Shown here piece by piece: positions 1-64,000 of a stretch of DNA of 64,000 bases. Source of the DNA: Candidatus Electrothrix scaldis (lineage in GTDB: Bacteria; Desulfobacterota; Desulfobulbia; Desulfobulbales; Desulfobulbaceae). Location: positions 2,737,826-2,801,825 of the forward strand of contig CP138355.1 of assembly GCA_033584155.1 (NCBI GenBank), read 5' to 3'. The notes beneath the pieces are model-generated. The model did not search any database. It was not told the origin of the DNA and was given only the letters and a program-made list of their open reading frames with translations. A program made the position numbers and the translations under genes. Positions within the stretch are counted from its first letter, which is position 1; every line of letters starts with the position of its first letter.

Positions 1-198
1 TGACTAACCATTTGGTGTTGTAGAAAACCAAAAATTCTGAAAATAGTTATCAGTTGATAGTAAAAAACACCGAAAAGTGCTGTTTCCAGATAAGCAGATG
101 CCTCTTTAAGGCTGATCAAGTAGAATATTTTGCCCCACAAGACGCACTAATCCTGTTGATGGAAAAAAATATTTCAAAAAAAGAGGTAGTAGTGCTGG

Positions 199-1452
199 TC
201 AGTACAGCCCCACCGCCACCCAGTCATCCCACTGAGTGGAATACAGCATTCGTTCGGGAACAAATAGCTTTTGCTGCCGTCCACCAGTAGTATACTTCCC
301 AGCCACCCGAACGAGAAATGTACGAATTGTACCTGGCTCCCAGCGACGTAATACAGCATTACCGCTCAATAAAGCCATCCATCGTATCGTGTTGTATGCC
401 AGAATAGCAGTTTGAAACAACACACTATTTGCCCAGAAATCTTCTGTCTTGATATGTACCAACGCAGTCTGGTTTTTTGCTTCCTCAATCCAGGTTTCAC
501 AAGTTGCTCGTTGGCCGTATCGTTTGTGGACCTGCCATGGATCAGCAATCTCACTGACCACATAACAGAAGTAATCGAACTCCTTCATCTCAAACAGGGT
601 CGCTGGTTTTGCCGGGTCAGCCGGTTTCTCTCTGCGGACCGCAACAAAGAGTCGGGTCGAAGACCAGGTCGTACATTTATGAAAAAAGATACATTGTTCC
701 CAACCGGCCTGCCCGGGGACCGGCTCCCAGGATTGTTTGGACAGAAGGGTGACCAGCCCCTTGAGCTTAACCTTGATCAGGTAACTATGACCATACTGAT
801 CCAAAAGATCAAGCAGGGCACCAACAAAAAAACCGCTGTCGCCCCTGAACAAAATCCGGGTTCCATTGGGAAGGTGTGCCAGAAGTTGCTTGGTAAACTC
901 GACAATACCATTACTTGTATAGGCATTGCCGCATCGAAGCCACCCTTGCAATATCTCTTTGCTTTCAGCGCAAAATGCAAGCAGAGGATGATACGATTTT
1001 GCACCGCGTTTATGTGGATTAAACCCTTTGGCCGCTCCTTGCTGAGAACCGTATACCGTCTTTTCTGTGGAATCCACATCAACAACCAGACAGTGGGCTG
1101 CACCGACTTTACTTTTCCCGGATCGCAATCCCTTACGCCACATGCGAGCACGCAACCGATGATTAAGAACTTCCAGGTTATTGATATGACGATAGCTGAA
1201 TGTTCGAAAAAGGCGGCCAAAGGTTGTTTCGTCCGGGATTAACCGCCATCCTGCTATCCGGCAAAGTACGCTATCTGCCCAGACTGTTGCAATATTGCTG
1301 ATAGAACGAGCTCCGCCGATAATAGCTATCAAAGGGAGAAATATTATATCAACTGCATCATAAGTGGCGGTGGCTCCGCGTTGATGTTCTAAAGTTTCCT
1401 GGATAAGCTGGCCAACATTATGTTTTTGCAGGAACTTTACGGCAGGAATCAA
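199..1452 (-). CDS. IS1380-family transposase, N-terminus probably truncated
   Basis: DDE transposase, 417 residues from the first usable start. Family features seen are the early LIPAVKFLQKHN segment, a VWADSVLCRIAGW segment followed by PDETTFGRLF, and a late CETWIEEAKNQ segment that carries the catalytic glutamate. Aspartates in VVDVDST and RGDSGFF fit the first two catalytic positions. The only start that keeps the conserved N-terminus is a TTG at 1450-1452. Upstream the frame stays open for 22 codons, encoding KGVTAQAG just before the TTG, and then meets the stop codon of the neighbouring ISKra4-like gene. KGVTAQAG resembles the usual IS1380 N-terminus, so the original start was probably lost at the junction. 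Activity is doubtful. Confidence 0.85.
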   Translation of the reverse strand: MIPAVKFLQKHNVGQLIQETLEHQRGATATYDAVDIIFLPLIAIIGGARSISNIATVWADSVLCRIAGWRLIPDETTFGRLFRTFSYRHINNLEVLNHRLRARMWRKGLRSGKSKVGAAHCLVVDVDSTEKTVYGSQQGAAKGFNPHKRGAKSYHPLLAFCAESKEILQGWLRCGNAYTSNGIVEFTKQLLAHLPNGTRILFRGDSGFFVGALLDLLDQYGHSYLIKVKLKGLVTLLSKQSWEPVPGQAGWEQCIFFHKCTTWSSTRLFVAVRREKPADPAKPATLFEMKEFDYFCYVVSEIADPWQVHKRYGQRATCETWIEEAKNQTALVHIKTEDFWANSVLFQTAILAYNTIRWMALLSGNAVLRRWEPGTIRTFLVRVAGKYTTGGRQQKLFVPERMLYSTQWDDWVAVGLY

Positions 1453-1518
1453 GCCTGCCTGTGCTGTAACCCCTTTTGCTCCTTTGGGTGCGGCTCTTTT
1501 CCTGCAATCTTCCAGCGA

Positions 1519-3033
1519 TTATATCATTGCCGGAACTGCATCACCATTCGGCATCCAGATATAGTTCCTGCACCGCTCCTTCCAAAAATGAAAGTTCAGG
1601 TATTTTTTCAGATCTCCGCTGGTTTTCAGCGCCCTTAGCTTCAGCACAGCATCCGCTGATTTCAGTCGCCAACGAGCACCGGTGAGATCCATACGATCCT
1701 TGACCAAGTGACGACAAGCTCCCTCTATTACACCGGTGGCGATAGGCAGTCCTTTCAAAAGAGCTTCTTCATATCTCAGTCGTTTCTGATTTTTCTTGAT
1801 ATAATTCGCAGCAGTATCCACAGGGATACGTTTATTTTCATCTAATTCTCTACGTGTAGCCGCACGACGCAATCCGCTCGCCACGCTTTGCGCGTTTCCT
1901 TTCAAAATCTCAAGCGTACGGCCCTGAACCCACTTTTCTCGTTTTTCAGCGTTCTCTTTCTCTGGATAAAGAGCATGAACCGCCTTCCACAGGTACTCGA
2001 CAACATGAATAAAATCCTGAATAACGGTTACTTTTACATCATGCTTCTCCGCCTGCACCTCGACCTGCCTGACCAGATCGGTCTGCCCGTCGATAAGAAC
2101 AACCCATTCCATTTCTTGTTCAGGGTCTCGTCGAAGCGCCTCCCGGAATCCCTGGTCAAGGGCGTTCCCCATATCTTCCGTAATCTCCGCCCAGACCCGC
2201 TTGTTTTTAATTTCTGGACGCTCCGGTGCGACTTCCCCGTCAATACTGAGAAGCTGTTCAGGAGTGCGCTGATAAGGGGATGTGTCATACACTGAGACAA
2301 CGGTCGCCATCCGCTTACGCCCCTTTTTCTCTCCGGGCTGAAGTCGGGCTTTTTTCTTATCCTGATCCTTTTCCGCTTGTTTTTTGGCGGCGGGACGCAG
2401 ATCCTGATTATGCATTGATACGCCCTTACCGTCCGCCGTAATGACTAAAATACTGCCCTTTACGGACGACAAGTCAAGGGGTTGCTCGTAAAATTCCTTG
2501 AAATCACGAACAATATCTGCGGATACTTCCTGAAGTTGACGTTTAGGCAGTATTCCGCCTCCCTGACGTTCCAGAAACTCCAATGTTTCGTCAAAAGAAG
2601 CGACTGCCGTCAAATGCGCTATTTCACTTCGTAGGCCGTGTGAATACTTGTCGGGCGGCAAATTCAACTCGGCATCCAGAGGAAAAACGCTGCCGACAAA
2701 CTGCCCGTAATAACCGATTCGTGACAGCTCGACCTCTCCGAAACGTGATTCAATTTTTCGAGTACAATCTGTTCTGCGACGATTGCGACGAATACCGTCT
2801 TCTCCGAGAACAAATTCTTTTTTCTCTTCTTCTGCGGAACGCTGAGACAGATATCCCTGCGCCAGCTGCCGTATAATTTCCTGTCCTTTCTGTTGAATAA
2901 CTGCTTCCACGTCTCCGAAAGAGGATGTGGAGAATTCTATACCGGATATATGGGACGCCAGTTTATCAAGTGCTTCAAAAGACGGAAGATAATGCTCAAT
3001 ATTGCTTTCCGTAAGGTGACAGGGGCTGTACAT
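1519..3033 (-). CDS. ISKra4-family transposase
   Basis: A 504-residue protein that looks full length. ATG at 3031-3033 is preceded by GGAGG at good spacing. The N-terminal half has a basic, cysteine-poor region (RRNRRRTDCTRKIESRFGEV). The middle has the DGKGVSM and VLIDGQTDLV segments expected of the DDE core, and the end has the GVIEGACRHLVKDRMDLTGARW block that is diagnostic of ISKra4-like transposases. The gene is intact, but its downstream terminus appears to abut the IS1380-like element, so mobility of the whole element is uncertain. The family assignment rests on recognised motifs, not on a search. Confidence 0.85.
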   Translation of the reverse strand: MYSPCHLTESNIEHYLPSFEALDKLASHISGIEFSTSSFGDVEAVIQQKGQEIIRQLAQGYLSQRSAEEEKKEFVLGEDGIRRNRRRTDCTRKIESRFGEVELSRIGYYGQFVGSVFPLDAELNLPPDKYSHGLRSEIAHLTAVASFDETLEFLERQGGGILPKRQLQEVSADIVRDFKEFYEQPLDLSSVKGSILVITADGKGVSMHNQDLRPAAKKQAEKDQDKKKARLQPGEKKGRKRMATVVSVYDTSPYQRTPEQLLSIDGEVAPERPEIKNKRVWAEITEDMGNALDQGFREALRRDPEQEMEWVVLIDGQTDLVRQVEVQAEKHDVKVTVIQDFIHVVEYLWKAVHALYPEKENAEKREKWVQGRTLEILKGNAQSVASGLRRAATRRELDENKRIPVDTAANYIKKNQKRLRYEEALLKGLPIATGVIEGACRHLVKDRMDLTGARWRLKSADAVLKLRALKTSGDLKKYLNFHFWKERCRNYIWMPNGDAVPAMI

Positions 3034-3045
3034 ATGGAACCTCCA

Positions 3046-3423
3046 AAACGCCGTGTAAAAAAATATCCATAATCTTTTACCGTATCATGAGGAGCAATTC
3101 AAGCAAATTGTAAACAATCTGTTATTCGCAATCGAAATTTTATCAATATGTTAACCTTGTATCAAAGGAGCCGCACCCTGCTCCTTTATTAATTTGTATT
3201 TTTTTGGGCGAGACTCGGGCAGATCGTTTATTCTGTTTAGACTTCATAAAAATAGTGACCCTCTTCTGTAGTAATTTTACCTTTAACATATTGAGGATTA
3301 TACTATTTTTACGATACCCTTTCAACTAATTGCAGGATTTAGGATTTATGTATTGGGAGTGTATTGTCAGTATGCGCAATAAAAAAAATCATTGTACAAT
3401 TCTCCTCTCAAAAAAAGTAGTGT
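3046..3423. other. AT-rich gene-poor stretch upstream of the ISKra4-like element
   Basis: No convincing gene. The part nearest 3046 should contain the outer end and promoter of the ISKra4-like element, but I could not pick out its terminal repeat. A 60-codon open frame on the minus strand (3143-3325) has no homology cue and is not called. Confidence 0.4.
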
Positions 3424-3606
3424 TTAACTTGCGCCGCACTGTACTAGTATTTGTGCAGAAAGGGACTCCACAACAAATTTACAGTCATTACCTGATATAT
3501 ATAACTCACTTTTGATTTTATCGAACCGTTGTTTAACTGTACCCAAAACGCGATCAATATCGTCCCTATCAAATATTGGTATGCACTCAGCATCGCTTAT
3601 ATCCAC
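3424..3606 (-). CDS. Small protein of unknown function
   Basis: A 60-residue frame with a GTG start (3604-3606) preceded by AAGGAG at workable spacing. The protein begins with an acidic segment (DISDAE) followed by an amphipathic helix-like stretch (DRVLGTVKQRFDKIKSELY) and ends in VQCGAS. I do not recognise a family. It could be a small regulator or the surviving start of a longer gene, since this region has suffered insertions. The good ribosome binding site is the main reason to list it. Confidence 0.3.
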   Translation of the reverse strand: MDISDAECIPIFDRDDIDRVLGTVKQRFDKIKSELYISGNDCKFVVESLSAQILVQCGAS

Positions 3607-3818
3607 AACATCTCCTTGTAAGGCATTATAAAATCAGCCTGTTCTTGCATAACACTGTATAATTTTTCAGATCATTAAGCGAAGCCTTCCCACATGTAAA
3701 AGCTCTACCTCAAAAAATTAAACCTCCTTTTCAACGAGTAAAAGCTCCTGACAAAGAAGCTAACAGAGCTTGCAAACATCTGAAGCCTTCTGCGCAACGA
3801 GTGTAGTTAATTTTTACT
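3607..3818. other. Gene-free stretch between small protein and 21-bp array
   Basis: AT-rich sequence in which I see no gene, tRNA or terminator. Confidence 0.4.
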
Positions 3819-4029
3819 CGTCTGTAGATAAACAACATTCTTTGCTTGTTTAACAACAAACATCTTTTGATAATCAACAGACAAGTTTTGATCGCTAACC
3901 AACGTTTCTTGTTTAACAACAGACGTTGGTTGATAATCAACAGACCTTTGTTGTCTATTTGCAAACGTTGTTGGATTAACAAACAAGGTCTCTTGATTGA
4001 CAAGGAACGTTGTTTACCTACGAACAAAC
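3819..4029. repeat. Degenerate 21-bp quasi-palindromic tandem array, about ten units
   Basis: Nine consecutive units of exactly 21 bp fill 3841-4029; a looser 22-base unit precedes them at 3819-3840. The consensus is close to GTTTGTTGATTAACAACAGAC, and each unit is nearly its own reverse complement. Units three apart look most alike (3841 with 3904, 3862 with 3925), suggesting an older 63-bp repeat. Translated on either strand it gives a basic, leucine-rich seven-residue pattern. The array lacks a ribosome binding site and is degenerate at all codon positions, so I read it as noncoding repeat rather than a gene. Confidence 0.8.
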
Positions 4030-4251
4030 ATCGTTAATCATTAAAGATACGTTGTATTGGCGGCCTCTATCCATAGAACGTTCATTCTTGCCGTACAACC
4101 GGAAAGCAAGCACGGTGGATTATACCGAACTGTTTAACTAATTTGCCAGACTAAACGTATTTTTTTCTCCCTGTCAAGCATTGTCCTTACTGCGCACGCA
4201 AGAAAAGCTACCGATCAAGATCAACTCAGCTGCCCCGACTATGTTGAAGAT
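4030..4251. other. Gene-free stretch after the 21-bp array
   Basis: No gene is seen. It separates the repeat array from the 3' end of the minus-strand cluster at 4252-7913. Confidence 0.4.
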
Positions 4252-4611
4252 TCAGGTTGCATAGAAAAAGGTGCCCATGAATCCAAAAAACATCCAGGCG
4301 ATGGAGGCACTCCAGTGCAGGCATTTTTTCTCAAAGAGTGCTCCGAGCACGAGCATGCCCGCAACGAAAAAGGCAAAGACAATCGTCACGAGAAATCCTC
4401 CGAAACTTGCTGCTGCCGGAGCCATTCCCCATCCCAAGGCGACTGGGCCGGAGAGAATTTCGAAGAAGATGGGTAGAAAGGAGATGCCATGTTGGTTATA
4501 TGCCGAATAGGCCAAGAAAACGGAACAAAAGGTGATCAGGCTAGCATGCAAGAGAAGGATATTGAACATCGTGATCAGGAGGAGAGGGGGCAGAAAAGAT
4601 TTTTCTGCCAT
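4252..4611 (-). CDS. Small four-helix inner-membrane protein, unknown function
   Basis: A 119-residue, very hydrophobic protein with about four predicted transmembrane helices: near residues 7-35, 42-60, 66-90 and 96-117. No catalytic motif or binding signature is visible and I do not recognise the family. It is the last gene of a minus-strand run with the retropepsin-like protease gene 27 bases upstream, so the two are probably co-transcribed. Membrane location is inferred from composition only. Confidence 0.65.
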   Translation of the reverse strand: MAEKSFLPPLLLITMFNILLLHASLITFCSVFLAYSAYNQHGISFLPIFFEILSGPVALGWGMAPAAASFGGFLVTIVFAFFVAGMLVLGALFEKKCLHWSASIAWMFFGFMGTFFYAT

Positions 4612-4638
4612 TCCCCGGCGAAGGTTAACTGGCGTGGC

Positions 4639-5433
4639 TCATGGATTCCAGTACAGAGTTAATTTGTCTTCCTTTACCTCGTAGCGCTTTAATCGCTTGA
4701 AAAAGGTCATGCCCAACAGCGAGTTACTCATCTTTGCCTCATTGACCGAGGCCCTGACATCCCGGAGATGGATACCCTGCACCTTGAAGTCAGCAAGCTG
4801 AACAATGCTTCCCCGGACTGTCCCGTTTGCTGTCTCGTAGATGCGGTTGAACTCCAGTTGCTGAAGATCAATCCCCAGCTTATTGGCATCGCCAGGAGAA
4901 AGTACAATATCACTGGCCCCGGTATCAGCGAGAAAGATGAGGGGCACCCCGTTCACTTCCGCCTGAATATAAAAATGTCCATCGGACGAAACCGGAAAGG
5001 TTACTGAATCAGGCGTGTTCTGCATGCCCTTGGAGGGCATTACCTCGGAGAGGAGTCGATCTCGCACCCCGGCCAGTTCGTAACGATAGCTGAACCCGAG
5101 CATGAAGACCAAGCCTATGGCCGCCCAGGCCGCAAGCTGCTTGAATTTTCGCCAGGTGTTTCCCGATGCCAAGGTCGCGCTGGCAAAGAGGATGAAGATG
5201 CCTTGGTAAATAATCTCTCCAAAATCTTTGCCCAAGTCGAGTGTATGAAAGGTACGATTCAGGTAAACGAGGAAGCCGATAAGCCCGCTGGCAATGAGCA
5301 GGAAGGGCAGCCCGAAGGGAAAAGATGACTCGTCTGCTTGGGCTTGGCTGTCTTGCTTTTCATCATCAACGTTGGAGAAACTCCATTCCTTCTTTGGCTC
5401 TTCATCCTGCGATATGGGCTCTTCCTCTTTCAT
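4639..5433 (-). CDS. Membrane-anchored retropepsin-like aspartic protease (clan AA)
   Basis: A 264-residue protein. An acidic cytoplasmic N-terminus (1-38) is followed by hydrophobic segments near 40-58, 73-90 and 100-116, then a retropepsin-like domain from about 145 to the end. The active-site motif is ADTGAS (D170, T171, G172). Downstream are the IYETANGTVRGS flap-like strand and the LLGMTFFKRL segment, as in bacterial single-lobed proteases of the TIGR02281 type, which must dimerise to be active. Predicted topology puts the protease domain in the periplasm. The gene starts 12 bases after the stop of the upstream unknown gene and has no clear ribosome binding site, which suggests translational coupling. 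The substrate is unknown. Confidence 0.85.
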   Translation of the reverse strand: MKEEEPISQDEEPKKEWSFSNVDDEKQDSQAQADESSFPFGLPFLLIASGLIGFLVYLNRTFHTLDLGKDFGEIIYQGIFILFASATLASGNTWRKFKQLAAWAAIGLVFMLGFSYRYELAGVRDRLLSEVMPSKGMQNTPDSVTFPVSSDGHFYIQAEVNGVPLIFLADTGASDIVLSPGDANKLGIDLQQLEFNRIYETANGTVRGSIVQLADFKVQGIHLRDVRASVNEAKMSNSLLGMTFFKRLKRYEVKEDKLTLYWNP

Positions 5434-5445
5434 GGCTTTGCGGTC

Positions 5446-6276
5446 TTACTCAATTCTATCCACCATAGTGCGTACTTTTCCGGCAGCCCGATCCATTTTT
5501 TTCACAGCTTGGGCCAGGGCCTTGCGATCATTTGGGGTATCCACAGCAATTCTGGCAAGATCCACACAGGCTCTTACCAGACTGAAGGCCGGAGTATACA
5601 GAACAGGTTGGTCAGCTCCGCCACGCAGCTTTGCTGCCGTTCGTGCAAGTGTGCTCAGGTCCTTTTCTATGCTTTTTTTCTGATGTGATGAGTGTTTTTT
5701 TTGGGGGGTTTCCTTTTGAGCTTTCTTTTCCAGGGTGACGATAATACGATTATTTTGCTTGGCCCGCATATACTGTTCTTTCAGGTCGCCTTTAACCCCG
5801 CCGCCGAAGAATATCCTGCTCGCTTCAAACAGACCGTCATAGATGATTTGTCCTTTAAAGGGAAGGAGGACGGTGCGAATGTACAACGGCAGATAGGAGC
5901 GATCAATCATCTCCTCAAATCCATCATACAGACCAAGTACACCGTATACATCTGAACGGTTTTCATCGATAAATACAGCGTGTTTTTTCAGGAAGCGCTC
6001 TATGAAAAAGTTCCCCTGAACAGCATCTTTCCATTTTGCTACTATTGCCAGCTCTTCATCAGAGAAGTTCTGTGGATTGAGACGAATAAAACGGTCAAGT
6101 AGCTTTGGATTGCTATATAGTGCGTTACGCACTTTTATTTTTTGTTCGGCCTCGCATTGTTCATAGTCGTCACGGGTTGTCAGTTCAGGATAAATTTTCA
6201 GTTCAGCGTTGATAAAGAGCTGAAGCGGCTCCATTAAATCATAAAAAAGGTCTGCATCTTTTTCAGAGAGTTTCAT
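5446..6276 (-). CDS. Conserved-looking cytoplasmic protein of unknown function
   Basis: A 276-residue soluble protein with a strong ribosome binding site (AAGGAGAACAG before ATG). It is largely helical. A basic linker (about 186-205, rich in K, H and Q) separates an N-terminal domain of about 180 residues from a C-terminal helical hairpin. No enzyme motif, signal peptide or membrane helix is visible and I do not recognise it. It lies between DUF445 and the retropepsin-like gene with short gaps, so it probably belongs to the same transcription unit. Confidence 0.7.
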   Translation of the reverse strand: MKLSEKDADLFYDLMEPLQLFINAELKIYPELTTRDDYEQCEAEQKIKVRNALYSNPKLLDRFIRLNPQNFSDEELAIVAKWKDAVQGNFFIERFLKKHAVFIDENRSDVYGVLGLYDGFEEMIDRSYLPLYIRTVLLPFKGQIIYDGLFEASRIFFGGGVKGDLKEQYMRAKQNNRIIVTLEKKAQKETPQKKHSSHQKKSIEKDLSTLARTAAKLRGGADQPVLYTPAFSLVRACVDLARIAVDTPNDRKALAQAVKKMDRAAGKVRTMVDRIE

Positions 6277-6311
6277 CTGTTCTCCTTGTTGTTTTGGGGG
6301 ATCTTGCCAGC

Positions 6312-7913
6312 TTACAGGAGCATAGTAAGCAGATTCAAGAAGCCGATCAGGAAACCGAGCAGGGCACCGAACAGGTTGATGTACTTGAACTGCTCTTCCA
6401 TAATAGAGAGAAGGAGCCCTTCAAGGCGCATGAGGTCAAGTGAATCCACCTTCTCTGTCACTAATTCCTTGATATTCAGGGTGCGCACCAGACCTGGAAC
6501 CTCGCGAATCAGCATCTGGTTGGCTGTCAGGACGATGTACTCCGTAATACCCTTGCGCACTCCAGCAGGCATAAGGTTCTGAAGGATGCCCAGCGGTCTG
6601 GAGGCAATGCGGTCCACCATCGTGTTGATGATTTTGTTGAGTAATTTTTCAGCTTGCTCCGAACGAAGAACCCTGGCAAGCTCATTGGTCAGCGTTTGGC
6701 GCATGGTCTCTGTCTGCTCATTGCTCAAAAGCAGGGAGGCACAGTTTGCCAGGGGGAGTCGTCCATGATCGATAATCCCCTCAAACTGTTCCCGGATGGC
6801 ATCGGAAATTAGCTGCTGCATTTTTTCCGATCCGAGCATCTCCATAATCTTTGCTGCAAACTGGTGGCAGATCGTCTCCTGTTTTTCCGGCTCTACATGG
6901 GCCAGCAGGTTCGCCAGAGGGGTAGCCAGAAAGGCCCTGGTCTGATCCACAAGGGCACGACCAGCGCGGTCCTTGATTTCCGGTTTGAGAAGCCAGTCGA
7001 CCAGCGCGTCTTCCTTTTTCTCCAGCCAGGCTCGGATGGTATCATCCAGGCTGTTAACGTCAATAAAGCCCTTAGCCATAGCGGCCATTGGACCAAGACC
7101 ATCAAGGAAACTCTCTATACCACCCTTTATGGCGATGATGAGGCGGTCACGCATGGCAGGTTCGGCCAGCATATGTGCTGTCCGGCGCAGGAGTTGCGGG
7201 GACTGTTGCTCCACTGTTGCACAGATGAGTTGGACCAGCTCTTTCGGGAGAAAATCTTCCAGCGTTTTGCCAGAGACGGCTGCCTCGGTTACCCCGTTCT
7301 GGATTTGGCGGGCAAGGAGCTTGGTGTTTTCAGGGGAGCTGACTATTTTTTCAAGGCTGGCTTCCATAAAGCGATAAAAGCCTTTTCTGTCCTTTTCTCG
7401 TAAGAGTTCATCAATTCTGCGGGAGCCAAGTTTTTCCAGTTGCTCCGGGACGAGTTGGTCGAGGGCTTCACGGAATTGGTCAGATGTAAGATAGGTCTGT
7501 ACACCATTGTGCAGATGATGCTTCAGAGTTCTGAGGCCTATGCGAGCATAGGCCCGGAAACGGCGGGGAAGAACAGTTTGCACAGGGCCCAGGTCTTGGG
7601 TCAGGATATCTTTGGCCCGATCATCAATGATTTGATAGAGATGATCCTGAAAGGGCTCAGCAGACAAGGCTGTGCCGATATCGTTTGCTGTAAGAAGTTT
7701 CTCGCCCACCATAGCGCCTATATTCTCAGCCAGTTCATGGCGTTTGGAGGGGATGATACCTGGCGTCATGGGAACCCGCATGCCCAGGATGTACCAAGGG
7801 TTCAGGGGGCGAAACAGCATGCGGATAGCTACCTTATTGGTGAGGTAACCGATCAGGGCGCCCAGCAGGGGCGGACCAGCATAGGTGAGAAGTTCGCTTG
7901 TTGTAAAAGGCAT
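6312..7913 (-). CDS. DUF445-family membrane protein
   Basis: A 533-residue protein with the DUF445 hallmark at the N-terminus: a membrane segment (about 7-25) with GALIGYLTNKVAIRMLFRP, then PMTPGIIPSKRHELAENIG. The long middle is helical and tetrapyrrole-independent in appearance, and the protein closes with a second membrane helix (FGALLGFLIGFLNLLTMLL). This bracketed topology is typical of the family, which includes the B. subtilis YheB/YtxC-type membrane proteins; function is not established. It is the first gene of the minus-strand cluster and is divergent from the CooC-like gene, with 316 bases between them. Confidence 0.85.
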   Translation of the reverse strand: MPFTTSELLTYAGPPLLGALIGYLTNKVAIRMLFRPLNPWYILGMRVPMTPGIIPSKRHELAENIGAMVGEKLLTANDIGTALSAEPFQDHLYQIIDDRAKDILTQDLGPVQTVLPRRFRAYARIGLRTLKHHLHNGVQTYLTSDQFREALDQLVPEQLEKLGSRRIDELLREKDRKGFYRFMEASLEKIVSSPENTKLLARQIQNGVTEAAVSGKTLEDFLPKELVQLICATVEQQSPQLLRRTAHMLAEPAMRDRLIIAIKGGIESFLDGLGPMAAMAKGFIDVNSLDDTIRAWLEKKEDALVDWLLKPEIKDRAGRALVDQTRAFLATPLANLLAHVEPEKQETICHQFAAKIMEMLGSEKMQQLISDAIREQFEGIIDHGRLPLANCASLLLSNEQTETMRQTLTNELARVLRSEQAEKLLNKIINTMVDRIASRPLGILQNLMPAGVRKGITEYIVLTANQMLIREVPGLVRTLNIKELVTEKVDSLDLMRLEGLLLSIMEEQFKYINLFGALLGFLIGFLNLLTMLL

Positions 7914-8229
7914 TTTTTCGTATACTTTATTTTATCAGTTCTTCTTGGAAAGAAAATCAGAAGGAGCCAGCTTGTTGCGTCACTGCTGCTCTTGCCGTTG
8001 TGCCGTTACTGCTGAGCAGTATCTCTGTGCGGCCAGAAGGCTCCTTCACCCAGGACATCTGGCAGGAAAAGATAAAACATAGTTATGATTCCGTCCACCG
8101 GGAATCACAAAGAACAATTCTTTTCCTTGCCGTTTCACTTGGAAACAGCAATCCATTAGGGTATAGTTCACTACTGTCTGTGGTTCACACTGTTTTGTAA
8201 AAGGAAAATTTTAGAGTTAAGGTAATCTG
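7914..8229. other. Divergent intergenic region between DUF445 and cooC-like genes
   Basis: Should hold promoters for both divergent genes. I could not identify a convincing -35/-10 pair or operator. No RNA gene is evident. Confidence 0.4.
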
Positions 8230-8997
8230 ATGAGCAAAGTTATAGCACTCGCTGGTAAGGGCGGAACTGGAAAGACCACAACCTCAGCCCTGCTTGTGAA
8301 ATACCTTGTTGCCCGTAAGATGACTCCGGTCCTTGCTGTGGACGCCGATGCAAACGCCAATCTCAATGAATTGCTTGATCTTGATGTCGAAATAACGCTT
8401 GGGAAAATTCGTAAGGAGTTGAAGGGCGAGCTGCCTGTCGGGATGACCCGGGATCAGTATATGGAAATGAAAATCCATCAGGCCCTGATTGAAGAGACAG
8501 GTTTTGACCTGATGGTTATGGGGCAGCCGGACGGACCTGGTTGCTATTGTGCAGCCAACCAGTATCTGGCCATGACGATGGACAAACTGGCAGAGAATTA
8601 CCAGTATATTATCGTCGACAATGAAGCCGGTATGGAGCACCTGAGCCGGATGAATCTGCGCAGTATTGATTACCTGTTCATCGTCTCTGATCCTTCTGCC
8701 CGTGGTATTATGACCGCCCGCCGGATCGCTGATATTACTGGCCCGTTGAAGCTAGAGATTAAACGGCAGTATTTATTGGTTAACAGGGCGCCTGATCCGG
8801 TACCTCCAGCCTTGCAGACCAAGATTGATGAGGCGGTGGCAGAGGCGGATATGGATCTGGCCGGTATTATTTCCTCCAGTGATGAATTGATTAACCAGGA
8901 ACTCAGCGGTTCCTCATACCTGAAATTGGCGGAAGACAGTAAAGTTATCCAACAGGTCTTTGCGGTCTTTGATGCGATATTTGAGCAGTCCGCCTGA
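8230..8997 (+). CDS. cooC: CooC-type nickel-insertion/maturation ATPase
   Basis: A 255-residue MinD/Mrp-class P-loop ATPase. The deviant Walker A motif GKGGTGKTT is at 9-17 (K10 signature lysine, K15 P-loop lysine). The switch I region is VDADANANL, the CxC pair is C105/C107 (family members bind metal between subunits here), and the switch II-like segment is VDNEAGMEHLSR (D130). CooC proteins load nickel into carbon monoxide dehydrogenase. No CODH gene is in the window, so the client is inferred from family only, and other CooC-like ATPases have unknown clients. The gene is followed by ftsEX after a 65-base gap and may be transcribed separately. Confidence 0.85.
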   Translation: MSKVIALAGKGGTGKTTTSALLVKYLVARKMTPVLAVDADANANLNELLDLDVEITLGKIRKELKGELPVGMTRDQYMEMKIHQALIEETGFDLMVMGQPDGPGCYCAANQYLAMTMDKLAENYQYIIVDNEAGMEHLSRMNLRSIDYLFIVSDPSARGIMTARRIADITGPLKLEIKRQYLLVNRAPDPVPPALQTKIDEAVAEADMDLAGIISSSDELINQELSGSSYLKLAEDSKVIQQVFAVFDAIFEQSA

Positions 8998-9062
8998 TTC
9001 TTTTTAAAAACTAAAAAACGAGCTTATACTTTTTCTTTGCAGAAAGCAGTGTATTCCATTTT

Positions 9063-9893
9063 ATGACGATAGAAGAAAATAACCAGGCCATGATTGACCT
9101 GATTCGGGTCAGTAAAATCTATCCTCCAGATATTCAGGCGCTGGCAGATATATCTCTGCGGGTCAATAAGGGCGAGATTTGCTATCTCACCGGAATGAGC
9201 GGGGCCGGGAAAACCACCCTGCTTCGCATGCTGTGCGGGATTGATACGCCGGATCGGGGATACATTGAGGTGGCAGGCAAGGAACTCAGTAAGTTGTCAG
9301 GTGCGGAGCTGCAGAAGCTGCGGCAAAGCATCGGGGTGGCGTACCAGGATTTTAAGTTGTTGCCGGAAAAAACCGTGGCTCAGAATATCGCCTTTTCTAT
9401 GGAGGTCTCGTACCGGAGTCGCTCTTTTATTCGGCAAAGGATCAGGGCCTTGCTTGATGAGCTCCGATTATCCGACAAAGTGAATACACGGGCAGGTAAA
9501 CTGTCCAGAGGTGAGCAGCAGCGGGTCGCCATTGCCAGGGCTGTGGCTAATGAGCCGGTCCTTATTTTGGCAGATGAGCCCACCGGTAATCTTGATACTG
9601 AAACCACCGACTTGGTAATGGAACTCTTTCATTACTATAACGAGATGGGCACGACCCTGCTTATTGCCACCCATGATCATTCGATTTATGATTATCCGGG
9701 GAGCAAAGTCGTTACTATTGAACAGGGACACTTGCTTGATAAAAGTAGTACAGCCGCTCCTGCTGCACCCAGGACCCCACGCCAAGGTCCAAGAAGGCCA
9801 GGCCAGCTCCTGCAAGAAGACGATGATTTTGATCCCCAAATTATTATTGATAGGGGGCTGACAGCGCCAAGGAAAAAAGGTGCTGCAATATGA
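9063..9893 (+). CDS. ftsE: Cell-division ABC ATPase FtsE
   Basis: A 276-residue ABC ATPase that partners FtsX to control septal peptidoglycan hydrolysis. Walker A is GMSGAGKT (K50), the signature is [10 protein letters not shown], Walker B is [12 protein letters not shown] and the H-loop is IATHD. The ATPase core is of normal FtsE size (about 220 residues) and carries an extra proline- and arginine-rich tail of about 50 residues (from about 227) ending in basic residues. The stop overlaps the ftsX start by four bases, indicating coupled translation. The following M23-type activator gene confirms FtsE rather than a LolD-like ATPase. Confidence 0.93.
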
Positions 9894-10777
9894 AATTTCT
9901 TTTTGCTGTTCTCAGCCAGACCTGGCGCAATATTGTCCAGACCTGGCGGAGCCAGTTGCTTTCATTGGTAACCATTACCCTGTCTGTCCTGATTTTTGCT
10001 TTTTTTTACCTGGTCTATATGAATGCTCTGCATGCAGGGAATCTCTTGAATAATGACCTCCGCTTGATTGTTTACCTGGAAGAGCAGCCTGATCAGTCCC
10101 TGCAGGAGGAGTATCGCCATAAAATTGAGAAATTCGATAAGGTAGAAAAAGTAGAATTTATCTCTCGCCTGGAGGCATATGATCGATTTAAGGGGCAGCT
10201 CAATGAAAATCAGGATGTTCTGCAGGAAATTCCTCATAATTTCTTACCGGCTTCCATAGAAATCTACCCCAAAAGAAGCCTGGATACCCTGTCGCGGATA
10301 AAGCTCTTTTCCGAGTACCTGCAGTCCTTGCCCGGAGTGCTCAAGGTCCAGTATGGTCGGGAGTGGGTGGAGCGTTTTTATTCTTTTATCCAGTTGCTTC
10401 GTATTATAGTGTTGCTTTCCGGCACCCTGCTTGTCCTGACCACCACCTTTATGATGGGCCATTCTATCCGTTTGACCATGCTGACCCGCAAAAAAGAGTT
10501 GGAATTATTACGGCTGGTCGGGGCTTCGGATCATTATATTCGCGTGCCTTTCTTTCTGGAAGGTGCCGTCCTCGGGGCTCTGGGGGCCGGGACCGGGATA
10601 GGCGCATTATATCTCTTATATAGCTGGATTCAACTTCGTTTCAGTGGTCAGGGCGCTTCTGAGATGTTTTCTTTTAGTTTTTTCAGCGGGACAAGTATCG
10701 GTATTATTGTGCTGCTGGCTGTCCTTCTTTGTGCCGGAGGAAGTTTTACCTCAACCCGCAGGATTCTTCATCTGTGA
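9890..10777 (+). CDS. ftsX: Cell-division permease-like protein FtsX
   Basis: A 295-residue FtsX. Topology has one N-terminal membrane helix (about 21-41), a periplasmic domain of about 120 residues containing the LEEQPDQSLQEEYRHKI segment, then three helices near 170-195, 222-245 and 268-290. It transmits ATP-driven changes in FtsE to periplasmic hydrolase activators. The start overlaps ftsE and its TGA overlaps the GTG start of the envC-like gene, so the three form a tightly coupled operon. Confidence 0.92.
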   Translation: MKFLFAVLSQTWRNIVQTWRSQLLSLVTITLSVLIFAFFYLVYMNALHAGNLLNNDLRLIVYLEEQPDQSLQEEYRHKIEKFDKVEKVEFISRLEAYDRFKGQLNENQDVLQEIPHNFLPASIEIYPKRSLDTLSRIKLFSEYLQSLPGVLKVQYGREWVERFYSFIQLLRIIVLLSGTLLVLTTTFMMGHSIRLTMLTRKKELELLRLVGASDHYIRVPFFLEGAVLGALGAGTGIGALYLLYSWIQLRFSGQGASEMFSFSFFSGTSIGIIVLLAVLLCAGGSFTSTRRILHL

Positions 10778-11949
10778 GTATCAGGGCTTGGACATCGCTA
10801 CGTTTTATCCTGTTTTTTTTGTGCCTTGCTCTTTGGCAGGGGGAATGCTGGGGTGAAATAACGGCATCGTCGGATGAGCAGGGGAAGGTCAAGATTCATA
10901 TCGGCCAGCTCCAGCATGACATCAGAGTGCAGCTTGATAAGATTGAGGAGAAGAATGCCGCTGAGCGTGAGGTCTTTGACCAGTTAGATGAAATCAATCA
11001 GAAGCTAGCCCGCCAGAAAGAGAAAACAACAGCCCTGCAACGGAGATTAACGGAACAGGAAAAGCTATTGCAGGATTTAAAGGCAAAGGCGGAGCTGGCA
11101 GAGGAAAAACGGAGTGAGCTTCAAGGGCATATGCTGAAGAGGCTTCGCTCCTTTTACATGATGGGCAAGGTTGGTATGCTCAATGTGACCTTTTCCAAAA
11201 AGACACTTCCAGAGCTTATGCTTTTTTCCGATGCATTTGCAAACCTGGTTGCATATGATAGGAATATTGTTTTACAGTATCGTGCTGCCATGAATGAACT
11301 GGAGCAGGCGGTTCTTTCCCGTGAGCTGGAAAAATCACTCCTGGAAGAGCTGGTTCGGCAGGCAGACGAGGAAAAGCAGGTTCTCTTTGTTCTTCGCTCT
11401 GAGCAGAAACAAGTGCTGGATGCTATTAAACAGGAGAAAAACGTCTGTCAGCTGGCTGTTGATGAGATGCGCAAGGCTGAGCAGGAATTGTATGATGATT
11501 TGTTACGGCTCAGGATTGAGGAAAAGCTTGATAAGGAACAAGGCCTTTTGTTAGGTAAAGGGCGTCTGGCCTCTCCTGTAACCGGCACAGTGCTTTATCG
11601 TTTTGGAGATACTATCCAGGAAGGAGTACGCAGAGGCGAGACTATGCAGGGGATAACTGTTGTCATTGAGCCGGGAACCCCTGTCCATGCTGTGTATAAG
11701 GGAAAGGTTGTTTTTGCCGATTATAAACGCGGGTACGGTAATGCAGTTATTATTGATCACGGGGGAAAATACTTCACAGTGACTGCTCGTCTTGATGAGA
11801 TTTTTGTGCATGCGGGAGATACTGTGGAGCAGGATCAGGAAATTGGCAGCAGTGGGGACGTTGCGACCCTGTACGAGCCTGGTGTGTATTTTGAAATCCG
11901 GCACGGTCGCACCCCATTGGATCCCTTGGAGTGGTTACAGATCGACTAA
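10774..11949 (+). CDS. envC: EnvC-like murein hydrolase activator (coiled coil plus degenerate M23 domain)
   Basis: 391 residues from a GTG at 10774 that overlaps the ftsX stop (GTGA). This start gives a proper signal peptide (hydrophobic FILFFLCLALWQGECWG). The mature protein has a long coiled coil (about residues 40-265) and a C-terminal LytM/M23 domain (about 275-391). In the M23 domain the usual HxGxD metal site is replaced by TMQGITV and the HxH of the core motif reads TARLD, so it should lack peptidase activity. That is what is known of E. coli EnvC, which activates amidases when relieved by FtsEX. Location periplasmic. Confidence 0.9.
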   Translation: MSIRAWTSLRFILFFLCLALWQGECWGEITASSDEQGKVKIHIGQLQHDIRVQLDKIEEKNAAEREVFDQLDEINQKLARQKEKTTALQRRLTEQEKLLQDLKAKAELAEEKRSELQGHMLKRLRSFYMMGKVGMLNVTFSKKTLPELMLFSDAFANLVAYDRNIVLQYRAAMNELEQAVLSRELEKSLLEELVRQADEEKQVLFVLRSEQKQVLDAIKQEKNVCQLAVDEMRKAEQELYDDLLRLRIEEKLDKEQGLLLGKGRLASPVTGTVLYRFGDTIQEGVRRGETMQGITVVIEPGTPVHAVYKGKVVFADYKRGYGNAVIIDHGGKYFTVTARLDEIFVHAGDTVEQDQEIGSSGDVATLYEPGVYFEIRHGRTPLDPLEWLQID

Positions 11950-12058
11950 AAAGGGGGCGTCATTTCATTTCTTCTCTCCAGACACGGGGGAGATTGCAGG
12001 CGGCTTCTCTGTTTTTTATTAGAGGATAGTGGAATTCATTGTATCTTCTCGATTGATT

Positions 12059-13384
12059 ATGAAAAGAAAATTTTTACTGATTGTCCTGCTCCTGTTTTGC
12101 ACTCTTACTGCACAGCCGGGGTATTGTGAGGCCGAGAAGGGGCAGGGAGATGTAGAGACCTATAAGAGCCTTGAAACCTTTGCCAATGTGCTTGATCTCT
12201 TGCAAAAGCATTACGTGGATAAGGTGGAGAGCAAGGAGGTTCTTATAGGGGCCATCAACGGCATGTTGGGCTCCCTTGATCCTCATTCCTCCTATATGTC
12301 CCCGGAAGATTTTAAGGAGCTTCAGGAAGACACCAGAGGAAGTTTCAGCGGCATCGGTATAGAAGTGACGGTTCGTGATGGAATTTTGACCGTGGTTTCT
12401 CCTATCGCTGGGACCCCTGCCTATAAGCAGGGGGTAAAGGCTGGTGATGAAATTGTTAAAATCAATAATATCTCTACCCAGGGCATGACTCTGCCTGATG
12501 CCGTGAAACTATTACGCGGTAACCAGGGGGAAAAGGTAGCTATTACGATCAGGCGGAGTGACTTGAATGAGCTGCTGGATCTGGTCTTTGTCCGTGATAT
12601 TATCCCGCACCATTCCGTCGTTGTGGAGAAGCTCGGGGGTGGATTTCATTATATCCAAATTACAAGCTTTCAGGCGACAACAACGCGTGATTTTAAGAAA
12701 GCCCTGCGCAAGGCTGCTCAGGATGAAAAAATTCAGGGGCTTGTTCTTGATCTCAGGAATAATCCCGGAGGGTTACTTGATCAGGCTGTCCAGATTGCAG
12801 ATGTTTTTCTTGAAAGCGGAGTGATTGTCACCACCAGAGGACGGGAAAAAGAGAATGATATGTTCTTTGAGGCCCATCGAGATAAAACGCAGCACCGTTT
12901 TCCAACTATTGTGCTGGTTAACGGAGGATCAGCCAGTGCCTCAGAAATCGTTGCCGGTGCTCTGCAGGATCATAAGAGAGCAATCATTCTTGGAACACGA
13001 ACCTTTGGTAAGGGCTCTGTGCAGACAGTGGTCCCTTTACCGAACGGAGCAGGTGTTCGATTGACTACAGCCCGCTATTACACGCCGAGCGGCAGGTCTA
13101 TCCAGGCGACAGGTATTGTACCAGACATGATTATTCCCTTTGAGGAAAAAATGGAGGGAGGGCAGCGAAACACGCCGAGTACTCGTCTGAGAGAAGAGGA
13201 CCTGCCGCATCATTTTGAAAACAATGCACAAAAGAAGCCTGATGAGCTTATGGGCAAAAAGAAAAAAAATATTCGCCCAAAAAAATATGCTGGTAACACG
13301 CTGGCTGATCGACTGGCAGAGGATAATCAGTTGCAGGTCGCCTTATTTTTTTTGAAAAATATGAATGACGTGGCCTCCAGGTAG
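12059..13384 (+). CDS. ctpA: Carboxy-terminal processing protease, S41 family (CtpA type)
   Basis: A periplasmic serine protease of about 441 residues. The ATG at 12059 gives a clean signal peptide (MKRKFLLIVLLLFCTL); a GTG at 12029 is possible and adds ten residues. A PDZ domain spans about 90-175 (numbered from ATG). The S41 core follows, with NNPGGLL, the catalytic serine in GGSASASE (S293) and the catalytic lysine in TFGKGSVQ (K318). The gene follows ftsEX-envC by about 110 bases. This pairing is common in proteobacteria, where such proteases trim or degrade murein hydrolases, which fits the neighbours. The C-terminal 60 residues are lysine-rich and variable. Confidence 0.92.
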   Translation: MKRKFLLIVLLLFCTLTAQPGYCEAEKGQGDVETYKSLETFANVLDLLQKHYVDKVESKEVLIGAINGMLGSLDPHSSYMSPEDFKELQEDTRGSFSGIGIEVTVRDGILTVVSPIAGTPAYKQGVKAGDEIVKINNISTQGMTLPDAVKLLRGNQGEKVAITIRRSDLNELLDLVFVRDIIPHHSVVVEKLGGGFHYIQITSFQATTTRDFKKALRKAAQDEKIQGLVLDLRNNPGGLLDQAVQIADVFLESGVIVTTRGREKENDMFFEAHRDKTQHRFPTIVLVNGGSASASEIVAGALQDHKRAIILGTRTFGKGSVQTVVPLPNGAGVRLTTARYYTPSGRSIQATGIVPDMIIPFEEKMEGGQRNTPSTRLREEDLPHHFENNAQKKPDELMGKKKKNIRPKKYAGNTLADRLAEDNQLQVALFFLKNMNDVASR

Positions 13385-13471
13385 GGCGCAGGAAATGAGG
13401 AAGGAGGGCAAGTGCAGGATGGGGCAGAATTGTTTCAGGAGTATATTCTTGCTTAGTTCTTGCTTTGAGAC

Positions 13472-13500
13472 TTGACAAAAAGCTTTTTCTTGAATATATA
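13472..13500 (+). promoter_or_regulatory. Sigma-70-type promoter upstream of tRNA-Gly
   Basis: TTGACA at 13472-13477 and TATATA at 13495-13500 with a 17-base spacer. It reads towards the tRNA at 13622 and is a near-consensus match. Confidence 0.65.
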
Positions 13501-13621
13501 AGCTGACCTTAGGGTGTGCTGACGTGAGCTGGTCAGGTTATAAGAACTTGATGAGACAAAGAGTGATTCGGTCGTAATTTAAACGAATGACTTGCACGTA
13601 GTAAGGGTAACAGATGTGGGT

Positions 13622-13697
13622 GCGGGTGTAGCTCAGTTGGCAGAGCACAAGCTTCCCAAGCTTGGGGTCACGGGTTCGAACCCCGTTACCCGCTCCA
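13622..13697 (+). tRNA. tRNA-Gly (anticodon CCC)
   Basis: A 76-base cloverleaf including an encoded CCA end. The acceptor stem is GCGGGTG with TACCCGC (one G-T pair), the D arm is GCTC/GAGC, and the anticodon stem is CAAGC/GCTTG around the loop TTCCCAA, giving anticodon CCC. The T arm is ACGGG/CCCGT around TTCGAAC. It reads glycine codon GGG. Confidence 0.97.
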
Positions 13698-13763
13698 TCA
13701 GTTTCTCTAACCCCATGCTGACATTTATGTTGGTATGCTCAACAGCTTATTGGATGTTGTGAA

Positions 13764-13788
13764 AGTGGGCTCTGCCCGCTTTTTTTTA
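13764..13788 (+). terminator. Intrinsic terminator after tRNA-Gly
   Basis: Stem AGTGGGC with GCCCGCT around a TCT loop, followed by eight T. It separates the tRNA transcript from the rimP operon. Confidence 0.85.
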
Positions 13789-13935
13789 TTGTTTTTTTAG
13801 AGAGGTTGCTTTGCTCCTTAAAGTTTCGTTGAAATTGTGAGCTTTGAGTGGGCGAAATGCAAAGAGTTGACCGGTAGAAGAAGATCGTTTCTCTGAAAGA
13901 ACAAAAAATATAGAAAGTCGTAGTGAAGGTGCTGT

Positions 13936-14403
13936 GTGGGAACAGATCGGGTGATCAGGACAGTGGAAGACTTTGCCACTCCTCTTCTTCAGGAGATGGG
14001 ATTGGAACTGGTAGAAGTGCAGTTCAGGCAGGAGTCCGGTTGGGTGCTCCGGTTGTTCATAGATCGAAATGAGGGCGTGAATGTAGACGACTGTGCCTCT
14101 GTCAGTCGGCAGGTTGCAACGTATCTGGAGGTTGAAGATGTAATACGGCATGCGTTCACCCTTGAAGTGTCCTCACCAGGAGCTGAACGCCCGCTGAAAC
14201 GCCTGGAAGATTTTGTTCGTTTTTCCGGGAAAAAAGTCAGGGTAAAGCTCAATGATCCTGTTAATGAGCAGTATGTTTTTTGCGGGGTCCTGACAGGTGT
14301 GGATGAAGTACAAAAGAAGATAACCTTGGCTGTGGACAGCTCCGAGACAGAAGAGATGGAAATTGATCTGGGAGCTATTGCACGAGCACGTCTGAGCCTC
14401 TAG
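13936..14403 (+). CDS. rimP: Ribosome maturation factor RimP
   Basis: 155 residues with a GTG start and GAAGG six bases upstream. It contains the RimP core LEVSSPGAERPL (about 75-86) and the two-domain layout (an alpha/beta N-domain, then an SH3-like C-domain starting near KKVRVKLNDPV). It acts in 30S subunit maturation. Directly followed by nusA, as in most bacteria. Confidence 0.95.
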   Translation: MGTDRVIRTVEDFATPLLQEMGLELVEVQFRQESGWVLRLFIDRNEGVNVDDCASVSRQVATYLEVEDVIRHAFTLEVSSPGAERPLKRLEDFVRFSGKKVRVKLNDPVNEQYVFCGVLTGVDEVQKKITLAVDSSETEEMEIDLGAIARARLSL

Positions 14404-14464
14404 CGGCTTTGAATATCTGGCTTTTCTGGATGTTGCGCCAAAGGCCAAATGTGGAGAAAACGAG

Positions 14465-15985
14465 ATGTCGGGTGGAGAGAATTTAAAGCGTATACTTGAT
14501 CAGATCTGTCGAGATAAAGGCATTGATCGTGCGTTAATGGTGGATGCCATTGAGGAAGCTGTGCGGTCTGCGGTGCGGAAAAAATTCGGCGGTCGGCGTG
14601 ATATTGAGGTCCAGTTCAACGAGGAACTTGGCGAGATTGAGGCCTTCCAGTATCGTACAGTGGTTGACGATGTTTGGGATGAGGATACCGAAATTCATAT
14701 CGACGAAGCAAGAGCTCTTGATCCGGATGTCGAACTTGAGGACGATCTCGGAGAAAAGATGGAGAATATCGCCGAACTCGGACGTATTGCGGCCCAGTCT
14801 GCGAAACAGGTCATTATCCATCGTCTCAGAGACGCAGAGAGAGAAGTTGTTTTTGATATGTTTCGCGATAGAGAAGGCTCTATCGTTAACGGTATTGTTC
14901 AGCGTTTTGAGCGCGGCAAGATGATTATCAATCTTGGCCGCACAGATGCTGTTCTCCCCCGTGAAGGTCAAATTCCCAAGCGCTCATTCAAGCAGGGAGA
15001 TAGGATTCGTGCCTATCTTCAGGAGGTTCGCCAGGATGCTCGGGACTTTCAATTAGTTTTGAGTCGAACCTGTAATGAGTTCCTCATTAAGTTATTTGAG
15101 CTGGAAGTCCCGGAGATTGCCGAGCAGATAGTGAAAATCATGGGAGCTGCCCGTGAACCCGGTTTTCGCGCAAAAATTGCTGTGACTTCAGCCGAATCTG
15201 ATGTAGATCCGGTAGGCGCTTGCGTAGGTATGAAAGGAGCGAGGGTGCAGAATGTTGTGCAGGAGTTGCAAGGTGAACGAATTGATATTGTTCCCTGGAG
15301 CCCGGATCCGGCAAAATATGTCTATAATGCCTTGGCACCGGCTGAAGTGAGTATGGTTATCGTAGATGAAGAGCAACATTCCCTGCTGGTTGTTGTGCCG
15401 GATGATCAGCTATCATTAGCTATAGGTCGTCAGGGACAAAATGTCCGACTGGCCTCGCGTCTGCTGAGTTGGCGTATTGACGTGAAGAGTGAACAACGCT
15501 ATGCGAATCTCAGTAAGCCTGGATACCGGACTCTTCTTGCTCTTAATGGTGTGGACGAGGCCAAAGCTGATAAACTTGTTGCAGCTGGTGTGACGTCAGT
15601 ACTGGAATTTGCTGAGGCTGATATTGAAACCATTATTCGCATTGTCGGTGTTGATGAAGATCAGGCCGCTGTGTTGAAGCTGCAGGCAGCAGATATACCT
15701 GTGCCGGAGATACCGGAGGGTGAGCCTGAGGAAACCGCAGAAGGGGTACAGGTAGCACCTGCTGAAGAAAATACAGATGATGCAGAATCCGGCGATGAGC
15801 AGCTGGGCAACAGAGTTCAGGATGAAGAGACTGTGTTGCAGCAGGCAAAGGATGATGATGAAGAAGTCATGCCGGGAAATACAGTTGATCCTGATGAGAT
15901 GGGTGGCAATATGATGCCTCAGTCTGATCAGGATCAGAGCATGTCATCCTCCCATGACATGATTGATGGCAATAAATTGTTCTAG
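14465..15985 (+). CDS. nusA: Transcription termination/antitermination factor NusA
   Basis: 506 residues. Domain order: RNA-polymerase-binding N-terminal domain (about 1-130), S1 domain (about 138-200, GSIVNGIVQRFERGKMI), KH1 with VGACVGMKGARVQNV (about 250-262) and KH2 with LAIGRQGQNVRLA (about 318-330). A helix-hairpin-helix-like segment (about 350-410) follows, then a strongly acidic, glutamine-rich low-complexity tail of about 90 residues. The tail is longer than in many NusA proteins. NusA binds RNA polymerase and nascent RNA and influences pausing and termination. Between rimP and ylxR. Confidence 0.96.
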   Translation: MSGGENLKRILDQICRDKGIDRALMVDAIEEAVRSAVRKKFGGRRDIEVQFNEELGEIEAFQYRTVVDDVWDEDTEIHIDEARALDPDVELEDDLGEKMENIAELGRIAAQSAKQVIIHRLRDAEREVVFDMFRDREGSIVNGIVQRFERGKMIINLGRTDAVLPREGQIPKRSFKQGDRIRAYLQEVRQDARDFQLVLSRTCNEFLIKLFELEVPEIAEQIVKIMGAAREPGFRAKIAVTSAESDVDPVGACVGMKGARVQNVVQELQGERIDIVPWSPDPAKYVYNALAPAEVSMVIVDEEQHSLLVVVPDDQLSLAIGRQGQNVRLASRLLSWRIDVKSEQRYANLSKPGYRTLLALNGVDEAKADKLVAAGVTSVLEFAEADIETIIRIVGVDEDQAAVLKLQAADIPVPEIPEGEPEETAEGVQVAPAEENTDDAESGDEQLGNRVQDEETVLQQAKDDDEEVMPGNTVDPDEMGGNMMPQSDQDQSMSSSHDMIDGNKLF

Positions 15986-15999
15986 GGGTATCGGAACGA

Positions 16000-16221
16000 G
16001 TGAAGAGGGGGCATGTACCGATCCGTACTTGTAAAGGGTGCGGACGGAAGGCCGAAAAGAGTGAGCTTATTCGCTTGGTATGGTGTGAGGGCTCCTTGCA
16101 GGAGGATTTGGGCAGCAGAATGTCCGGTCGGGGAGTGTATACCTGTAGAAACAAGCAGTGTAGGAGTCGGCTGGCAAAGAAGAAGAACATACTGAGGCGA
16201 ATAATTCGCCAACACGGATAA
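16000..16221 (+). CDS. ylxR: YlxR-family (DUF448) nucleic-acid-binding protein
   Basis: 73 residues with a GTG start 12 bases after nusA. It has the family motif [19 protein letters not shown] near the N-terminus and the [12 protein letters not shown] segment, and is highly basic. The paired cysteines (TCKGCG and TCRNKQC) may bind zinc. YlxR members sit between nusA and infB in many genomes and bind RNA or act as a regulator; the exact role here is unknown. Confidence 0.9.
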
Positions 16222-16285
16222 CTTAACGTGTAACTTAGAACTTGAGCTAAGTAAATATCAAGAGAAAAGGTTACGGGAGTACTTG

Positions 16286-18931
16286 ATGAGCAGAGTCCGC
16301 ATTTACGAACTGGCAAAAGAAGCCGGTCTCAAAAGCAAAGAGCTGGCAGATAAATTGATAGCGATGGGATACCCTATCAAGAGCCTCAGTTCTACGGTTG
16401 ACGACGATATGGCCGCCGATATCCGCCGTAAAGTGTTGGGCAAGGCAACTGCTGAAGTTACTGAAAAGCCGATAGGGATGAAGAAACAAACAGCTGTGGT
16501 ACGGAAAAATAAGACAGCAACAGTGGTCCGACGCCGTTCAAAAGCGGTGAAAGATGAGATTGCTAAGAAAGCTGAAGCGAAAGAGCAGGACGGGAAAAAT
16601 AAGGTGATAGCTGCATTACATGAAGAAGTGCCGGAGACAACAAAAACGGCACCCCCACCTCCGGTAAAGGAGACGGAGCGTCCTGCTCAGGAGCAACCGG
16701 TCAAGAATAAGGTGGAAAAGATTGCTGCGGAAACAGCCGCATCAGAAAATAGCGAATCCACTGCTCCTAAAAAGGCTCCCGTAAAAAAAGAGGCCAAACG
16801 AGGCAAAGGTTTTGCAAAAATTGTTGGTCGGGTTGAGTTGAACCTGCAAGACACAGAGAAACCCGCCCCGCGTCGTCCTTCCCGCCCCGCAGGTGGCAAG
16901 AAAAAGAACACACCGGCTGATGCGGCGGCTGAGGTTCAGAATCCTGGAGCTGCTTCAGCACGTGGAAAGGATCGCAAGAAAGGCAAGCGGGTGGTTGCGA
17001 TTGAGTCGGATGAAGATCGTTCCAAACGATCCGGCAGGGTTGCTCGCAAAGGACGTCAGCGAGTTGATTTCACCCAGGGTGGTGGCGAGTATGTGCCGCC
17101 GTACAGAGGTCGGAAAAAGAAGGACAGGCGCCGCAAGGGGAAAGGTTCATCTACCCCGGTGATGGAAACAAAGGCCATTAAACGGCGTATCAAGGTTTTT
17201 GAGACCATCAGCGTCGGCGATCTTGCCAAGCGTATGGGCATCAAGGCCAATGAAGTTATTGCCAAGTTGATGGGGCTCGGCGTTATGGCCACCCTGAATC
17301 AGGCCCTTGATCTTGATACAGCCACCTTGGTTGCAGCGGACTTCGGATATGAAGTAGAGCAGGGCATGACCGAAGAGCTGGGGGTTGAGGCACTGCAGGA
17401 AGAACAAAAAGGAGGCAAAAAGCTTCCACGCTTTCCTGTGGTTACAGTTATGGGGCATGTTGATCATGGTAAGACCTCCATCCTGGATGCTATCCGCAGA
17501 ACAGATGTTGCTGCGGGTGAGGCAGGCGGTATTACCCAGCACATTGGAGCCTATCATGTCCAGGCGCCGTCGGGAGATATTACCTTCGTTGATACACCGG
17601 GTCATGCTGCGTTTACGGAAATGCGTTCTCGTGGCGCCAAAGTTACTGATATTGTTGTGCTTGTTGTTGCAGCTGATGACGGTGTTATGGATCAGACCAA
17701 GGAAGCCATTGCCCATGCAAAGGCAGCAGAGGTTCCCATTGTTGTCGCAATTAATAAGATTGATAAGGATAATGCCGATCCGGCCCGTGTTATGCGCGAG
17801 CTCGGTGATTTTGGTCTAATTCCTGAAGACTGGGGTGGTGATACTATCTTTTGCGAAACCTCAGCCAAAAAAGGACTTGGTGTTGAGGAGCTGCTGGAGA
17901 ATATTCAGTTGCAGGCGGAAATCCTGGAACTCGCAGCAGACCCGGATCGTAAAGCTCACGGGACCGTTATTGAGGCCCAGTTGCATAAGGGCAGAGGCGC
18001 AGTTGCAACCGTTCTGGTGCAGGAAGGAACCCTGCGTACGGGTGATTACTTTATTGCCGGACAGTTTAGCGGTAAGGTGCGCTCCCTGATTAATGATCGC
18101 GGTGAACTGGTTGATGAGGCAGGACCTTCTCTTCCTGTTGAGATTCAGGGCTTGTCCGGCGTTCCCCAGGCCGGTGATGAATTCCTGGTGCTTCGGGATG
18201 AAAAAATGGCGAAGTCGCTTTCTGATGCCCGGCAGCTCAAGGTTCGCGAGACAGAACTTGCCTCTGCCTCTAAGGTTTCATTGGATAATCTGTTTGAAAA
18301 AATGGCCGAGCAGGAGATGAAGGAACTGCGTGTTATTCTTCGTTCTGACGTGCAAGGAACCTTGCAGGCCTTTGGTCAGGCAGCAGAGAAACTGTCCACC
18401 GATGTTATCCGGGTGCGAGTGCTGCATGAAGGCACCGGTGCGGTAACGGAAAACGATATCCACCTCGCTTCAGCATCTGATGCCATTATTATCGGCTTTA
18501 ATGTTCGTCCATCGGTTAAGGTCAAGGAACTTGCCGAGCAGGAACAGGTTGATATCCGCACCTATGATGTTATCTATCATGCCTTGGAAGATATTGAAAA
18601 GGCAATGGTGGGCATGCTGGAACCGGAATACGAAGAGCGTGTCATTGGGACTGCCGAGGTGAGAGATACCTTTTCTGTGCCCAAGGTGGGGACCATTGCC
18701 GGTTGCGCGGTTATCGATGGCAAGATTGAGCGGCATGCTGGTATTCGGGTTTTGCGTGAATCAGTGGTTATTTATACCGGTGTTATCAGCTCACTCAGGC
18801 GCTTCAAAGATGATGTCAAAGAAGTGGCTACAGGGTATGAGTGTGGTATTGGTGTAGAAAATTACAACGATATCAAAGTCGGCGATACTCTTGAAGCCTT
18901 TCTCATGGACGAAGTTGCAGCAACCCTGTAA
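16286..18931 (+). CDS. infB: Translation initiation factor IF-2
   Basis: 881 residues from ATG 16286 (GGGAG upstream; a TTG directly before is less likely). The N-terminal IF2-N module begins [13 protein letters not shown] long lysine/alanine/proline-rich linker (about 60-290) follows, then a second IF2-N-like module (about 300-350). The GTPase domain has GHVDHGKTS (about 390), DTPGH and NKID, and SAKKG closes the G-domain. Domains II, III and IV follow; IV binds fMet-tRNA. It loads initiator tRNA on the 30S subunit. The linker repeats the base bias of its neighbours and shows no sign of transfer. Confidence 0.97.
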
Positions 18932-18977
18932 TTTGTTTGCCACTGAAAAAGGATTGTAAGGTAATTAAGGTAGATTT

Positions 18978-19373
18978 GTGGAATTTGATTTTAATCTCCC
19001 TGGGCTTGGGCGACCGAAAAGTTCGCGACCTGATCGGGTAGCTGAGGCTATCCATCAGGAGCTTTCTATTTTGCTGCAGCAAAAGGTGCGCGATTCCCGA
19101 TTGGGTGGTGTGTGTATATCCAAGGTTCAGATGTCTCCTGACCTGAAAAGGGCCAAGGTATACTACTCGTTGCTTGCAGGAAATTCCGCCTCTGCTGCAC
19201 GCAAGGGGCTGGAAGCTGCGCGAGGTTTTTTTCGATCGCATATCGCCAAAATCATGAATCTGCGCTATACTCCTGAGTTAGTTTTTTATCACGATAATCA
19301 GCAAAAAGAAATCGATCGCTTGGATCAACTTTTTGCCGAAATTAACCAGGATAGGAAAGAGCAAAGTGAGTAA
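18978..19373 (+). CDS. rbfA: Ribosome-binding factor A
   Basis: 131 residues with a GTG start, the KH-like RbfA fold and the conserved segments RVAEAIHQELSILLQQKVRD and PDLKRAKVYYSL. It ends just past the NLRYTPELVFYHD motif. Acts in late 30S assembly on the 16S 5' helix. Its TAA overlaps the likely GTG start of nrnA. Confidence 0.95.
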   Translation: MEFDFNLPGLGRPKSSRPDRVAEAIHQELSILLQQKVRDSRLGGVCISKVQMSPDLKRAKVYYSLLAGNSASAARKGLEAARGFFRSHIAKIMNLRYTPELVFYHDNQQKEIDRLDQLFAEINQDRKEQSE

Positions 19374-20376
19374 GAAAGCAGCTGCACAGGCCATTGCGTC
19401 TGTCAAAAATTTCGTGCTTGCCACCCATATTCGACCGGACGGCGATGCCTTGGGCTCAACCTTCGGTTTGGCGCATATACTCATGATGATGGGCAAAGAG
19501 GTTATTTGCTATCTTGAGCAACCTGTTGCTGATGTCTACCAATTTCTGACCCCACAGATTCCAATTGAGACCGATATCTCCCGCGTTATCGCCTTTGCGA
19601 GCCAATGTGGTGATGATATCATGGGCATTGCCTTGGATTGTGGTGATTTAGGACGATTAGGGGAAAACGGAGAAGAACTGAGTAGTATCCATCCCTTTTT
19701 GGTCATTGATCATCATCAAGGGAATCAGGGCTTTGGTGATCTGCACTGGATTGAACCCCATCGTTCATCCACCGGGGAAATGGTCTATGACCTGGCGGAT
19801 GAATTAGGCGTTGCTGATCAGCTTTCACAGCAGGCCGCACAATGTCTGTACACGGCCATTGTTACGGATACCGGGTCGTTTCGTTATGACTCAACAACCG
19901 GTCATACCTTTGCTGTTGCTGGGCACTTGATTGATCGGGGGGTGACCCCGGCCTCAGTTTGTCAGCGACTGTATGATAATGCCTCCTTTGGGAGCCTACA
20001 CCTGACCCAGGCCGTTCTTGCCACGCTCCAGACCTACCTTGATCAGCAAGTTGCCGTAATTCGAGTAACACGGGAGATGTTGGCGCAGACCGGCACAACC
20101 TATGAAGATGCTGAGGGGTTGATCAATTTTCCCCGCTCTGTCAAAGAGGTCAGAGTTGCTGTTTTCCTGAAAGAAGGAGAAAAGGGAACCGATCAGATTT
20201 CGATAAGCTTACGAGCTAAGGGCGATTGTAATGTTGCCAAAGTTGCAGCTCAGTTTTCAGGCGGTGGTCATCGGAATGCAGCAGGATGTCGGATGCATGG
20301 CAAGACAATGGATGAGGCCTGTGCTTTGCTGATTCCGGCCCTTGAACAGGCTTTGCAAGAAAACGATAACAAATAA
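19366..20376 (+). CDS. nrnA: NrnA-type bifunctional oligoribonuclease/PAP phosphatase (DHH/DHHA1)
   Basis: 336 residues from GTG 19366, which overlaps the rbfA stop and has a GGAAAGAG ribosome binding site. A TTG at 19333 would extend it by 11 residues and is less likely. DHH domain: ATHIRPDGDALGS, ALDCGDLGR and the DHH motif in VIDHHQGNQ. DHHA1 domain: SGGGHRNAAG near the C-terminus. Manganese-dependent enzymes of this family degrade nanoRNA and dephosphorylate pAp. Its place between rbfA and truB is conserved in many bacteria. Confidence 0.93.
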   Translation: MSKKAAAQAIASVKNFVLATHIRPDGDALGSTFGLAHILMMMGKEVICYLEQPVADVYQFLTPQIPIETDISRVIAFASQCGDDIMGIALDCGDLGRLGENGEELSSIHPFLVIDHHQGNQGFGDLHWIEPHRSSTGEMVYDLADELGVADQLSQQAAQCLYTAIVTDTGSFRYDSTTGHTFAVAGHLIDRGVTPASVCQRLYDNASFGSLHLTQAVLATLQTYLDQQVAVIRVTREMLAQTGTTYEDAEGLINFPRSVKEVRVAVFLKEGEKGTDQISISLRAKGDCNVAKVAAQFSGGGHRNAAGCRMHGKTMDEACALLIPALEQALQENDNK

Positions 20377-20382
20377 AGAAGT

Positions 20383-21159
20383 ATGCAACAACCTGCTGCC
20401 CTACCGAAAGGGCAAGAAGCGATAACCGGGGTGTTGCTTGTTGACAAGCCGGTTGGTCAGAGCTCTTTTGCAGTGGTTAAGAAAGTTCGTTGGTTATTGG
20501 GGATAAAAAAGGTCGGGCATGCAGGGACCTTAGATCCTTTTGCCAGTGGCTTGTTGATTATCTGTGTCGGCAGACCGGCAACCCGAGAAATTGATGGTTT
20601 TATGGGCGGGCGGAAGACCTATCAGGCTGTTTTACAGTTGGGGAAGGAAACCGAAACTCAGGATCCTGAAGGAAAGGTTATATCCGAGACAGAGGTTCCC
20701 CCTTTGACGGTGGAGGAAATTGCAGCTGTCTGTAAAGAGTTTCTTGGGCCGCAAAAGCAGGCTCCACCACCGTATTCAGCAGCAAAGCATAAGGGTAAAC
20801 CGTTGTATCATTATGCCCGTCAGGGCATTACGATTCAGAAAGATCCCAAACCCATTGAAATTTTTTCCCTTCAGGTTGAGGCCTACGACCCTGTCAGCGA
20901 GCAGGTAACGATAGAGGTGACCTGTAGCAAGGGGACCTATATCAGAGTGCTGGCTGCTGATATAGGAAAAAAACTCGGATGTGGAGCCTATCTCACGGCC
21001 CTGCGTCGCACTCAAAGCGGTTGCTTTGCTGTTGATGAGGCCCTGAGTGGCGAAGAACTCTTCAGCAAAGAAAAAGATATTAGGGCCGATGCTTTAGTGA
21101 GCAGGATGCTCACTGTTGAACAGGCCCTGGAAAAGCACTCCGTCATGGAGGCTGCTTGA
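20383..21159 (+). CDS. truB: tRNA pseudouridine-55 synthase TruB
   Basis: 258 residues, six bases after nrnA. The catalytic aspartate is D51 in GHAGTLDPFASGLL. The motif VTCSKGTYIRVLAADIG marks the TruB fold. The C-terminus is short and I see no clear PUA domain, as in the shorter TruB forms. Modifies U55 in the T loop of tRNAs. Confidence 0.95.
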   Translation: MQQPAALPKGQEAITGVLLVDKPVGQSSFAVVKKVRWLLGIKKVGHAGTLDPFASGLLIICVGRPATREIDGFMGGRKTYQAVLQLGKETETQDPEGKVISETEVPPLTVEEIAAVCKEFLGPQKQAPPPYSAAKHKGKPLYHYARQGITIQKDPKPIEIFSLQVEAYDPVSEQVTIEVTCSKGTYIRVLAADIGKKLGCGAYLTALRRTQSGCFAVDEALSGEELFSKEKDIRADALVSRMLTVEQALEKHSVMEAA

Positions 21160-21318
21160 AAAAGACACGTATTTTCGCAGAATGCGGAAAGAGTGCATTG
21201 TTCCCCATATTCCTTTCCTCGGATATGGAAAACGGAGCAATTTGATTCCAGACTTTGGCGAGGCTGAGGAAGTTATGGCTTTGCCGACAGCAGAAGGACA
21301 ATATTTAGGAGATGCATA

Positions 21319-21588
21319 ATGGCACAGAGTACAGCAACAAAACAAGAGATTATCGAAAAATTCGCAACCCACGAAGGTGATACCGGTTCCCCTGAGGTAC
21401 AGATTGCGCTGATTTCAGATCGTATTACCTATCTGACGGATCATTTCAAGACCCATGCAAAGGACCATCACTCACGTCGTGGTCTGCTGAAGCTGGTTGG
21501 TCAGCGTCGTAGCCTCTTGCAATACCTGAAGAAGAAAGATATCAATCGTTATCGTACCCTGATTCAGACTCTGGGTATCAGGAAGTAA
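21319..21588 (+). CDS. rpsO: 30S ribosomal protein S15
   Basis: 89 residues, the standard length. Contains [16 protein letters not shown] and [19 protein letters not shown]. The start is preceded by AGGAGATGCATA. The 159-base gap after truB could hold an S15 autoregulatory leader, but I could not assign a known fold. Confidence 0.97.
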
Positions 21589-21620
21589 GTTTCCTGTGGT
21601 TTTTTTGATGCAGTAAATAG

Positions 21621-21663
21621 AATTTTCCTGTTATACAGTCCTTGTGTAACAGGAAAATTTTTA
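21621..21663 (+). terminator. Intrinsic terminator after rpsO
   Basis: Stem of 13 bases (AATTTTCCTGTTA with TAACAGGAAAATT) and a 13-base loop, then a short T run. It separates rpsO from the accessory cassette and the pnp gene beyond it. Confidence 0.8.
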
Positions 21664-21712
21664 TATTTGCTGTACACGTATCGGAAAATGAAGTCAACCT
21701 GGTACTGATTCA

Positions 21713-22528
21713 TTGACCCGTATTGTTTTTTGGAATGTAAATAACAGAGACTTGACGGATGCAGTGTGCGCCTTGGCAGTCTCAACAGCGGCTGATGTTC
21801 TTATTCTGAATGAAAATACGGTTTCCTCTTCTGCAACTCTTCACGCCTTGCAACGTAGCGTATCTGCTGATTTCTATTGTCCGACATTTAATTCTGAAAA
21901 GCGGTTCCATTGTTTCTGCCGCAATGCGTCACTTGATGTGTCCGAGATACACGAAGGATTTCGGACAAGTGTTAGAAAATTCAGGCTTGGTCATCAGAGA
22001 ATATTGCTGGTTTTGGTACATGGTCTTGATGTACGAAATTATGATTCCAATAAACGCTTATTGTTTACAGCCAAACTCGCTGATGAGATAAAGTTCATCA
22101 AAGAAGACAAGAAAAATAATAAGTTGGTTTTGCTTGGCGACTTCAATATGAATCCCTCTGATGATGGAATGAATGAAGCCGAAGGGTTAAACGCCATGAT
22201 GACGAAAGCATGTGCGGAAAAGAGAACTCGGGGGTATCTCACAAAAGATTACGATTTATATTACAATCCTATGTGGAGTCTTTTTGGTGACAATACAAAG
22301 GGGCCAGCCGGAACTATATATAACTCCAAAAGTCGTCAAGGTCCGTATGGTTGGAGTATATTCGATCAGGTTATCTTGCATCATTCGCTTATCCCCTTTT
22401 TTCAAGATGTGGAGATCGTCACCAAGGCAGGAAACCATTCCTTAATGGACAAGAATGGTCATCCAGACGCAAAGAATGCCTCGGATCATTTTCCAATTAT
22501 TGTCGATTTTCATGGAGGTCAACAATGA
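21713..22528 (+). CDS. Endonuclease/exonuclease/phosphatase (EEP) superfamily hydrolase
   Basis: 271 residues with a TTG start and no obvious ribosome binding site. The EEP metal and phosphate residues appear in the expected order: FWNVNN (N9/N10), LNEN (E34), LLGDFNMNPSDD (D144, N146), FDQ (D219) and the closing ASDHFPI (D259, H260). All key residues are present, so an active Mg-dependent phosphodiesterase or nuclease is likely; the substrate is unknown. The stop overlaps the next start by four bases (ATGA), so it is coupled with the 169-residue partner. The pair interrupts the normal rpsO-pnp arrangement, which marks it as accessory. Confidence 0.85.
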   Translation: MTRIVFWNVNNRDLTDAVCALAVSTAADVLILNENTVSSSATLHALQRSVSADFYCPTFNSEKRFHCFCRNASLDVSEIHEGFRTSVRKFRLGHQRILLVLVHGLDVRNYDSNKRLLFTAKLADEIKFIKEDKKNNKLVLLGDFNMNPSDDGMNEAEGLNAMMTKACAEKRTRGYLTKDYDLYYNPMWSLFGDNTKGPAGTIYNSKSRQGPYGWSIFDQVILHHSLIPFFQDVEIVTKAGNHSLMDKNGHPDAKNASDHFPIIVDFHGGQQ

Positions 22529-23034
22529 GTAGTTTTTGGCCGGAGGGTTTGTCAGTTAGTGATACACAATCACCGTATGAAATTTTGGAAAGTGCAAAGG
22601 AAGAGTGGGAAACTGCCAGCGATGGTGTCCTTACTCTTGTGTTGCAGGAATCTGAGCCTAAGGACGGCATCGAAACAATAACTGTTCATGCGAAGCATAT
22701 CCCTAGTAATCGTACCTCGACACTTTTTTCCGTAGCACATCGCCAGAAAGAGTTCTATCCTATTACAATTCAACCTAGAGAAAAGGAAGAACTTCCAGAT
22801 ATACTTAAAAAATCATATTACCAACCAGGAGCTGGAATAGGTGGAGTAGTTTTGGCTACAATTAGGGAGGGAAAGACGGTTACAAACAAATGGGTTTCCG
22901 ATACGCCATCAGAATTTCGTCAAAAATTGGCCGAAGCCTTTAATCTTTCCGTTGTGAAATCTGCTGTATTGAATCTGATATCCTCCCGAGGTGCGTTAGT
23001 GAAGGATGATAACGATATACAAAATAAAGTGTGA
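22525..23034 (+). CDS. Unknown partner of the EEP hydrolase
   Basis: 169 residues from ATG 22525 with GGAGG eight bases upstream. I do not recognise a family. The protein is soluble, with an acidic N-terminal third and a central strand-rich segment (ETITVHAKHIPS, then TSTLFSVAHRQKE). A glycine-rich stretch (YYQPGAGIGGVVLATI) and a helical C-terminus (SEFRQKLAEAFNLSVV) follow. There are no membrane helices and no obvious catalytic motif. The four-base overlap with the EEP gene suggests a fixed stoichiometry or a regulator/immunity role; this is inference. Confidence 0.75.
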   Translation: MSSFWPEGLSVSDTQSPYEILESAKEEWETASDGVLTLVLQESEPKDGIETITVHAKHIPSNRTSTLFSVAHRQKEFYPITIQPREKEELPDILKKSYYQPGAGIGGVVLATIREGKTVTNKWVSDTPSEFRQKLAEAFNLSVVKSAVLNLISSRGALVKDDNDIQNKV

Positions 23035-23060
23035 CCGTTTTGCGTGGGGGGATATAAAAT

Positions 23061-23336
23061 ATGCAAGAACGAACAATTAACATTTCTTTTCCGATAAAAG
23101 AGAATATCCTCTTATCTATTAAAGAGAGTAAAAAAGAATTCACCGATGAAATTCTTTATTTATCTGCCTTATATTTTTATAGAAAAAAGAGATTGTCATT
23201 AGGTAAAGCAGCAGAACTTGCAGGGTATAGTAGGTTGGGATTTATTGAGAAGTTGCAGAGGGAAAAGGAACATGTTTTTGATTATGATGAAGACGAGATT
23301 GATGAAATTTTTGAAGATGCTCTAAAAATTATATGA
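23061..23336 (+). CDS. UPF0175-family antitoxin
   Basis: 91 residues. The family core is seen as LYFYRKKRLSLGKAAELAGYSRLGFIEKL, a short helix-turn-helix-like segment in an otherwise strand-then-helix small protein. The C-terminus is very acidic (DYDEDEIDEIFED), typical of an antitoxin tail. It overlaps the following PIN-like gene by four bases. Inferred to neutralise that protein and to autoregulate the pair. Confidence 0.85.
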   Translation: MQERTINISFPIKENILLSIKESKKEFTDEILYLSALYFYRKKRLSLGKAAELAGYSRLGFIEKLQREKEHVFDYDEDEIDEIFEDALKII

Positions 23337-23809
23337 AAATTGTTTCAAACGCAACTCCAATCATTTCTTTGAGTTCGATCAATAGGATCGATATTCTGCA
23401 ACAAATCTTCGGTAAGGTAGTTGTTAGTCAAGCTGTTTATAACGAGGTTAAAGCAAAAAGACGTTACGGATACGATGATATCGATTCTCCGTTTATAGAA
23501 GTTACGTCAATTCAAGGTGTAGCGTACAGAGATCTCTTGCTCAGTCAGCTGGATGTTGGCGAGGCAGAGACAATTATTCTTGCGAAAGAAATTCATGCTG
23601 ATTTTGTGATCATTGATGAAAATATCGGCTACAGGATCGCAAAAAATTCAAACTTGCAGGTCATTCGAACGCTTTCTATCCTTTTGAAAGCGAAAGAAAA
23701 AGGGGTAATACCGGCAATAAAACCCTTGCTTGACGAAATGATAGCAAAGGGAAGGTGGTATTCAAAAAATGTCTATGAAACCTGCCTGCGCAAGTGCAAT
23801 GAGTTATAG
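23333..23809 (+). CDS. DUF3368-family PIN-like toxin
   Basis: 158 residues. Starts with the DUF3368 signature (VSNATPIISLSSI), where the first PIN acidic residue is replaced by asparagine as is common in this family. Then LDVGEAETIILAKE and ADFVIIDENIGYRIAKN provide the other acidic positions. Predicted RNase toxin of a type II toxin-antitoxin pair with the upstream UPF0175 protein. It is the last gene of the cassette before pnp. Confidence 0.85.
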   Translation: MKIVSNATPIISLSSINRIDILQQIFGKVVVSQAVYNEVKAKRRYGYDDIDSPFIEVTSIQGVAYRDLLLSQLDVGEAETIILAKEIHADFVIIDENIGYRIAKNSNLQVIRTLSILLKAKEKGVIPAIKPLLDEMIAKGRWYSKNVYETCLRKCNEL

Positions 23810-23938
23810 AAATATCAACAAACAATAATAATAAGATCCGACAGGCGGGTCTGAGAAGAAACACTGTCCTGAGCAGCGAACAGCGTTGTTCAAACAAATA
23901 TTAGTGCAGCCGGGACAGCTGAACGCAAAGGAGTTTGC

Positions 23939-26026
23939 ATGTATACAAAGAAAGAAGTCGAGATCGGAGGACGTACTCTGTCCTTTGAGACCGGCAAGAT
24001 GGCAAAACAGACCAGTGGTTCCGTTGTGGTGAGCTGCGGTGAGACTATGGTACTTGTGACTGTGGTTGCTGAAAAAGGTGCCAAAGACGTTGGCTTCCTG
24101 CCCTTGACCATCGAATACCAGGAGCGAATGTATGCTGCCGGACGCATTCCGGGCAATTATTTTCGTCGCGAAATTGGTCGTCCTTCGGAAAAAGAGGTAT
24201 TGACCTGCCGACTCATCGACCGTCCTTTGCGTCCGCTTTTTCCCAAGGGATATATGTCTGAGACCCAGCTGATCGCCACAGTTTTTTCAGCAGATCAGGA
24301 GCTTGATCCAGATATTCTGGCCATGAATGGAGCTTCTTTTGCGCTGACCCTTTCTGATGTACCTTGGGAAGGTCCTGTAGCAGCAGCCAGAGTGGGATAC
24401 ATCGATGGAGAGTATGTCCTGAATCCAACTGTGACCCAGCTGGAAAAATCCGCTATGAATCTGATTGTTGCCGGAACCGAGTCTGCTGTGGTTATGGTGG
24501 AAGGACGCACTGGTGAGCTGAGCGAGGACGTGGTCCTTGAAGCGATTTTTTTCGCCCATCAGGAAATTCAGCCGCTTATTGCGCTCCAGAAGGTTTTGCG
24601 GGAAGAAGTAGGAAAAGAAAAACGTGAAGTTATTGTTCCTCAGGTGAACGAGCCTCTGAAGGCCAAGGTGGAAGAGCTGGCGGCTGCTGGCATGGAAGAG
24701 CTGGTCACTATTGCTGGTAAAATAGAGCGCAATGCCCGTTATGACAAGCTGAAAGATGAGGTGCTGGCAGGCCTTGATGAGGAACTGTACGAGAGCGAAG
24801 GCGAGGTGTTTAATCTCCTGGGCACATATAAGAAAAATGTCATGCGGGATAGAATCGTCAGTAAGGGTTTGCGTCTGGATGGGCGGAAGTTTGATGAGGT
24901 TCGCCCTATCGACTGTGAGGTCGGTATCCTGCCTAAGGCACACGGATCTGCGCTCTTTACCCGTGGTGAGACCCAGGCAATGGTCATCAGTACTTTAGGA
25001 TCTGAGCGTGATGAGTTGCATGTGGAAGGTCTGACTGGTGATAACTATCGCCGTTTTATGCTTCATTATAATTTCCCTCCATTCTGCGTGGGAGAAGCTC
25101 GCATGATGCGTGGCCCCAGCCGTCGCGATATCGGACATGGTACGCTGGGTCGTCGTGGCGTTGAGGCTGTGTTGCCGGATCCTGCAGACTTTCCTTACAC
25201 CATCCGGATAGCCTCTGAGATTCTGGAATCCAACGGTTCTTCTTCTATGGCAACTGTCTGCGGTGCAAGTCTTGCCCTGATGGATGCCGGTGTGCCGATT
25301 AAGGCGCCGGTTTCTGGTGTTGCTATGGGTCTGATCAAAGAAGGAGACAAGGTTGTTGTCCTGACCGATATTCTTGGTGATGAGGATCATCTCGGCGATA
25401 TGGACTTCAAGGTCGTAGGAACGGCTGATGGAATCTCCTCGCTTCAGATGGATATCAAAATTGATGGCGTAGATCGGGAGATTATGGGCAGCGCCTTGGC
25501 ACAGGCTAAAGCGGGCCGTCTCCATATCCTCGGAAAAATGGAAGAGGCTATCGGTATTCCACGCCAGAACGTTGCTGATCATGCGCCCAAATATGTCACC
25601 ATAAAGATCAATCAGGATAAGATTCGTGACATCATCGGCCCAGGAGGTAAGGTTATTCGCGAGATGACGGCAGAGTTTGATTCCAAGATTGATGTAGATG
25701 ATGACGGGACCATTAAGATTTTCTCTAAGAGCACAGAGTCGGCAGAAGCGCTGGTTGCCCATATTGAGGGCATGACCGCTATGCCGGAAATTGGCAAGGT
25801 CTATAATGGTCTGGTCAAGACCATTAAGGATTTCGGAGCATTCGTGGAGATCCTTCCCGGTACAGACGGTATGGTCCATATCTCTGAGCTGTCTGCGGAA
25901 CGAGTCAATAAGGTAACGGATGTCCTGCAGGAAGGCGAGCGGGTCAAAGTGAAGGTCATTGATATTGACGGACGTGGACGTATCCGCCTGAGCCGTAAGG
26001 CTGCCCTGGAAGAAAGCAAGGAATAA
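23939..26026 (+). CDS. pnp: Polyribonucleotide nucleotidyltransferase (PNPase)
   Basis: 695 residues, full length, with AAGGAG upstream of ATG. Two RNase-PH domains are joined by a helical domain. The catalytic core [12 protein letters not shown] is in the second, with GDRxx-like [16 protein letters not shown] ahead of it. The KH domain has [13 protein letters not shown], and an S1 domain ([18 protein letters not shown]) closes the protein. Phosphorolytic 3'-5' exoribonuclease of the degradosome. In most relatives it directly follows rpsO; here the EEP and toxin-antitoxin cassette lies between. Confidence 0.97.
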
Positions 26027-26061
26027 TTTGGGCGCCTGACAAAGGCTGAAAAAGAAAGACT

Positions 26062-26089
26062 ACCATCACTATAAATTCCTGGTGATGGT
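26062..26089. terminator. Possible hairpin after pnp
   Basis: Eight-base perfect stem (ACCATCAC with GTGATGGT), 12-base loop and no T tract. It lies between the convergent pnp and regulator genes and could mark a 3' end. Confidence 0.35.
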
Positions 26090-26216
26090 GATCTTGAGAG
26101 GTTCTTTATCCGCTGGCTTTTTCCTGTGTATCGTGCAGAGCGCACATATCGCAGGATAAGAGCAGCGGATTTTTTTTGAATCCCGAATCCTTTTGTAGAG
26201 AGGTCGGCCTTCCGGC

Positions 26217-27527
26217 TCAGTTTAACTCACGAGCAGCAAGAGGAACGATTTTTGTCAGCTGCATTCTGGTCAAGGCCTGATTTCCGTCCTTATCCAGAAC
26301 GGCAATAAGATGAAAAGGGACAACAGATTCCGATCCCGAGCCGCACAAGATAATGATACATTCATTGGTTTTGAGGACCAGCTCCGTACAGGTATGAACC
26401 CCTAAACTCTCAGCTGTTTCCTGGGCAGAGCGAAAGACATCGTTAAACACGGCACCGATACTGGCAATGTCAATATGTGCATCAAGGCAATCTGAAGCAA
26501 TGGTCTCGCCAGTAAAGTCCATTATGCCTGCTCCCTTATATCCCTTGATGCTGCGGAGTTTTGTCAAGAGCGATTCCAGAGAGCTGGTGCAGCCCGTTGT
26601 GGAACAGACGGCCATTGTTGGAATAAAGACGTCCTCTTTGGGTATGACAGGCTCTTGTTCTTGTTGAGGAGAGGGCATGATAACGGGCTCGTCATCGGTG
26701 TGATGAAGCGAATCAGTGTCGAGCTCGTCCAGCTCATCTTCGTCGTCTTCATCATCCTTGACGGATTGGCGCCAGTCCGTTTCAAAGGCCCGTTGTTTGT
26801 TTTCATCATCGCTGTAGTCACGAGGCGGGAGCTCCAGACTTTCTCCCTGCTTGACCTCGTCTTTCAGCTTCATGGCGTCCATAATAATGGACATGAGTTC
26901 TGATTTTATTCTTCGGCGGATTTCCAGCTTAGGGAGCGCCTTGATTTTAAAGCTGACATTATCCATAGCAATCAGGCGACATGCCGCCTCATATTCCTGG
27001 AGATCTCCGTATTCAGCGTCGTAGAGTTTGCCCTGATGAATATAGAGTAAGCCTTTGTTTTTTGGTGATGTTCCTACCTCCAACAGGCAGGTCTTTTCAT
27101 CCATCTCTAAGAGCTGTAAGAACGATCCTACGGAAACTCCTTTCAAATTGCCGCTCGCAATATCCTCATTCAGGATATTGGTAACGATCTTCACCAACTG
27201 TTTTACCCGAATCGGTTTGAGTAAAATTTCCCGTACCCGGCCTTCAAGCGCGGCTACTTTTTCTTCATCTTTACACCCTGTAATAACAACGATAGGGATA
27301 TTTGGATGAAAATTTTCTATATACTCAATAAGATGCCAGCCGTTGATGTCGCCAGGCATAATGAGGTCCGTAACCAGTAAAGAGATCTCCACCTGGCTCA
27401 ATATTTCAACCGCCTCTTTACCATTACTGGCATATACGGGGGTGAAAAAATCACCGTAACCTTTAAGCTGCTCTTCGAGGAGAGCGAGTGCGAACAGATC
27501 ATCATCAACGATCAGTATATCGTACAT
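26217..27527 (-). CDS. Response regulator with PATAN (DUF4388) and roadblock/LC7 domains
   Basis: 436 residues with a strong ribosome binding site (AAGGAG). REC domain (1-120): acidic pocket VDDD (8-10), phospho-acceptor D54 in [10 protein letters not shown]83 and K104. The next segment (about 125-235) matches PATAN/DUF4388 ([18 protein letters not shown]). An acidic, proline-rich linker (about 245-300) follows, then a roadblock/LC7 domain (about 310-430; [18 protein letters not shown]). Such proteins link phospho-signalling to small GTPases of the MglA type or to motility and polarity; no kinase or GTPase gene is nearby. Convergent with pnp. Confidence 0.85.
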
Positions 27528-28052
27528 TTTTGTCTCCTTATCTCAATAAAATCAGATTGTTGCTTTTTCTGATTTTTTGATTGAATACCGCGCGGACCGA
27601 TTGAGTGATGAAGAGTTCTGTTCTCATAACCTGCTTTTCAATACGTTGATCAGCTGTGTAACGGGAGATTGCTGATAGGGTAATTCTATGGTAGGATTTT
27701 CGGCTGAGAGATAACTCACTTGACCCTATCCTGTAACCTGCTCATTTTTCTGAGCCATCCCCGTCTTGAGTACCCGAAGAGAAACCGGAGAAGTGCGCAG
27801 AGGTATTCTCTTTCTTGTCCGCTTTTAGAATTCATTATTAATTTAGTAGGGCTATCTAAACGACTATCACAGAAAAAAATGACAAGCAAATACATTTTTT
27901 GGCGACCAGGTGGGAAAGGTTCTTCTTTTAGGAGTAAAAGTAAGTTGTATCATTATGTTACATGTTGATTGTGGTGTTCGGGAAAAGCACGAGCTTTTCC
28001 TGGGCAAAGAGAAGGTAAGAATAGGAATAAAACAGGATAATGGAGAAAAATT
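27528..28052. other. Intergenic region between regulator and serA
   Basis: Divergent spacer of 525 bases. It contains the hairpin described at 27981-28000. I could not fix promoters for either gene and see no small gene or known riboswitch. Confidence 0.4.
27981..28000 (+). promoter_or_regulatory. Perfect hairpin in the serA leader
   Basis: Eight-base perfect stem GGAAAAGC with GCTTTTCC around the tetraloop ACGA, 53 bases before the serA start. There is no T tract, so it is not a classical terminator. It may be a leader structure. Confidence 0.35.
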
Positions 28053-29252
28053 ATGACGACCTGTCCCATTGCGGTATTGAATGCTGTTGCTTCTGAAGGA
28101 CTGGAGCTTTTTGGTGAGAACTATCAGCTGCACGCTGAGGCAAAAGAAGCCTTAGGACTTGTGGTGCGGAGCTCGCCGGTTAATCTGGACGACTTTCCAA
28201 ACCTTGTTGCCATTGCCCGGGCCGGGGCCGGGGTGAATAATATCCCGATAGATGAGGCCTCGGACAGGGGGATATGTGTGTTCAATACCCCTGGTGCCAA
28301 TGCCAATGCGGTTGTGGAACTCCTTTTTACCATGCTGGGTATTTCCCTGCGTAACGTCAAAGACGGCATGACCTTTTGCGAAGGCCTGGAGGGCGATGAT
28401 GAGGAAAAACTCAATGCCGAGGTCGAGGCGAGGAAAAAGGGTTTTAAGGGCATGGAAATGTCCGGCAAGACCTTAGGGGTCATCGGGTTGGGCCAGATTG
28501 GTGTGCGGGTAGCGAACATGGGCATCCACCATAATATGCGGGTGATCGGCTATGATCCCTATCCGGTTATGGATAATATTCATGATTTGTTACCGGACGT
28601 GGAGCTGGCCAAGGCGCGGCGTAATCTCTTGGCCCTGTCGGATTTTGTGTCTTTGCATGTACCTCTGAACAAAAATACCAAGGGCTTGGTAAATGATGAA
28701 TTCATCGATTTTATGAAAGAGGATGCTCTGCTCTTTAACTATGCCCGTGGTCCGGTGGTGGATGAGGATGCAGTGCTCAAGGCCCTTGATAGCGGCAGGA
28801 TTGCAGGCCATATTTCTGATTTTCCTTCAGCCAAGCTGATTAAGCATGACAAGGTTATCCTGACCCCTCATCTCGGTGCCTCGACTGCGGAGTCAGAAGA
28901 AAATTGCGCCTGCATGGCGGTGAAAGAGCTGAAAGATTATCTGGAATACGGCAATATCACCCATAGTGTGAATTTCCCCAACGTGGAGAGCATTCCTACC
29001 GTCTTGGTGCATACCCGCTTGATTGTGATTAATAAGGATACGCCGGGTATGATCGGTTTGATGAGTAATATTCTCGGTAAGCATGGTATCAATATCATGA
29101 GCTACACCAATAAGAGTAACGGCACAATGGGTTATAATATTATTGATACGGCAACGGCGGTGTCGCCGGAGGTGTGTCAGGAGATTGAGGGGGTTGAGGG
29201 GGTGATCAGGACCCGGGTGATTCCGTTGAAGAATGGGAGAGGGGAGGAGTAA
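28053..29252 (+). CDS. serA: D-3-phosphoglycerate dehydrogenase
   Basis: 399 residues. First step of serine synthesis: oxidation of 3-phosphoglycerate with NAD. The nucleotide-binding motif is VIGLGQIG (G145, G147, G150). The catalytic arginine lies in RAGAGVNNI (early) and in NYARGPVVDED; the catalytic histidine is in TPHLGAST. An ACT domain (about 325-395, VINKDTPGMIGLMSNIL) provides serine feedback control. Ribosome binding site GGAG at good distance. Of the shorter ACT-containing type, without the intervening ASB domain. Confidence 0.93.
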   Translation: MTTCPIAVLNAVASEGLELFGENYQLHAEAKEALGLVVRSSPVNLDDFPNLVAIARAGAGVNNIPIDEASDRGICVFNTPGANANAVVELLFTMLGISLRNVKDGMTFCEGLEGDDEEKLNAEVEARKKGFKGMEMSGKTLGVIGLGQIGVRVANMGIHHNMRVIGYDPYPVMDNIHDLLPDVELAKARRNLLALSDFVSLHVPLNKNTKGLVNDEFIDFMKEDALLFNYARGPVVDEDAVLKALDSGRIAGHISDFPSAKLIKHDKVILTPHLGASTAESEENCACMAVKELKDYLEYGNITHSVNFPNVESIPTVLVHTRLIVINKDTPGMIGLMSNILGKHGINIMSYTNKSNGTMGYNIIDTATAVSPEVCQEIEGVEGVIRTRVIPLKNGRGEE

Positions 29253-29447
29253 CCACGGCCAAGGCTTGCTGCCCGCTTTGTTATTTATGATGATAAATCG
29301 GGCGGTTTGTGTTCTGATAGGATGGTATTTGCTTATTGGTAGATTGGAGTCCGTGGACCATTTACTCGTCCGCTTGCTGGAGATTGAGCAGAATAAACTA
29401 ATATTTTCCGACCTAAATTGGTCGAAAAAGATATAGGAGGTAGTGTC

Positions 29448-29939
29448 GTGACTTTCGATGTAGCATTGCTGGGGCTGGGAACTTTGTTGCTCCTTGTCGG
29501 GCTGTTAGGGAGAGTTGAGACAGAAAAGCTAACTCTCGGTACAGAAAGCCGATCTGCACGAGTTGTGTCTTGGGTGTTCGGTGTGTTGTTTCTTACGGTT
29601 GCTCTCTCTCCATACATCGAGTACAGCTTAGGCACCGAAGCAAGAAATACAATCAGGACGATCTTAGGGGGGGATAGACATCAAGCCAACTATCTGGTTA
29701 TTTATTCGACAAATTCATTACCAGTGGCCCGTCAAAAAGTGAAAGAATTAATTGCGGGTGGATATTCTGCACAGGCTCATCGCTCTAAAAATGGGATGAT
29801 TGCTATAGCGGTTGTTATTTCCGAAAAGGAACCTATCGCGAGTATCAAGAATAAGTTACTCGAAGAAAGGCTCTGTGGAAAAGACGCATTTCTATCCACT
29901 GGAGAACGGTTTGCCAAGCTGTTGTATCCTGCTCGCTAG
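29448..29939 (+). CDS. Membrane protein with SPOR-like C-terminal domain
   Basis: 163 residues from GTG 29448, chosen because AGGAGG lies seven bases upstream. Two membrane helices (about 4-22 and 38-55) precede a domain (about 80-160) that starts NYLVIYSTNSLPVARQKVKEL. That domain has the beta-alpha-beta pattern and spacing of SPOR repeats, though no strict match can be claimed by eye. If SPOR, it would bind denuded septal peptidoglycan; otherwise function is unknown. It begins an accessory stretch of short genes. Confidence 0.6.
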   Translation: MTFDVALLGLGTLLLLVGLLGRVETEKLTLGTESRSARVVSWVFGVLFLTVALSPYIEYSLGTEARNTIRTILGGDRHQANYLVIYSTNSLPVARQKVKELIAGGYSAQAHRSKNGMIAIAVVISEKEPIASIKNKLLEERLCGKDAFLSTGERFAKLLYPAR

Positions 29940-30005
29940 TATTCCGGCCAGTCGCTATTGAGATCCCTGTCTTTGTACCCCGGAAGAACTATTCGGAGAT
30001 GAATT

Positions 30006-30185
30006 ATGATGGAAGACCCTATTGTAAAAGAAACACGAAAAATACGAGAGCAGATAGCCTCGGAACACAAATACGATGTGTATAAACTGGGTCGGTATTT
30101 CATGCGGAAGCAGCAGGTCGGACAACGGGTCTTTGTCACAATTCCACCTGAGATCGTCAAAAGAAGGTCCGTCCTTACCCCATAA
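30006..30185 (+). CDS. Small antitoxin-like protein
   Basis: 59 residues: two consecutive ATG codons (30006, 30009) with GGAG upstream and a TAA at 30183. It contains the motif DPIVKETRKIREQIASEHKYD followed by a basic tail ending in VKRRSVLTP. Short proteins with an I-x-E-x-RKIRE-x-x-A-x-x-x-x-YD pattern are widespread beside PIN or RelE-like toxins in cyanobacteria and Desulfobacterota. No toxin partner is adjacent here, so it may be an orphan. Confidence 0.6.
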   Translation: MMEDPIVKETRKIREQIASEHKYDVYKLGRYFMRKQQVGQRVFVTIPPEIVKRRSVLTP

Positions 30186-30205
30186 CCTCAACCTTACACA
30201 ACATC

Positions 30206-30526
30206 ATGAGCAAAATGACAGAAGCGAAAAAACGAGATTTTGTTACGCAGATCATCACTCTTGTTGAAGAAAACCAGGAGGTGTTGAGCGACAAAGGCTT
30301 TGATCCCGCCGCACGGGTTGACGGGCTGAAGATCAAGAAAAATACTGCCGACACAGCGGAAATCGCGCAGCAGGAAGCGGCAGCCAAGGCCAAAGAGGCC
30401 ACGGCTCAGGCCAATCTCACCCTGGATGACGCCTATAAAGACGCCTCCGACTTTGCCGACCTGATTTCCGGCCTGCTGGGCAAGGATGACGAGCTGGTCA
30501 AGAAGATGCGGAAGTTCCGCAAATAG
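30206..30526 (+). CDS. Small helical protein of unknown function
   Basis: 106 residues, almost all helix: N-terminal TEAKKRDFVTQIITLVEENQ, an alanine/glutamate-rich middle (about 50-75), and a C-terminal LISGLLGKDDELVKKMRKFR. It has no membrane segment. The pattern looks like a conserved small protein rather than a chance frame (biased codon use, no stop for its length), but I cannot name it. It lies 20 bases after the antitoxin-like gene. Confidence 0.6.
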   Translation: MSKMTEAKKRDFVTQIITLVEENQEVLSDKGFDPAARVDGLKIKKNTADTAEIAQQEAAAKAKEATAQANLTLDDAYKDASDFADLISGLLGKDDELVKKMRKFRK

Positions 30527-30540
30527 CTCCCCCAAGTACG

Positions 30541-30780
30541 CATTCCCATCCCCCTGTCCCGCAAGGTTTTCCCCAAGGGGATTGTCTTCGGTCACAGGGG
30601 GCGCGGCCTTATCCCCTAGTGACGCATAATCATCCCCAAGGGGCGCAAGGTAATCCCCTTATGACGAAAGACCGTCCCCCAGGGGATTATGTCCGGTCAC
30701 AGGGAGCGAGGTTTTATCCCCTAGTGACGCACGATTATCCCCAAGGGGAGAAGGGTAATCCTCTGCTGTTAATCCCCTGA
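30541..30780. repeat. 105-bp tandem duplication built of CCCC..GGGG palindromes
   Basis: Two copies of a 105-base unit (30571-30675 and 30676-30780), preceded by a partial one. The palindrome CCCCAAGGGG lies at 30571, 30634 and 30739, the last two exactly 105 apart; CCCCCAGGGG is at 30676. Between them run near-identical segments such as TTATCCCCTAGTGACGC. Every 20-40 bases there is a 4-5-bp C/G palindrome, so the whole block can fold. Confidence 0.8.
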
Positions 30781-30789
30781 CTGGACACC

Positions 30790-30903
30790 ATGCACCAACG
30801 CAAGGTCTTCCAGCGGGTAGGCGGCAGCTACCATTTTTTTCATAAACAACTCCGGGACTACCTGGCAAAGCAGCAGTCAAACCCGCCCGGAGAGAAGGAA
30901 TAG
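30790..30903 (+). pseudogene. Short fragment resembling the C-terminus of a STAND/NACHT protein
   Basis: 37 codons (ATG at 30790, TAG at 30901). It encodes QRVGGSYHFFHKQLRDYLAK, which resembles the closing RVGGGYxFxHRxLxxYFA motif of STAND NTPase helical domains. No other domain part is nearby, so it would be a remnant if the resemblance holds. It directly precedes the serpin gene. Confidence 0.3.
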
Positions 30904-30906
30904 CTT

Positions 30907-32370
30907 ATGAGTTATAACACTTGCCCTTACTGCGGCAAGATAATCCATCGGGAGCAATACCTCACCAAGTACTTCTTCAAGATTACTGAACTCTGCCCGA
31001 ATTGCGGCGAAGCAATAGCACGAGATAAGGCTGGGAGAATCATAAAGTTGGGCAAGATCCAGCTTTGGCTCCAGTATTCAATAGTCGTTGGATTTTACCT
31101 GCTCATCATATTGTATGTTCTGATATTACTTCTAAAACAACCCGTAGAGGAGGGAAGTATGACGAGATCTCAAGATGTTTTTGATCAACCACGCCCTGTC
31201 AGCCAGGATCTAAGAGAGCTCACAGAAGGCAATATTCGCTTTGCCTTGTCCTTGTACTCAGCACTGAAGCAGGAGAAGGGGAACCTCTTTTTCTCTCCCT
31301 ACAGTCTCTCCTCCGCACTGGCTATGACCTACGGCGGTGCCCGCAACAAGACAGCGGAGGAAATGGCCGATGCTCTCCATTTCACCCTTAGCCCGGACAA
31401 GCTCCACCCTGCCTTTGCCGAGCTGAGCGCTCTCTACGACAAGATGCAGGAGGCAGGAGGTGTTCAGCTCCATACGGCTAATTCGCTGTGGCCGCACAAG
31501 GAGTATCCTTTGCTGCCGGAGTACCTGGAACTCCTCAAAACGTATTACGGAAGCACAAGTATCCCCCTGGACTATGCGCAGGCAGCCGAAGAGGCACGCC
31601 AGATCATTAACACATGGGTGGAAGAGAAAACCCAGGGTCGGATCAAAGACCTCATCGGCCCGGACGATATAGATTCACTGACCACGCTGGTTTTGGTCAA
31701 TGCTATCTATTTCAAAGGGAATTGGGCCAGCCAATTTGACCCGGCGCAGACCGCTAATGCCAAGTTCACCCTGCCCGACGGTTCAACAACCCAGGTACCC
31801 TTGATGCGCCAAAGAGGACGATTTGGTTACATCGAGTTCGAGTATAGCGAGTCCGATCATGACGAGACCAAGAGAGGGCAGATTCTGGAATTGCCGTATG
31901 TCGGCAACGAGCTGTCCATGCTGATTATTCTCCCTGGTAGACCTGAAGATCTGCCAGAGTTGGAAAGCGAGCTCAAAGCGGAGAATTTAGAGGAACTGAC
32001 GGGGTGGTTGAGTAAGGAGGAAGTGGATGTTTTCCTGCCCAAGTTCAAGATTGACTGGGGAACCTTTGAGTTTAAACCGCCTTTGCAGGACTTGGGCATA
32101 CGGGAGGCCTTCAGTGCAGATGCAGATTTTTCAGGCATGGATGGAACAAAAAGTCTTTCTATCGATCACATCCTTCACAAGGCTTTTATAGAAGTGAATG
32201 AGGAGGGGACAGAGGCCGCCGCTGCCACAGTGGCTTCTATGACAAGATGTATTTCAACCCCTAAAACTTTTCGAGCTGATCATCCCTTCCTCTTCCTGAT
32301 CCGGGACAAGGCGACAGGCAATATCCTTTTTCTTGGCAGACTCCTTGATCCAGAGAGGGGCGAACAGTAA
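30907..32370 (+). CDS. Membrane-tethered serpin with N-terminal zinc ribbon
   Basis: 487 residues. A zinc ribbon (C6, C9, C30, C33) is followed by one membrane helix (about 57-77) and a full serpin domain (about 98-483). Serpin landmarks are NLFFSPYSLSSALAMTYGGA, VNAIYFKGNW and LPKFKIDWGTFEF. The hinge EEGTEAAAAT (432-441) has the small residues needed for inhibitory loop insertion. Counting from the hinge (P17 = E432), P1 would be C448, preceded by R447. Topology puts the ribbon inside and the serpin outside. The target protease is unknown. The ribosome binding site AAGGAA supports this start. Inhibitory activity is inferred from the hinge. Confidence 0.9.
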   Translation: MSYNTCPYCGKIIHREQYLTKYFFKITELCPNCGEAIARDKAGRIIKLGKIQLWLQYSIVVGFYLLIILYVLILLLKQPVEEGSMTRSQDVFDQPRPVSQDLRELTEGNIRFALSLYSALKQEKGNLFFSPYSLSSALAMTYGGARNKTAEEMADALHFTLSPDKLHPAFAELSALYDKMQEAGGVQLHTANSLWPHKEYPLLPEYLELLKTYYGSTSIPLDYAQAAEEARQIINTWVEEKTQGRIKDLIGPDDIDSLTTLVLVNAIYFKGNWASQFDPAQTANAKFTLPDGSTTQVPLMRQRGRFGYIEFEYSESDHDETKRGQILELPYVGNELSMLIILPGRPEDLPELESELKAENLEELTGWLSKEEVDVFLPKFKIDWGTFEFKPPLQDLGIREAFSADADFSGMDGTKSLSIDHILHKAFIEVNEEGTEAAAATVASMTRCISTPKTFRADHPFLFLIRDKATGNILFLGRLLDPERGEQ

Positions 32371-32472
32371 AATGGCTCTGAAGAGTCTGATGTCGCAAAT
32401 CCGGACCAGATAATTGGCTCGCCTTAATTCGGAGAGAGATCCGTTTCAGAGAGAATTGGTAAAAACGTAGTG

Positions 32473-33315
32473 ATGAAACCCCAGCAAGACGATTATCAAG
32501 AGAAAAGACCTTCCCATGCCCCTTGGCGAGGCAGATTGCATGAAGTAATCTTTGAAGCCGATACTCCGGCCGGGAAAGCATTCGATGTCGTACTGATCGG
32601 CGGCATCCTGATCAGCGTCATCACGGTTATGCTGGACAGTATTGATCTGTTCCGCGCTCAGCATGGCAGCTTGCTCTACGGGATAGAATGGTTTTTCACC
32701 CTTCTTTTTACCGGAGAATATATTTTACGACTGCTCTGTGTGGGCAGGCCGCTTAAATATGCGGTCAGCTTCTACGGGGTGATTGATCTGCTCGCAATCA
32801 TCCCGACCTACGTCAGTCTCTTTCTGCCCGGAACCCAGTATTTGCTGGTTATCAGGATTCTGCGGATACTCCGCATCTTTCGTATCCTGAAACTAGCAAC
32901 CTACCTCGGTGAGGCAAACCTCCTTCTCAAGGCCCTGATGGCGAGCAGGCGCAAGATCTCCGTCTTTCTCTTCACCGTATTTACCTTGGTTGTCATCTTC
33001 GGCTCCCTGATGTATGTCATTGAGGGCAGAGAAAATGGTTTCACCAGCATCCCCCGCAGTATCTACTGGGCAATCGTGACCATGACCACGGTCGGATACG
33101 GCGATATCTCGCCGCAAACCATCATCGGTCAGGCATTTTCTTCCATAGTGATGATCCTCGGCTATGGAATTATTGCCGTGCCCACAGGCATTGTGACGGT
33201 GGAAATGTCCCAGACTTTCAAGCGCAAGGTATCAACCCAGACCTGTCTGCAATGCAGCGCAGAGGGCCACGATACAGATGCCAGGTATTGTAAATTCTGC
33301 GGGGCAGAACTGTAA
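32473..33315 (+). CDS. Voltage-gated potassium channel with C-terminal zinc ribbon
   Basis: 280 residues from ATG 32473 (GTG at 32470 also possible). Six-helix ion-transport fold: S1 about 36-56, S2 about 70-90, S3 about 97-117. S4 carries arginines at 128, 131, 134 and 137 (RILRILRIFRILK). The pore loop has the potassium filter TVGYGD (206-211), and S6 is about 220-245. A zinc ribbon closes the protein (C258, C261, C273, C276). The neighbouring serpin also has a zinc ribbon, though at its N-terminus. The gap of about 100 bases suggests possible co-transcription. Confidence 0.93.
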   Translation: MKPQQDDYQEKRPSHAPWRGRLHEVIFEADTPAGKAFDVVLIGGILISVITVMLDSIDLFRAQHGSLLYGIEWFFTLLFTGEYILRLLCVGRPLKYAVSFYGVIDLLAIIPTYVSLFLPGTQYLLVIRILRILRIFRILKLATYLGEANLLLKALMASRRKISVFLFTVFTLVVIFGSLMYVIEGRENGFTSIPRSIYWAIVTMTTVGYGDISPQTIIGQAFSSIVMILGYGIIAVPTGIVTVEMSQTFKRKVSTQTCLQCSAEGHDTDARYCKFCGAEL

Positions 33316-33632
33316 TATTGCCCCTTCTTCCTGCTGACCTCCCTTTCCCCATGAAAAAATCAGGGCATTTTTTTCCCTGATCATGTTTAATGGGCCGCAG
33401 ATTATTCCTACAGAAGGTTCGCGCGAACAGCGCATGTATTTTTTTCTATGAAAGTGGTCGGTGAAACCGGCCAAGCCAATTTTCATGTTTTGTCGTCTCG
33501 ACCCGCTGGGTCGAGATGGAAGGTATACGGAAGTATGATCTCCCTCCCTGGAGGTAGTCGATCAACTTTCCTGCTTCGTTGTGACCACAGGTCGTGGACG
33601 GTAGATATTTTTAGTTTTAAGGAGAATGTATT
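33316..33632. other. Intergenic region and leader of aconitase
   Basis: Contains a hairpin at 33359-33381 (ATCAGGG with CCCTGAT around a T-rich loop) that may terminate the channel transcript. It also contains the two-hairpin motif at 33448-33523. The last 20 bases hold AAGGAG, the aconitase ribosome binding site. Confidence 0.5.
33448..33523 (+). promoter_or_regulatory. Two-hairpin motif, copy A (upstream of aconitase)
   Basis: Hairpin 1 runs from ATGAAA (33448) to TTTCAT (33486), with inner stem TGGTCGG/CCGGCCA. The linker GTTTTGTCG follows. Hairpin 2 is a perfect nine-base stem TCTCGACCC/GGGTCGAGA with loop GCT (33496-33516), followed by TGGAAG. The same layout is found on the minus strand at 42682-42760. 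Confidence 0.6.
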
Positions 33633-35564
33633 ATGGGACAGACTGTTGCGGAGAAAATACTGGCCGCTCATCTGGTGGAAGGCGAGTTAAAAAAAGGTGA
33701 AGAGATCGGGCTGCGTATTGACCAGACCCTGACCCAGGATGCCACTGGAACGATGGCTTATCTGGAGTTTGAGGCCATTGGTATTCCCCGTGTGCAGACC
33801 GAGTTGTCTGTGAGCTATGTTGATCATAATATGCTTCAGTCTGACTTTAAAAACGCGGACGACCATATCTTCCTGCAGGGCGCGGCCCGCAAATTCGGTC
33901 TCCATTTTTCCCCTCCAGGCAACGGCATCTGTCATCAGGTTCATCTGGAGCGTTTTGGTGTGCCTGGCAAAACCCTGCTGGGTTCTGATTCCCACACTCC
34001 GACTGGTGGCGGCATGGGGATGCTGGCAATGGGTGCTGGTGGTCTGGATGTGGCGATGGCGATGGCAGGTAAGCCTTTTTACCTGATCATGCCGAAAATT
34101 TACGGCATCAAACTCACCGGCAAGTTGCAGCCTTGGGTTGCAGCCCGCGATGTCCTGCTGGAGGTTCTGCGCCAGCTCACTGTAAAAGGTGGGGTAGGGT
34201 ACATCATGGAGTATTTCGGCCCAGGCGTGGCTGAACTGAGTCTGACCGACCGGGCAACCATCACCAATTTTGGTGCTGAGCTGGGTGCCACTTCTTCCGT
34301 TTTCCCGTCCGACGAAAATACCCGCAAATACCTGGCTGCCCAAGGCCGCGAGGAGCAATGGGTCGAGCTTTCCGCTGATCCTGATGCCGAGTATGACGAG
34401 GTGCTGGAGATTGATATGTCCACCCTGGAGCCCATGATCGCCTGTCCCTCCTCCCCGGATAACGTGGTGAAGGTCAGCGAGGTTGCGGGCAAGCCTGTGG
34501 CGCAGGTGCTGATCGGTTCCTGTACCAACTCCTCCCTGCGTGACCTGACTGCTGCGGCAAAGATCATGGAAGGACGGGAAGTGTCTCGGGATGTGAGCTT
34601 TGAGGTCAATCCTGGCAGCCGTCAGGCCCTTGAAAACCTGACTGCCCAGGGCGATGTGATGCCGCTGCTCAAGGCCGGTGCCCGCATTCATCAGTCCGGT
34701 TGTCTCGGCTGTATCGGTATGGGCCAGGCGCCGCCTACTGGTATGAATTCCCTGCGCACCTTTTCCCGTAATTTCCCTGGACGTTCCGGTAATAAGGGCG
34801 ATCAGGTTTATCTGTGCAGCCCTGAGGTTGCCGCAGCCTCGGCTATTAAGGGGGTGATTACCGATCCCCGTGATCTGGGCGAATACCCCGCTTTCATCCT
34901 GCCAGACGCCTACCTGCCCGGTGATGAACGCATTGAGAAGCCCTTGGCAGAAGCGGAAAGTACCCAGGTGGATATCGTTCGTGGACCTAATATCGCACCC
35001 TTTCCTGAATTCAGCGCGTTGCCGGAGACCTGGAAGGGTAAGGTGGTCCTGAAATTAGCTGATAATATCACCACAGATCATATTATGCCTGCCGGTGCAG
35101 CAATTCTGCCTCTGCGGAGTAATATCCCGGCAATCAGTGAGTTTGTTTTCTCCCAGGTTGCAGAAAATTTTTCTGCTGATATGAAAGCTGTTGCCGATTC
35201 CGGCTCTGCTGGTGCTGTGATTGGTGGTGATAACTACGGTCAGGGTTCCAGCCGAGAGCATGCGGCTTTGGCCCCACGCTATCTTGGCGTGCAGGTGAAG
35301 CTGGTCAAGAGCTTTGCCCGTATCCACAAGGCAAACCTGATCAATTTCGGTATCCTGCCGCTAACCTTTGTTAACCCAGAGGATTATGACAAGGTAGAGG
35401 AGGGGAGCGAGATGGTGATTCCTGGTATCCGCGAGGCAGTGGCCTCTGGTGCAGAGACCCTGACCGTGGAAATTGATGGTACTCCTGTTGAAGCGCGCTG
35501 TGAGCTTTCCCAACGGCATCGTGAGATTATGGTGGCTGGTAGCCTGCTGAACTGGGCTCGATAA
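33633..35564 (+). CDS. Aconitate hydratase
   Basis: 643 residues with AAGGAG upstream. It is a short aconitase of the class common in Desulfobacterota (TIGR01342-like). [4Fe-4S] ligands are in IGSCTNSS (one cysteine) and SGCLGCIGMG (two cysteines). Substrate-binding blocks include SDSHTPTGGG and, in the swivel domain, GDNYGQGSSREHAA. It interconverts citrate and isocitrate in the TCA cycle. Iron-regulatory RNA binding is not implied. A two-hairpin leader motif precedes it. Confidence 0.95.
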   Translation: MGQTVAEKILAAHLVEGELKKGEEIGLRIDQTLTQDATGTMAYLEFEAIGIPRVQTELSVSYVDHNMLQSDFKNADDHIFLQGAARKFGLHFSPPGNGICHQVHLERFGVPGKTLLGSDSHTPTGGGMGMLAMGAGGLDVAMAMAGKPFYLIMPKIYGIKLTGKLQPWVAARDVLLEVLRQLTVKGGVGYIMEYFGPGVAELSLTDRATITNFGAELGATSSVFPSDENTRKYLAAQGREEQWVELSADPDAEYDEVLEIDMSTLEPMIACPSSPDNVVKVSEVAGKPVAQVLIGSCTNSSLRDLTAAAKIMEGREVSRDVSFEVNPGSRQALENLTAQGDVMPLLKAGARIHQSGCLGCIGMGQAPPTGMNSLRTFSRNFPGRSGNKGDQVYLCSPEVAAASAIKGVITDPRDLGEYPAFILPDAYLPGDERIEKPLAEAESTQVDIVRGPNIAPFPEFSALPETWKGKVVLKLADNITTDHIMPAGAAILPLRSNIPAISEFVFSQVAENFSADMKAVADSGSAGAVIGGDNYGQGSSREHAALAPRYLGVQVKLVKSFARIHKANLINFGILPLTFVNPEDYDKVEEGSEMVIPGIREAVASGAETLTVEIDGTPVEARCELSQRHREIMVAGSLLNWAR

Positions 35565-36060
35565 GGTTGGTAGCCTGTCTTCTTTGGAATTTTCCTTGGG
35601 AGACAGGCGAAAAAAAGGAGAGTCGTAAAAATAATATTTATTGAAAATGTTAGATAATTTTATTTGCTTAGTAATCTAATGATAAAACGTATCTTTTTTA
35701 TCTGGCATGGTTTGGTCTTTTGTGTTTCGTAAAAAAAACTGAACAATCGAGGTGAAGGCCTGCCCTGGGGAAGAAAATTTTTTTATATAACTTCTCTTTT
35801 TCTTTCGGATTATTTTTGCAGTTGTTTTTTAGAGATGGATGGCATGCTCTGTGCAGTAAAAAGAGTGTTCTTCATCTCTTCTTTTTTGGCCGGCTCTTCC
35901 TCTTTTGGTTGAGCCGGTTTTTTTATTCTTCTGCTCCCCTTCTATCTCTGGTACAATCCTTTAAACTTGCCTGGCTGTAAAATTGAACTCTAGGGTGAGG
36001 TCTGATATTACGCAATGGTCCCGGTTACGTTGTGCTGGCTTGAATGAGTATATTTTCAGC
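35565..36060. other. Long intergenic region after aconitase
   Basis: No gene is seen. It holds a hairpin at 35573-35608 (GCCTGTCT with AGACAGGC, no T tract) and the terminator at 35890-35924. The downstream part has no feature I can name until the promoter at 36061. Confidence 0.5.
35890..35924 (+). terminator. Intrinsic terminator
   Basis: Stem CCGGCTC with GAGCCGG, 14-base loop, then seven T. It lies 325 bases after the aconitase stop and may end a short unannotated transcript or read-through from aconitase. Confidence 0.75.
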
Positions 36061-36088
36061 TTGACAGAGAGGCTTTATATTTTACTAT
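36061..36088 (+). promoter_or_regulatory. Sigma-70-type promoter of the mla operon
   Basis: TTGACA at 36061-36066 and TACTAT at 36083-36088 with a 16-base spacer. The operator at 36086-36109 overlaps the -10 element. Confidence 0.65.
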
Positions 36089-36109
36089 AGTGAATAGTCA
36101 TTCACTATA
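36086..36109. promoter_or_regulatory. Perfect palindromic operator, TetR type
   Basis: Ten-base arms TATAGTGAAT and ATTCACTATA around AGTC. The TGAAT...ATTCA core is typical of TetR/AcrR-family operators. Its position over the -10 element predicts repression of mlaE and the downstream genes. No tetR gene is adjacent. A seven-codon frame (36124-36147) between operator and mlaE may be a leftover of a removed gene. Confidence 0.65.
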
Positions 36110-36183
36110 AGAAGAAGGTCTTCATGAAAACCGTTGCTTTTGATTAAACTCATATTGGAAAAGATCCCTTGCAGGAAAGCAAA

Positions 36184-36981
36184 ATGACATTATGGGCAAA
36201 GCCCCTTTTTTATCTCGGCGATAATGTACTATATATTCTGGCCGATTTAGGACGGATGGGGATTTTCCTCGTTGCAGCCTTAGCTGGCTTGTTTAAACGT
36301 CCTTTTCGCGGTAAAGAACTTCTTAAACAACTGCATTTTATCGGTGTGGGCTCGATAACCGTGGTTTTTTTTACCGCCTTGTCTTCAGGTATGGTGCTCG
36401 GATTACAGGGCGTGTACACTCTGCAAAAGTTCGGGGCAGACGGTATGCTCGGCTCAGGTGTTGCCTTGACACTCATTATGGAACTCGGACCTATACTGAC
36501 AGCCCTCATGGTTGCTGGCAGGGCAGGGTCTGCAATGTGCGCAGAAATTGGCATTATGCGGATCAGTGAACAGATTGATGCCCTGGAATGCATGGCTATA
36601 GATCCCTTTCGCTATCTCATCACCCCGAAGTTTTTGGCGGCGATTATCTCTGTGCCCCTGCTCACGGCAATGTTTGATGTTGTGGGTATCTACGGTGGAT
36701 ATCTTACCGGAGTAAAATTACTCGGTGTGAGTTCTGGTTCTTTTTTTCACGGTATGATGAATAGTGTGACCAATCACGATATCCAGCTCGGCCTGATTAA
36801 GTCCTTTGTCTTCGCCTTTTTGGTGGTTTGGATCAGCACGGGGCGCGGTTATTTTGTCTTGCAGATTCGAGGGGCAGGTTTTGGCGCGGAGAGTGTCAGT
36901 AAGGTGACCACACAGGCCGTGGTCCTGTCTTCTATTTCTGTCTTGATTTTTGATTACCTGCTCACAGCAGTATTGCTTTAA
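36184..36981 (+). CDS. mlaE: Phospholipid ABC transporter permease MlaE
   Basis: 265 residues from ATG 36184, chosen for the AGGAAAG ribosome binding site (a TTG 15 bases upstream is possible). It has the MlaE/YrbE core [24 protein letters not shown] (coupling helix), the EQIDALECM segment and five or six membrane helices. Part of the inner-membrane complex that moves phospholipids between inner and outer membranes. First gene of mlaEFD-mlaA-mlaC. Confidence 0.95.
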
Positions 36982-36989
36982 GGGCGTTG

Positions 36990-37838
36990 ATGATGGTCAG
37001 TGAAACAGAGCAAGAGAGCATGGATGTGAATACTCCATCAGCGACGCAGCAGCAAGGGACAGAAAATGCTCCTGCTGTTGAGTTTATTGATGTTGTTAAA
37101 TATTTTGGGGAATGGGGGCAGCGACATAGGGTGCTGCATGGCGTAAGTTACTCTGTCCCTAAGGGGAAAACCACGGTTATAGCTGGTGGCAGCGGGCAGG
37201 GCAAGAGCGTGACCCTCAAACTGGTACTGGGCTTACTCAAGCCGGATAGCGGTCGAATCTTGGTGGATGGGCAGGATGTTACCCGACTGGGCAGGAAAAA
37301 ACTCCGGGATCTGCGCATGAAATTCGGCGTGCTCTTTCAAGGGGCGGCCTTATTTGATTCTCTTTCCGTGTTTGAGAATATTGCCCTGCCGCTTCGAGAA
37401 CGAACTCGCTTGTCAGAAAAGGAGATTGAGGAACGGGTTTTTGCCACCTTGAAGAGTCTGGAGCTCTTTGGCCACGAGAAAAAATTTCCAGCCCAGCTCA
37501 GTGGCGGCATGCAAAAGCGAGTTGGCTTGGCCCGTGCTTTGCAACTTGATCCGGAGATTGTCCTTTTTGACGAGCCGACAACTGGCCTTGATCCGGTCAT
37601 GACCCAGGAAATCTATGATTTGTTTCGGAAGACCCAGGAACGCTTAGGGTATACCGCGATTATTGTCAGCCATGATATTCCTAAGGTCTTTGATTTGGCA
37701 GACCAGATAGTGCTCCTGAATAAAGGAGAGGTTGATATCTTTACGGAGGTGTCCCAGATCAAGGATTCGGAAAAGCCACATATCCGGGAGTTTGCAGAGA
37801 TGACTCTTGGTGATTTGTTCGAAGAAAAATGCAAATAG
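36990..37838 (+). CDS. mlaF: Phospholipid ABC transporter ATPase MlaF
   Basis: About 282 residues (two adjacent ATG codons at 36990 and 36993). An N-terminal glutamine- and threonine-rich extension of about 30 residues precedes the ABC core. Walker A is GGSGQGKS, the signature is [15 protein letters not shown], Walker B is [13 protein letters not shown] and the H-loop is IVSHD. Powers MlaE. Eight bases separate it from mlaE. Confidence 0.94.
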
Positions 37839-37887
37839 TCTGGCTTTATCAGAAAGTTTTTCTTAAATTGTCATATTGGAGTGTTAC

Positions 37888-38337
37888 GTGAATAATTCTC
37901 GTGTGGAAATAGTCGTTGGCCTCTTTCTTGTTGTCGGCTTTGTTGCCTTTAGTTGGCTTGCCCTCCAGCTTGGTGAAGTATCCTTACTGGATAAAGGGAC
38001 CACCTATACGCTGTATGCGGAATTTGAAAATATTTCAGGGGTGAAAACCGGAGCTGAGGTACAGATAGCTGGGGTAACCATTGGTTCTGTGACAGAGCTA
38101 CGTCTCAGCAAAGACGATCTGGCCGTAGCCACCTTAAAATTGGATAAGGATATCCACTTGGCAAAAGACTCTATGGCCTCGGTGAAATCGCAAGGCATTA
38201 TCGGTGATAAAATTATCCAGATCACGCCTGGCGGTGACGAGGAAATGTATAAGGCCGGTGATGTTATCGTGGATACCGAGTCTTCTGTTGATTTGGAGTC
38301 ATTGATTTCTAAATTTGCCTTTGGCGGAGTTAAATAA
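37888..38337 (+). CDS. mlaD: MCE-domain substrate-binding protein MlaD
   Basis: 149 residues from GTG 37888, where GGAG sits six bases upstream. An N-terminal membrane helix (about 9-27) is followed by one MCE domain (YAEFENISGVKTGAEVQIAG, then VTELRLSKDD). Ends soon after the domain (short MlaD form). Forms the hexameric periplasmic ring of the transporter. Confidence 0.93.
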   Translation: MNNSRVEIVVGLFLVVGFVAFSWLALQLGEVSLLDKGTTYTLYAEFENISGVKTGAEVQIAGVTIGSVTELRLSKDDLAVATLKLDKDIHLAKDSMASVKSQGIIGDKIIQITPGGDEEMYKAGDVIVDTESSVDLESLISKFAFGGVK

Positions 38338-38435
38338 GTTTTTCAGAGGCGCTTCGGGCCTGATTTTTAGCTGCTTTGCACGGGCTCTTTTCGGACTATG
38401 GGGCGCAGGAGGCGGTATTCTATACCGATCGATTT

Positions 38436-39212
38436 ATGAGAAGGATATTTCATGCAGTCCTTGTCAGCTTGTGTCTTTTGGGAAATTGCAGCCTGCTCTA
38501 TGCAGCAGATGGCGAGGTTGATTTTCTTGATGACGCATTCTACGAAGAGGCACCTGAGGAAAATGCGGTCAGAGATCCTTTTGAGGGAATAAATAGGGTT
38601 GTTTTCACCTTTAATGATTACGCATTTGTTTGGGTTCTAAACCCACTTGCAAACGGTTACAGCAAGCTGTTGCCTTCAGATATCCGGGGAGCTATTGCAA
38701 ATGTTTTTTATAATTTGCAGGAGCCTATGCGCTTTATTAATAGCCTTTTGCAGGTACGTTTTTCCGATGCTGGCACTCTGTTGACCCGTTTTACCGTGAA
38801 TACTATCGGTGGGGTTGGTGGCCTTGGAGATCCGGCGAGCGAGCTGGGATTCGAGAAGACAGAGGCTACCTTTTGTCAAACCTTGGATAATTGGGGCGTT
38901 CCGGACGGAATTTTTCTCATGGTGCCTGTCATGGGACCAACGACCTTGCGCGATATTTCCGGCAGAGTAGTGGACCGTTTTTCTCTTAGCCCCATTTATT
39001 ATAATTGGGCTGCAGGCTGGGAGGAATCAGTTGGCATTTATATGGGCAAAGAAGTCAATAATCTTTCGCTCCATCTGGGAGAGTATGAAGCGATGAAAAA
39101 GATGAGTTTTGATCCCTATATAGCTGTCCGTGACGGCTTTTATCAGCTTCGTCGGCAACGTTGGCAGAATTCTATGTCCTCCAGCGATGCAGTAGTAGAG
39201 CCGCTGGAATAG
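38436..39212 (+). CDS. mlaA: MlaA/VacJ outer-membrane lipid-asymmetry protein
   Basis: About 258 residues from ATG 38436, which gives a signal peptide (MRRIFHAVLVSLCLLGNC). The lipobox is imperfect (LGNC), so lipidation is uncertain. VacJ motifs: RDPFEGINRVVFTFND (early) and NTIGGVGGLGDPASELG with TFCQTLDNWGVPDG. Removes misplaced phospholipids from the outer leaflet and passes them to MlaC. Confidence 0.92.
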   Translation: MRRIFHAVLVSLCLLGNCSLLYAADGEVDFLDDAFYEEAPEENAVRDPFEGINRVVFTFNDYAFVWVLNPLANGYSKLLPSDIRGAIANVFYNLQEPMRFINSLLQVRFSDAGTLLTRFTVNTIGGVGGLGDPASELGFEKTEATFCQTLDNWGVPDGIFLMVPVMGPTTLRDISGRVVDRFSLSPIYYNWAAGWEESVGIYMGKEVNNLSLHLGEYEAMKKMSFDPYIAVRDGFYQLRRQRWQNSMSSSDAVVEPLE

Positions 39213-39333
39213 TATTTTTCTCGTACTATTTTGTTTCTTAATTTTTCTCGCTCTTCCAGGGCGGGAAAACATAATATGAAATTGATCGCTTGATCGGTCG
39301 AATTACTCGGTATCTCTATATAAAGGTGAAAAT

Positions 39334-39957
39334 ATGCAGATCTTTCGACGTGTTCTTGTTGTTTTGTTGTTCCTTACTCTCCTGCCTTTGACGCAACAGG
39401 TCAGCGCCGCAACGCCAGACCCCACGGAGCAGCTGAAGCCGGTTGTTGATAAGGTTGTCAGCTTATTAAAGGATGCAGAGTTTCGCAAAAAGCCAGTTGT
39501 CGAACAATCCGATGTCATTGTGAAAATTGTTGCGGAGCGTTTTGATTTTCGTGAAATGTCCAAGAGAGTTATGGGCAAACAATGGCGTACACTTAATCCT
39601 GAGCAAAAGGATCAGTTTGTTGCTTTGTTTACAAAACTTCTCCAGTACGTCTATATCAACCAGGTTGATGGCTATTTAGATAAAAAAATTGAATTTACAG
39701 ACCAGCGTATTAGGCGGGACAGGGCTGAAGTAAAAACCCTGCTTGTTGGTGCAGATAAAAGAATTCCTGTCTCCTATATTATGCTGCTGGAAAAAGATAA
39801 CTGGATGGCCTATGATATTGTTGTTGAGGGAGTTAGCCTGATTCGCAATTATATGGAGCAGATCAGCACGGTCCTTCGCGATGAGAAGTTTCCCGGCTTG
39901 ATTAAAATGCTGGAAAATAAGATTACCAAGCTGGAGGCAGGTGAAAAGGAGGAGTAA
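39334..39957 (+). CDS. mlaC: MlaC periplasmic phospholipid-binding protein
   Basis: 207 residues with a signal peptide (MQIFRRVLVVLLFLTLLPL, cleaved near VSA-A). Tol-tol-Ttg2 family motifs: FDFREMSKRVMGKQWRTL and YDIVVEGVSLIRNYMEQ. Shuttles phospholipids between MlaA and MlaFED. Downstream of mlaA in the same operon. Confidence 0.93.
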   Translation: MQIFRRVLVVLLFLTLLPLTQQVSAATPDPTEQLKPVVDKVVSLLKDAEFRKKPVVEQSDVIVKIVAERFDFREMSKRVMGKQWRTLNPEQKDQFVALFTKLLQYVYINQVDGYLDKKIEFTDQRIRRDRAEVKTLLVGADKRIPVSYIMLLEKDNWMAYDIVVEGVSLIRNYMEQISTVLRDEKFPGLIKMLENKITKLEAGEKEE

Positions 39958-40005
39958 CATCCAGGCAAACTTGCTTCAGCACAACGACTTGCAACAGCAT
40001 ATCCT

Positions 40006-40305
40006 ATGACGAATCTGATTTGGCTGCTTTTTATTTTTTTAATAGGCGTTTTGGTTGTCTCTGTGCTGTGGTTTATCTGGAGGCTGCGTCATTTTTCCAA
40101 CTCTCATAATCAAACCTTTCTGGATGATAAATTAATGCAGAGCATGCTCGGCGATGAGACCTTATCTAAGGAATTGAAAAGTGCCTTGGTGGGAAAGACG
40201 AGCGGAGCACGCCCTGTCGCGTCCTCTGGTGATGCTGCGGTAGAAGAAGAGGAAGGGCAAACTCCTGCCTCCACTCAGACGGTGAAGGAGAAAAAGGCTA
40301 TATGA
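40006..40305 (+). CDS. Small single-pass membrane protein of unknown function
   Basis: 99 residues. One N-terminal membrane helix (about 4-26) is followed by a short charged region and an acidic, alanine-rich low-complexity tail. Overlaps the LolA-like gene by four bases. No known family. Its place between mlaC and the LolA-like gene suggests an accessory part of envelope transport; that is inference. Confidence 0.7.
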   Translation: MTNLIWLLFIFLIGVLVVSVLWFIWRLRHFSNSHNQTFLDDKLMQSMLGDETLSKELKSALVGKTSGARPVASSGDAAVEEEEGQTPASTQTVKEKKAI

Positions 40306-41090
40306 TGCGTTTCATCGGGCACTATGCTCAGACTTTCCTTGCTGTTACCCTTCTTACCCTTACCCTGTTCGGCAAGGTACTTTGTGCTGCTACAGAGCCT
40401 GAGCTGGGCGTGGACCAGGTTATCAAAAAGGTTGAAGATAACCTCAATGGAAAAACCGCTGTCATGGAAATGACTATGGTGGTTAAGACCAAGCGGGCTG
40501 AGCGTACCATGAAGATGAAGAGCTGGTCTGAGGGGAATAAGAAATCTTTTATTAAAATCTTATACCCAGGCAAGGATAAGGGCATCACCTTTCTAAAACT
40601 CGATAATGCCATGTGGCAATATGTACCCCGTATCGAGAAGACTATCAAAATTCCCGCCTCAATGATGCTGCAAAGCTGGATGGGCAGTGACTTCAGCAAT
40701 GATGATCTGGTCAGAGAGAGTTCGATCAGCGAGGATTACACCAAAAAGCTTCTTGAAGAAACAGAGAGCGAGTATCGGGTTGAGTTATTGCCCAAGCCGG
40801 ATGCGCCTGTCGTGTGGGGAAAGATTATCTTTGCGGTCTCTAAGCAGTATTTCCTTCCCTCCACGGTGCAGTATTTTGATGAGGACGGAAGCCCGATCCG
40901 GACGATGGAATATACAGATGTGCAGCAGCTCGAAGATGGTCGTTTTTATCCAACTGCCTGGACAGTGATTCCTCAGGAGCCGGAAAAGGCGGGGCACGAA
41001 ACCGTGGTGAAGATTACCGAGACTGTTTTTGATAAAGAGGTGGATCCTGCCTATTTCACCAAAAGGGCACTGAAGCGTTTCAGTAAGTAG
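40302..41090 (+). CDS. LolA-like outer-membrane lipoprotein-sorting protein
   Basis: 262 residues with a signal peptide (about 1-28). It has the beta-rich fold of the LolA-like family (pfam17131 type): MEMTMVVKTKRAERTMKMKSW, WQYVPRIEKTIKIPASMMLQSWMGSDFSNDDL, then DVQQLEDGRFYPTAW. Members of this family are periplasmic carriers for lipids or lipoproteins and often accompany RND-type or Mla-type exporters. Last gene before a strong terminator. Confidence 0.88.
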   Translation: MMRFIGHYAQTFLAVTLLTLTLFGKVLCAATEPELGVDQVIKKVEDNLNGKTAVMEMTMVVKTKRAERTMKMKSWSEGNKKSFIKILYPGKDKGITFLKLDNAMWQYVPRIEKTIKIPASMMLQSWMGSDFSNDDLVRESSISEDYTKKLLEETESEYRVELLPKPDAPVVWGKIIFAVSKQYFLPSTVQYFDEDGSPIRTMEYTDVQQLEDGRFYPTAWTVIPQEPEKAGHETVVKITETVFDKEVDPAYFTKRALKRFSK

Positions 41091-41113
41091 GGCAAGGCCA
41101 GCAAGATCAAACG

Positions 41114-41152
41114 AACTACACCCATCCTGAAGTAGGGTGGGTGTAGTTTTTT
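41114..41152 (+). terminator. Intrinsic terminator of the mla operon
   Basis: Stem AACTACACCCA with TGGGTGTAGTT (11 perfect pairs), 13-base loop, ending in a run of six T. It lies between the convergent LolA-like and hslU genes. Confidence 0.85.
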
Positions 41153-41184
41153 CCGGTAAAGATGAGGGAAGATGAGTGCGGGAA

Positions 41185-42663
41185 TTACAAGATATACCTG
41201 CTCAGGTCCTCATTATCAGAGATATCGAGTAGCTGCTTCTGAACGTACTCAGGGGTGACAACAAAGGTACGCTCCTCACGTTCTGAGGCATCAAAAGAGA
41301 GCTCATCCAGCACACACTCTATCACCGTGTGTAAACGACGCGCTCCGATGTTTTCCGTCTTCTTGTTCACTTCCACAGCGATTCGTGCCATTTCCCGGAT
41401 AGCCTCTTCTTCAAATTTCAGCTCCACACCTTCGGTTTCCATCAGGGCTGTATACTGTTTAATTAAGGCATTCTCCGGTTCGGTGAGGATCCGAAAAAAG
41501 TCTTCCTCGCCAAGCGCATTCAGATTGACCCGAATGGGAAACCGTCCCTGGAGCTCCGGGGCAAGGTCTGACGGCTTATTGGTATAAAAGGCACCAGAGG
41601 CTATAAAGAGAATGTGGTCAGTGCGCACAGGGCCGTATTTGGTGGTTACTGTGGATCCCTCAACAATGGGCAAGAGATCACGTTGCACCCCCTCACGTGA
41701 CACATCAGGAGAGCCTGAACCGGAACCGCTCCGGGAGGCAATTTTATCTATCTCGTCAAGAAAGATGATTCCAGCCTGCTCAGTTCTTCGAATCGCTTTT
41801 TCTGTCACGCTCTCCGTATCGACCAGCCGCTGTGCCTCTTCCTTTTTCAGGTATTCCAGGGCCTCAGGAACTTTCATCTTGCGCTCATGCTTTTGTCCTG
41901 GGAACATTTTGGAAAAGGCATCCTGCAGAGATGATTGCATATCCTCAAGACCGGAGGCGGAAAAGACCTCAACAACCGGTCCCTGAGGCTTTTGGGAGGT
42001 AACATGCAGCTCCACCAGGCGATCATTGAGCTCACCGCTGTGTAGCATTCTCCGCAGTTTTTCCCGGGTTCGCTCCATAGAGTCAGCCTGTTGTTTGCTC
42101 CCTGCACTGTTATTCTCCAGCGAAGGTGTGTCCTGACCAAAGGCTTCATTGTAAGATAAGGCTATGACATCGTCTTGAGCGGATGTAGTATTCGTTCCGC
42201 TTTGATGCGCATCCTTTTTCGGGGCAGGGGGAAGCAGGAGGTCAAGTAGACGCTCTTCCGCTGCGGCCTCGGCTTTGGCTGTAACATTTTCCTCCTCTTC
42301 CTTGGTCACCATATTGATGGCCAGTTGGAGGAGGTCACGCACCATCGATTCCACATCACGGCCCACATAGCCTACCTCTGTGAATTTGGAGGCCTCCACC
42401 TTAATAAAGGGGGATTGAGCAAGATTGGCCAGTCTGCGCGCAATCTCTGTCTTGCCCACACCTGTGGGGCCAATCATGATGATATTTTTCGGGGCAATTT
42501 CCTCGCGCAGGGGAGGCTGCACCTGCTGCCTGCGCCAGCGGTTGCGCAGGGCTATGGCAACAGAACGTTTTGCCTCATCCTGACCAATAATATACTGATC
42601 CAGCTTTTGGACAGTTTCTTTCGGTGTTAACGAATTCAACGCAGTCATTGAGAGTAAGGTCAT
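41185..42663 (-). CDS. hslU: ATP-dependent protease ATPase subunit HslU
   Basis: 492 residues, somewhat longer than typical HslU because of an extended intermediate domain (about 140-240). Walker A is [11 protein letters not shown], Walker B is [12 protein letters not shown], and sensor and arginine-finger blocks follow. [15 protein letters not shown] marks the C-domain; the protein ends in SRYIL, the conserved tail that docks into HslV. No ribosome binding site is evident at the first ATG. Downstream of hslV with a two-hairpin motif in the 146-base gap. Confidence 0.94.
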
Positions 42664-42681
42664 ATTATAGATAGAGTGGCT

Positions 42682-42760
42682 TACATCTCGTCCCTTCGGG
42701 TCGAGACAACAAAATATGAAAAGTAACTTGGCTGGGGTTGCCAGCTAAGTTGCTTTTCAT
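42682..42760 (-). promoter_or_regulatory. Two-hairpin motif, copy B (between hslV and hslU)
   Basis: Read on the minus strand. Hairpin 1 has outer arms ATGAAAAG and CTTTTCAT, with a further 12-base inner stem that has two mismatches and loop CAACC. The linker is ATTTTGTT. Hairpin 2 is GTCTCGACCCG with loop AA and GGGACGAGAT (one mismatch), followed by GTAAG. Layout and linker match copy A at 33448-33523. Confidence 0.6.
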
Positions 42761-42809
42761 ATGAGAGAAAGAAGAAGTCTGTAAAGAAAAAATGAAGTTA
42801 GGTGACGTT

Positions 42810-43343
42810 CTAGACTTTCTCGACAATAAGATTATGGTTCGTATACACGCAGATAGAAGCAGCAATAGTCATTGCTTCCCGTGCTATGGCTTCTGCATCA
42901 AGATCGGAATGGGCAATCAGGGCCGTTGCTGCCGCCTGGGCATAGGAGCCTCCAGAACCGATTGCCAAGATACCGTTGTCAGACTCAATCACATCGCCGC
43001 TCCCGGAGAGCAGAAGAGAGGATTTTTCGTCTACCGCAATCATCATGGCCTCAAGGCGCCGTAGCATTTTATCGGTACGCCAGTCCTTGGCCAACTCCAC
43101 TGAAGAGCGCATCAGGTTACCGTTAAACTGTTCCAGTTTCTGTTCCAGCCTATCATAGAGAGTAAAGGCATCAGCTGTTGAACCGGCAAACCCGGTAATA
43201 ACCTTGTCGTGATACAGTCGGCGTACCTTGCGGGCATTATGTTTGATAACTGTCTGCCCAAGGGAGACTTGGCCATCTCCAGCAATGACGACCTCGCCTT
43301 TATGGCGAATAGCAAGAATAGTTGTTGAACGTATTAATTTCAT
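42810..43343 (-). CDS. hslV: ATP-dependent protease peptidase subunit HslV
   Basis: 177 residues. The catalytic threonine is expected in [13 protein letters not shown] (T7), so a six-residue leader (MKLIRS) must be removed, a slightly longer propeptide than the usual single methionine. [11 protein letters not shown] and [11 protein letters not shown] are family blocks. Partners HslU in a proteasome-like protease. First gene of the hslVU pair on the minus strand. Confidence 0.93.
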
Positions 43344-43508
43344 GGTGATAGTTTGTTACTCACTTCATCGTGTAATGGATAATAAATATACAAGGAAGCA
43401 AGGGAGTCCTTGGTAATGATTTTGGGCAATTCCCCTTTTTTGTCTTCTGGCGAGGGGCGCTTGACTTGTGGCTGGTTCAACAGTAAGCATCAATTCGTTT
43501 TATGCCAG

Positions 43509-44114
43509 TTAAAAAAGCCGGTTTTGCCTTCTTTGTGAGCCTCTGGCAAAACGACCAAGCATCCACCCGACCAGTAAGACCCCGGCCCCTGACAAGAACC
43601 ACGCAATTTTATTGAATTCCTGAGATGCCTTGTATTCGTCTTTGATCTTGTTGCATTTATTTTCGCTCAAAGCGAGTTGCTCACTTGCTGAGCTTTGTAA
43701 TTTTTCCAGCTCCTCGCTGCTAGCTTGCTGTAGCTCATCAATTCTTTTCAGATCACGGGCTAACTTTTCGTTTTCCAATTTGAGCTGTTCATTTTCATTT
43801 TGCAGCTCATGCACTTGTTCAACCGGAGGTTTTTCATTACTGAGATAGCGATTGAGCATCCATCCCTCGACGCCGTTATGAAGGCGAACCTTTGCCCAAT
43901 TGCCGCTTTCCTCGAAAAATTCTACCTGATCACCATCTTTAACGAATTTTAAGATCTTATACTGATTTCCCTTGCCACGTCTGACTGGTATATCAAGATT
44001 CGGGCGAACGAACTTTATTTCAGCAGAAAGCGCTGAACTTGCGATCAGGAGAGCGAAGAGCGATACAAGAAATAAGATTCGTGCAGTTTGTTTAGATAAT
44101 GTTATAAATATCAT
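43509..44114 (-). CDS. SH3-domain and membrane-anchor protein (TIGR04211 type)
   Basis: 201 residues. Signal peptide or N-terminal helix (about 10-31), bacterial SH3 domain (about 32-95; WAKVRLHNGVEGWMLNRYL), coiled coil (about 100-160), then a C-terminal membrane helix (about 169-187) and a basic end. This layout matches the SH3-and-anchor family seen in gamma- and delta-proteobacteria. It probably tethers to the inner membrane with the SH3 domain in the periplasm. Ribosome binding site GAGG. Confidence 0.85.
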   Translation of the reverse strand: MIFITLSKQTARILFLVSLFALLIASSALSAEIKFVRPNLDIPVRRGKGNQYKILKFVKDGDQVEFFEESGNWAKVRLHNGVEGWMLNRYLSNEKPPVEQVHELQNENEQLKLENEKLARDLKRIDELQQASSEELEKLQSSASEQLALSENKCNKIKDEYKASQEFNKIAWFLSGAGVLLVGWMLGRFARGSQRRQNRLF

Positions 44115-44238
44115 ATTTTTTCCTCAAATAAATACGTCATCACGAAGCTCCAGGGCTGATACCTCGCTGTTTCCAGCGTACCAGCAGAGCAATTTTTTAA
44201 TCCCCACCCCTTGGGTAGTGGGGAGGGGGCGGCTCCTA

Positions 44239-45465
44239 TCAAGAGCGTGTTTGTTGGGTCGACAGGATTAATATGCCGATCATAAGAACAAGAAAAATAG
44301 AGATAATACCCAGGGTTGGGAAGACGCGAGAAATTCCCCATCCCTGTTCAATATATTTAATCAGCTTTACTGACAGAGCGCCGACGCCGAATGTCAGGAT
44401 AAATTTCATTCCATAGGCAGAGCTACGCATCCAGGCTGGTGTCAACCGGGCAACCAGGGTGTTCTCCAGGGGTTGCATCCCGAGTAGAAAGAAGGAATGC
44501 AAGGCGGCCAGCAGAATGAGTGGCATATTTGAGGCCCATCCAATCAAAAAGGCAAAGGGGATAGTGATCAGATGAAATCCCAAATATCCGTACCTGAGGT
44601 CAAAACGTTCACCGAACTTCCCTCCGATATACTGACCATACATCCCAACAAGATAGAGTATACCTATGGTGACGGTGGCGACCACATTTGCGGATATATT
44701 ATTACCTGCAAAGAGTCCATTGACAGCGTCAACTACGGCTGGCAGATTGAGTTCAAAGAGGGCTGGCAGGCTCACTGTCGCCCCCCGATAGACCGTGCCG
44801 CCCAGCATCATGCAGATAAGCAGGACAAGAAAGCCTTTCCAGGCGGAAAATTTTTCTTTTTTCTGGCGAGCTGCTTTTGAGGTGTTCTGTTTTGTACAGC
44901 TTGCTGTTCCTTTCTGGGAGAGCAGAAGAAAAAGAATACCTGTAAAATTTAGGATGCCTAAGCAGAAATACACCGCTTGAACACCGAAGAGCCAGTTGAT
45001 TAGTCCTGCCAAGAGCGGTCCCATAGCAAGGCCCAGGCTACCGAAAATTCCGTTTATTGCCATCGCGGCAGCAGTTCGGGGGATACCCTTTGCTATCCAG
45101 CCCAGGCCTGCCGGATGATAGATGCCGGAGAAAAGTCCCACGCCAGCAAGGGCAAGCTGGAAGGCAAAAGGCTGAGCCGTCGTCTTAACAAAAAGAGCAG
45201 CGGCCAAGCCGGAGCATCCCCCTCCCAGGTAAAAAAGAGCAAGGAGGGGCTTTGAACCGAATTTGTCTGCCAATATTCCCCAGGGCAGGGCCGTTATACC
45301 GAAGAGAAGATACATCCAGAAACCCAGGTCCAGGGTTGCTGCAAGATCAAGTCCGAAGTTTTTCGAGAGAGGAAGGGCCAAGGCTGGAAAAACCAGCATA
45401 TTAAAATGGCTCAAAAAATGTCCGTAACCAGTGGCGCTTAAAATGGCGCGTTCCTGCCTGTCCAT
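44239..45465 (-). CDS. Major facilitator superfamily transporter
   Basis: 408 residues with about 12 membrane helices. MFS landmarks: GILADKFGSKPLL between helices 2 and 3, then GIYHPAGLGWIAKG and NGIFGSLGLAMGP in the N-half. The central cytoplasmic loop is lysine-rich. The substrate cannot be told from sequence. It lies 17 bases after the MltF-like gene and is probably co-transcribed with it. Confidence 0.88.
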   Translation of the reverse strand: MDRQERAILSATGYGHFLSHFNMLVFPALALPLSKNFGLDLAATLDLGFWMYLLFGITALPWGILADKFGSKPLLALFYLGGGCSGLAAALFVKTTAQPFAFQLALAGVGLFSGIYHPAGLGWIAKGIPRTAAAMAINGIFGSLGLAMGPLLAGLINWLFGVQAVYFCLGILNFTGILFLLLSQKGTASCTKQNTSKAARQKKEKFSAWKGFLVLLICMMLGGTVYRGATVSLPALFELNLPAVVDAVNGLFAGNNISANVVATVTIGILYLVGMYGQYIGGKFGERFDLRYGYLGFHLITIPFAFLIGWASNMPLILLAALHSFFLLGMQPLENTLVARLTPAWMRSSAYGMKFILTFGVGALSVKLIKYIEQGWGISRVFPTLGIISIFLVLMIGILILSTQQTRS

Positions 45466-45482
45466 GAAGAAATACCTGACGC

Positions 45483-47048
45483 CTAGGGCTGCTGAATCTG
45501 CTCCACGTTTTTTTCGAGAAAGTATTCGTATGCCTTAAAATAATTATAAATATTTCGAACAAACTGTGCGATGTCCTTGTCCTGGTTTGCGAGCAAAGCT
45601 GTTTCTACATTCCCGAACCAGATATCAGGGTCATAGCCTGCTAAAGCAGCTTTTTTTCGAGCCGCGATGATCTGTTCAGGGCTTGACGCATATGATGCAA
45701 TTGCCATCAGATTGCGATCCAACTCGCTCAGCTGCGAAGAGGAAAAATAATGGTCAGCCAGGAATCGGAGATAATCAGTTGCTGCTTGAATATTTTCTTC
45801 TGCCCTTCGAACCTGCTTCAGGTCTGCTCCCAACCCTTCCTGCATAAGAGCCGAGGGATCAACCCCCATTAACCCCACCTTACCCTGTTCTCCCATCCAG
45901 GAAGCATCAAGTTCGGATTCCTGATACGCAAGAGCCGCTAAAAGAAGAGAAGGGAATTTATATTCCTGCCCGTATTCTTCAAAAAGAGGAACAAGGCTGT
46001 GATAGCGTTCCAAAGCAGCAAGTTGCAAATTATCGTGAAGAAAGCCGCCTTTTCTTCGGTAGTATTCTATCAGTTCGCGGTGCTCGTTTTGGGGAATATA
46101 GCTGTTCTTTTTGAAAAAGTTGACACTGTCCTGGAGTAAATGGTTATCAGCACGAATTACCCAGCTTATTTCCTTAGCGGTTCTGAAGGCAATGTTACGC
46201 TCAAGTTTTAAATTATGGAAAACAGAGGCCCAAAACTCCCCGACATGGCTGTCAACCACTGTCATGGGCAGGAGACCTGCTGCGGTCATCTCTATGAGAT
46301 CCTCGTCTTGAAGAAAGGTATCGGCGAAGTGGACGATCACGGGCTTTTTCCCAATAGACTTCAGGGTATTGTTCAGTTTTTGTAAGCTGGCAGCATAGGG
46401 GCTCTTCTCGCGGAGTGTAATTTCCTGGCCTGAGAGGTTGAAGATGTTTTTAAACTGGGGCGAGTGCGGACCAGTTACCAGAATTTCTCGGATTTCCAGG
46501 TTAACAGGTGAAACAAGTTTCACTGCGTTTTCCTGTTCCGGTTCCAGGTTGATATCTGCAACAGCTATATCTCCTTTACCAGCTATGAGCTCATCTACAA
46601 GATGTTCTTTTGGGGTTGGCAGGAAGACCAGCTCTGTTTTTTTGTCTCCAAAAGCAACTTGCTCACTAAGGAATTGTTCATATCTCTTGAGAATATCGAC
46701 GCTTAATCCGAATTCCTGCTCCTTGTCCCGGAAAAAGAAGGTGCGTGAAAAAGGAATCAGGACGCGCAACTGCCCCCGCTTGAACATACCATCAAGGTCG
46801 CCGAGCCAAACTTCCCGTTGGCGTGGGGGGACGTGAACGTCTGTAAAGAGTTCTGTTCGAAGCCCATCAATTGCTCCTGGGGCTATTGTAACAGTCTGCG
46901 TCTGTTCGGTCTGCCCATCTGCTGTAGTTTTTCTGAGGCTGGAGCCTTGATCAAGTGCTGAGAGTAACAAGACAATCAGGACAAAGCCGAGCACAGCGAT
47001 TTCCAAATGTATAACCAGTTTGTTGATGCTCATTTGTCCGAATTTCAT
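45483..47048 (-). CDS. mltF: MltF-like membrane-bound lytic transglycosylase
   Basis: 521 residues. N-terminal membrane anchor (about 14-29), periplasmic-binding-protein-like domain (about 90-340), then an SLT transglycosylase domain (about 355-505). The catalytic glutamate is E377 in the QES motif. In E. coli MltF the binding-like domain modulates the lytic domain by muropeptide ligands. Preceded by GGAGG. Sits 60 bases downstream of the TRAP permease genes, which have no solute-binding DctP in the window. Confidence 0.88.
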   Translation of the reverse strand: MKFGQMSINKLVIHLEIAVLGFVLIVLLLSALDQGSSLRKTTADGQTEQTQTVTIAPGAIDGLRTELFTDVHVPPRQREVWLGDLDGMFKRGQLRVLIPFSRTFFFRDKEQEFGLSVDILKRYEQFLSEQVAFGDKKTELVFLPTPKEHLVDELIAGKGDIAVADINLEPEQENAVKLVSPVNLEIREILVTGPHSPQFKNIFNLSGQEITLREKSPYAASLQKLNNTLKSIGKKPVIVHFADTFLQDEDLIEMTAAGLLPMTVVDSHVGEFWASVFHNLKLERNIAFRTAKEISWVIRADNHLLQDSVNFFKKNSYIPQNEHRELIEYYRRKGGFLHDNLQLAALERYHSLVPLFEEYGQEYKFPSLLLAALAYQESELDASWMGEQGKVGLMGVDPSALMQEGLGADLKQVRRAEENIQAATDYLRFLADHYFSSSQLSELDRNLMAIASYASSPEQIIAARKKAALAGYDPDIWFGNVETALLANQDKDIAQFVRNIYNYFKAYEYFLEKNVEQIQQP

Positions 47049-47108
47049 AATGTTTTCCTCCGAGAGCTTCTGCTGTCTTGTTCAGGTAGTGGTCAACTCA
47101 GACTGAGC

Positions 47109-48455
47109 TCAGATCGTCAGACCGTATAGGTGCGGAAAGAGCATCATGGTCATAAGGACCAGAACCTGAAGCAAAATAAAGGGCAAAACTCCCTTGTAAA
47201 TATCAAGGGTCCGTACTTCTGGCGGACATACACCCTTCAAATAGAAGAGCGAGAATCCGAAGGGTGGTGTCAAAAAGGAGGTTTGCAGGTTTATAGCGAT
47301 AAGAAGTGCAAACCACATCGGCTCAATACCTACGGTCTCTGCAACCGGAAGAAGGATAGGAACGACAATATAGGATATTTCTATAAAATCAATAAAAAAA
47401 CCAAGAAACATAATTGCTGACATAGAGAGCAACAAAAAGCCCCATTTTTCACCGGGTAAGCTGAGCATGAATTCTTCCACCAGCATATCTGCCCCAGTGT
47501 AGACAAAGACCATTGAGAAGGCAGTTGCGCCGATAAGGACGGCAAAGACCATAGCCGTGATGCGCACTGTTTCCCGGCAGGAGTCCATAAGGATCTGCCA
47601 GCGCAGTTTTTTATAAAGAGCTGCCAGGAGCATAGCGCCTAAGGCTCCTACCGAAGCAGACTCGGTGGGAGTAGCTATTCCGGCAAAGATAGAGCCGAGC
47701 ACCAGGATAATCAGGAGAAGGGGCGGTAAAATCGCCAGCAGTGCCTGCTGCCAGGAGCCTTTTTCCTCCTCGCCGGAAAGTCCGGCCGGGGGTGTAATGC
47801 AGGGCGCATAACTTGGCTTCAGATATCCGAGCAGGAGTATATAAATAATATAGCTGCCAACCAACACAAGTCCCGGCTTGAGAGCCGCATGAAAGAGATC
47901 CCCCACTGGGAGCTGGAAAACATCACCAAGAATGATAAGAACGATGGAGGGTGGGATAATTTGGCCAAGGGTACCGGAAGCACAGATGGTGCCTGTAGCC
48001 AAGGATTTATTGTAGCCATATTTTAACATGACCGGTAAGGAAATCACACCCATTGCGATGACTGAAGCGCCGACTATCCCGGTGGATGCAGCTAAAAGGG
48101 TGCCCACAAGCACGGTGGAGACGGCCAGACCGCCGCGCACTCTACCGAAGAGCTGGCCCATAGATTCCAGCAGGCGCTCAGCCAGTTTTGATTTTTGCAG
48201 GATAATTCCCATCAAGATAAAGAGTGGAACCGCCATCAGGATGGTGTTGGACATCATGGCGTAGATCCGAAAGGGCATCATGGAAAACATAAGGAAGAAT
48301 TCTTCCATGATATCCATCAGGGCCGGATGTGGTTGCAGCTCAACAATCGCACCGATAAAACCGAAAACGATTGCTGCGGCTCCAAAAGAAAAGGCAACAG
48401 GGTATCCGAGTAGCAGGAGCAGGAGGGCGGCAAAGAACATGATGATCCCAATCAT
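47109..48455 (-). CDS. dctM: TRAP transporter large permease DctM
   Basis: 448 residues and many membrane helices. The DctM family is seen in GYPVAFSFGAAAIVFGFIG, the LFIFMGIILQKS-like segment, GIVGASVIAMGVISLPVMLKYGY and SGTLGQIIPPSIVLIILGD. Forms the transmembrane channel of a tripartite symporter. Starts inside the dctQ stop (ATGA overlap) with GGAGG upstream. The substrate is unknown because no DctP is present. Confidence 0.92.
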   Translation of the reverse strand: MIGIIMFFAALLLLLLGYPVAFSFGAAAIVFGFIGAIVELQPHPALMDIMEEFFLMFSMMPFRIYAMMSNTILMAVPLFILMGIILQKSKLAERLLESMGQLFGRVRGGLAVSTVLVGTLLAASTGIVGASVIAMGVISLPVMLKYGYNKSLATGTICASGTLGQIIPPSIVLIILGDVFQLPVGDLFHAALKPGLVLVGSYIIYILLLGYLKPSYAPCITPPAGLSGEEEKGSWQQALLAILPPLLLIILVLGSIFAGIATPTESASVGALGAMLLAALYKKLRWQILMDSCRETVRITAMVFAVLIGATAFSMVFVYTGADMLVEEFMLSLPGEKWGFLLLSMSAIMFLGFFIDFIEISYIVVPILLPVAETVGIEPMWFALLIAINLQTSFLTPPFGFSLFYLKGVCPPEVRTLDIYKGVLPFILLQVLVLMTMMLFPHLYGLTI

Positions 48456-48955
48456 TTACCATCCTCCTGAAATTTTCTGATATTTCGCAGGATATATCCC
48501 AGGGCCGTCAGCATCAGGAAGGTAAAGGACAGAGGGATCATCCCCTTAATCAGCCAACGATAGGCAAGACCACCCGGATTTTCTGAAATTTCGTTGATCA
48601 TCCAGGAATCATGAACAAAGGTGTAGGAACCCATAGTAATAAGCAGAGCCAGGGGCAGGAGAAAGACAAGGGTGCCGAAAATATTAATAATGGCCTTTAC
48701 TCGTTCACTGAAGCGCTCATAAAGGAAGTCAACCCGTACGTGTGCCTCTTCCTTGAGGCTGGCTGATATACCCAGTAAAAGGATAATAGCGAAGAGGTGC
48801 CACTCCAGTTCCTGCATAGCGACAGAAGAATTATGAAAGAAATAGCGCATGATAACGTCGAAGGAGACGTTCAGGACCATGAGCAGGAGAAGGATTGCCA
48901 GTATCCCTTCCACAATATGAACAAGTTGCTCAATGATTTTTTCCAGCGCCCGCAT
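48452..48955 (-). CDS. dctQ: TRAP transporter small permease DctQ
   Basis: 167 residues from ATG 48953-48955, chosen because GGAGAAGT lies just upstream; a longer frame begins at 49096 but adds a charged, non-conserved leader. Four membrane helices with VNVSFDVIMRYFF (helix 1) and SLKEEAHVRVDFLYER between helices 2 and 3, the family hallmark. Works with DctM. Confidence 0.9.
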   Translation of the reverse strand: MRALEKIIEQLVHIVEGILAILLLLMVLNVSFDVIMRYFFHNSSVAMQELEWHLFAIILLLGISASLKEEAHVRVDFLYERFSERVKAIINIFGTLVFLLPLALLITMGSYTFVHDSWMINEISENPGGLAYRWLIKGMIPLSFTFLMLTALGYILRNIRKFQEDGK

Positions 48956-49285
48956 ACTTCTCCGGCAAATTTCCGTAGCGTTTATGATCTCTTTTTTTCT
49001 CTTTTTTTCTCTTTTTTGAGCGTCCCATAGCCTCATGTGCCTCATGTTTCCAGAAGTGTCGCAAGGGATTTTGAGGCTTTTGAGGAGTACTGTCAAAATT
49101 TTCTATTTGAGCACACTTTGCCTTGAAGTTCAAGTTATGCGTCATCCTTTCATCTGAACGTTGAGCGTTGTAAATGCTTAGTGGCCTGAGTAGCTGCTCT
49201 CTGATCAGGGAATAGGATATCTTGCTCTGAGCAAGCCTCTCTTTTTTTCGTTCAGGTATTTTTCCGATAGAGGTCTATTCAACTA

Positions 49286-49314
49286 TTGACTGACAGCGCA
49301 ACAGTTCATATAGT
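49286..49314 (+). promoter_or_regulatory. Sigma-70-type promoter upstream of ftsH
   Basis: TTGACT at 49286-49291 and TATAGT at 49309-49314 with a 17-base spacer, reading towards ftsH about 300 bases away. The -10 element runs into the operator at 49313-49330. Confidence 0.6.
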
Positions 49315-49330
49315 ATATTGCTCAATATAC
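49313..49330. promoter_or_regulatory. Perfect palindromic operator at the ftsH promoter
   Basis: Arms GTATATTG and CAATATAC around CT. The position over the -10 region suggests repressor control. The regulator is not identified. Confidence 0.5.
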
Positions 49331-49618
49331 AAATTAATCCAAATGGTACTCCGTTACTTCGATTTACACCCTTATCTTGACGCGTTCTCGTTTGTGTGTT
49401 CCTGCCTGAAAGCATGTTTCATTGTATGGATTTCACATTGTGTGGTAGCAACCTGAGTTCAGGTTGTGTTATGTTGGGGATGCCGGAAACAGAGTGGGGC
49501 GGGATATATTGCGCTTTCAGTTGAATCGGAAGGTTAATGGAATGTAAGGTGAGACCTGCAAGGGCTCAGCCTTTCTTTTTTGCAAGCAGTAACTTATTAA
49601 TCCTTACATATTATAGGA

Positions 49619-51466
49619 ATGAATACTTACAAGAACTTGAGCATGTGGCTCGTGATCGGCCTGACAGCAATTCTTTTGGTGAATCTTTTTAATCAGAAGA
49701 CAGAATCACGTGTTCCGATGACCTATAGCCAGTTCTGGACCAATGTGGAAAGTGGGGCCATTCGGCAGGTGACCATTCAGGGAGGCAAGGTTCTCGGGAT
49801 CTCTGGTGATGGACGGCCTTTTGCCACGATTACCCCGGATGATACAGAATTGATTCCCATGTTGCGTAAATCAGGGGTTGAAATTTCTGTGAAAGAGCCG
49901 GAGCATGAATCTCTGTGGGTTACCCTTTTTATTTCCTGGTTTCCGATGATACTGCTGATCGGTCTTTGGATCTTTTTTATGCGCCAGATGCAGATGGGTG
50001 GCAATGGCAAGGGCGGCGCTCTGGGGTTTGGCAGAACACGAGCTAAGATGCAGGAAGAAGGTGAGGTGAAAATTACCTTTAAGGACGTTGCCGGAATTGA
50101 TGAAGCGAAAAACGAGCTGGAAGAGATCGTTGATTTTTTGAAAGATCCTGAGAAATTTACGAAATTGGGCGGGCGAATTCCTAAAGGCGTGCTGCTGGCA
50201 GGTTCTCCTGGCACAGGTAAAACTTTATTGGCCAGGGCCATTGCAGGAGAGGCAGAAGTGCCTTTCTTTACAATTTCAGGCTCTGATTTTGTTGAGATGT
50301 TTGTTGGTGTGGGAGCCTCCAGGGTTCGGGATCTGTTTCATCAGGGTATGAAAAATGCGCCCTGTATTATTTTTATTGACGAGATTGATGCAGTGGGACG
50401 GCATCGCGGTGCTGGCTTGGGTGGCGGTCATGATGAGCGTGAGCAGACTTTGAACCAGCTCTTGGTAGAAATGGACGGGTTTAATGCCAACGACGGGGTT
50501 ATTATTATCGCGGCCACCAACCGGCCTGATGTGCTGGACCCGGCCCTGCTTCGTCCTGGTCGTTTTGATCGACAGGTGATAGTGCCGGTGCCTGATATCA
50601 AAGGACGCCAGCTGATTTTGGAGATCTACGGCAAAAAGACCAAACTGGCAGATGATGTGGATATGGCTGTTATTGCCCGAGGTACCCCAGGGTTTTCCGG
50701 CGCTGATCTGGAAAACCTGGTCAATGAGGCTGCCCTGGTTGCGGCCCGTGAGGAGGCAAAAGAGGTCACCCTTGAGTTCCTGGAGATAGCCAAGGATAAG
50801 ATCATGATGGGTGCTGAGCGCAGGTCTATGATCATTCCTGAGAAGGAGAAAAAGATCACCGCCTATCACGAGGCTGGACATGCCATTGTGGCCCGTTTGC
50901 TGCCAGGAACAGATCCCATTCACAAGGTGTCGATTATCCCACGTGGGAGGGCCCTTGGTCTGACTATGCAGCTGCCCATTGATGAGAAATACACCCATTC
51001 TAAGCAGTACTTACTCAATAACATCGCAATCCTCTTTGGTGGTTGGGTAGCTGAAAAGATAATCTTTGGTGAAATTACGACCGGAGCAGGTAATGACATT
51101 GAGCGGGCCAGTGAGCTAGCCCGCAAGATGGTCTGTGAATGGGGGATGAGTGATGAATTAGGTCCCTTAGCCTACGGGAAAAAGGAAGAACAAATCTTTT
51201 TAGGCCGGGAAATTGCCCAGCACCGTGATTACAGCGAAGATACAGCCCGTAAGATTGATGAGGTGGTCAAACAAATCATCATGAATGCCACCGTAGTCAC
51301 CACCAAGCTCCTGGAAGAGAATATTGAAATTCTGAAGGGCGTTGCTGACGAGCTGCTGGAAAAAGAAACCATTACCCTGGAAGATATTGAATGCATTATT
51401 GCAGAAAAGAACGGGGAGCCGGAAGAGGCTGTGGCTCAGGATGATGCTGAAGACATTACCATCTAA
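49619..51466 (+). CDS. ftsH: ATP-dependent zinc metalloprotease FtsH
   Basis: 615 residues. Two membrane helices (about 9-24 and 101-120) flank a small periplasmic domain. AAA module: Walker A GSPGTGKT (K201), Walker [12 protein letters not shown], and the second-region [17 protein letters not shown]. Zinc protease motif HEAGH at 417-421. Degrades membrane and regulatory proteins. Followed by a strong terminator before folP. Confidence 0.96.
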
Positions 51467-51553
51467 GCAATGAAGTATGCACGCTATATGAAGTTAACAG
51501 GAAGTTGAGGCATGCCCAATACTCCCAACGTTAGATAGTTTATCAAGGTATAG

Positions 51554-51583
51554 AAGGCACAGGAATTTTCCTGTGCCTTTTTT
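51554..51583 (+). terminator. Intrinsic terminator after ftsH
   Basis: Perfect ten-base stem AAGGCACAGG with CCTGTGCCTT, loop AATTTT, and a six-T tail. It lies immediately upstream of folP. Confidence 0.88.
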
Positions 51584-51596
51584 GATGGGGAACTGT

Positions 51597-52439
51597 ATGG
51601 ACAAGGTGCAGACAGCACAGACAGCACAGGCAACATTGGTGATGGGGATTCTGAATGTCACCCCGGATTCCTTTTCTGATGGGGGCAAATTCACTGGCTT
51701 CACTGGCAAGCAGGCCTTGACGGATCAGATCAAGAAGATGCTTGCTGATGGCGTGGATATCATCGATATCGGTGGAGAATCCACCCGGCCCTTTGCCGAG
51801 CCAGTGTCTGAGCAGGACGAACTGGACAGGGTACTCCCGGCAATTCAGGCCGTGCGTACACTCTCGGCGGCAGTCCCTGTTTCCATTGATACCACCAAGG
51901 CCAAAGTAGCAGCAGCTGCCCTTGCGCATGGGGCCACCATCATTAATGATATATCGGCCCTGAGGCAGGACCCGGAGATGATCAGTGTTGCCCGCTCCTG
52001 CGAGGTCCCGATTATTATTATGCATATGCAGGGGACTCCCGGAGATATGCAGATCGCTCCCCAATATGAGGATGTTGTGGCTGAGATCTGCGATTTCTTT
52101 CGTGAGAGGACAAGCTGGATGGAGGGCCAGGGGATAGCCCGGCAGCGCATCATCCTGGATCCTGGTGTGGGCTTCGGCAAGACCCTGGAGCATAATCTTG
52201 CCATCCTGCGTAATGTGCGCGCTTTTAAGGAGCTCGGCTATCCGGTTCTGATCGGCCATTCCCGTAAATCCTTTATGGAGAAGCTGCTCGGTCTGTCGGT
52301 GAGCGAGCGGGATTGCCCCACCGCAATTATTTCCGCTTTGTGCGCGCAGCAGGGCGCGGATATCCTGCGGGTGCATGATGTGGCGAAGACTGTAGCGGCC
52401 CTGCGGCTCTCTGAAGAGCTTGCGCTGGCCCCGGTGTAA
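51597..52439 (+). CDS. folP: Dihydropteroate synthase
   Basis: 280 residues from ATG 51597. An upstream ATG at 51573 lies inside the terminator stem and is rejected; GGGG precedes 51597. DHPS motifs: MGILNVTPDSFSDGG, DIIDIGGESTRP, INDISAL, MHMQGTPGDMQ, DPGVGFGKTLEHN and GHSRKSF. Condenses p-aminobenzoate with the pterin diphosphate in folate synthesis. A short in-frame repeat near the start (CAGACAGCA twice) gives QTAQTAQ. Confidence 0.94.
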   Translation: MDKVQTAQTAQATLVMGILNVTPDSFSDGGKFTGFTGKQALTDQIKKMLADGVDIIDIGGESTRPFAEPVSEQDELDRVLPAIQAVRTLSAAVPVSIDTTKAKVAAAALAHGATIINDISALRQDPEMISVARSCEVPIIIMHMQGTPGDMQIAPQYEDVVAEICDFFRERTSWMEGQGIARQRIILDPGVGFGKTLEHNLAILRNVRAFKELGYPVLIGHSRKSFMEKLLGLSVSERDCPTAIISALCAQQGADILRVHDVAKTVAALRLSEELALAPV

Positions 52440-52461
52440 AACTGATATTTCGGGAGGCTCT

Positions 52462-53139
52462 ATGATTGTTTCAACCGAATTCCTTATCTATGTTGCCCTG
52501 TATCGCCTGACTGTTCTGACCGTAGGGGCGCTCTCTATTTATCTCGGCTTTCGTCTTTTTACCCGCTTAGGTGAGGAGCAGCAGAGCAAGACAGGGACAA
52601 CCCTGTTGGATACCAAGATATGGACGATCAGGCTCAGTACAACCAATTTCTGGCCTGGTGTCTTTCTGGTGCTGTTCGGTACTGGGTTGATCGGGGTGAT
52701 GCTCTGGCAGGGGGCGCCGCAGCTCACCCTGGAGGATATCCAGGAGGCAACTGTTCAGAGCGCTGTTGAGCATAAAGATGTCGAGGCCAAGGATAATGCC
52801 ATGCTGAATCTCGGGCTCTGTACAGAACATGTGCTTCCCCCGGAGGTGCAGGAGCGCCTGAACCAGGAATTGGTCAAGCTCAAGCAGCCTGGCATGACCC
52901 TGGAGGCCGCAGCCGAGCATCTGGGACATATCGCCCGTATCTGGCATATGCAGGGGCGGGGCATTGAGGCCCTGGCTATGGCCCGCTTGGCCTATCTCTA
53001 CGGACCGGCAAAGGACAGGGCCACCAATCTTGCCCTGTATGCGGAGCTGCTGGTGGTCAACGGCAGGGAGCTGGAGGCGGTAGAGGCCCATAAGGATCTG
53101 GTGAATATGGAGAGCGAGGCCCCGGAAGAGGCGGAGTAA
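52462..53139 (+). CDS. Membrane protein with C-terminal helical-repeat-like region
   Basis: 225 residues from ATG 52462 with GGGAGG upstream. Two membrane helices (about 9-31 and 64-86) are followed by a soluble helical region (about 95-215) with alternating alanine/leucine positions reminiscent of TPR repeats (EALAMARLAYLYGPAKDRATNLALYAELL). I cannot name the family. Begins 22 bases after folP and is probably in its operon. Confidence 0.65.
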   Translation: MIVSTEFLIYVALYRLTVLTVGALSIYLGFRLFTRLGEEQQSKTGTTLLDTKIWTIRLSTTNFWPGVFLVLFGTGLIGVMLWQGAPQLTLEDIQEATVQSAVEHKDVEAKDNAMLNLGLCTEHVLPPEVQERLNQELVKLKQPGMTLEAAAEHLGHIARIWHMQGRGIEALAMARLAYLYGPAKDRATNLALYAELLVVNGRELEAVEAHKDLVNMESEAPEEAE

Positions 53140-53159
53140 GGGGGGCAGTCCTCCTGTGT

Positions 53160-53250
53160 TTGTTCTTATTTCCTCCTCATCTCCTCCTTATTTCCTCCTT
53201 ATCTCTTCCTCATCACGTCTTAATATACCCCTCCGTGTTCGGAGGGGTAC
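53160..53250. repeat. Short direct repeats and a perfect hairpin
   Basis: At 53168-53215, three to four degenerate copies of a 10-12-base TTTCCTCCTTAT-like unit. At 53226-53249, a perfect ten-base stem TACCCCTCCG with CGGAGGGGTA around TGTT, then a partial third copy of the arm. It lies between the convergent genes at 53139 and 53289 and may end both transcripts, although no T tract follows. Confidence 0.55.
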
Positions 53251-53288
53251 GCGGAGGGGTACGTCTGAATTGTCCTACTTGTATTACC

Positions 53289-56141
53289 CTACTTGTTTAA
53301 GAGGAGAATGCTGAGTATGGCCGGGATGAAGCCCGTAGACGTGCCGCTTGTCCCGGTTCCGGTCAGGGTGAAGGTATGCTCCAGGTCCTCGCTGGCATCA
53401 TTGGCGATAGTGACCGTGGCTGTGCGGGTACCTGTTGCAGAGGGACTAAACTGGATGGTCACTGAGGAGGTGCGGTGCGCTCCTACAGGAGAAGAGGGCT
53501 GCTCCGTTACCGTGAAGTCATCCGCATTGGTCCCGCTGATACTAACCAGGTCAGGGGCGCCGCTCAGGTTAAGCTCTGCCTCACCAGTATTCTTGATGGT
53601 AAAGACCTTGGCGCTGGTATTCCCCGTATCCACCTCACCGAAATCATAGCTGCCGCTACTGTCCGCCAGTTCGTACAAACCGCGCTTGACCTGGATTGCT
53701 GGCTCGTCCGTATCATCATCTGAATCATGCAGGTCATCCGGGCTGTTGCCGGAAAGCGTGCAGGTACCTGTGCAGGTCCAGGCTGTATAGGTGTCTGTGG
53801 GTTTTGTATCCGAACTCTGGTCTATATCCACCCCACCGCCGCTCACCCCGGCTGTATTGCCACTTATGTTGAGGTCAGTTCCAGTGACGCTGGTATTGCT
53901 GTTGTAGATAGCAATGGCCCCTCCCTTCATGCCTGCTGTGTTGCCGGTGAACTGGTCGCTGTCAAACGAGAGAGTGGTGTAAGTCAGCTGGGAGGCCTTG
54001 TCATCCACATACACTGCTCCACCATTGCCGTCGCTGGAGTTGTACTCAAAGGTGTTGCCCGCAAAGACCGGGTTAGCGCCGTAGTCCACAAACAGGGCCC
54101 CGCCTCGATCCGTGGCCGTATTGCTGCTGAAGCGAGATCCGGAAACCGTCGGGGTTCCACCCAGGCGGAAGAGCATGGCCCCGCCCCGTGCTGCGCTGTT
54201 ATTGCTAAACTCGCAGTTATCAAACGTGGGAGAGGTGTAGGAGTACCCGCACACGGCCCCGCCCTCCACAGCATAGTTATCCTGAAAGGTGCAGTTCATC
54301 ACAGTGGGTGCGTTCTCGTCATAGATGAGCATTCCTCCGCCCCGCCCGTGGTAGAGTTCCCCGTCCGCATAGCCGTCCTGGATCGTAAAGCCATCCAGCA
54401 GGGCATTCGATGCGCCAAAGAGCACATGGTAGGAGTTGTCCGTGCTGTCCCCGGTCGTGCCGATGTCTCCACTCAGGATAGTGAGGTAGGTGGACGGGTC
54501 CCGGCCCGCAGGCGAGCTCTCTGTTCCCTGAAAGCCGCCCAGGAGGTTCACCCCTTGTTTCATGACAAAGGCCTCTGCCCGGTCCGTGCCGCTGGTGGGG
54601 TAGTAGGTGCCCTCAGCCACCCAGATCTCCTGGCCTGCCTTCACATTGCTCAAGGCCGTGCTCAGTTCCGTGTAGGCATTGGCCCAGCTGGTGCCGGTGT
54701 TTGCCCCGCTTGTTGCGTCTGCATCCACATAGACTGTTCCGCTGCCGCTACCTGTCGTAACTGTACTGTAGGGATAGTCTGCATAGGTGCGGAAGCTGCT
54801 GCTGTCGCTGTCAAAGGTGCTGATCCAGGTGCTGAGTTCCGTGCTCAGATCCCGGTCAGGGTCCCAGCCCACGTCAGGATCAGTGGTCCCGAAGTCCTCA
54901 TCCAGATAGCTGGTTGCTGTCAGGCTGCCGTCTGTCTCTTCCACGGTGGAGGCACTGTCCCAGGCAGCAGCTGAGTCGTGCCAGCTGTCGATGGAGGTAG
55001 GGGAAGAGGCAGATGCATTACCAAGCACCAGGGAGGAGTAGAGATGGGGCTCATTGCATTTCATGGGCTGACTATCTTTCTGCGGTGAGGTATAGGTGCC
55101 CTGGTACAGGGAAGCACCTACATCGTCGGAGCTGTTGTCCACTATAGTGGTGTAGACCAGACGGGAATTGGAGGACCCGTCGCTGATCAGGGCTGTGCCC
55201 CGCTGGGCTGTGTTGTCGGCAAACAGGGCATTGATGAAGTAGGCATTGCAGCCCATGTCGTTGTATACCGCACCACCTTTGCTTGTGCAATGGTTGTGCA
55301 GGAACTGCACGTTGACAAAGATCGGTGAGGTATAGAAGTCATCATTCACAGCCCCGCCCCGGCCAGTGCCGATGTTCTCCTGGAAGATGACATTGTCGAA
55401 GTACGGGTCATCTGCACCGTCCGTAATTGTCCCGGTGTCAAAGTCATAGCCAGCCACGGCCATATTGTAGACAGCCCCGCCCTTGCCCGCATAGTTATAG
55501 CGGAAGGTGGTGTTGCGCACCACAGTGTCCGCATGCACGTTGTACAGGCCGCCGCCTGCTGTGCATTGGATGTCGGTCACGATGCGGAGGATCTCCTGGT
55601 CACCGCTGCTACCGTTGCTTGCTGTGATCAGGGAGCCGTCCTCCGGGCAGGTCTCACCCGGAGCCAGCACGGTGTAGCCGTATTCCACGATGAAGCCGTC
55701 CAGGGTAGCACCTACGGCGCCGCGCAGGACATGCAGGGAGTTGTCCGTATCATCCTCGGGCACACCAATGGCCCCGCTGAGGATGGTTGCATTATTCTCC
55801 CAGTCCCGCTCCGAGACCGCGCTTTCCGTGCCTGCAAAGCCTCCATACAGGGTCACGCCTTCGACCAGATCAAAGGCGGTGAAGCGCTGGGCCACGGTGG
55901 GGCTGGATGTGGCAATGGGGTAGTAGGTGCCTTCTGCCACCCAGATCTCATCCCCGCTGGCTGCTGCGGTCAGGGCATCCTGGAGGTCAGTGTAGGCCGT
56001 GGCCCAGGAGCTGCCGTCCTCAGTGCCGCTGCTGTTGTCCAGGTCCACATAGAGGGTGTCACTGCGGGCCACAGATTCCTGGGCAAGCCATCCCAGGAGA
56101 AAAGTCAATACGATGATGGTACCTCTGTCAGGGCGATACAT
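53289..56141 (-). CDS. Secreted right-handed beta-helix protein with ASH-like C-terminal domain
   Basis: 950 residues with AAGGAGG upstream and a signal peptide (about 1-25). Two tandem copies of a domain begin TLYVDLDNSSGTEDGSSWAT (about 29) and VYVDADATSGANTGTSWANA (about 487). Each has an EIWVAEGTYYP motif and a beta-helix of short glycine- and asparagine-rich coils (NNSAARGGAMLFRLGGTPTV). A domain of the choice-of-anchor D/HYDIN type (about 820-930; FGEVDTGNTSAKVFTIKNTG) follows. It ends in a serine/glycine/threonine linker and a hydrophobic tail (FIPAILSILLL), like a cell-surface sorting signal. Likely a surface adhesin or carbohydrate-binding protein; enzyme activity is not shown. Confidence 0.82.
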   Translation of the reverse strand: MYRPDRGTIIVLTFLLGWLAQESVARSDTLYVDLDNSSGTEDGSSWATAYTDLQDALTAAASGDEIWVAEGTYYPIATSSPTVAQRFTAFDLVEGVTLYGGFAGTESAVSERDWENNATILSGAIGVPEDDTDNSLHVLRGAVGATLDGFIVEYGYTVLAPGETCPEDGSLITASNGSSGDQEILRIVTDIQCTAGGGLYNVHADTVVRNTTFRYNYAGKGGAVYNMAVAGYDFDTGTITDGADDPYFDNVIFQENIGTGRGGAVNDDFYTSPIFVNVQFLHNHCTSKGGAVYNDMGCNAYFINALFADNTAQRGTALISDGSSNSRLVYTTIVDNSSDDVGASLYQGTYTSPQKDSQPMKCNEPHLYSSLVLGNASASSPTSIDSWHDSAAAWDSASTVEETDGSLTATSYLDEDFGTTDPDVGWDPDRDLSTELSTWISTFDSDSSSFRTYADYPYSTVTTGSGSGTVYVDADATSGANTGTSWANAYTELSTALSNVKAGQEIWVAEGTYYPTSGTDRAEAFVMKQGVNLLGGFQGTESSPAGRDPSTYLTILSGDIGTTGDSTDNSYHVLFGASNALLDGFTIQDGYADGELYHGRGGGMLIYDENAPTVMNCTFQDNYAVEGGAVCGYSYTSPTFDNCEFSNNSAARGGAMLFRLGGTPTVSGSRFSSNTATDRGGALFVDYGANPVFAGNTFEYNSSDGNGGAVYVDDKASQLTYTTLSFDSDQFTGNTAGMKGGAIAIYNSNTSVTGTDLNISGNTAGVSGGGVDIDQSSDTKPTDTYTAWTCTGTCTLSGNSPDDLHDSDDDTDEPAIQVKRGLYELADSSGSYDFGEVDTGNTSAKVFTIKNTGEAELNLSGAPDLVSISGTNADDFTVTEQPSSPVGAHRTSSVTIQFSPSATGTRTATVTIANDASEDLEHTFTLTGTGTSGTSTGFIPAILSILLLNK

Positions 56142-56364
56142 GGGGGCCTCCTTCTGGTGCTGTTAATGGTTCGGTCCGGCTTTTTGTAGCATCTCTTTGA
56201 TTATGACACGGGAAGATGACAGGACAGGGGGGAGGAAGATGAAAAGATTGTCATGTGGAGGGAGGTGCCTGTTTTTTGCGCCTGCTGTGTTGTTTGTTGA
56301 TGAATGGGCAAGGCATGCCATGATGGCCTCGTTGTTATTCAACAACTGGCAGGCTGATGCTGTT

Positions 56365-56479
56365 GGTTCCACTATGGTGGAGCCTGGATTTACACCATAG
56401 TGGAATCTTAGTTTGCACTATAGTGTAACTGGGATTTCCACTGTAGTGGAACCGGTGCTTGCACTGTAGTGGAAAGGGT
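56365..56479. repeat. Five-unit 23-bp tandem array with palindromic cores
   Basis: The core CACTATAGTG (or CACTGTAGTG, or CACCATAGTG) starts at 56393, 56416, 56439 and 56462, with a variant at 56370; all are exactly 23 bases apart. Each unit carries TTTCCACTATAGTGGAA or a close variant. No spacer variation of CRISPR type is present. Confidence 0.8.
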
Positions 56480-56649
56480 AGTTTTACTCTGCTGTGAGCC
56501 GGGTTCATAGGAGGCCAGGAGGATGACGCATAGGTTCCTGTGGGGTGTTTGCCTGCACGGGCACGGCACACCGTGCCCCTACGCCTTTACCTCAATCCCC
56601 TGCAGAATGGCGTGGATGATGGCAGCCTCTGCCTTTCATCGGAATACCC

Positions 56650-56763
56650 GTCCCGTAGGGACGTTGCGAACATAGCCCAGGGTTTTAACCCTGGGTGTGG
56701 TGTAATCTGCCTCCCGGCCCGGTGTTGAAACACCGGGCTAATACCGTGCTGTCCCTCCGGGAC
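56650..56763. repeat. Paired-hairpin REP-like element
   Basis: Outer palindromes GTCCCGTAGGGAC (56650-56662) and GTCCCTCCGGGAC (56751-56763) flank two perfect hairpins: CCCAGGG with CCCTGGG (56676-56695) and CCCGGTG with CACCGGG (56718-56737). The symmetrical layout suggests a REP-type or non-autonomous mobile element. Confidence 0.6.
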
Positions 56764-56818
56764 GCTGGTGCGAATCCGCTGCCTGTAGGGGCGATTCGCG
56801 AATCGCCCCTATGCCGCC

Positions 56819-57094
56819 CCATCCACCCGTTGCAGGGGCGAATCCCCGTGTTCGCCCTGATATGTCGGTTGCCGTAACGGGCAGGCACAGGGACCTGCCC
56901 CTACGCCGCCCCATCCACCCGTTGTAGGGGCGAATCCCCGTGTTCGCCCTGATATGTCGGTTGCCGTAACGGGCAGGCACGGGGACCTGCCCCTACGCCA
57001 CCCCATCCACCCGTTGTAGGGGCGAATCCCCGTGTTCGCCCTGATATGCCGATTGCCGTAACGGGCAGGCACAGGGACCTGCCCCTACCCACCC
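56819..57094. repeat. Three tandem 92-bp units of a hairpin element
   Basis: Units at 56819-56910, 56911-57002 and 57003-57094, differing from each other at only about three to six positions. Each contains GTAGGGGCGAATCCCCGTGT near its start and ACCTGCCCCTAC near its end, giving GTAGGGGC/GCCCCTAC inverted ends. Related single copies lie at 60689-60762 and 62390-62450. A partial relative is at 56786-56815. Confidence 0.85.
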
Positions 57095-57098
57095 CCGA

Positions 57099-60000
57099 TC
57101 ATTCCCCGCCCGCATACGGCGCAAAGGCCCGCTCCGCCTTACTGCGGTATGCAGCAGCCCGGCTCTCATCGCCCTGCTGCTCGGCAATGTAGGCCAGCAG
57201 CCCGTAGGTCGTCCATATCTGCGCTGCTGCCGGGTCAAGGGTTTCCTTAATGGCCAGCCCTTCCTCAGCCAGGCTGCGGGCCTCGTCCAGACGGGCCGGG
57301 TCATCTTTCAGCAGATCAGCAAGGTTGTTGAGGGTGCGGGCGGTATTGGGCCGGTCTTCCGCAGTTTGGAAGGTTGTCAATGCCTTGCTATACCATTGCT
57401 CCGCCTCTGCCTTGCGATCTGTGTACTCACAGACCTGGGCGAGCTGCTGCCAGCTTGCGCCAGCCCCATTGCTGCCAGCCAGCAGCCCTTGTTCCACCCT
57501 TAACTGGGCTGCTTTCCGATATGCATCATTTGCCGCCTCCCACTGCTTTGCGAGCTGATAAACTATACCTAGATTATGCCAAACTATAGCTTCCTCTCTA
57601 GGTTCATTCATGCTTTGCCAAAAGATCAAGGTATCCTTGTATCGTTCCTCTGCCTCAGCCAGCTCACCCTGTATCCGGGCCAGGGTGCCGAGCCGGCCTA
57701 TAATTACCGCCATAGCCCGTATATCACCCAGCTCCTCATCAATCTTCAAGGCGGCTTGATAGGCTATCCTGGCCTCGTCATATAGTCTCTGATCACGAAG
57801 CACATCAGCCATATCCGTCCAGGCAGAGCTGGTCTGCCGCTGCACCCCGTCGTCCTGCTCCAACCGAGCCAATTCCTCCAGCTCCTGCCGGTAAAGCTGC
57901 TCCGTCTGCCCAAGCTGGCCTTGGGATTTAAAGCAGCGGCCCAGCATGTGCAGGGTGATGCAGCGGTTATAGCTGGGAGTCTCCTCCAGTCCGGCGAGGA
58001 TGTCGGCAAAGACCTGTGCTGCTGCTCCGGGCTGACCGTTCTGCCAAAGCTGCTCGCCCTTATTGCTTTGGGCAAGAAACCATGCCTGTGACCCCACTGC
58101 GCCGCCTGCTTTACTGGCCGCTTCGGTCAGTTCCTCAATGTCCCGCCGCATTCCGAAGTCACGCAGAAACCATTTAACTGTAGCAGCAAAGTCCATCCCC
58201 TCTTCAGCCCTGCCTGTCTGCAAGGCGGTATGGACCGCCCGGAGCAGGTTAGGCAGCTCGTATTGAACGCTGGTGCAGGCAGCATGGGGATTTGTCTCGT
58301 CCAGCTTATACAGCTCCCAAGATAGCTTGTAATATTCCTGCCAGTAGCCTTGCAGCAGCGTGTCCTGCTCCTCCTTATCCAATCGTTGCCACAGGGCCGG
58401 GGCCAGGGTGGGGTGGAAGCGGAGGAAGATCAGGTCACTCTCCATCACTCGCTCGGCCTGCATAAGCCCGGCAATAAGCAGAGAGATGCGCAGTTCCTGC
58501 CAGTTCGCCTCCTTGAGGCCGGTCACATCCTCTATCATCGCTTCCAAACATCCCCCCTGAAACACCCCCAACCGAGGCAGCCACTGCCTGCACTGCTCGG
58601 GCAGTTGCTCAAGGGACAGCTCCAGAGAGGCAAGCAGGGAGCGGTCTGCCTGATTCACCGGCTGCTCCTCCAGCAGGGCCTCCAGTCGTTCCCCCACATC
58701 TGCCGGGCCGCGCTGCTTGAGCTGTTGCGCCAGCAGGGAGATGGACAGGGGATGAAAGCCCACCTTGGCGAACAGCCTGATCAGCACATCACGGCGGGGT
58801 CGCTTGAACCTGCTCTTGGGCGGCAGACGGCGCAGGCTGTCAAACCAGTCCACGCTATCGCCCGCTTGCAGGCCCTGCAAGGCAAGGCTTTGGTGGCTGA
58901 AGTCACCGGCCAGGGGATAGCCGGGATGGTTGCAATCCGGTTGCCGGGAGGTGAGCAGCACCCGACTGGCCCCGGCCTCGGACCAGGACAGGGCCGCATC
59001 CAGCAGCTCGCCCAGGATGTTGTCAGCAGCCAAGGTCTCCAGGTTGTCCAGGATCAGCAGGGTGGGAGTCTCTGCCAGCGATGCCCGGGCCGCATCCGCA
59101 TCCAGCAGGCTTTGCTCAAAGGTCGTGCTCATGGTCGCAACGGCCATACTCACCGGGTCGCTGCCCTGATAGGCGGCATAGCTGATCATGCAGACCCGTT
59201 GAAACAGGCCAGTGCGCAGGAGCCAGCGGCCTGCTTCCAGGGCTAAGGCGGTCTTGCCCTGTCCCCCAAAGCCGGTGATGGAGAAGCGGCGGCAGTCCTC
59301 CACCCCAAAGGCCCGTTCGATCCGCCATAACTCCCTGCTGCGCCCGAAAAAGCCGGAGGGCTGCGGCTTGGGCAGATTGTGGAGCAGGGCAGGGCCGGAT
59401 TCCGGGCTGTCATCGGCCTCGCTCCTGAGCAGGGCCATATCCGCCCCGCTCTGATACAGGGCAGGCAGGAACCAGTCATACAGGTTCAGCCTGAACTCCT
59501 CGGCCAGTCCTGCCCCGCGCAGACGGATACCGCGTTCCGGGTTAAAGAGCAGGGCGTGCCGGGCCTCGTCCAGGGACCGGGCCACTGTCGCGCCTTCAAA
59601 CAGGCTGGCGTAGAACTCGGCAAAGAGCTGCTCTGCCGTGCTGACCAGCACGCTGTGGGTCATGGCGATGACCGCAGGAATGCCCGCATGGACCAGCCGG
59701 GCCGCACAGCCGCTCATGGGGTCTTTGCTGTCCATTGCTGCGGACTGACAGGCGGAAAGCACCACCAGGCCTGCATGGTTCTGATGGAGCAGCGAGCCGA
59801 ACTTCTCCGCCGCAACCCGGTCCTTGTTGCCCTCCTCGTCCTCAAACAGGAGCCAGCCCTGCTGCCTGTCCGCAGCTGCCGTATCCCCCTTGACGGTCTC
59901 GCCTTTCCCGCCTGTGTCTGCCTCGCTGTCTTTGCCAAACACCCCGTGCCCGTCAAAGTGGATGATGTCCACCCTGGGCAGCCGGGGATCACGCAAGCGT

Positions 60001-60638
60001 TTGCGCAGGGCCTCCAGGGTCGGGGGCCGGAGAAACTCCACCTCCACCCGTTGCTGCTTCTGGTCCGCCAGGGCAGTCAGCACGGCATCGGCATCACGGC
60101 GGGGATCAATAAAGCTGGCCCCGTCTGGTCTGCTGACAATAAAGAGGAGATGCAGATTGGGCTTGACTTCACGAGGCTTGGGGCTGCGGCCCTGTCCCGC
60201 GCTTGGCAGGCCCCGCCGGATGGAGATAGGCGGCTGCTCGTTGACAAGAAAGGTGCCGCCCGGCGTATGGAGCAGCTCCCAGGGCAGGGTCAGCACGGCA
60301 GGATGGTCAGCAGCAATACTGAGCACCCGGCCTTCCTCGTTGCTCTCCAGAAAGCGGTCAAAGAGCTTGGCCGCCTTGCGCTCACCTTCCAGGGCAGCCT
60401 CAAACAGGGCGGTTCCCCAGAGCGGTAGCTGCTCCTGCACGGCAAGGGCGCGGGCATCATCGGGCTCGGCAGCATAGCTGGTGCCGTAGTCCTCCAGATA
60501 CCAGCGCAGTTCGTTCAGGTCTTCTTCCTTAAGCGGACTGGTGAACTCGGCTGGCGGGGTAGGGGGTGCCTTGTCGCTGGACAGGGAGACCATAACGTGG
60601 TCGGCATCGGTGAAGGTCAGTTGCAGTTCTATGGACAT
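57099..60638 (-). CDS. CHAT protease - STAND-type NTPase - TPR protein
   Basis: 1179 residues from ATG 60636-60638, chosen for GGAGGAACC upstream. A longer frame reaches 60746 but only adds residues encoded by the repeat element. Domain order: an N-terminal region of unknown fold, then a CHAT protease (about 130-385) with catalytic His in HFDGHG (H231) and Cys in LSACQSA (C297). Next is an NTPase with GFGGQGKT (K462), LLILDNLETL and a helical module, then TPR-type repeats from about 840 to the end. CHAT-NTPase-TPR proteins are linked to regulated proteolysis and abortive-infection-like defence. The neighbouring small membrane protein (60767-61189) may be its partner or substrate. Confidence 0.9.
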   Translation of the reverse strand: MSIELQLTFTDADHVMVSLSSDKAPPTPPAEFTSPLKEEDLNELRWYLEDYGTSYAAEPDDARALAVQEQLPLWGTALFEAALEGERKAAKLFDRFLESNEEGRVLSIAADHPAVLTLPWELLHTPGGTFLVNEQPPISIRRGLPSAGQGRSPKPREVKPNLHLLFIVSRPDGASFIDPRRDADAVLTALADQKQQRVEVEFLRPPTLEALRKRLRDPRLPRVDIIHFDGHGVFGKDSEADTGGKGETVKGDTAAADRQQGWLLFEDEEGNKDRVAAEKFGSLLHQNHAGLVVLSACQSAAMDSKDPMSGCAARLVHAGIPAVIAMTHSVLVSTAEQLFAEFYASLFEGATVARSLDEARHALLFNPERGIRLRGAGLAEEFRLNLYDWFLPALYQSGADMALLRSEADDSPESGPALLHNLPKPQPSGFFGRSRELWRIERAFGVEDCRRFSITGFGGQGKTALALEAGRWLLRTGLFQRVCMISYAAYQGSDPVSMAVATMSTTFEQSLLDADAARASLAETPTLLILDNLETLAADNILGELLDAALSWSEAGASRVLLTSRQPDCNHPGYPLAGDFSHQSLALQGLQAGDSVDWFDSLRRLPPKSRFKRPRRDVLIRLFAKVGFHPLSISLLAQQLKQRGPADVGERLEALLEEQPVNQADRSLLASLELSLEQLPEQCRQWLPRLGVFQGGCLEAMIEDVTGLKEANWQELRISLLIAGLMQAERVMESDLIFLRFHPTLAPALWQRLDKEEQDTLLQGYWQEYYKLSWELYKLDETNPHAACTSVQYELPNLLRAVHTALQTGRAEEGMDFAATVKWFLRDFGMRRDIEELTEAASKAGGAVGSQAWFLAQSNKGEQLWQNGQPGAAAQVFADILAGLEETPSYNRCITLHMLGRCFKSQGQLGQTEQLYRQELEELARLEQDDGVQRQTSSAWTDMADVLRDQRLYDEARIAYQAALKIDEELGDIRAMAVIIGRLGTLARIQGELAEAEERYKDTLIFWQSMNEPREEAIVWHNLGIVYQLAKQWEAANDAYRKAAQLRVEQGLLAGSNGAGASWQQLAQVCEYTDRKAEAEQWYSKALTTFQTAEDRPNTARTLNNLADLLKDDPARLDEARSLAEEGLAIKETLDPAAAQIWTTYGLLAYIAEQQGDESRAAAYRSKAERAFAPYAGGE

Positions 60639-60688
60639 GGAGGTTCCTCCGGTGACAGGGTGATGGTGAGTGTGATGGTAAGTGCGGG

Positions 60689-60762
60689 GTAGGGGCGAAT
60701 CCCTGTGTTCGCCCTGTTTCTGGATTGTTACGCGATGGGCAGGCACAGGGGCCTGCCCCTAC
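60689..60762. repeat. Single copy of the GTAGGGGC hairpin element
   Basis: GTAGGGGCGAATCCCTGTGT begins at 60689 and CCTGCCCCTAC ends at 60762. It matches the flanks of the 92-bp unit but the middle is different. It lies in the gap between the CHAT gene and the small membrane-protein gene. Confidence 0.8.
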
Positions 60763-60766
60763 GGGA

Positions 60767-61189
60767 TCATGCTTCCATACAGATGGCTGTGCAACCAAGG
60801 TGCATGACGATCACAGCCAGGGCAACAGCAAGGATCTCCAGGGCATTGCCGGCAAAGCCCATTGCCGCGAGGATGGCCCCAAAGGACTCCAGCACGGCCC
60901 TGCTGCTCAGGTCGCGGTATGTCAGCCATTGCTTGTTCAGCACGCCGCCCTCCTCGCAGAGGTCGCTATAGGCTGCCTGCTTGAAGCGCTGCCAGAAGGC
61001 CTGCGGGTCCTCCTTACTTACTTTGGCAATGACCTGCCATTGTTCCGGGGCGCGCTCCGGGAGGTCCTCGGGTTCCTCATCAGACTTGAAGTCACCGTAA
61101 GGGAAGTCGCTGCTTTGTAGCTCTCTGAGTTGTATATCGATGTCCAGGGAAAGGCTATCCAGCTGACCAGGGGTAAAGGGTGTAGGCAT
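60767..61189 (-). CDS. Small membrane protein beside the CHAT gene
   Basis: 140 residues with AAGGAG upstream. An acidic, proline-rich soluble N-terminal half (about 1-60, EEPEDLPERAPEQW) is followed by a helical segment. A C-terminal hydrophobic region (about 98-136) could form one long or two short membrane helices and ends in a few residues. No family is recognised. Same strand and 128 bases upstream of the CHAT start, separated by the repeat element. Its size and C-terminal membrane region fit a protease-released membrane effector, but that is speculation. Confidence 0.7.
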   Translation of the reverse strand: MPTPFTPGQLDSLSLDIDIQLRELQSSDFPYGDFKSDEEPEDLPERAPEQWQVIAKVSKEDPQAFWQRFKQAAYSDLCEEGGVLNKQWLTYRDLSSRAVLESFGAILAAMGFAGNALEILAVALAVIVMHLGCTAICMEA

Positions 61190-61292
61190 GGTGTTGGGCT
61201 CCTTATGCTCTGAAGGGAATGTATCTGCTGCGCTGTCTCATTAACGGCTCAGGATTATAACAGAACAGGACAGTACAGCCCAAGGGAAAGTT

Positions 61293-64000
61293 TTAGAACA
61301 GGCTCAACTGCTTGCCTGCCCGCTTCTTCCTCTTTTTGCCAGGGGAGGGCGGGCTCCTGAGCAGGTCTGGTGGGATGTCGTTCAGGAAGCGGGAAGGGGT
61401 GCGTTGCTCAAGCCCGGTAAAGCCTGGTCGCTCGCTCGCCCCGGTGAGATAGAGCACTTCAGCAGCACGGGTCATGCCGACGAAGAAGAGCCGCCGTTCC
61501 TCGGCAAGATGCTCCTGCTCTGCCTCTGGGGTCAGTTCGGTGCGGGGCGTCAGGGGGAGGAGCCCTTCCTCGCAGCCCACCAGAAACACGGCCCGGAACT
61601 CCAGGCCCTTGGCCGCATGTAAGGTGGTGAGCAGCACGGCCTCGGCCCGGTCATCATAGATAAGGCTGTCCTGGTGCCTGCGCAGATGCTGGGCAAAGGC
61701 AGACAGGGAAGGAGAGGAGGCCGCCATCTGGTAGAAGCGGACCAGCTCTGCGGCTTCCTGGTCCAGCTCAGAGGCCGATACTGCTGTCTCGTAGTCCAGC
61801 GGGTACTGCGCATAGAGTAGGTCCACGGCCTTGGCAACAGACCCCTGCTCGGCCAGCAGGGGAGCCAGCTCCTCCATTGCCTTGATACTCTGCTGCACCG
61901 GCCTGGGCAGGTCTGCATTGCCGGCATTGACCGCATCCACAAGGGCGGGCAGCGGTTCCTTGTCCGGGTGCTCAGAGAGTACGGTCTCAGCAGCAGCCAG
62001 CCCCCTGGCCCCGATCCCCTTTTCCTGTCCAAGGAGGAAGAGCAGCTCTGCTGCATCAATCCGGCCCCCTGCCAGCAGGCACCAGTAGGCAATGGGCTTG
62101 AGCTCACCGCGCAGGTAGAAGGGCTGCATATCAACCACCTGACAGGGAATGCCACGTTCGGCCAGGGCCTGGGCAATGACCCCGGCCTGGGCAGAGGTGC
62201 GGTACAGGACGGCTATGTCCGAGAGGGCCAGGCTTCCCCCGGTCCCCGGCCCATCAATGAGGCGGTCGATCTCCCGGTGAGAGGTGCCTCCCAGGAGCTG
62301 CTGGACCTGCCCGGCAATATAGCTGGCCTCTGCCCTGGCATTAGGGGCAAGGGCGCGGAAGATGATGCCTGTTGTCAGTATATGTTGTAGTAGGGACAGG
62401 CCCCTGTGCCTGTCCGGTGGGCAAGGGCGAATACAGGGGGTCGCCCCTACAGTATCCTCTTCATGGTTGCCTGCAATCACGGCAACTGCTGCCCGGAGGA
62501 TATTGGCCCCACTCCGGTAGTTGGTTGTCAGCTGGTGGAACTCGGGTTCCTGCTCCGCGATAAAGCGGTGGAACCAGGCAGGTCGGGAGCCACGAAAGCC
62601 GTAGATGGCCTGGTCCGGGTCGCCAATGGCAAAGACCGTAGCGGTGTCGGCCAGCAGGCGCACCAGCTCATACTGGGCCGCATTGAGGTCCTGGAACTCA
62701 TCCACCAGCAGGTGGGCCGTGGCCTGGCGCAGTTCTTCAGTAAAGCCTGCATCAGTGTGAAGCAGGGCAGTACAGGCAGGCACGATCTCGTCCAGGTCCA
62801 GCAGGTTATGCTCACGGAGATACTGGAAATAGGCCTGCAAGGGCAGGGGACAATCGCCGGGTTCCGGCAGGACCGCCTGTTCAGCCAGAAAGAGGCCCGC
62901 CTCCTGCCGGAGCTGTCTGCGCTCCCGCTCGCTGAACTGGGGATACTGCCTGCGGAAGACCCAGGCCCGCATCTCCGGGCCAGCCAGTTGCAGGGCAGGA
63001 TTATGGCGGCGCAGCCAATGGAGGCAGAAACCGTGAAAGGTGTCCACCCGCACGGCCTGCTCCGCCCCTTCCCTGACAGCCGCAAGCCGCTGGCGCAGCT
63101 CTTCTGCGGCCTTATTGGTAAAGGTGATCACCGTACAGCGATCCTGCTTCCCGGCCAGCAGCCCGAGGACTCGCTGCACCAGGGTGTGGGTCTTGCCCGT
63201 TCCTGGTCCGGCCTGAACAATGACCCGCCGGGCCTCACTGTCCACGGCAGCTTGCTGGTCCGGGTTCAGTGCCCTCTTGGCCTGCATGGGGCTGACTTGG
63301 GACTTCTTCCTGCTGATCACTGTCCTGTTCGCCTTCTTTTTCCTTCGGGTCTTGGCCGGGGTCATGCCAAAGAGGTTGAGCTGACCAGCCAGCTGCTCCT
63401 GTTCATCCTCGGCAAAGACCCGGATCACCCCGAACTCGCCATCAAAGCCGGGCTTACGGATGACCTTGTTCTCCCGTACCCGCTGGATTGCTGTGCCCAG
63501 CAGGGGCGAGGCCGTGTTGAGCTCCTCAATGGGTGTGTCCAGCAGGATGGTGAACTCGGAGCCGAAGGTCGTGATCAGCTTGCCGTAGACCGTGCCCACC
63601 TTCTTGGTTGCTGGCCCGCAGCTGAACAGCTCGCCCAGCACCTCGGCCAGCGGGATCAGGCTATGCACTGCCGGGGAACCCTGGGGCCATTGCGGCTTGT
63701 CCCGATCAGCCAGCTCCATGACTCGGTAGAGTACCCCGATGGTCATGGGTCTGCCGCATTGCGGGCAGATGCCGTCCGCCTCCACGGTCTGGGCCGGTTC
63801 CAGGCAGACCCCGCATTTGCGGTGGCCGTCGCAATGGTACTTACCCTCCTCCGGGTAGAACTCCACCGTGGCCTGGAAACGTTGCTGTCCCTCCCCATCA
63901 ACCGGGTTGCGCAGGGCCTCTTTGAGGGCGGGGAAGCTCAGTTCGGCAGCAAAGATATTGACCTCGCGGCCCAGCTTAGAAGGAGAGTGGCAGTCGGAGT
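61293..64000 (-). CDS. EndoQ-like PHP nuclease fused to UvrD/Rep helicase (5' end outside window)
   Basis: 901 residues visible. The frame stays open to the window edge with no stop; a GTG at 63866 is internal. The visible N-terminal part matches the latter half of endonuclease Q (TIGR00375 type): SDCHSPSKLGRE with metal-ligand DxH, EFYPEEGKYHCDGHRKCGVC, CPQCGRPMTIGVLYRV, and a zinc-binding set of cysteines. From about residue 245 it is a superfamily 1 helicase: GPGTGKTHTL, LLVDEFQDLN, IGDPDQAIYGFRGS, TLHAAKGLEF and the last motif FFVGMTRAAEVLYL. EndoQ cleaves beside deaminated bases, and the fused helicase would unwind from the nick. A hairpin element (62390-62450) is embedded in frame. Confidence 0.92.
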   Translation of the reverse strand, partial: SDCHSPSKLGREVNIFAAELSFPALKEALRNPVDGEGQQRFQATVEFYPEEGKYHCDGHRKCGVCLEPAQTVEADGICPQCGRPMTIGVLYRVMELADRDKPQWPQGSPAVHSLIPLAEVLGELFSCGPATKKVGTVYGKLITTFGSEFTILLDTPIEELNTASPLLGTAIQRVRENKVIRKPGFDGEFGVIRVFAEDEQEQLAGQLNLFGMTPAKTRRKKKANRTVISRKKSQVSPMQAKRALNPDQQAAVDSEARRVIVQAGPGTGKTHTLVQRVLGLLAGKQDRCTVITFTNKAAEELRQRLAAVREGAEQAVRVDTFHGFCLHWLRRHNPALQLAGPEMRAWVFRRQYPQFSERERRQLRQEAGLFLAEQAVLPEPGDCPLPLQAYFQYLREHNLLDLDEIVPACTALLHTDAGFTEELRQATAHLLVDEFQDLNAAQYELVRLLADTATVFAIGDPDQAIYGFRGSRPAWFHRFIAEQEPEFHQLTTNYRSGANILRAAVAVIAGNHEEDTVGATPCIRPCPPDRHRGLSLLQHILTTGIIFRALAPNARAEASYIAGQVQQLLGGTSHREIDRLIDGPGTGGSLALSDIAVLYRTSAQAGVIAQALAERGIPCQVVDMQPFYLRGELKPIAYWCLLAGGRIDAAELLFLLGQEKGIGARGLAAAETVLSEHPDKEPLPALVDAVNAGNADLPRPVQQSIKAMEELAPLLAEQGSVAKAVDLLYAQYPLDYETAVSASELDQEAAELVRFYQMAASSPSLSAFAQHLRRHQDSLIYDDRAEAVLLTTLHAAKGLEFRAVFLVGCEEGLLPLTPRTELTPEAEQEHLAEERRLFFVGMTRAAEVLYLTGASERPGFTGLEQRTPSRFLNDIPPDLLRSPPSPGKKRKKRAGKQLSLF
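62390..62450. repeat. GTAGGGGC hairpin element inside the helicase gene
   Basis: On the minus strand, GTAGGGGCGACCCCCTGTAT starts at 62450 and GGCCTGTCCCTAC ends at 62390, with the same flanks as the copy at 60689-60762. It is translated within the helicase as IRPCPPDRHRGLSLL between the motif III/IV region and ALAPNARAEASYIAGQ. The insertion leaves the frame open. Confidence 0.8.

Follow-up and report, generated by a model that had tools for sequence, protein, structure and literature searches.

Two overlapping genes in a 64,000-nucleotide stretch of Candidatus Electrothrix scaldis DNA (the window) encode a hydrolase of the EEP superfamily and a small partner protein. We put at roughly 0.55 the probability that this pair is a mobile, phage-associated nuclease-plus-regulator module whose likeliest benefit is immunity against competing phages. 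Underlying this reading are intact catalytic residues, near-constant pairing, co-inheritance of the two genes, a patchy distribution and relatives in phage hotspots, each of which was observed. The pair occurs in 12 phyla (by record title) as well as in many phage contigs, and it is nameless in the libraries that we searched. If it does confer immunity, the defence catalogue would gain an EEP effector together with a new family of partner proteins.

The pair lies between rpsO and pnp

The EEP gene (positions 21713..22528 of the window, plus strand) begins with TTG and encodes 271 amino acids. The partner gene (22525..23034, plus strand; 169 amino acids) starts inside the EEP stop codon, as the original prediction had stated, so that the EEP stop and the partner's ATG share the four bases ATGA. 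Together the two genes form a compact 1.3-kb module. A longer partner frame from 22351 lacks support, because the aligned relatives begin at the ATG. On the left, the insertion site is bounded by an open reading frame that we take from its sequence to be rpsO, encoding ribosomal protein S15 (21319..21588, plus strand), and on the right by one that we likewise take to be pnp, encoding polynucleotide phosphorylase (23939..26026, plus strand), which is present in all eight genomes of the genus. A terminator-like hairpin of 20 pairs followed by a T-rich tail (21619..21661, plus strand) lies after rpsO, and the pair starts just past it; by eye, a similar stretch is found in both empty and occupied sites. 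The G+C content falls to 39% in 22001–24000, against 47% and 51% in the flanking 2-kb bins. Elsewhere in the window, G+C climbs from about 48% to 56–63% across 52001–64000. No phage gene adjoins the window's own pair, whose site is the rpsO/pnp gap and not the gpA–portal region of a P2-like prophage.

Comparison within the genus revealed that this site is variably occupied. The pair is present between rpsO and pnp in four of eight genomes (G000, G005, G003 and G001), and the site is empty in the other four (G002, G004, G006 and G007), where rpsO adjoins pnp with 334–341 bases between them. Counting this one, the genus holds four versions of the pair: at rpsO|pnp, after glyQ (G001 and G002), between nuoH and nuoI (G002) and near ispF (G003), the last four gene names being our presumed identities. 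In the EEP tree the four versions branch separately, with the placement of the nuo version unsure. The nuoH–nuoI insertion was found only in G002, and the other six genomes with a nuoH match have nuoI within about 280 bases. This divergent pair (L013 954–2268, G002:C92) splits the complex I gene cluster. After glyQ (L245 and L243, about 2386–3275), G001 and G002 have the EEP pair, G000 and G005 have other sequence of about 890 bases, and G007 holds about 43 bases; this may be a second insertion hot site. The pair at L016 has the same lengths and starts as that at L010 of G002. Outside the genus, the nearest relative of the window's version is a viral-contig locus (L098), on whose contig two putative head genes had no PHROGs match. 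Cable bacteria thus take up such cassettes between core genes.

Two further genes stand behind the pair: a UPF0175 antitoxin-like gene (23061..23336, plus strand; PF03683, E 1.5e-21) and a DUF3368 PIN-type toxin-like gene (23333..23809, plus strand; PF11848, E 1.6e-15; PADLOC candidate PDC-S70, E 3.4e-48). We rejected them as parts of the system. Among the four occupied sites they are intact only in G000; they are absent in G001 and G003 and decayed in G005, and a remnant persists in the empty-site genome G002, the decay and the remnant being read from the bases by eye. This toxin–antitoxin-type pair is a separate local insertion behind the EEP pair, neighbouring the module and lying outside it. 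The original prediction had drawn part of its case for defence from these adjoining genes, and that argument fails because they were inserted separately.

The EEP protein has an intact catalytic site

The EEP protein is an intact member of the EEP superfamily and a predicted metal-dependent phosphodiesterase. It matched PF03372 with an E-value of 1.6e-8 and 35 bits, above the Pfam gathering cut-off of 24.5 bits. Residues N8, E34, H103, D143, N145, D218 and S257-D258-H259 are invariant among 67 aligned relatives, which bears out the earlier claim that all catalytic residues are present; we presume which residues are catalytic (the N, E, D-x-N, D and S-D-H set) from ExoIII and APE1. The same 67-row alignment yielded a family signature, YNPMW...GT.Y....W..FDQV, with three or four residues between Y and W. 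The gene is divided between two frames in 5 of 84 loci, by decay or by sequencing error.

An AlphaFold2 model of the protein (pLDDT 94) has an ExoIII/APE-like fold and aligned with EEP structures with Z scores of 18.1–19.6 over 201–225 residues among the best 50 matches listed. The nearest structures, among the matches listed, were EEPD1, neutral sphingomyelinase, NExo, LINE-1 endonuclease, Tdp2, DNase I, Mth212 and APE1. Searching the PDB by sequence returned Mth212 and NExo chains with E-values of 2.5e-7 to 8.6e-5. The substrate cannot be read from the fold, because DNA-repair enzymes, Tdp2, sphingomyelinase and nocturnin are equally near. Against the NCBIfam ExoIII equivalog TIGR00633, the protein scored 33.2 bits, far under the cut-off of 99.05.

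EEP and partner form one recurrent unit

A partner homologue lies directly downstream of the EEP gene in 79 of 84 loci, starting within about 150 bases of the EEP stop; the partner HMM behind this count was refined on the same loci, and its seed had already recovered all 89 frames at the first pass. The 84 loci comprise 80 of 163 confirmed relatives from genome contigs, found by a scan with the EEP alignment, and four from viral contigs. Four of the five misses reach a contig end and one is decayed. The contig ends within a partner-like start in L019 and inside the EEP gene in L058; L084 has 175 bases downstream, with a partner-like beginning (MSDIKNLWPEE) and then divergent sequence; L048 has 134 bases downstream, which hold no partner start; and L071 has an EEP gene in two frames with a partner-like remnant. 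Among viral contigs of a divergent gammaproteobacterial branch (the gamma branch), the partner directly follows the EEP gene in 43 of 44 loci, the exception (L192) stopping at the EEP gene; here the partner alignment was built by position behind the EEP gene, and its HMM found 40 frames in the 44 loci in the first pass. Scans of viral contigs with the partner alignment gave no usable pattern.

The sets of 84 and 44 loci both contain near-copies; 77 pairs were kept for trees, and 35 of the 44 viral loci are non-redundant. Across the 77 pairs the EEP and partner trees agree (Spearman 0.64, Pearson 0.73), and none of 2000 permutations gave a value as high (maximum 0.27). A third conserved gene was sought among 1462 genes in the 84 loci and rejected, the largest third family occurring in 12 loci at most, at a median distance of 6.6 kb. 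That EEP and partner constitute one recurrent two-gene unit, as had been proposed, is well supported by the pairing counts and the concordant trees. The probability that two functionally unlinked genes travel together by chance is close to nil: the pairing recurs across loci that record titles assign to 12 phyla as well as across phage contigs, and we found no point in favour of chance.

Departures from strict pairing were all in one direction. No EEP gene lacked a partner where the intact sequence behind it was long enough to hold a complete further gene. Solitary partners were found five times in four genomes (G366 twice, G619, G622 and G1013), the EEP gene having been sought in fetched stretches of 2.8 to 16 kb. 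The partner is therefore mostly, not always, with the EEP gene, the reverse of the pattern that the original prediction had regarded as damaging to it. The two solitary partners of G366 (L138 4622–5089 and L139 8100–8540) are closely similar and stand directly behind chemoreceptor-like genes. A further locus, L137, holds a partner fragment and no EEP gene, and L018 has a single EEP gene with three partner paralogues in tandem behind it (2771–4175).

The lack of any clear case of an EEP gene alone, the solitary partners and the triple partner in L018 together make the asymmetry expected of a toxin and its antidote. The pair might accordingly be a toxin–antitoxin-like addiction pair with no defence role, the EEP protein being a toxic nuclease and the partner an antidote, so that cells losing the pair would be killed. 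We think this unlikely, although other toxin–antitoxin-type genes at the same sites (in the window, and a presumed RelE-like gene in L022, L023 and L025) also speak for it. Against it, the EEP effector gene comes first in the pair, whereas in most type II pairs the effector gene is not first. Nor would addiction exclude defence; many toxin–antitoxin pairs act against phages.

The same pairing data, 79 of 84 and 43 of 44, would also fit a partner that serves as a required activating or targeting subunit, with an EEP protein that is inactive alone and a complex that attacks invading or recombining DNA. This is a possible account, not a probable one, and the existence of solitary partners counts against it. 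Partner-alone loci without clear EEP-alone loci slightly favour restraint by the partner over activation.

The partner matches no family in the libraries searched

The earlier statement that the partner matches no known family held: searches with the window's protein gave no match in Pfam (E up to 10) or, with E up to 1, in PADLOC and NCBIfam. A profile built from 82 partners had no credible match in the PDB (best E 0.22), and the 82 partners had only weak matches to Pfam and PHROGs, each in one or two members. The structural model (pLDDT 71.5) is unreliable at residues 88–120. Its predicted order is a helix, four strands and two helices, with a near-invariant YP preceding strand 4, in which P79 is invariant and Y78 nearly so. 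This predicted order, together with a YP before strand 4, would fit UBC/UEV/RWD-type domains. Structural comparison gave a best Z of 7.2, under the tool's guide value of 8, and rows for Mediator, Csm1, kinetochore and UEV entries, all with Z below 8, which we take to be RWD/UBC-like. Foldseek gave best E-values of 0.21 in the PDB and 0.012 in a viral library, none convincing among the folds listed. Unlike UBC/UEV/RWD-type domains, the partner has no conserved Cys column and no Pfam or PDB sequence match to them.

A minority of partners carry a distinctive C terminus. The motif [DE][DE][ILV]PF ends 6 of 105 partners, against none of the 1309 remaining genes across the loci (Fisher p 1.5e-7). 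Near-copies are present in the set of 105, but the six tailed partners contain none and come from distant hosts. These DDIPF-type tailed partners are those of L161, L162, L028, L059, L097 and L023. In the available portion of PMC5872125, the conserved tail of SSB is given as DDDIPF. The motif in this minority of partners could dock on replication proteins, which would suit a partner that activates or targets the EEP protein. Against such a role, the tail occurs in 0 of 33 distinct gamma-branch phage partners, and the window's partner also lacks it.

The pair is patchily distributed across phyla

Judged from record titles, the 77 rows of the tree cover 12 phyla, and 13 rows carry no phylum. The EEP tree is mostly grouped by phylum: where the phylum of both rows is known, a row and its nearest neighbour share it in 48 of 60 cases. 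With 12 groups, the minimum would be 11 label changes, and the tree requires 20; bins may include foreign contigs. The grouping and the excess of label changes suggest that the pair may have spread by descent as well as by transfer.

Within the groups surveyed the distribution is patchy: 2 of 297, 3 of 148, 3 of 247 and 2 of 244 genomes were positive, with the survey centres included and two likely chance matches set aside. The unselected surveys, minus their centres, contained the pair in three genomes (G746, G747 and G833) and the partner only in two (G366 and G1013). G1231, with a partial partner match and no EEP gene in a 1990-base locus, was included among the positive genomes and classed as neither paired nor solitary. 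Matches in G231 and G658 sit in long unrelated frames and were taken as chance. In Methylococcales, copies at L022, L023 and L025 share a site near genes that we presume to be carB/greA-like, with a toxin gene that is presumably RelE-like. The best reading of the distribution is that the EEP–partner pair is a mobile accessory module, moving between chromosomes, temperate phages and small plasmids.

Relatives reside in phages and plasmids

We searched phage and plasmid records by tblastn. A mainstream pair (L051) as query gave no match among 72,556 plasmids, and among 50,697 phage records it gave three partial matches, all to EEP; the window's partner as query gave no match among the plasmid and phage records. 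The three partial matches led to the gamma branch. Alignment of profiles with hhalign showed that the mainstream and gamma branches are homologous, both for EEP (probability 99.8%, E 3.4e-30) and for the partner (96.2%, E 2.4e-9), each E-value being that of one single comparison.

In the gamma branch, an Acinetobacter phage has the gene order integrase, EEP, partner, FRG. Plasmid contexts were taken from 6 of 33 plasmid records with a gamma-branch EEP gene. A 3.5-kb Klebsiella plasmid and a 3.1-kb E. coli plasmid carry the pair and little else that was listed, carriage that would also suit an addiction pair. In Acinetobacter plasmids the pair closely follows an Abi gene, which in the first plasmid matched AbiD with E 6.3e-67, and in a Photobacterium plasmid the pair is near integrases. 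A DNA-level search of complete E. coli genomes, in which more distant copies could be missed, gave no match for two gamma-branch pairs; this may be why E. coli-based screens did not find the pair.

P2-type gpA, portal or terminase genes adjoin the pair in 11 of 35 non-redundant viral loci, an uncontrolled count. In three of the 35 the pair is flanked by gpA and portal on opposite sides, and four have an integrase within 1 kb. The viral loci stop no farther than 6 kb from the match, often closer, and these context counts are lower bounds. Pfam tallies for 128 flanking viral genes gave portal 7, terminase 5, D12 methylase 5, integrase 4 and gpA 2; the integrase, gpA, portal and terminase labels come from these tallies, PHROGs (ten genes), phmmer from members and our own reading. 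Elsewhere, a pair lies between a phage repressor and an integrase (L095), with a partner identical to that of Spirosoma arboris (L074), and another lies upstream of terminase and portal (L097). In two phage contigs, genes that look alike directly precede the pair (L211 5094–5933 and L213 1240–2181), and the Pfam tally includes predicted pPIWI-associating nuclease domains in two flanking viral genes, perhaps the same two. The accessible part of PMC9122126 describes the P2 region between gpA and the portal gene gpQ as a hotspot of anti-phage genes. Residence in prophage hotspots that this part of PMC9122126 presents as sites of defence genes is a further point against addiction with no defence role.

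Chromosomal neighbours resemble housekeeping genes

PADLOC contained no match for the window's pair, nor for the EEP protein and partner of L053 or the EEP protein of L011; among gamma-branch proteins it gave one weak match, of a partner to PtuB (E 0.015). We compared the neighbours of 24 chromosomal copies, all on long contigs, with control genes 50–60 kb away. The 133 neighbours matched 7 PADLOC families with 8 member-hits (E up to 1e-10). The 124 control genes matched 89 PADLOC families, which is a family count rather than a gene count, and methyltransferase and SIR2 models, each with a single member, made up most of the best 25 of these 89. The comparison speaks neither for nor against a defence-island location of the chromosomal copies. 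Genes longer than 800 amino acids had been dropped before the scan (11 of 144 case genes and 8 of 132 control genes), and both arms relied on a crude gene caller that yields false open reading frames in high-GC loci. The commonest Pfam families near the 24 copies, judged from the best 25 of 104, are housekeeping families.

These neighbours could reflect a host repair or metabolic role, in which the EEP protein would act on a nucleotide, a lipid or a damaged DNA end, and the nearness of its fold to enzymes with such varied substrates would agree with this. We consider such a role improbable. The housekeeping neighbours change from site to site, so that there is no conserved housekeeping context of the kind that the original prediction had weighed against itself, and the patchy distribution, the empty sites in sister species and the carriage by phages all argue against it, as does a score far below the ExoIII equivalog cut-off. 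The proposal of a defence module, for its part, survives with a changed foundation: its toxin–antitoxin adjacency argument is lost, and the phage and plasmid contexts of relatives (P2-type gpA/portal, integrase, AbiD and FRG) support it indirectly. We found no paper on the pair or the partner among the matches listed in open full texts, and a description could still exist.

A model for the pair and its relation to known systems

In the reading that we favour, the effector would be the EEP protein, a divalent-metal phosphodiesterase of ExoIII/APE fold that probably cuts DNA. The partner would be a dedicated regulator, most likely binding the EEP protein and keeping it off in healthy cells. When a phage or other replicating element takes over, the partner would release or aim the EEP protein, and the carrier would gain immunity to competing phages, including superinfection immunity where the pair is prophage-borne. 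A more elaborate scheme, which we regard as a long shot, would make the pair a cross-phylum class of prophage-borne immunity in which an E2/RWD-like scaffold holds the EEP nuclease and some scaffolds bear SSB-tail decoys; a phage capturing the replication proteins that bind SSB tails would then free the nuclease.

Relatives of the pair occupy the same gpA-to-portal region as the P2 exclusion genes old and tin and the other P2-hotspot systems described in the available part of PMC9122126. Unlike those systems, a pair of this kind is not mentioned in that part of the source.

With the EEP superfamily nucleases (PF03372; ExoIII, APE1, Mth212 and NExo), the window's EEP protein has its fold and catalytic set in common. 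It differs from them in that its family has a signature of its own, falls below the ExoIII equivalog cut-offs and is nearly always paired with a partner gene. Type II toxin–antitoxin pairs and EsaD/EsaG-type nuclease–immunity pairs are also among the closest known systems. No sequence relation to either type is shown, the gene order differs, and inhibition in the EEP pair is predicted; an EsaD–EsaG structure entry gave a weak row against the partner model (Z 3.7, 51 aligned). What the EEP pair shares with both types is the combination of a nuclease, here a predicted one, with a small dedicated partner.
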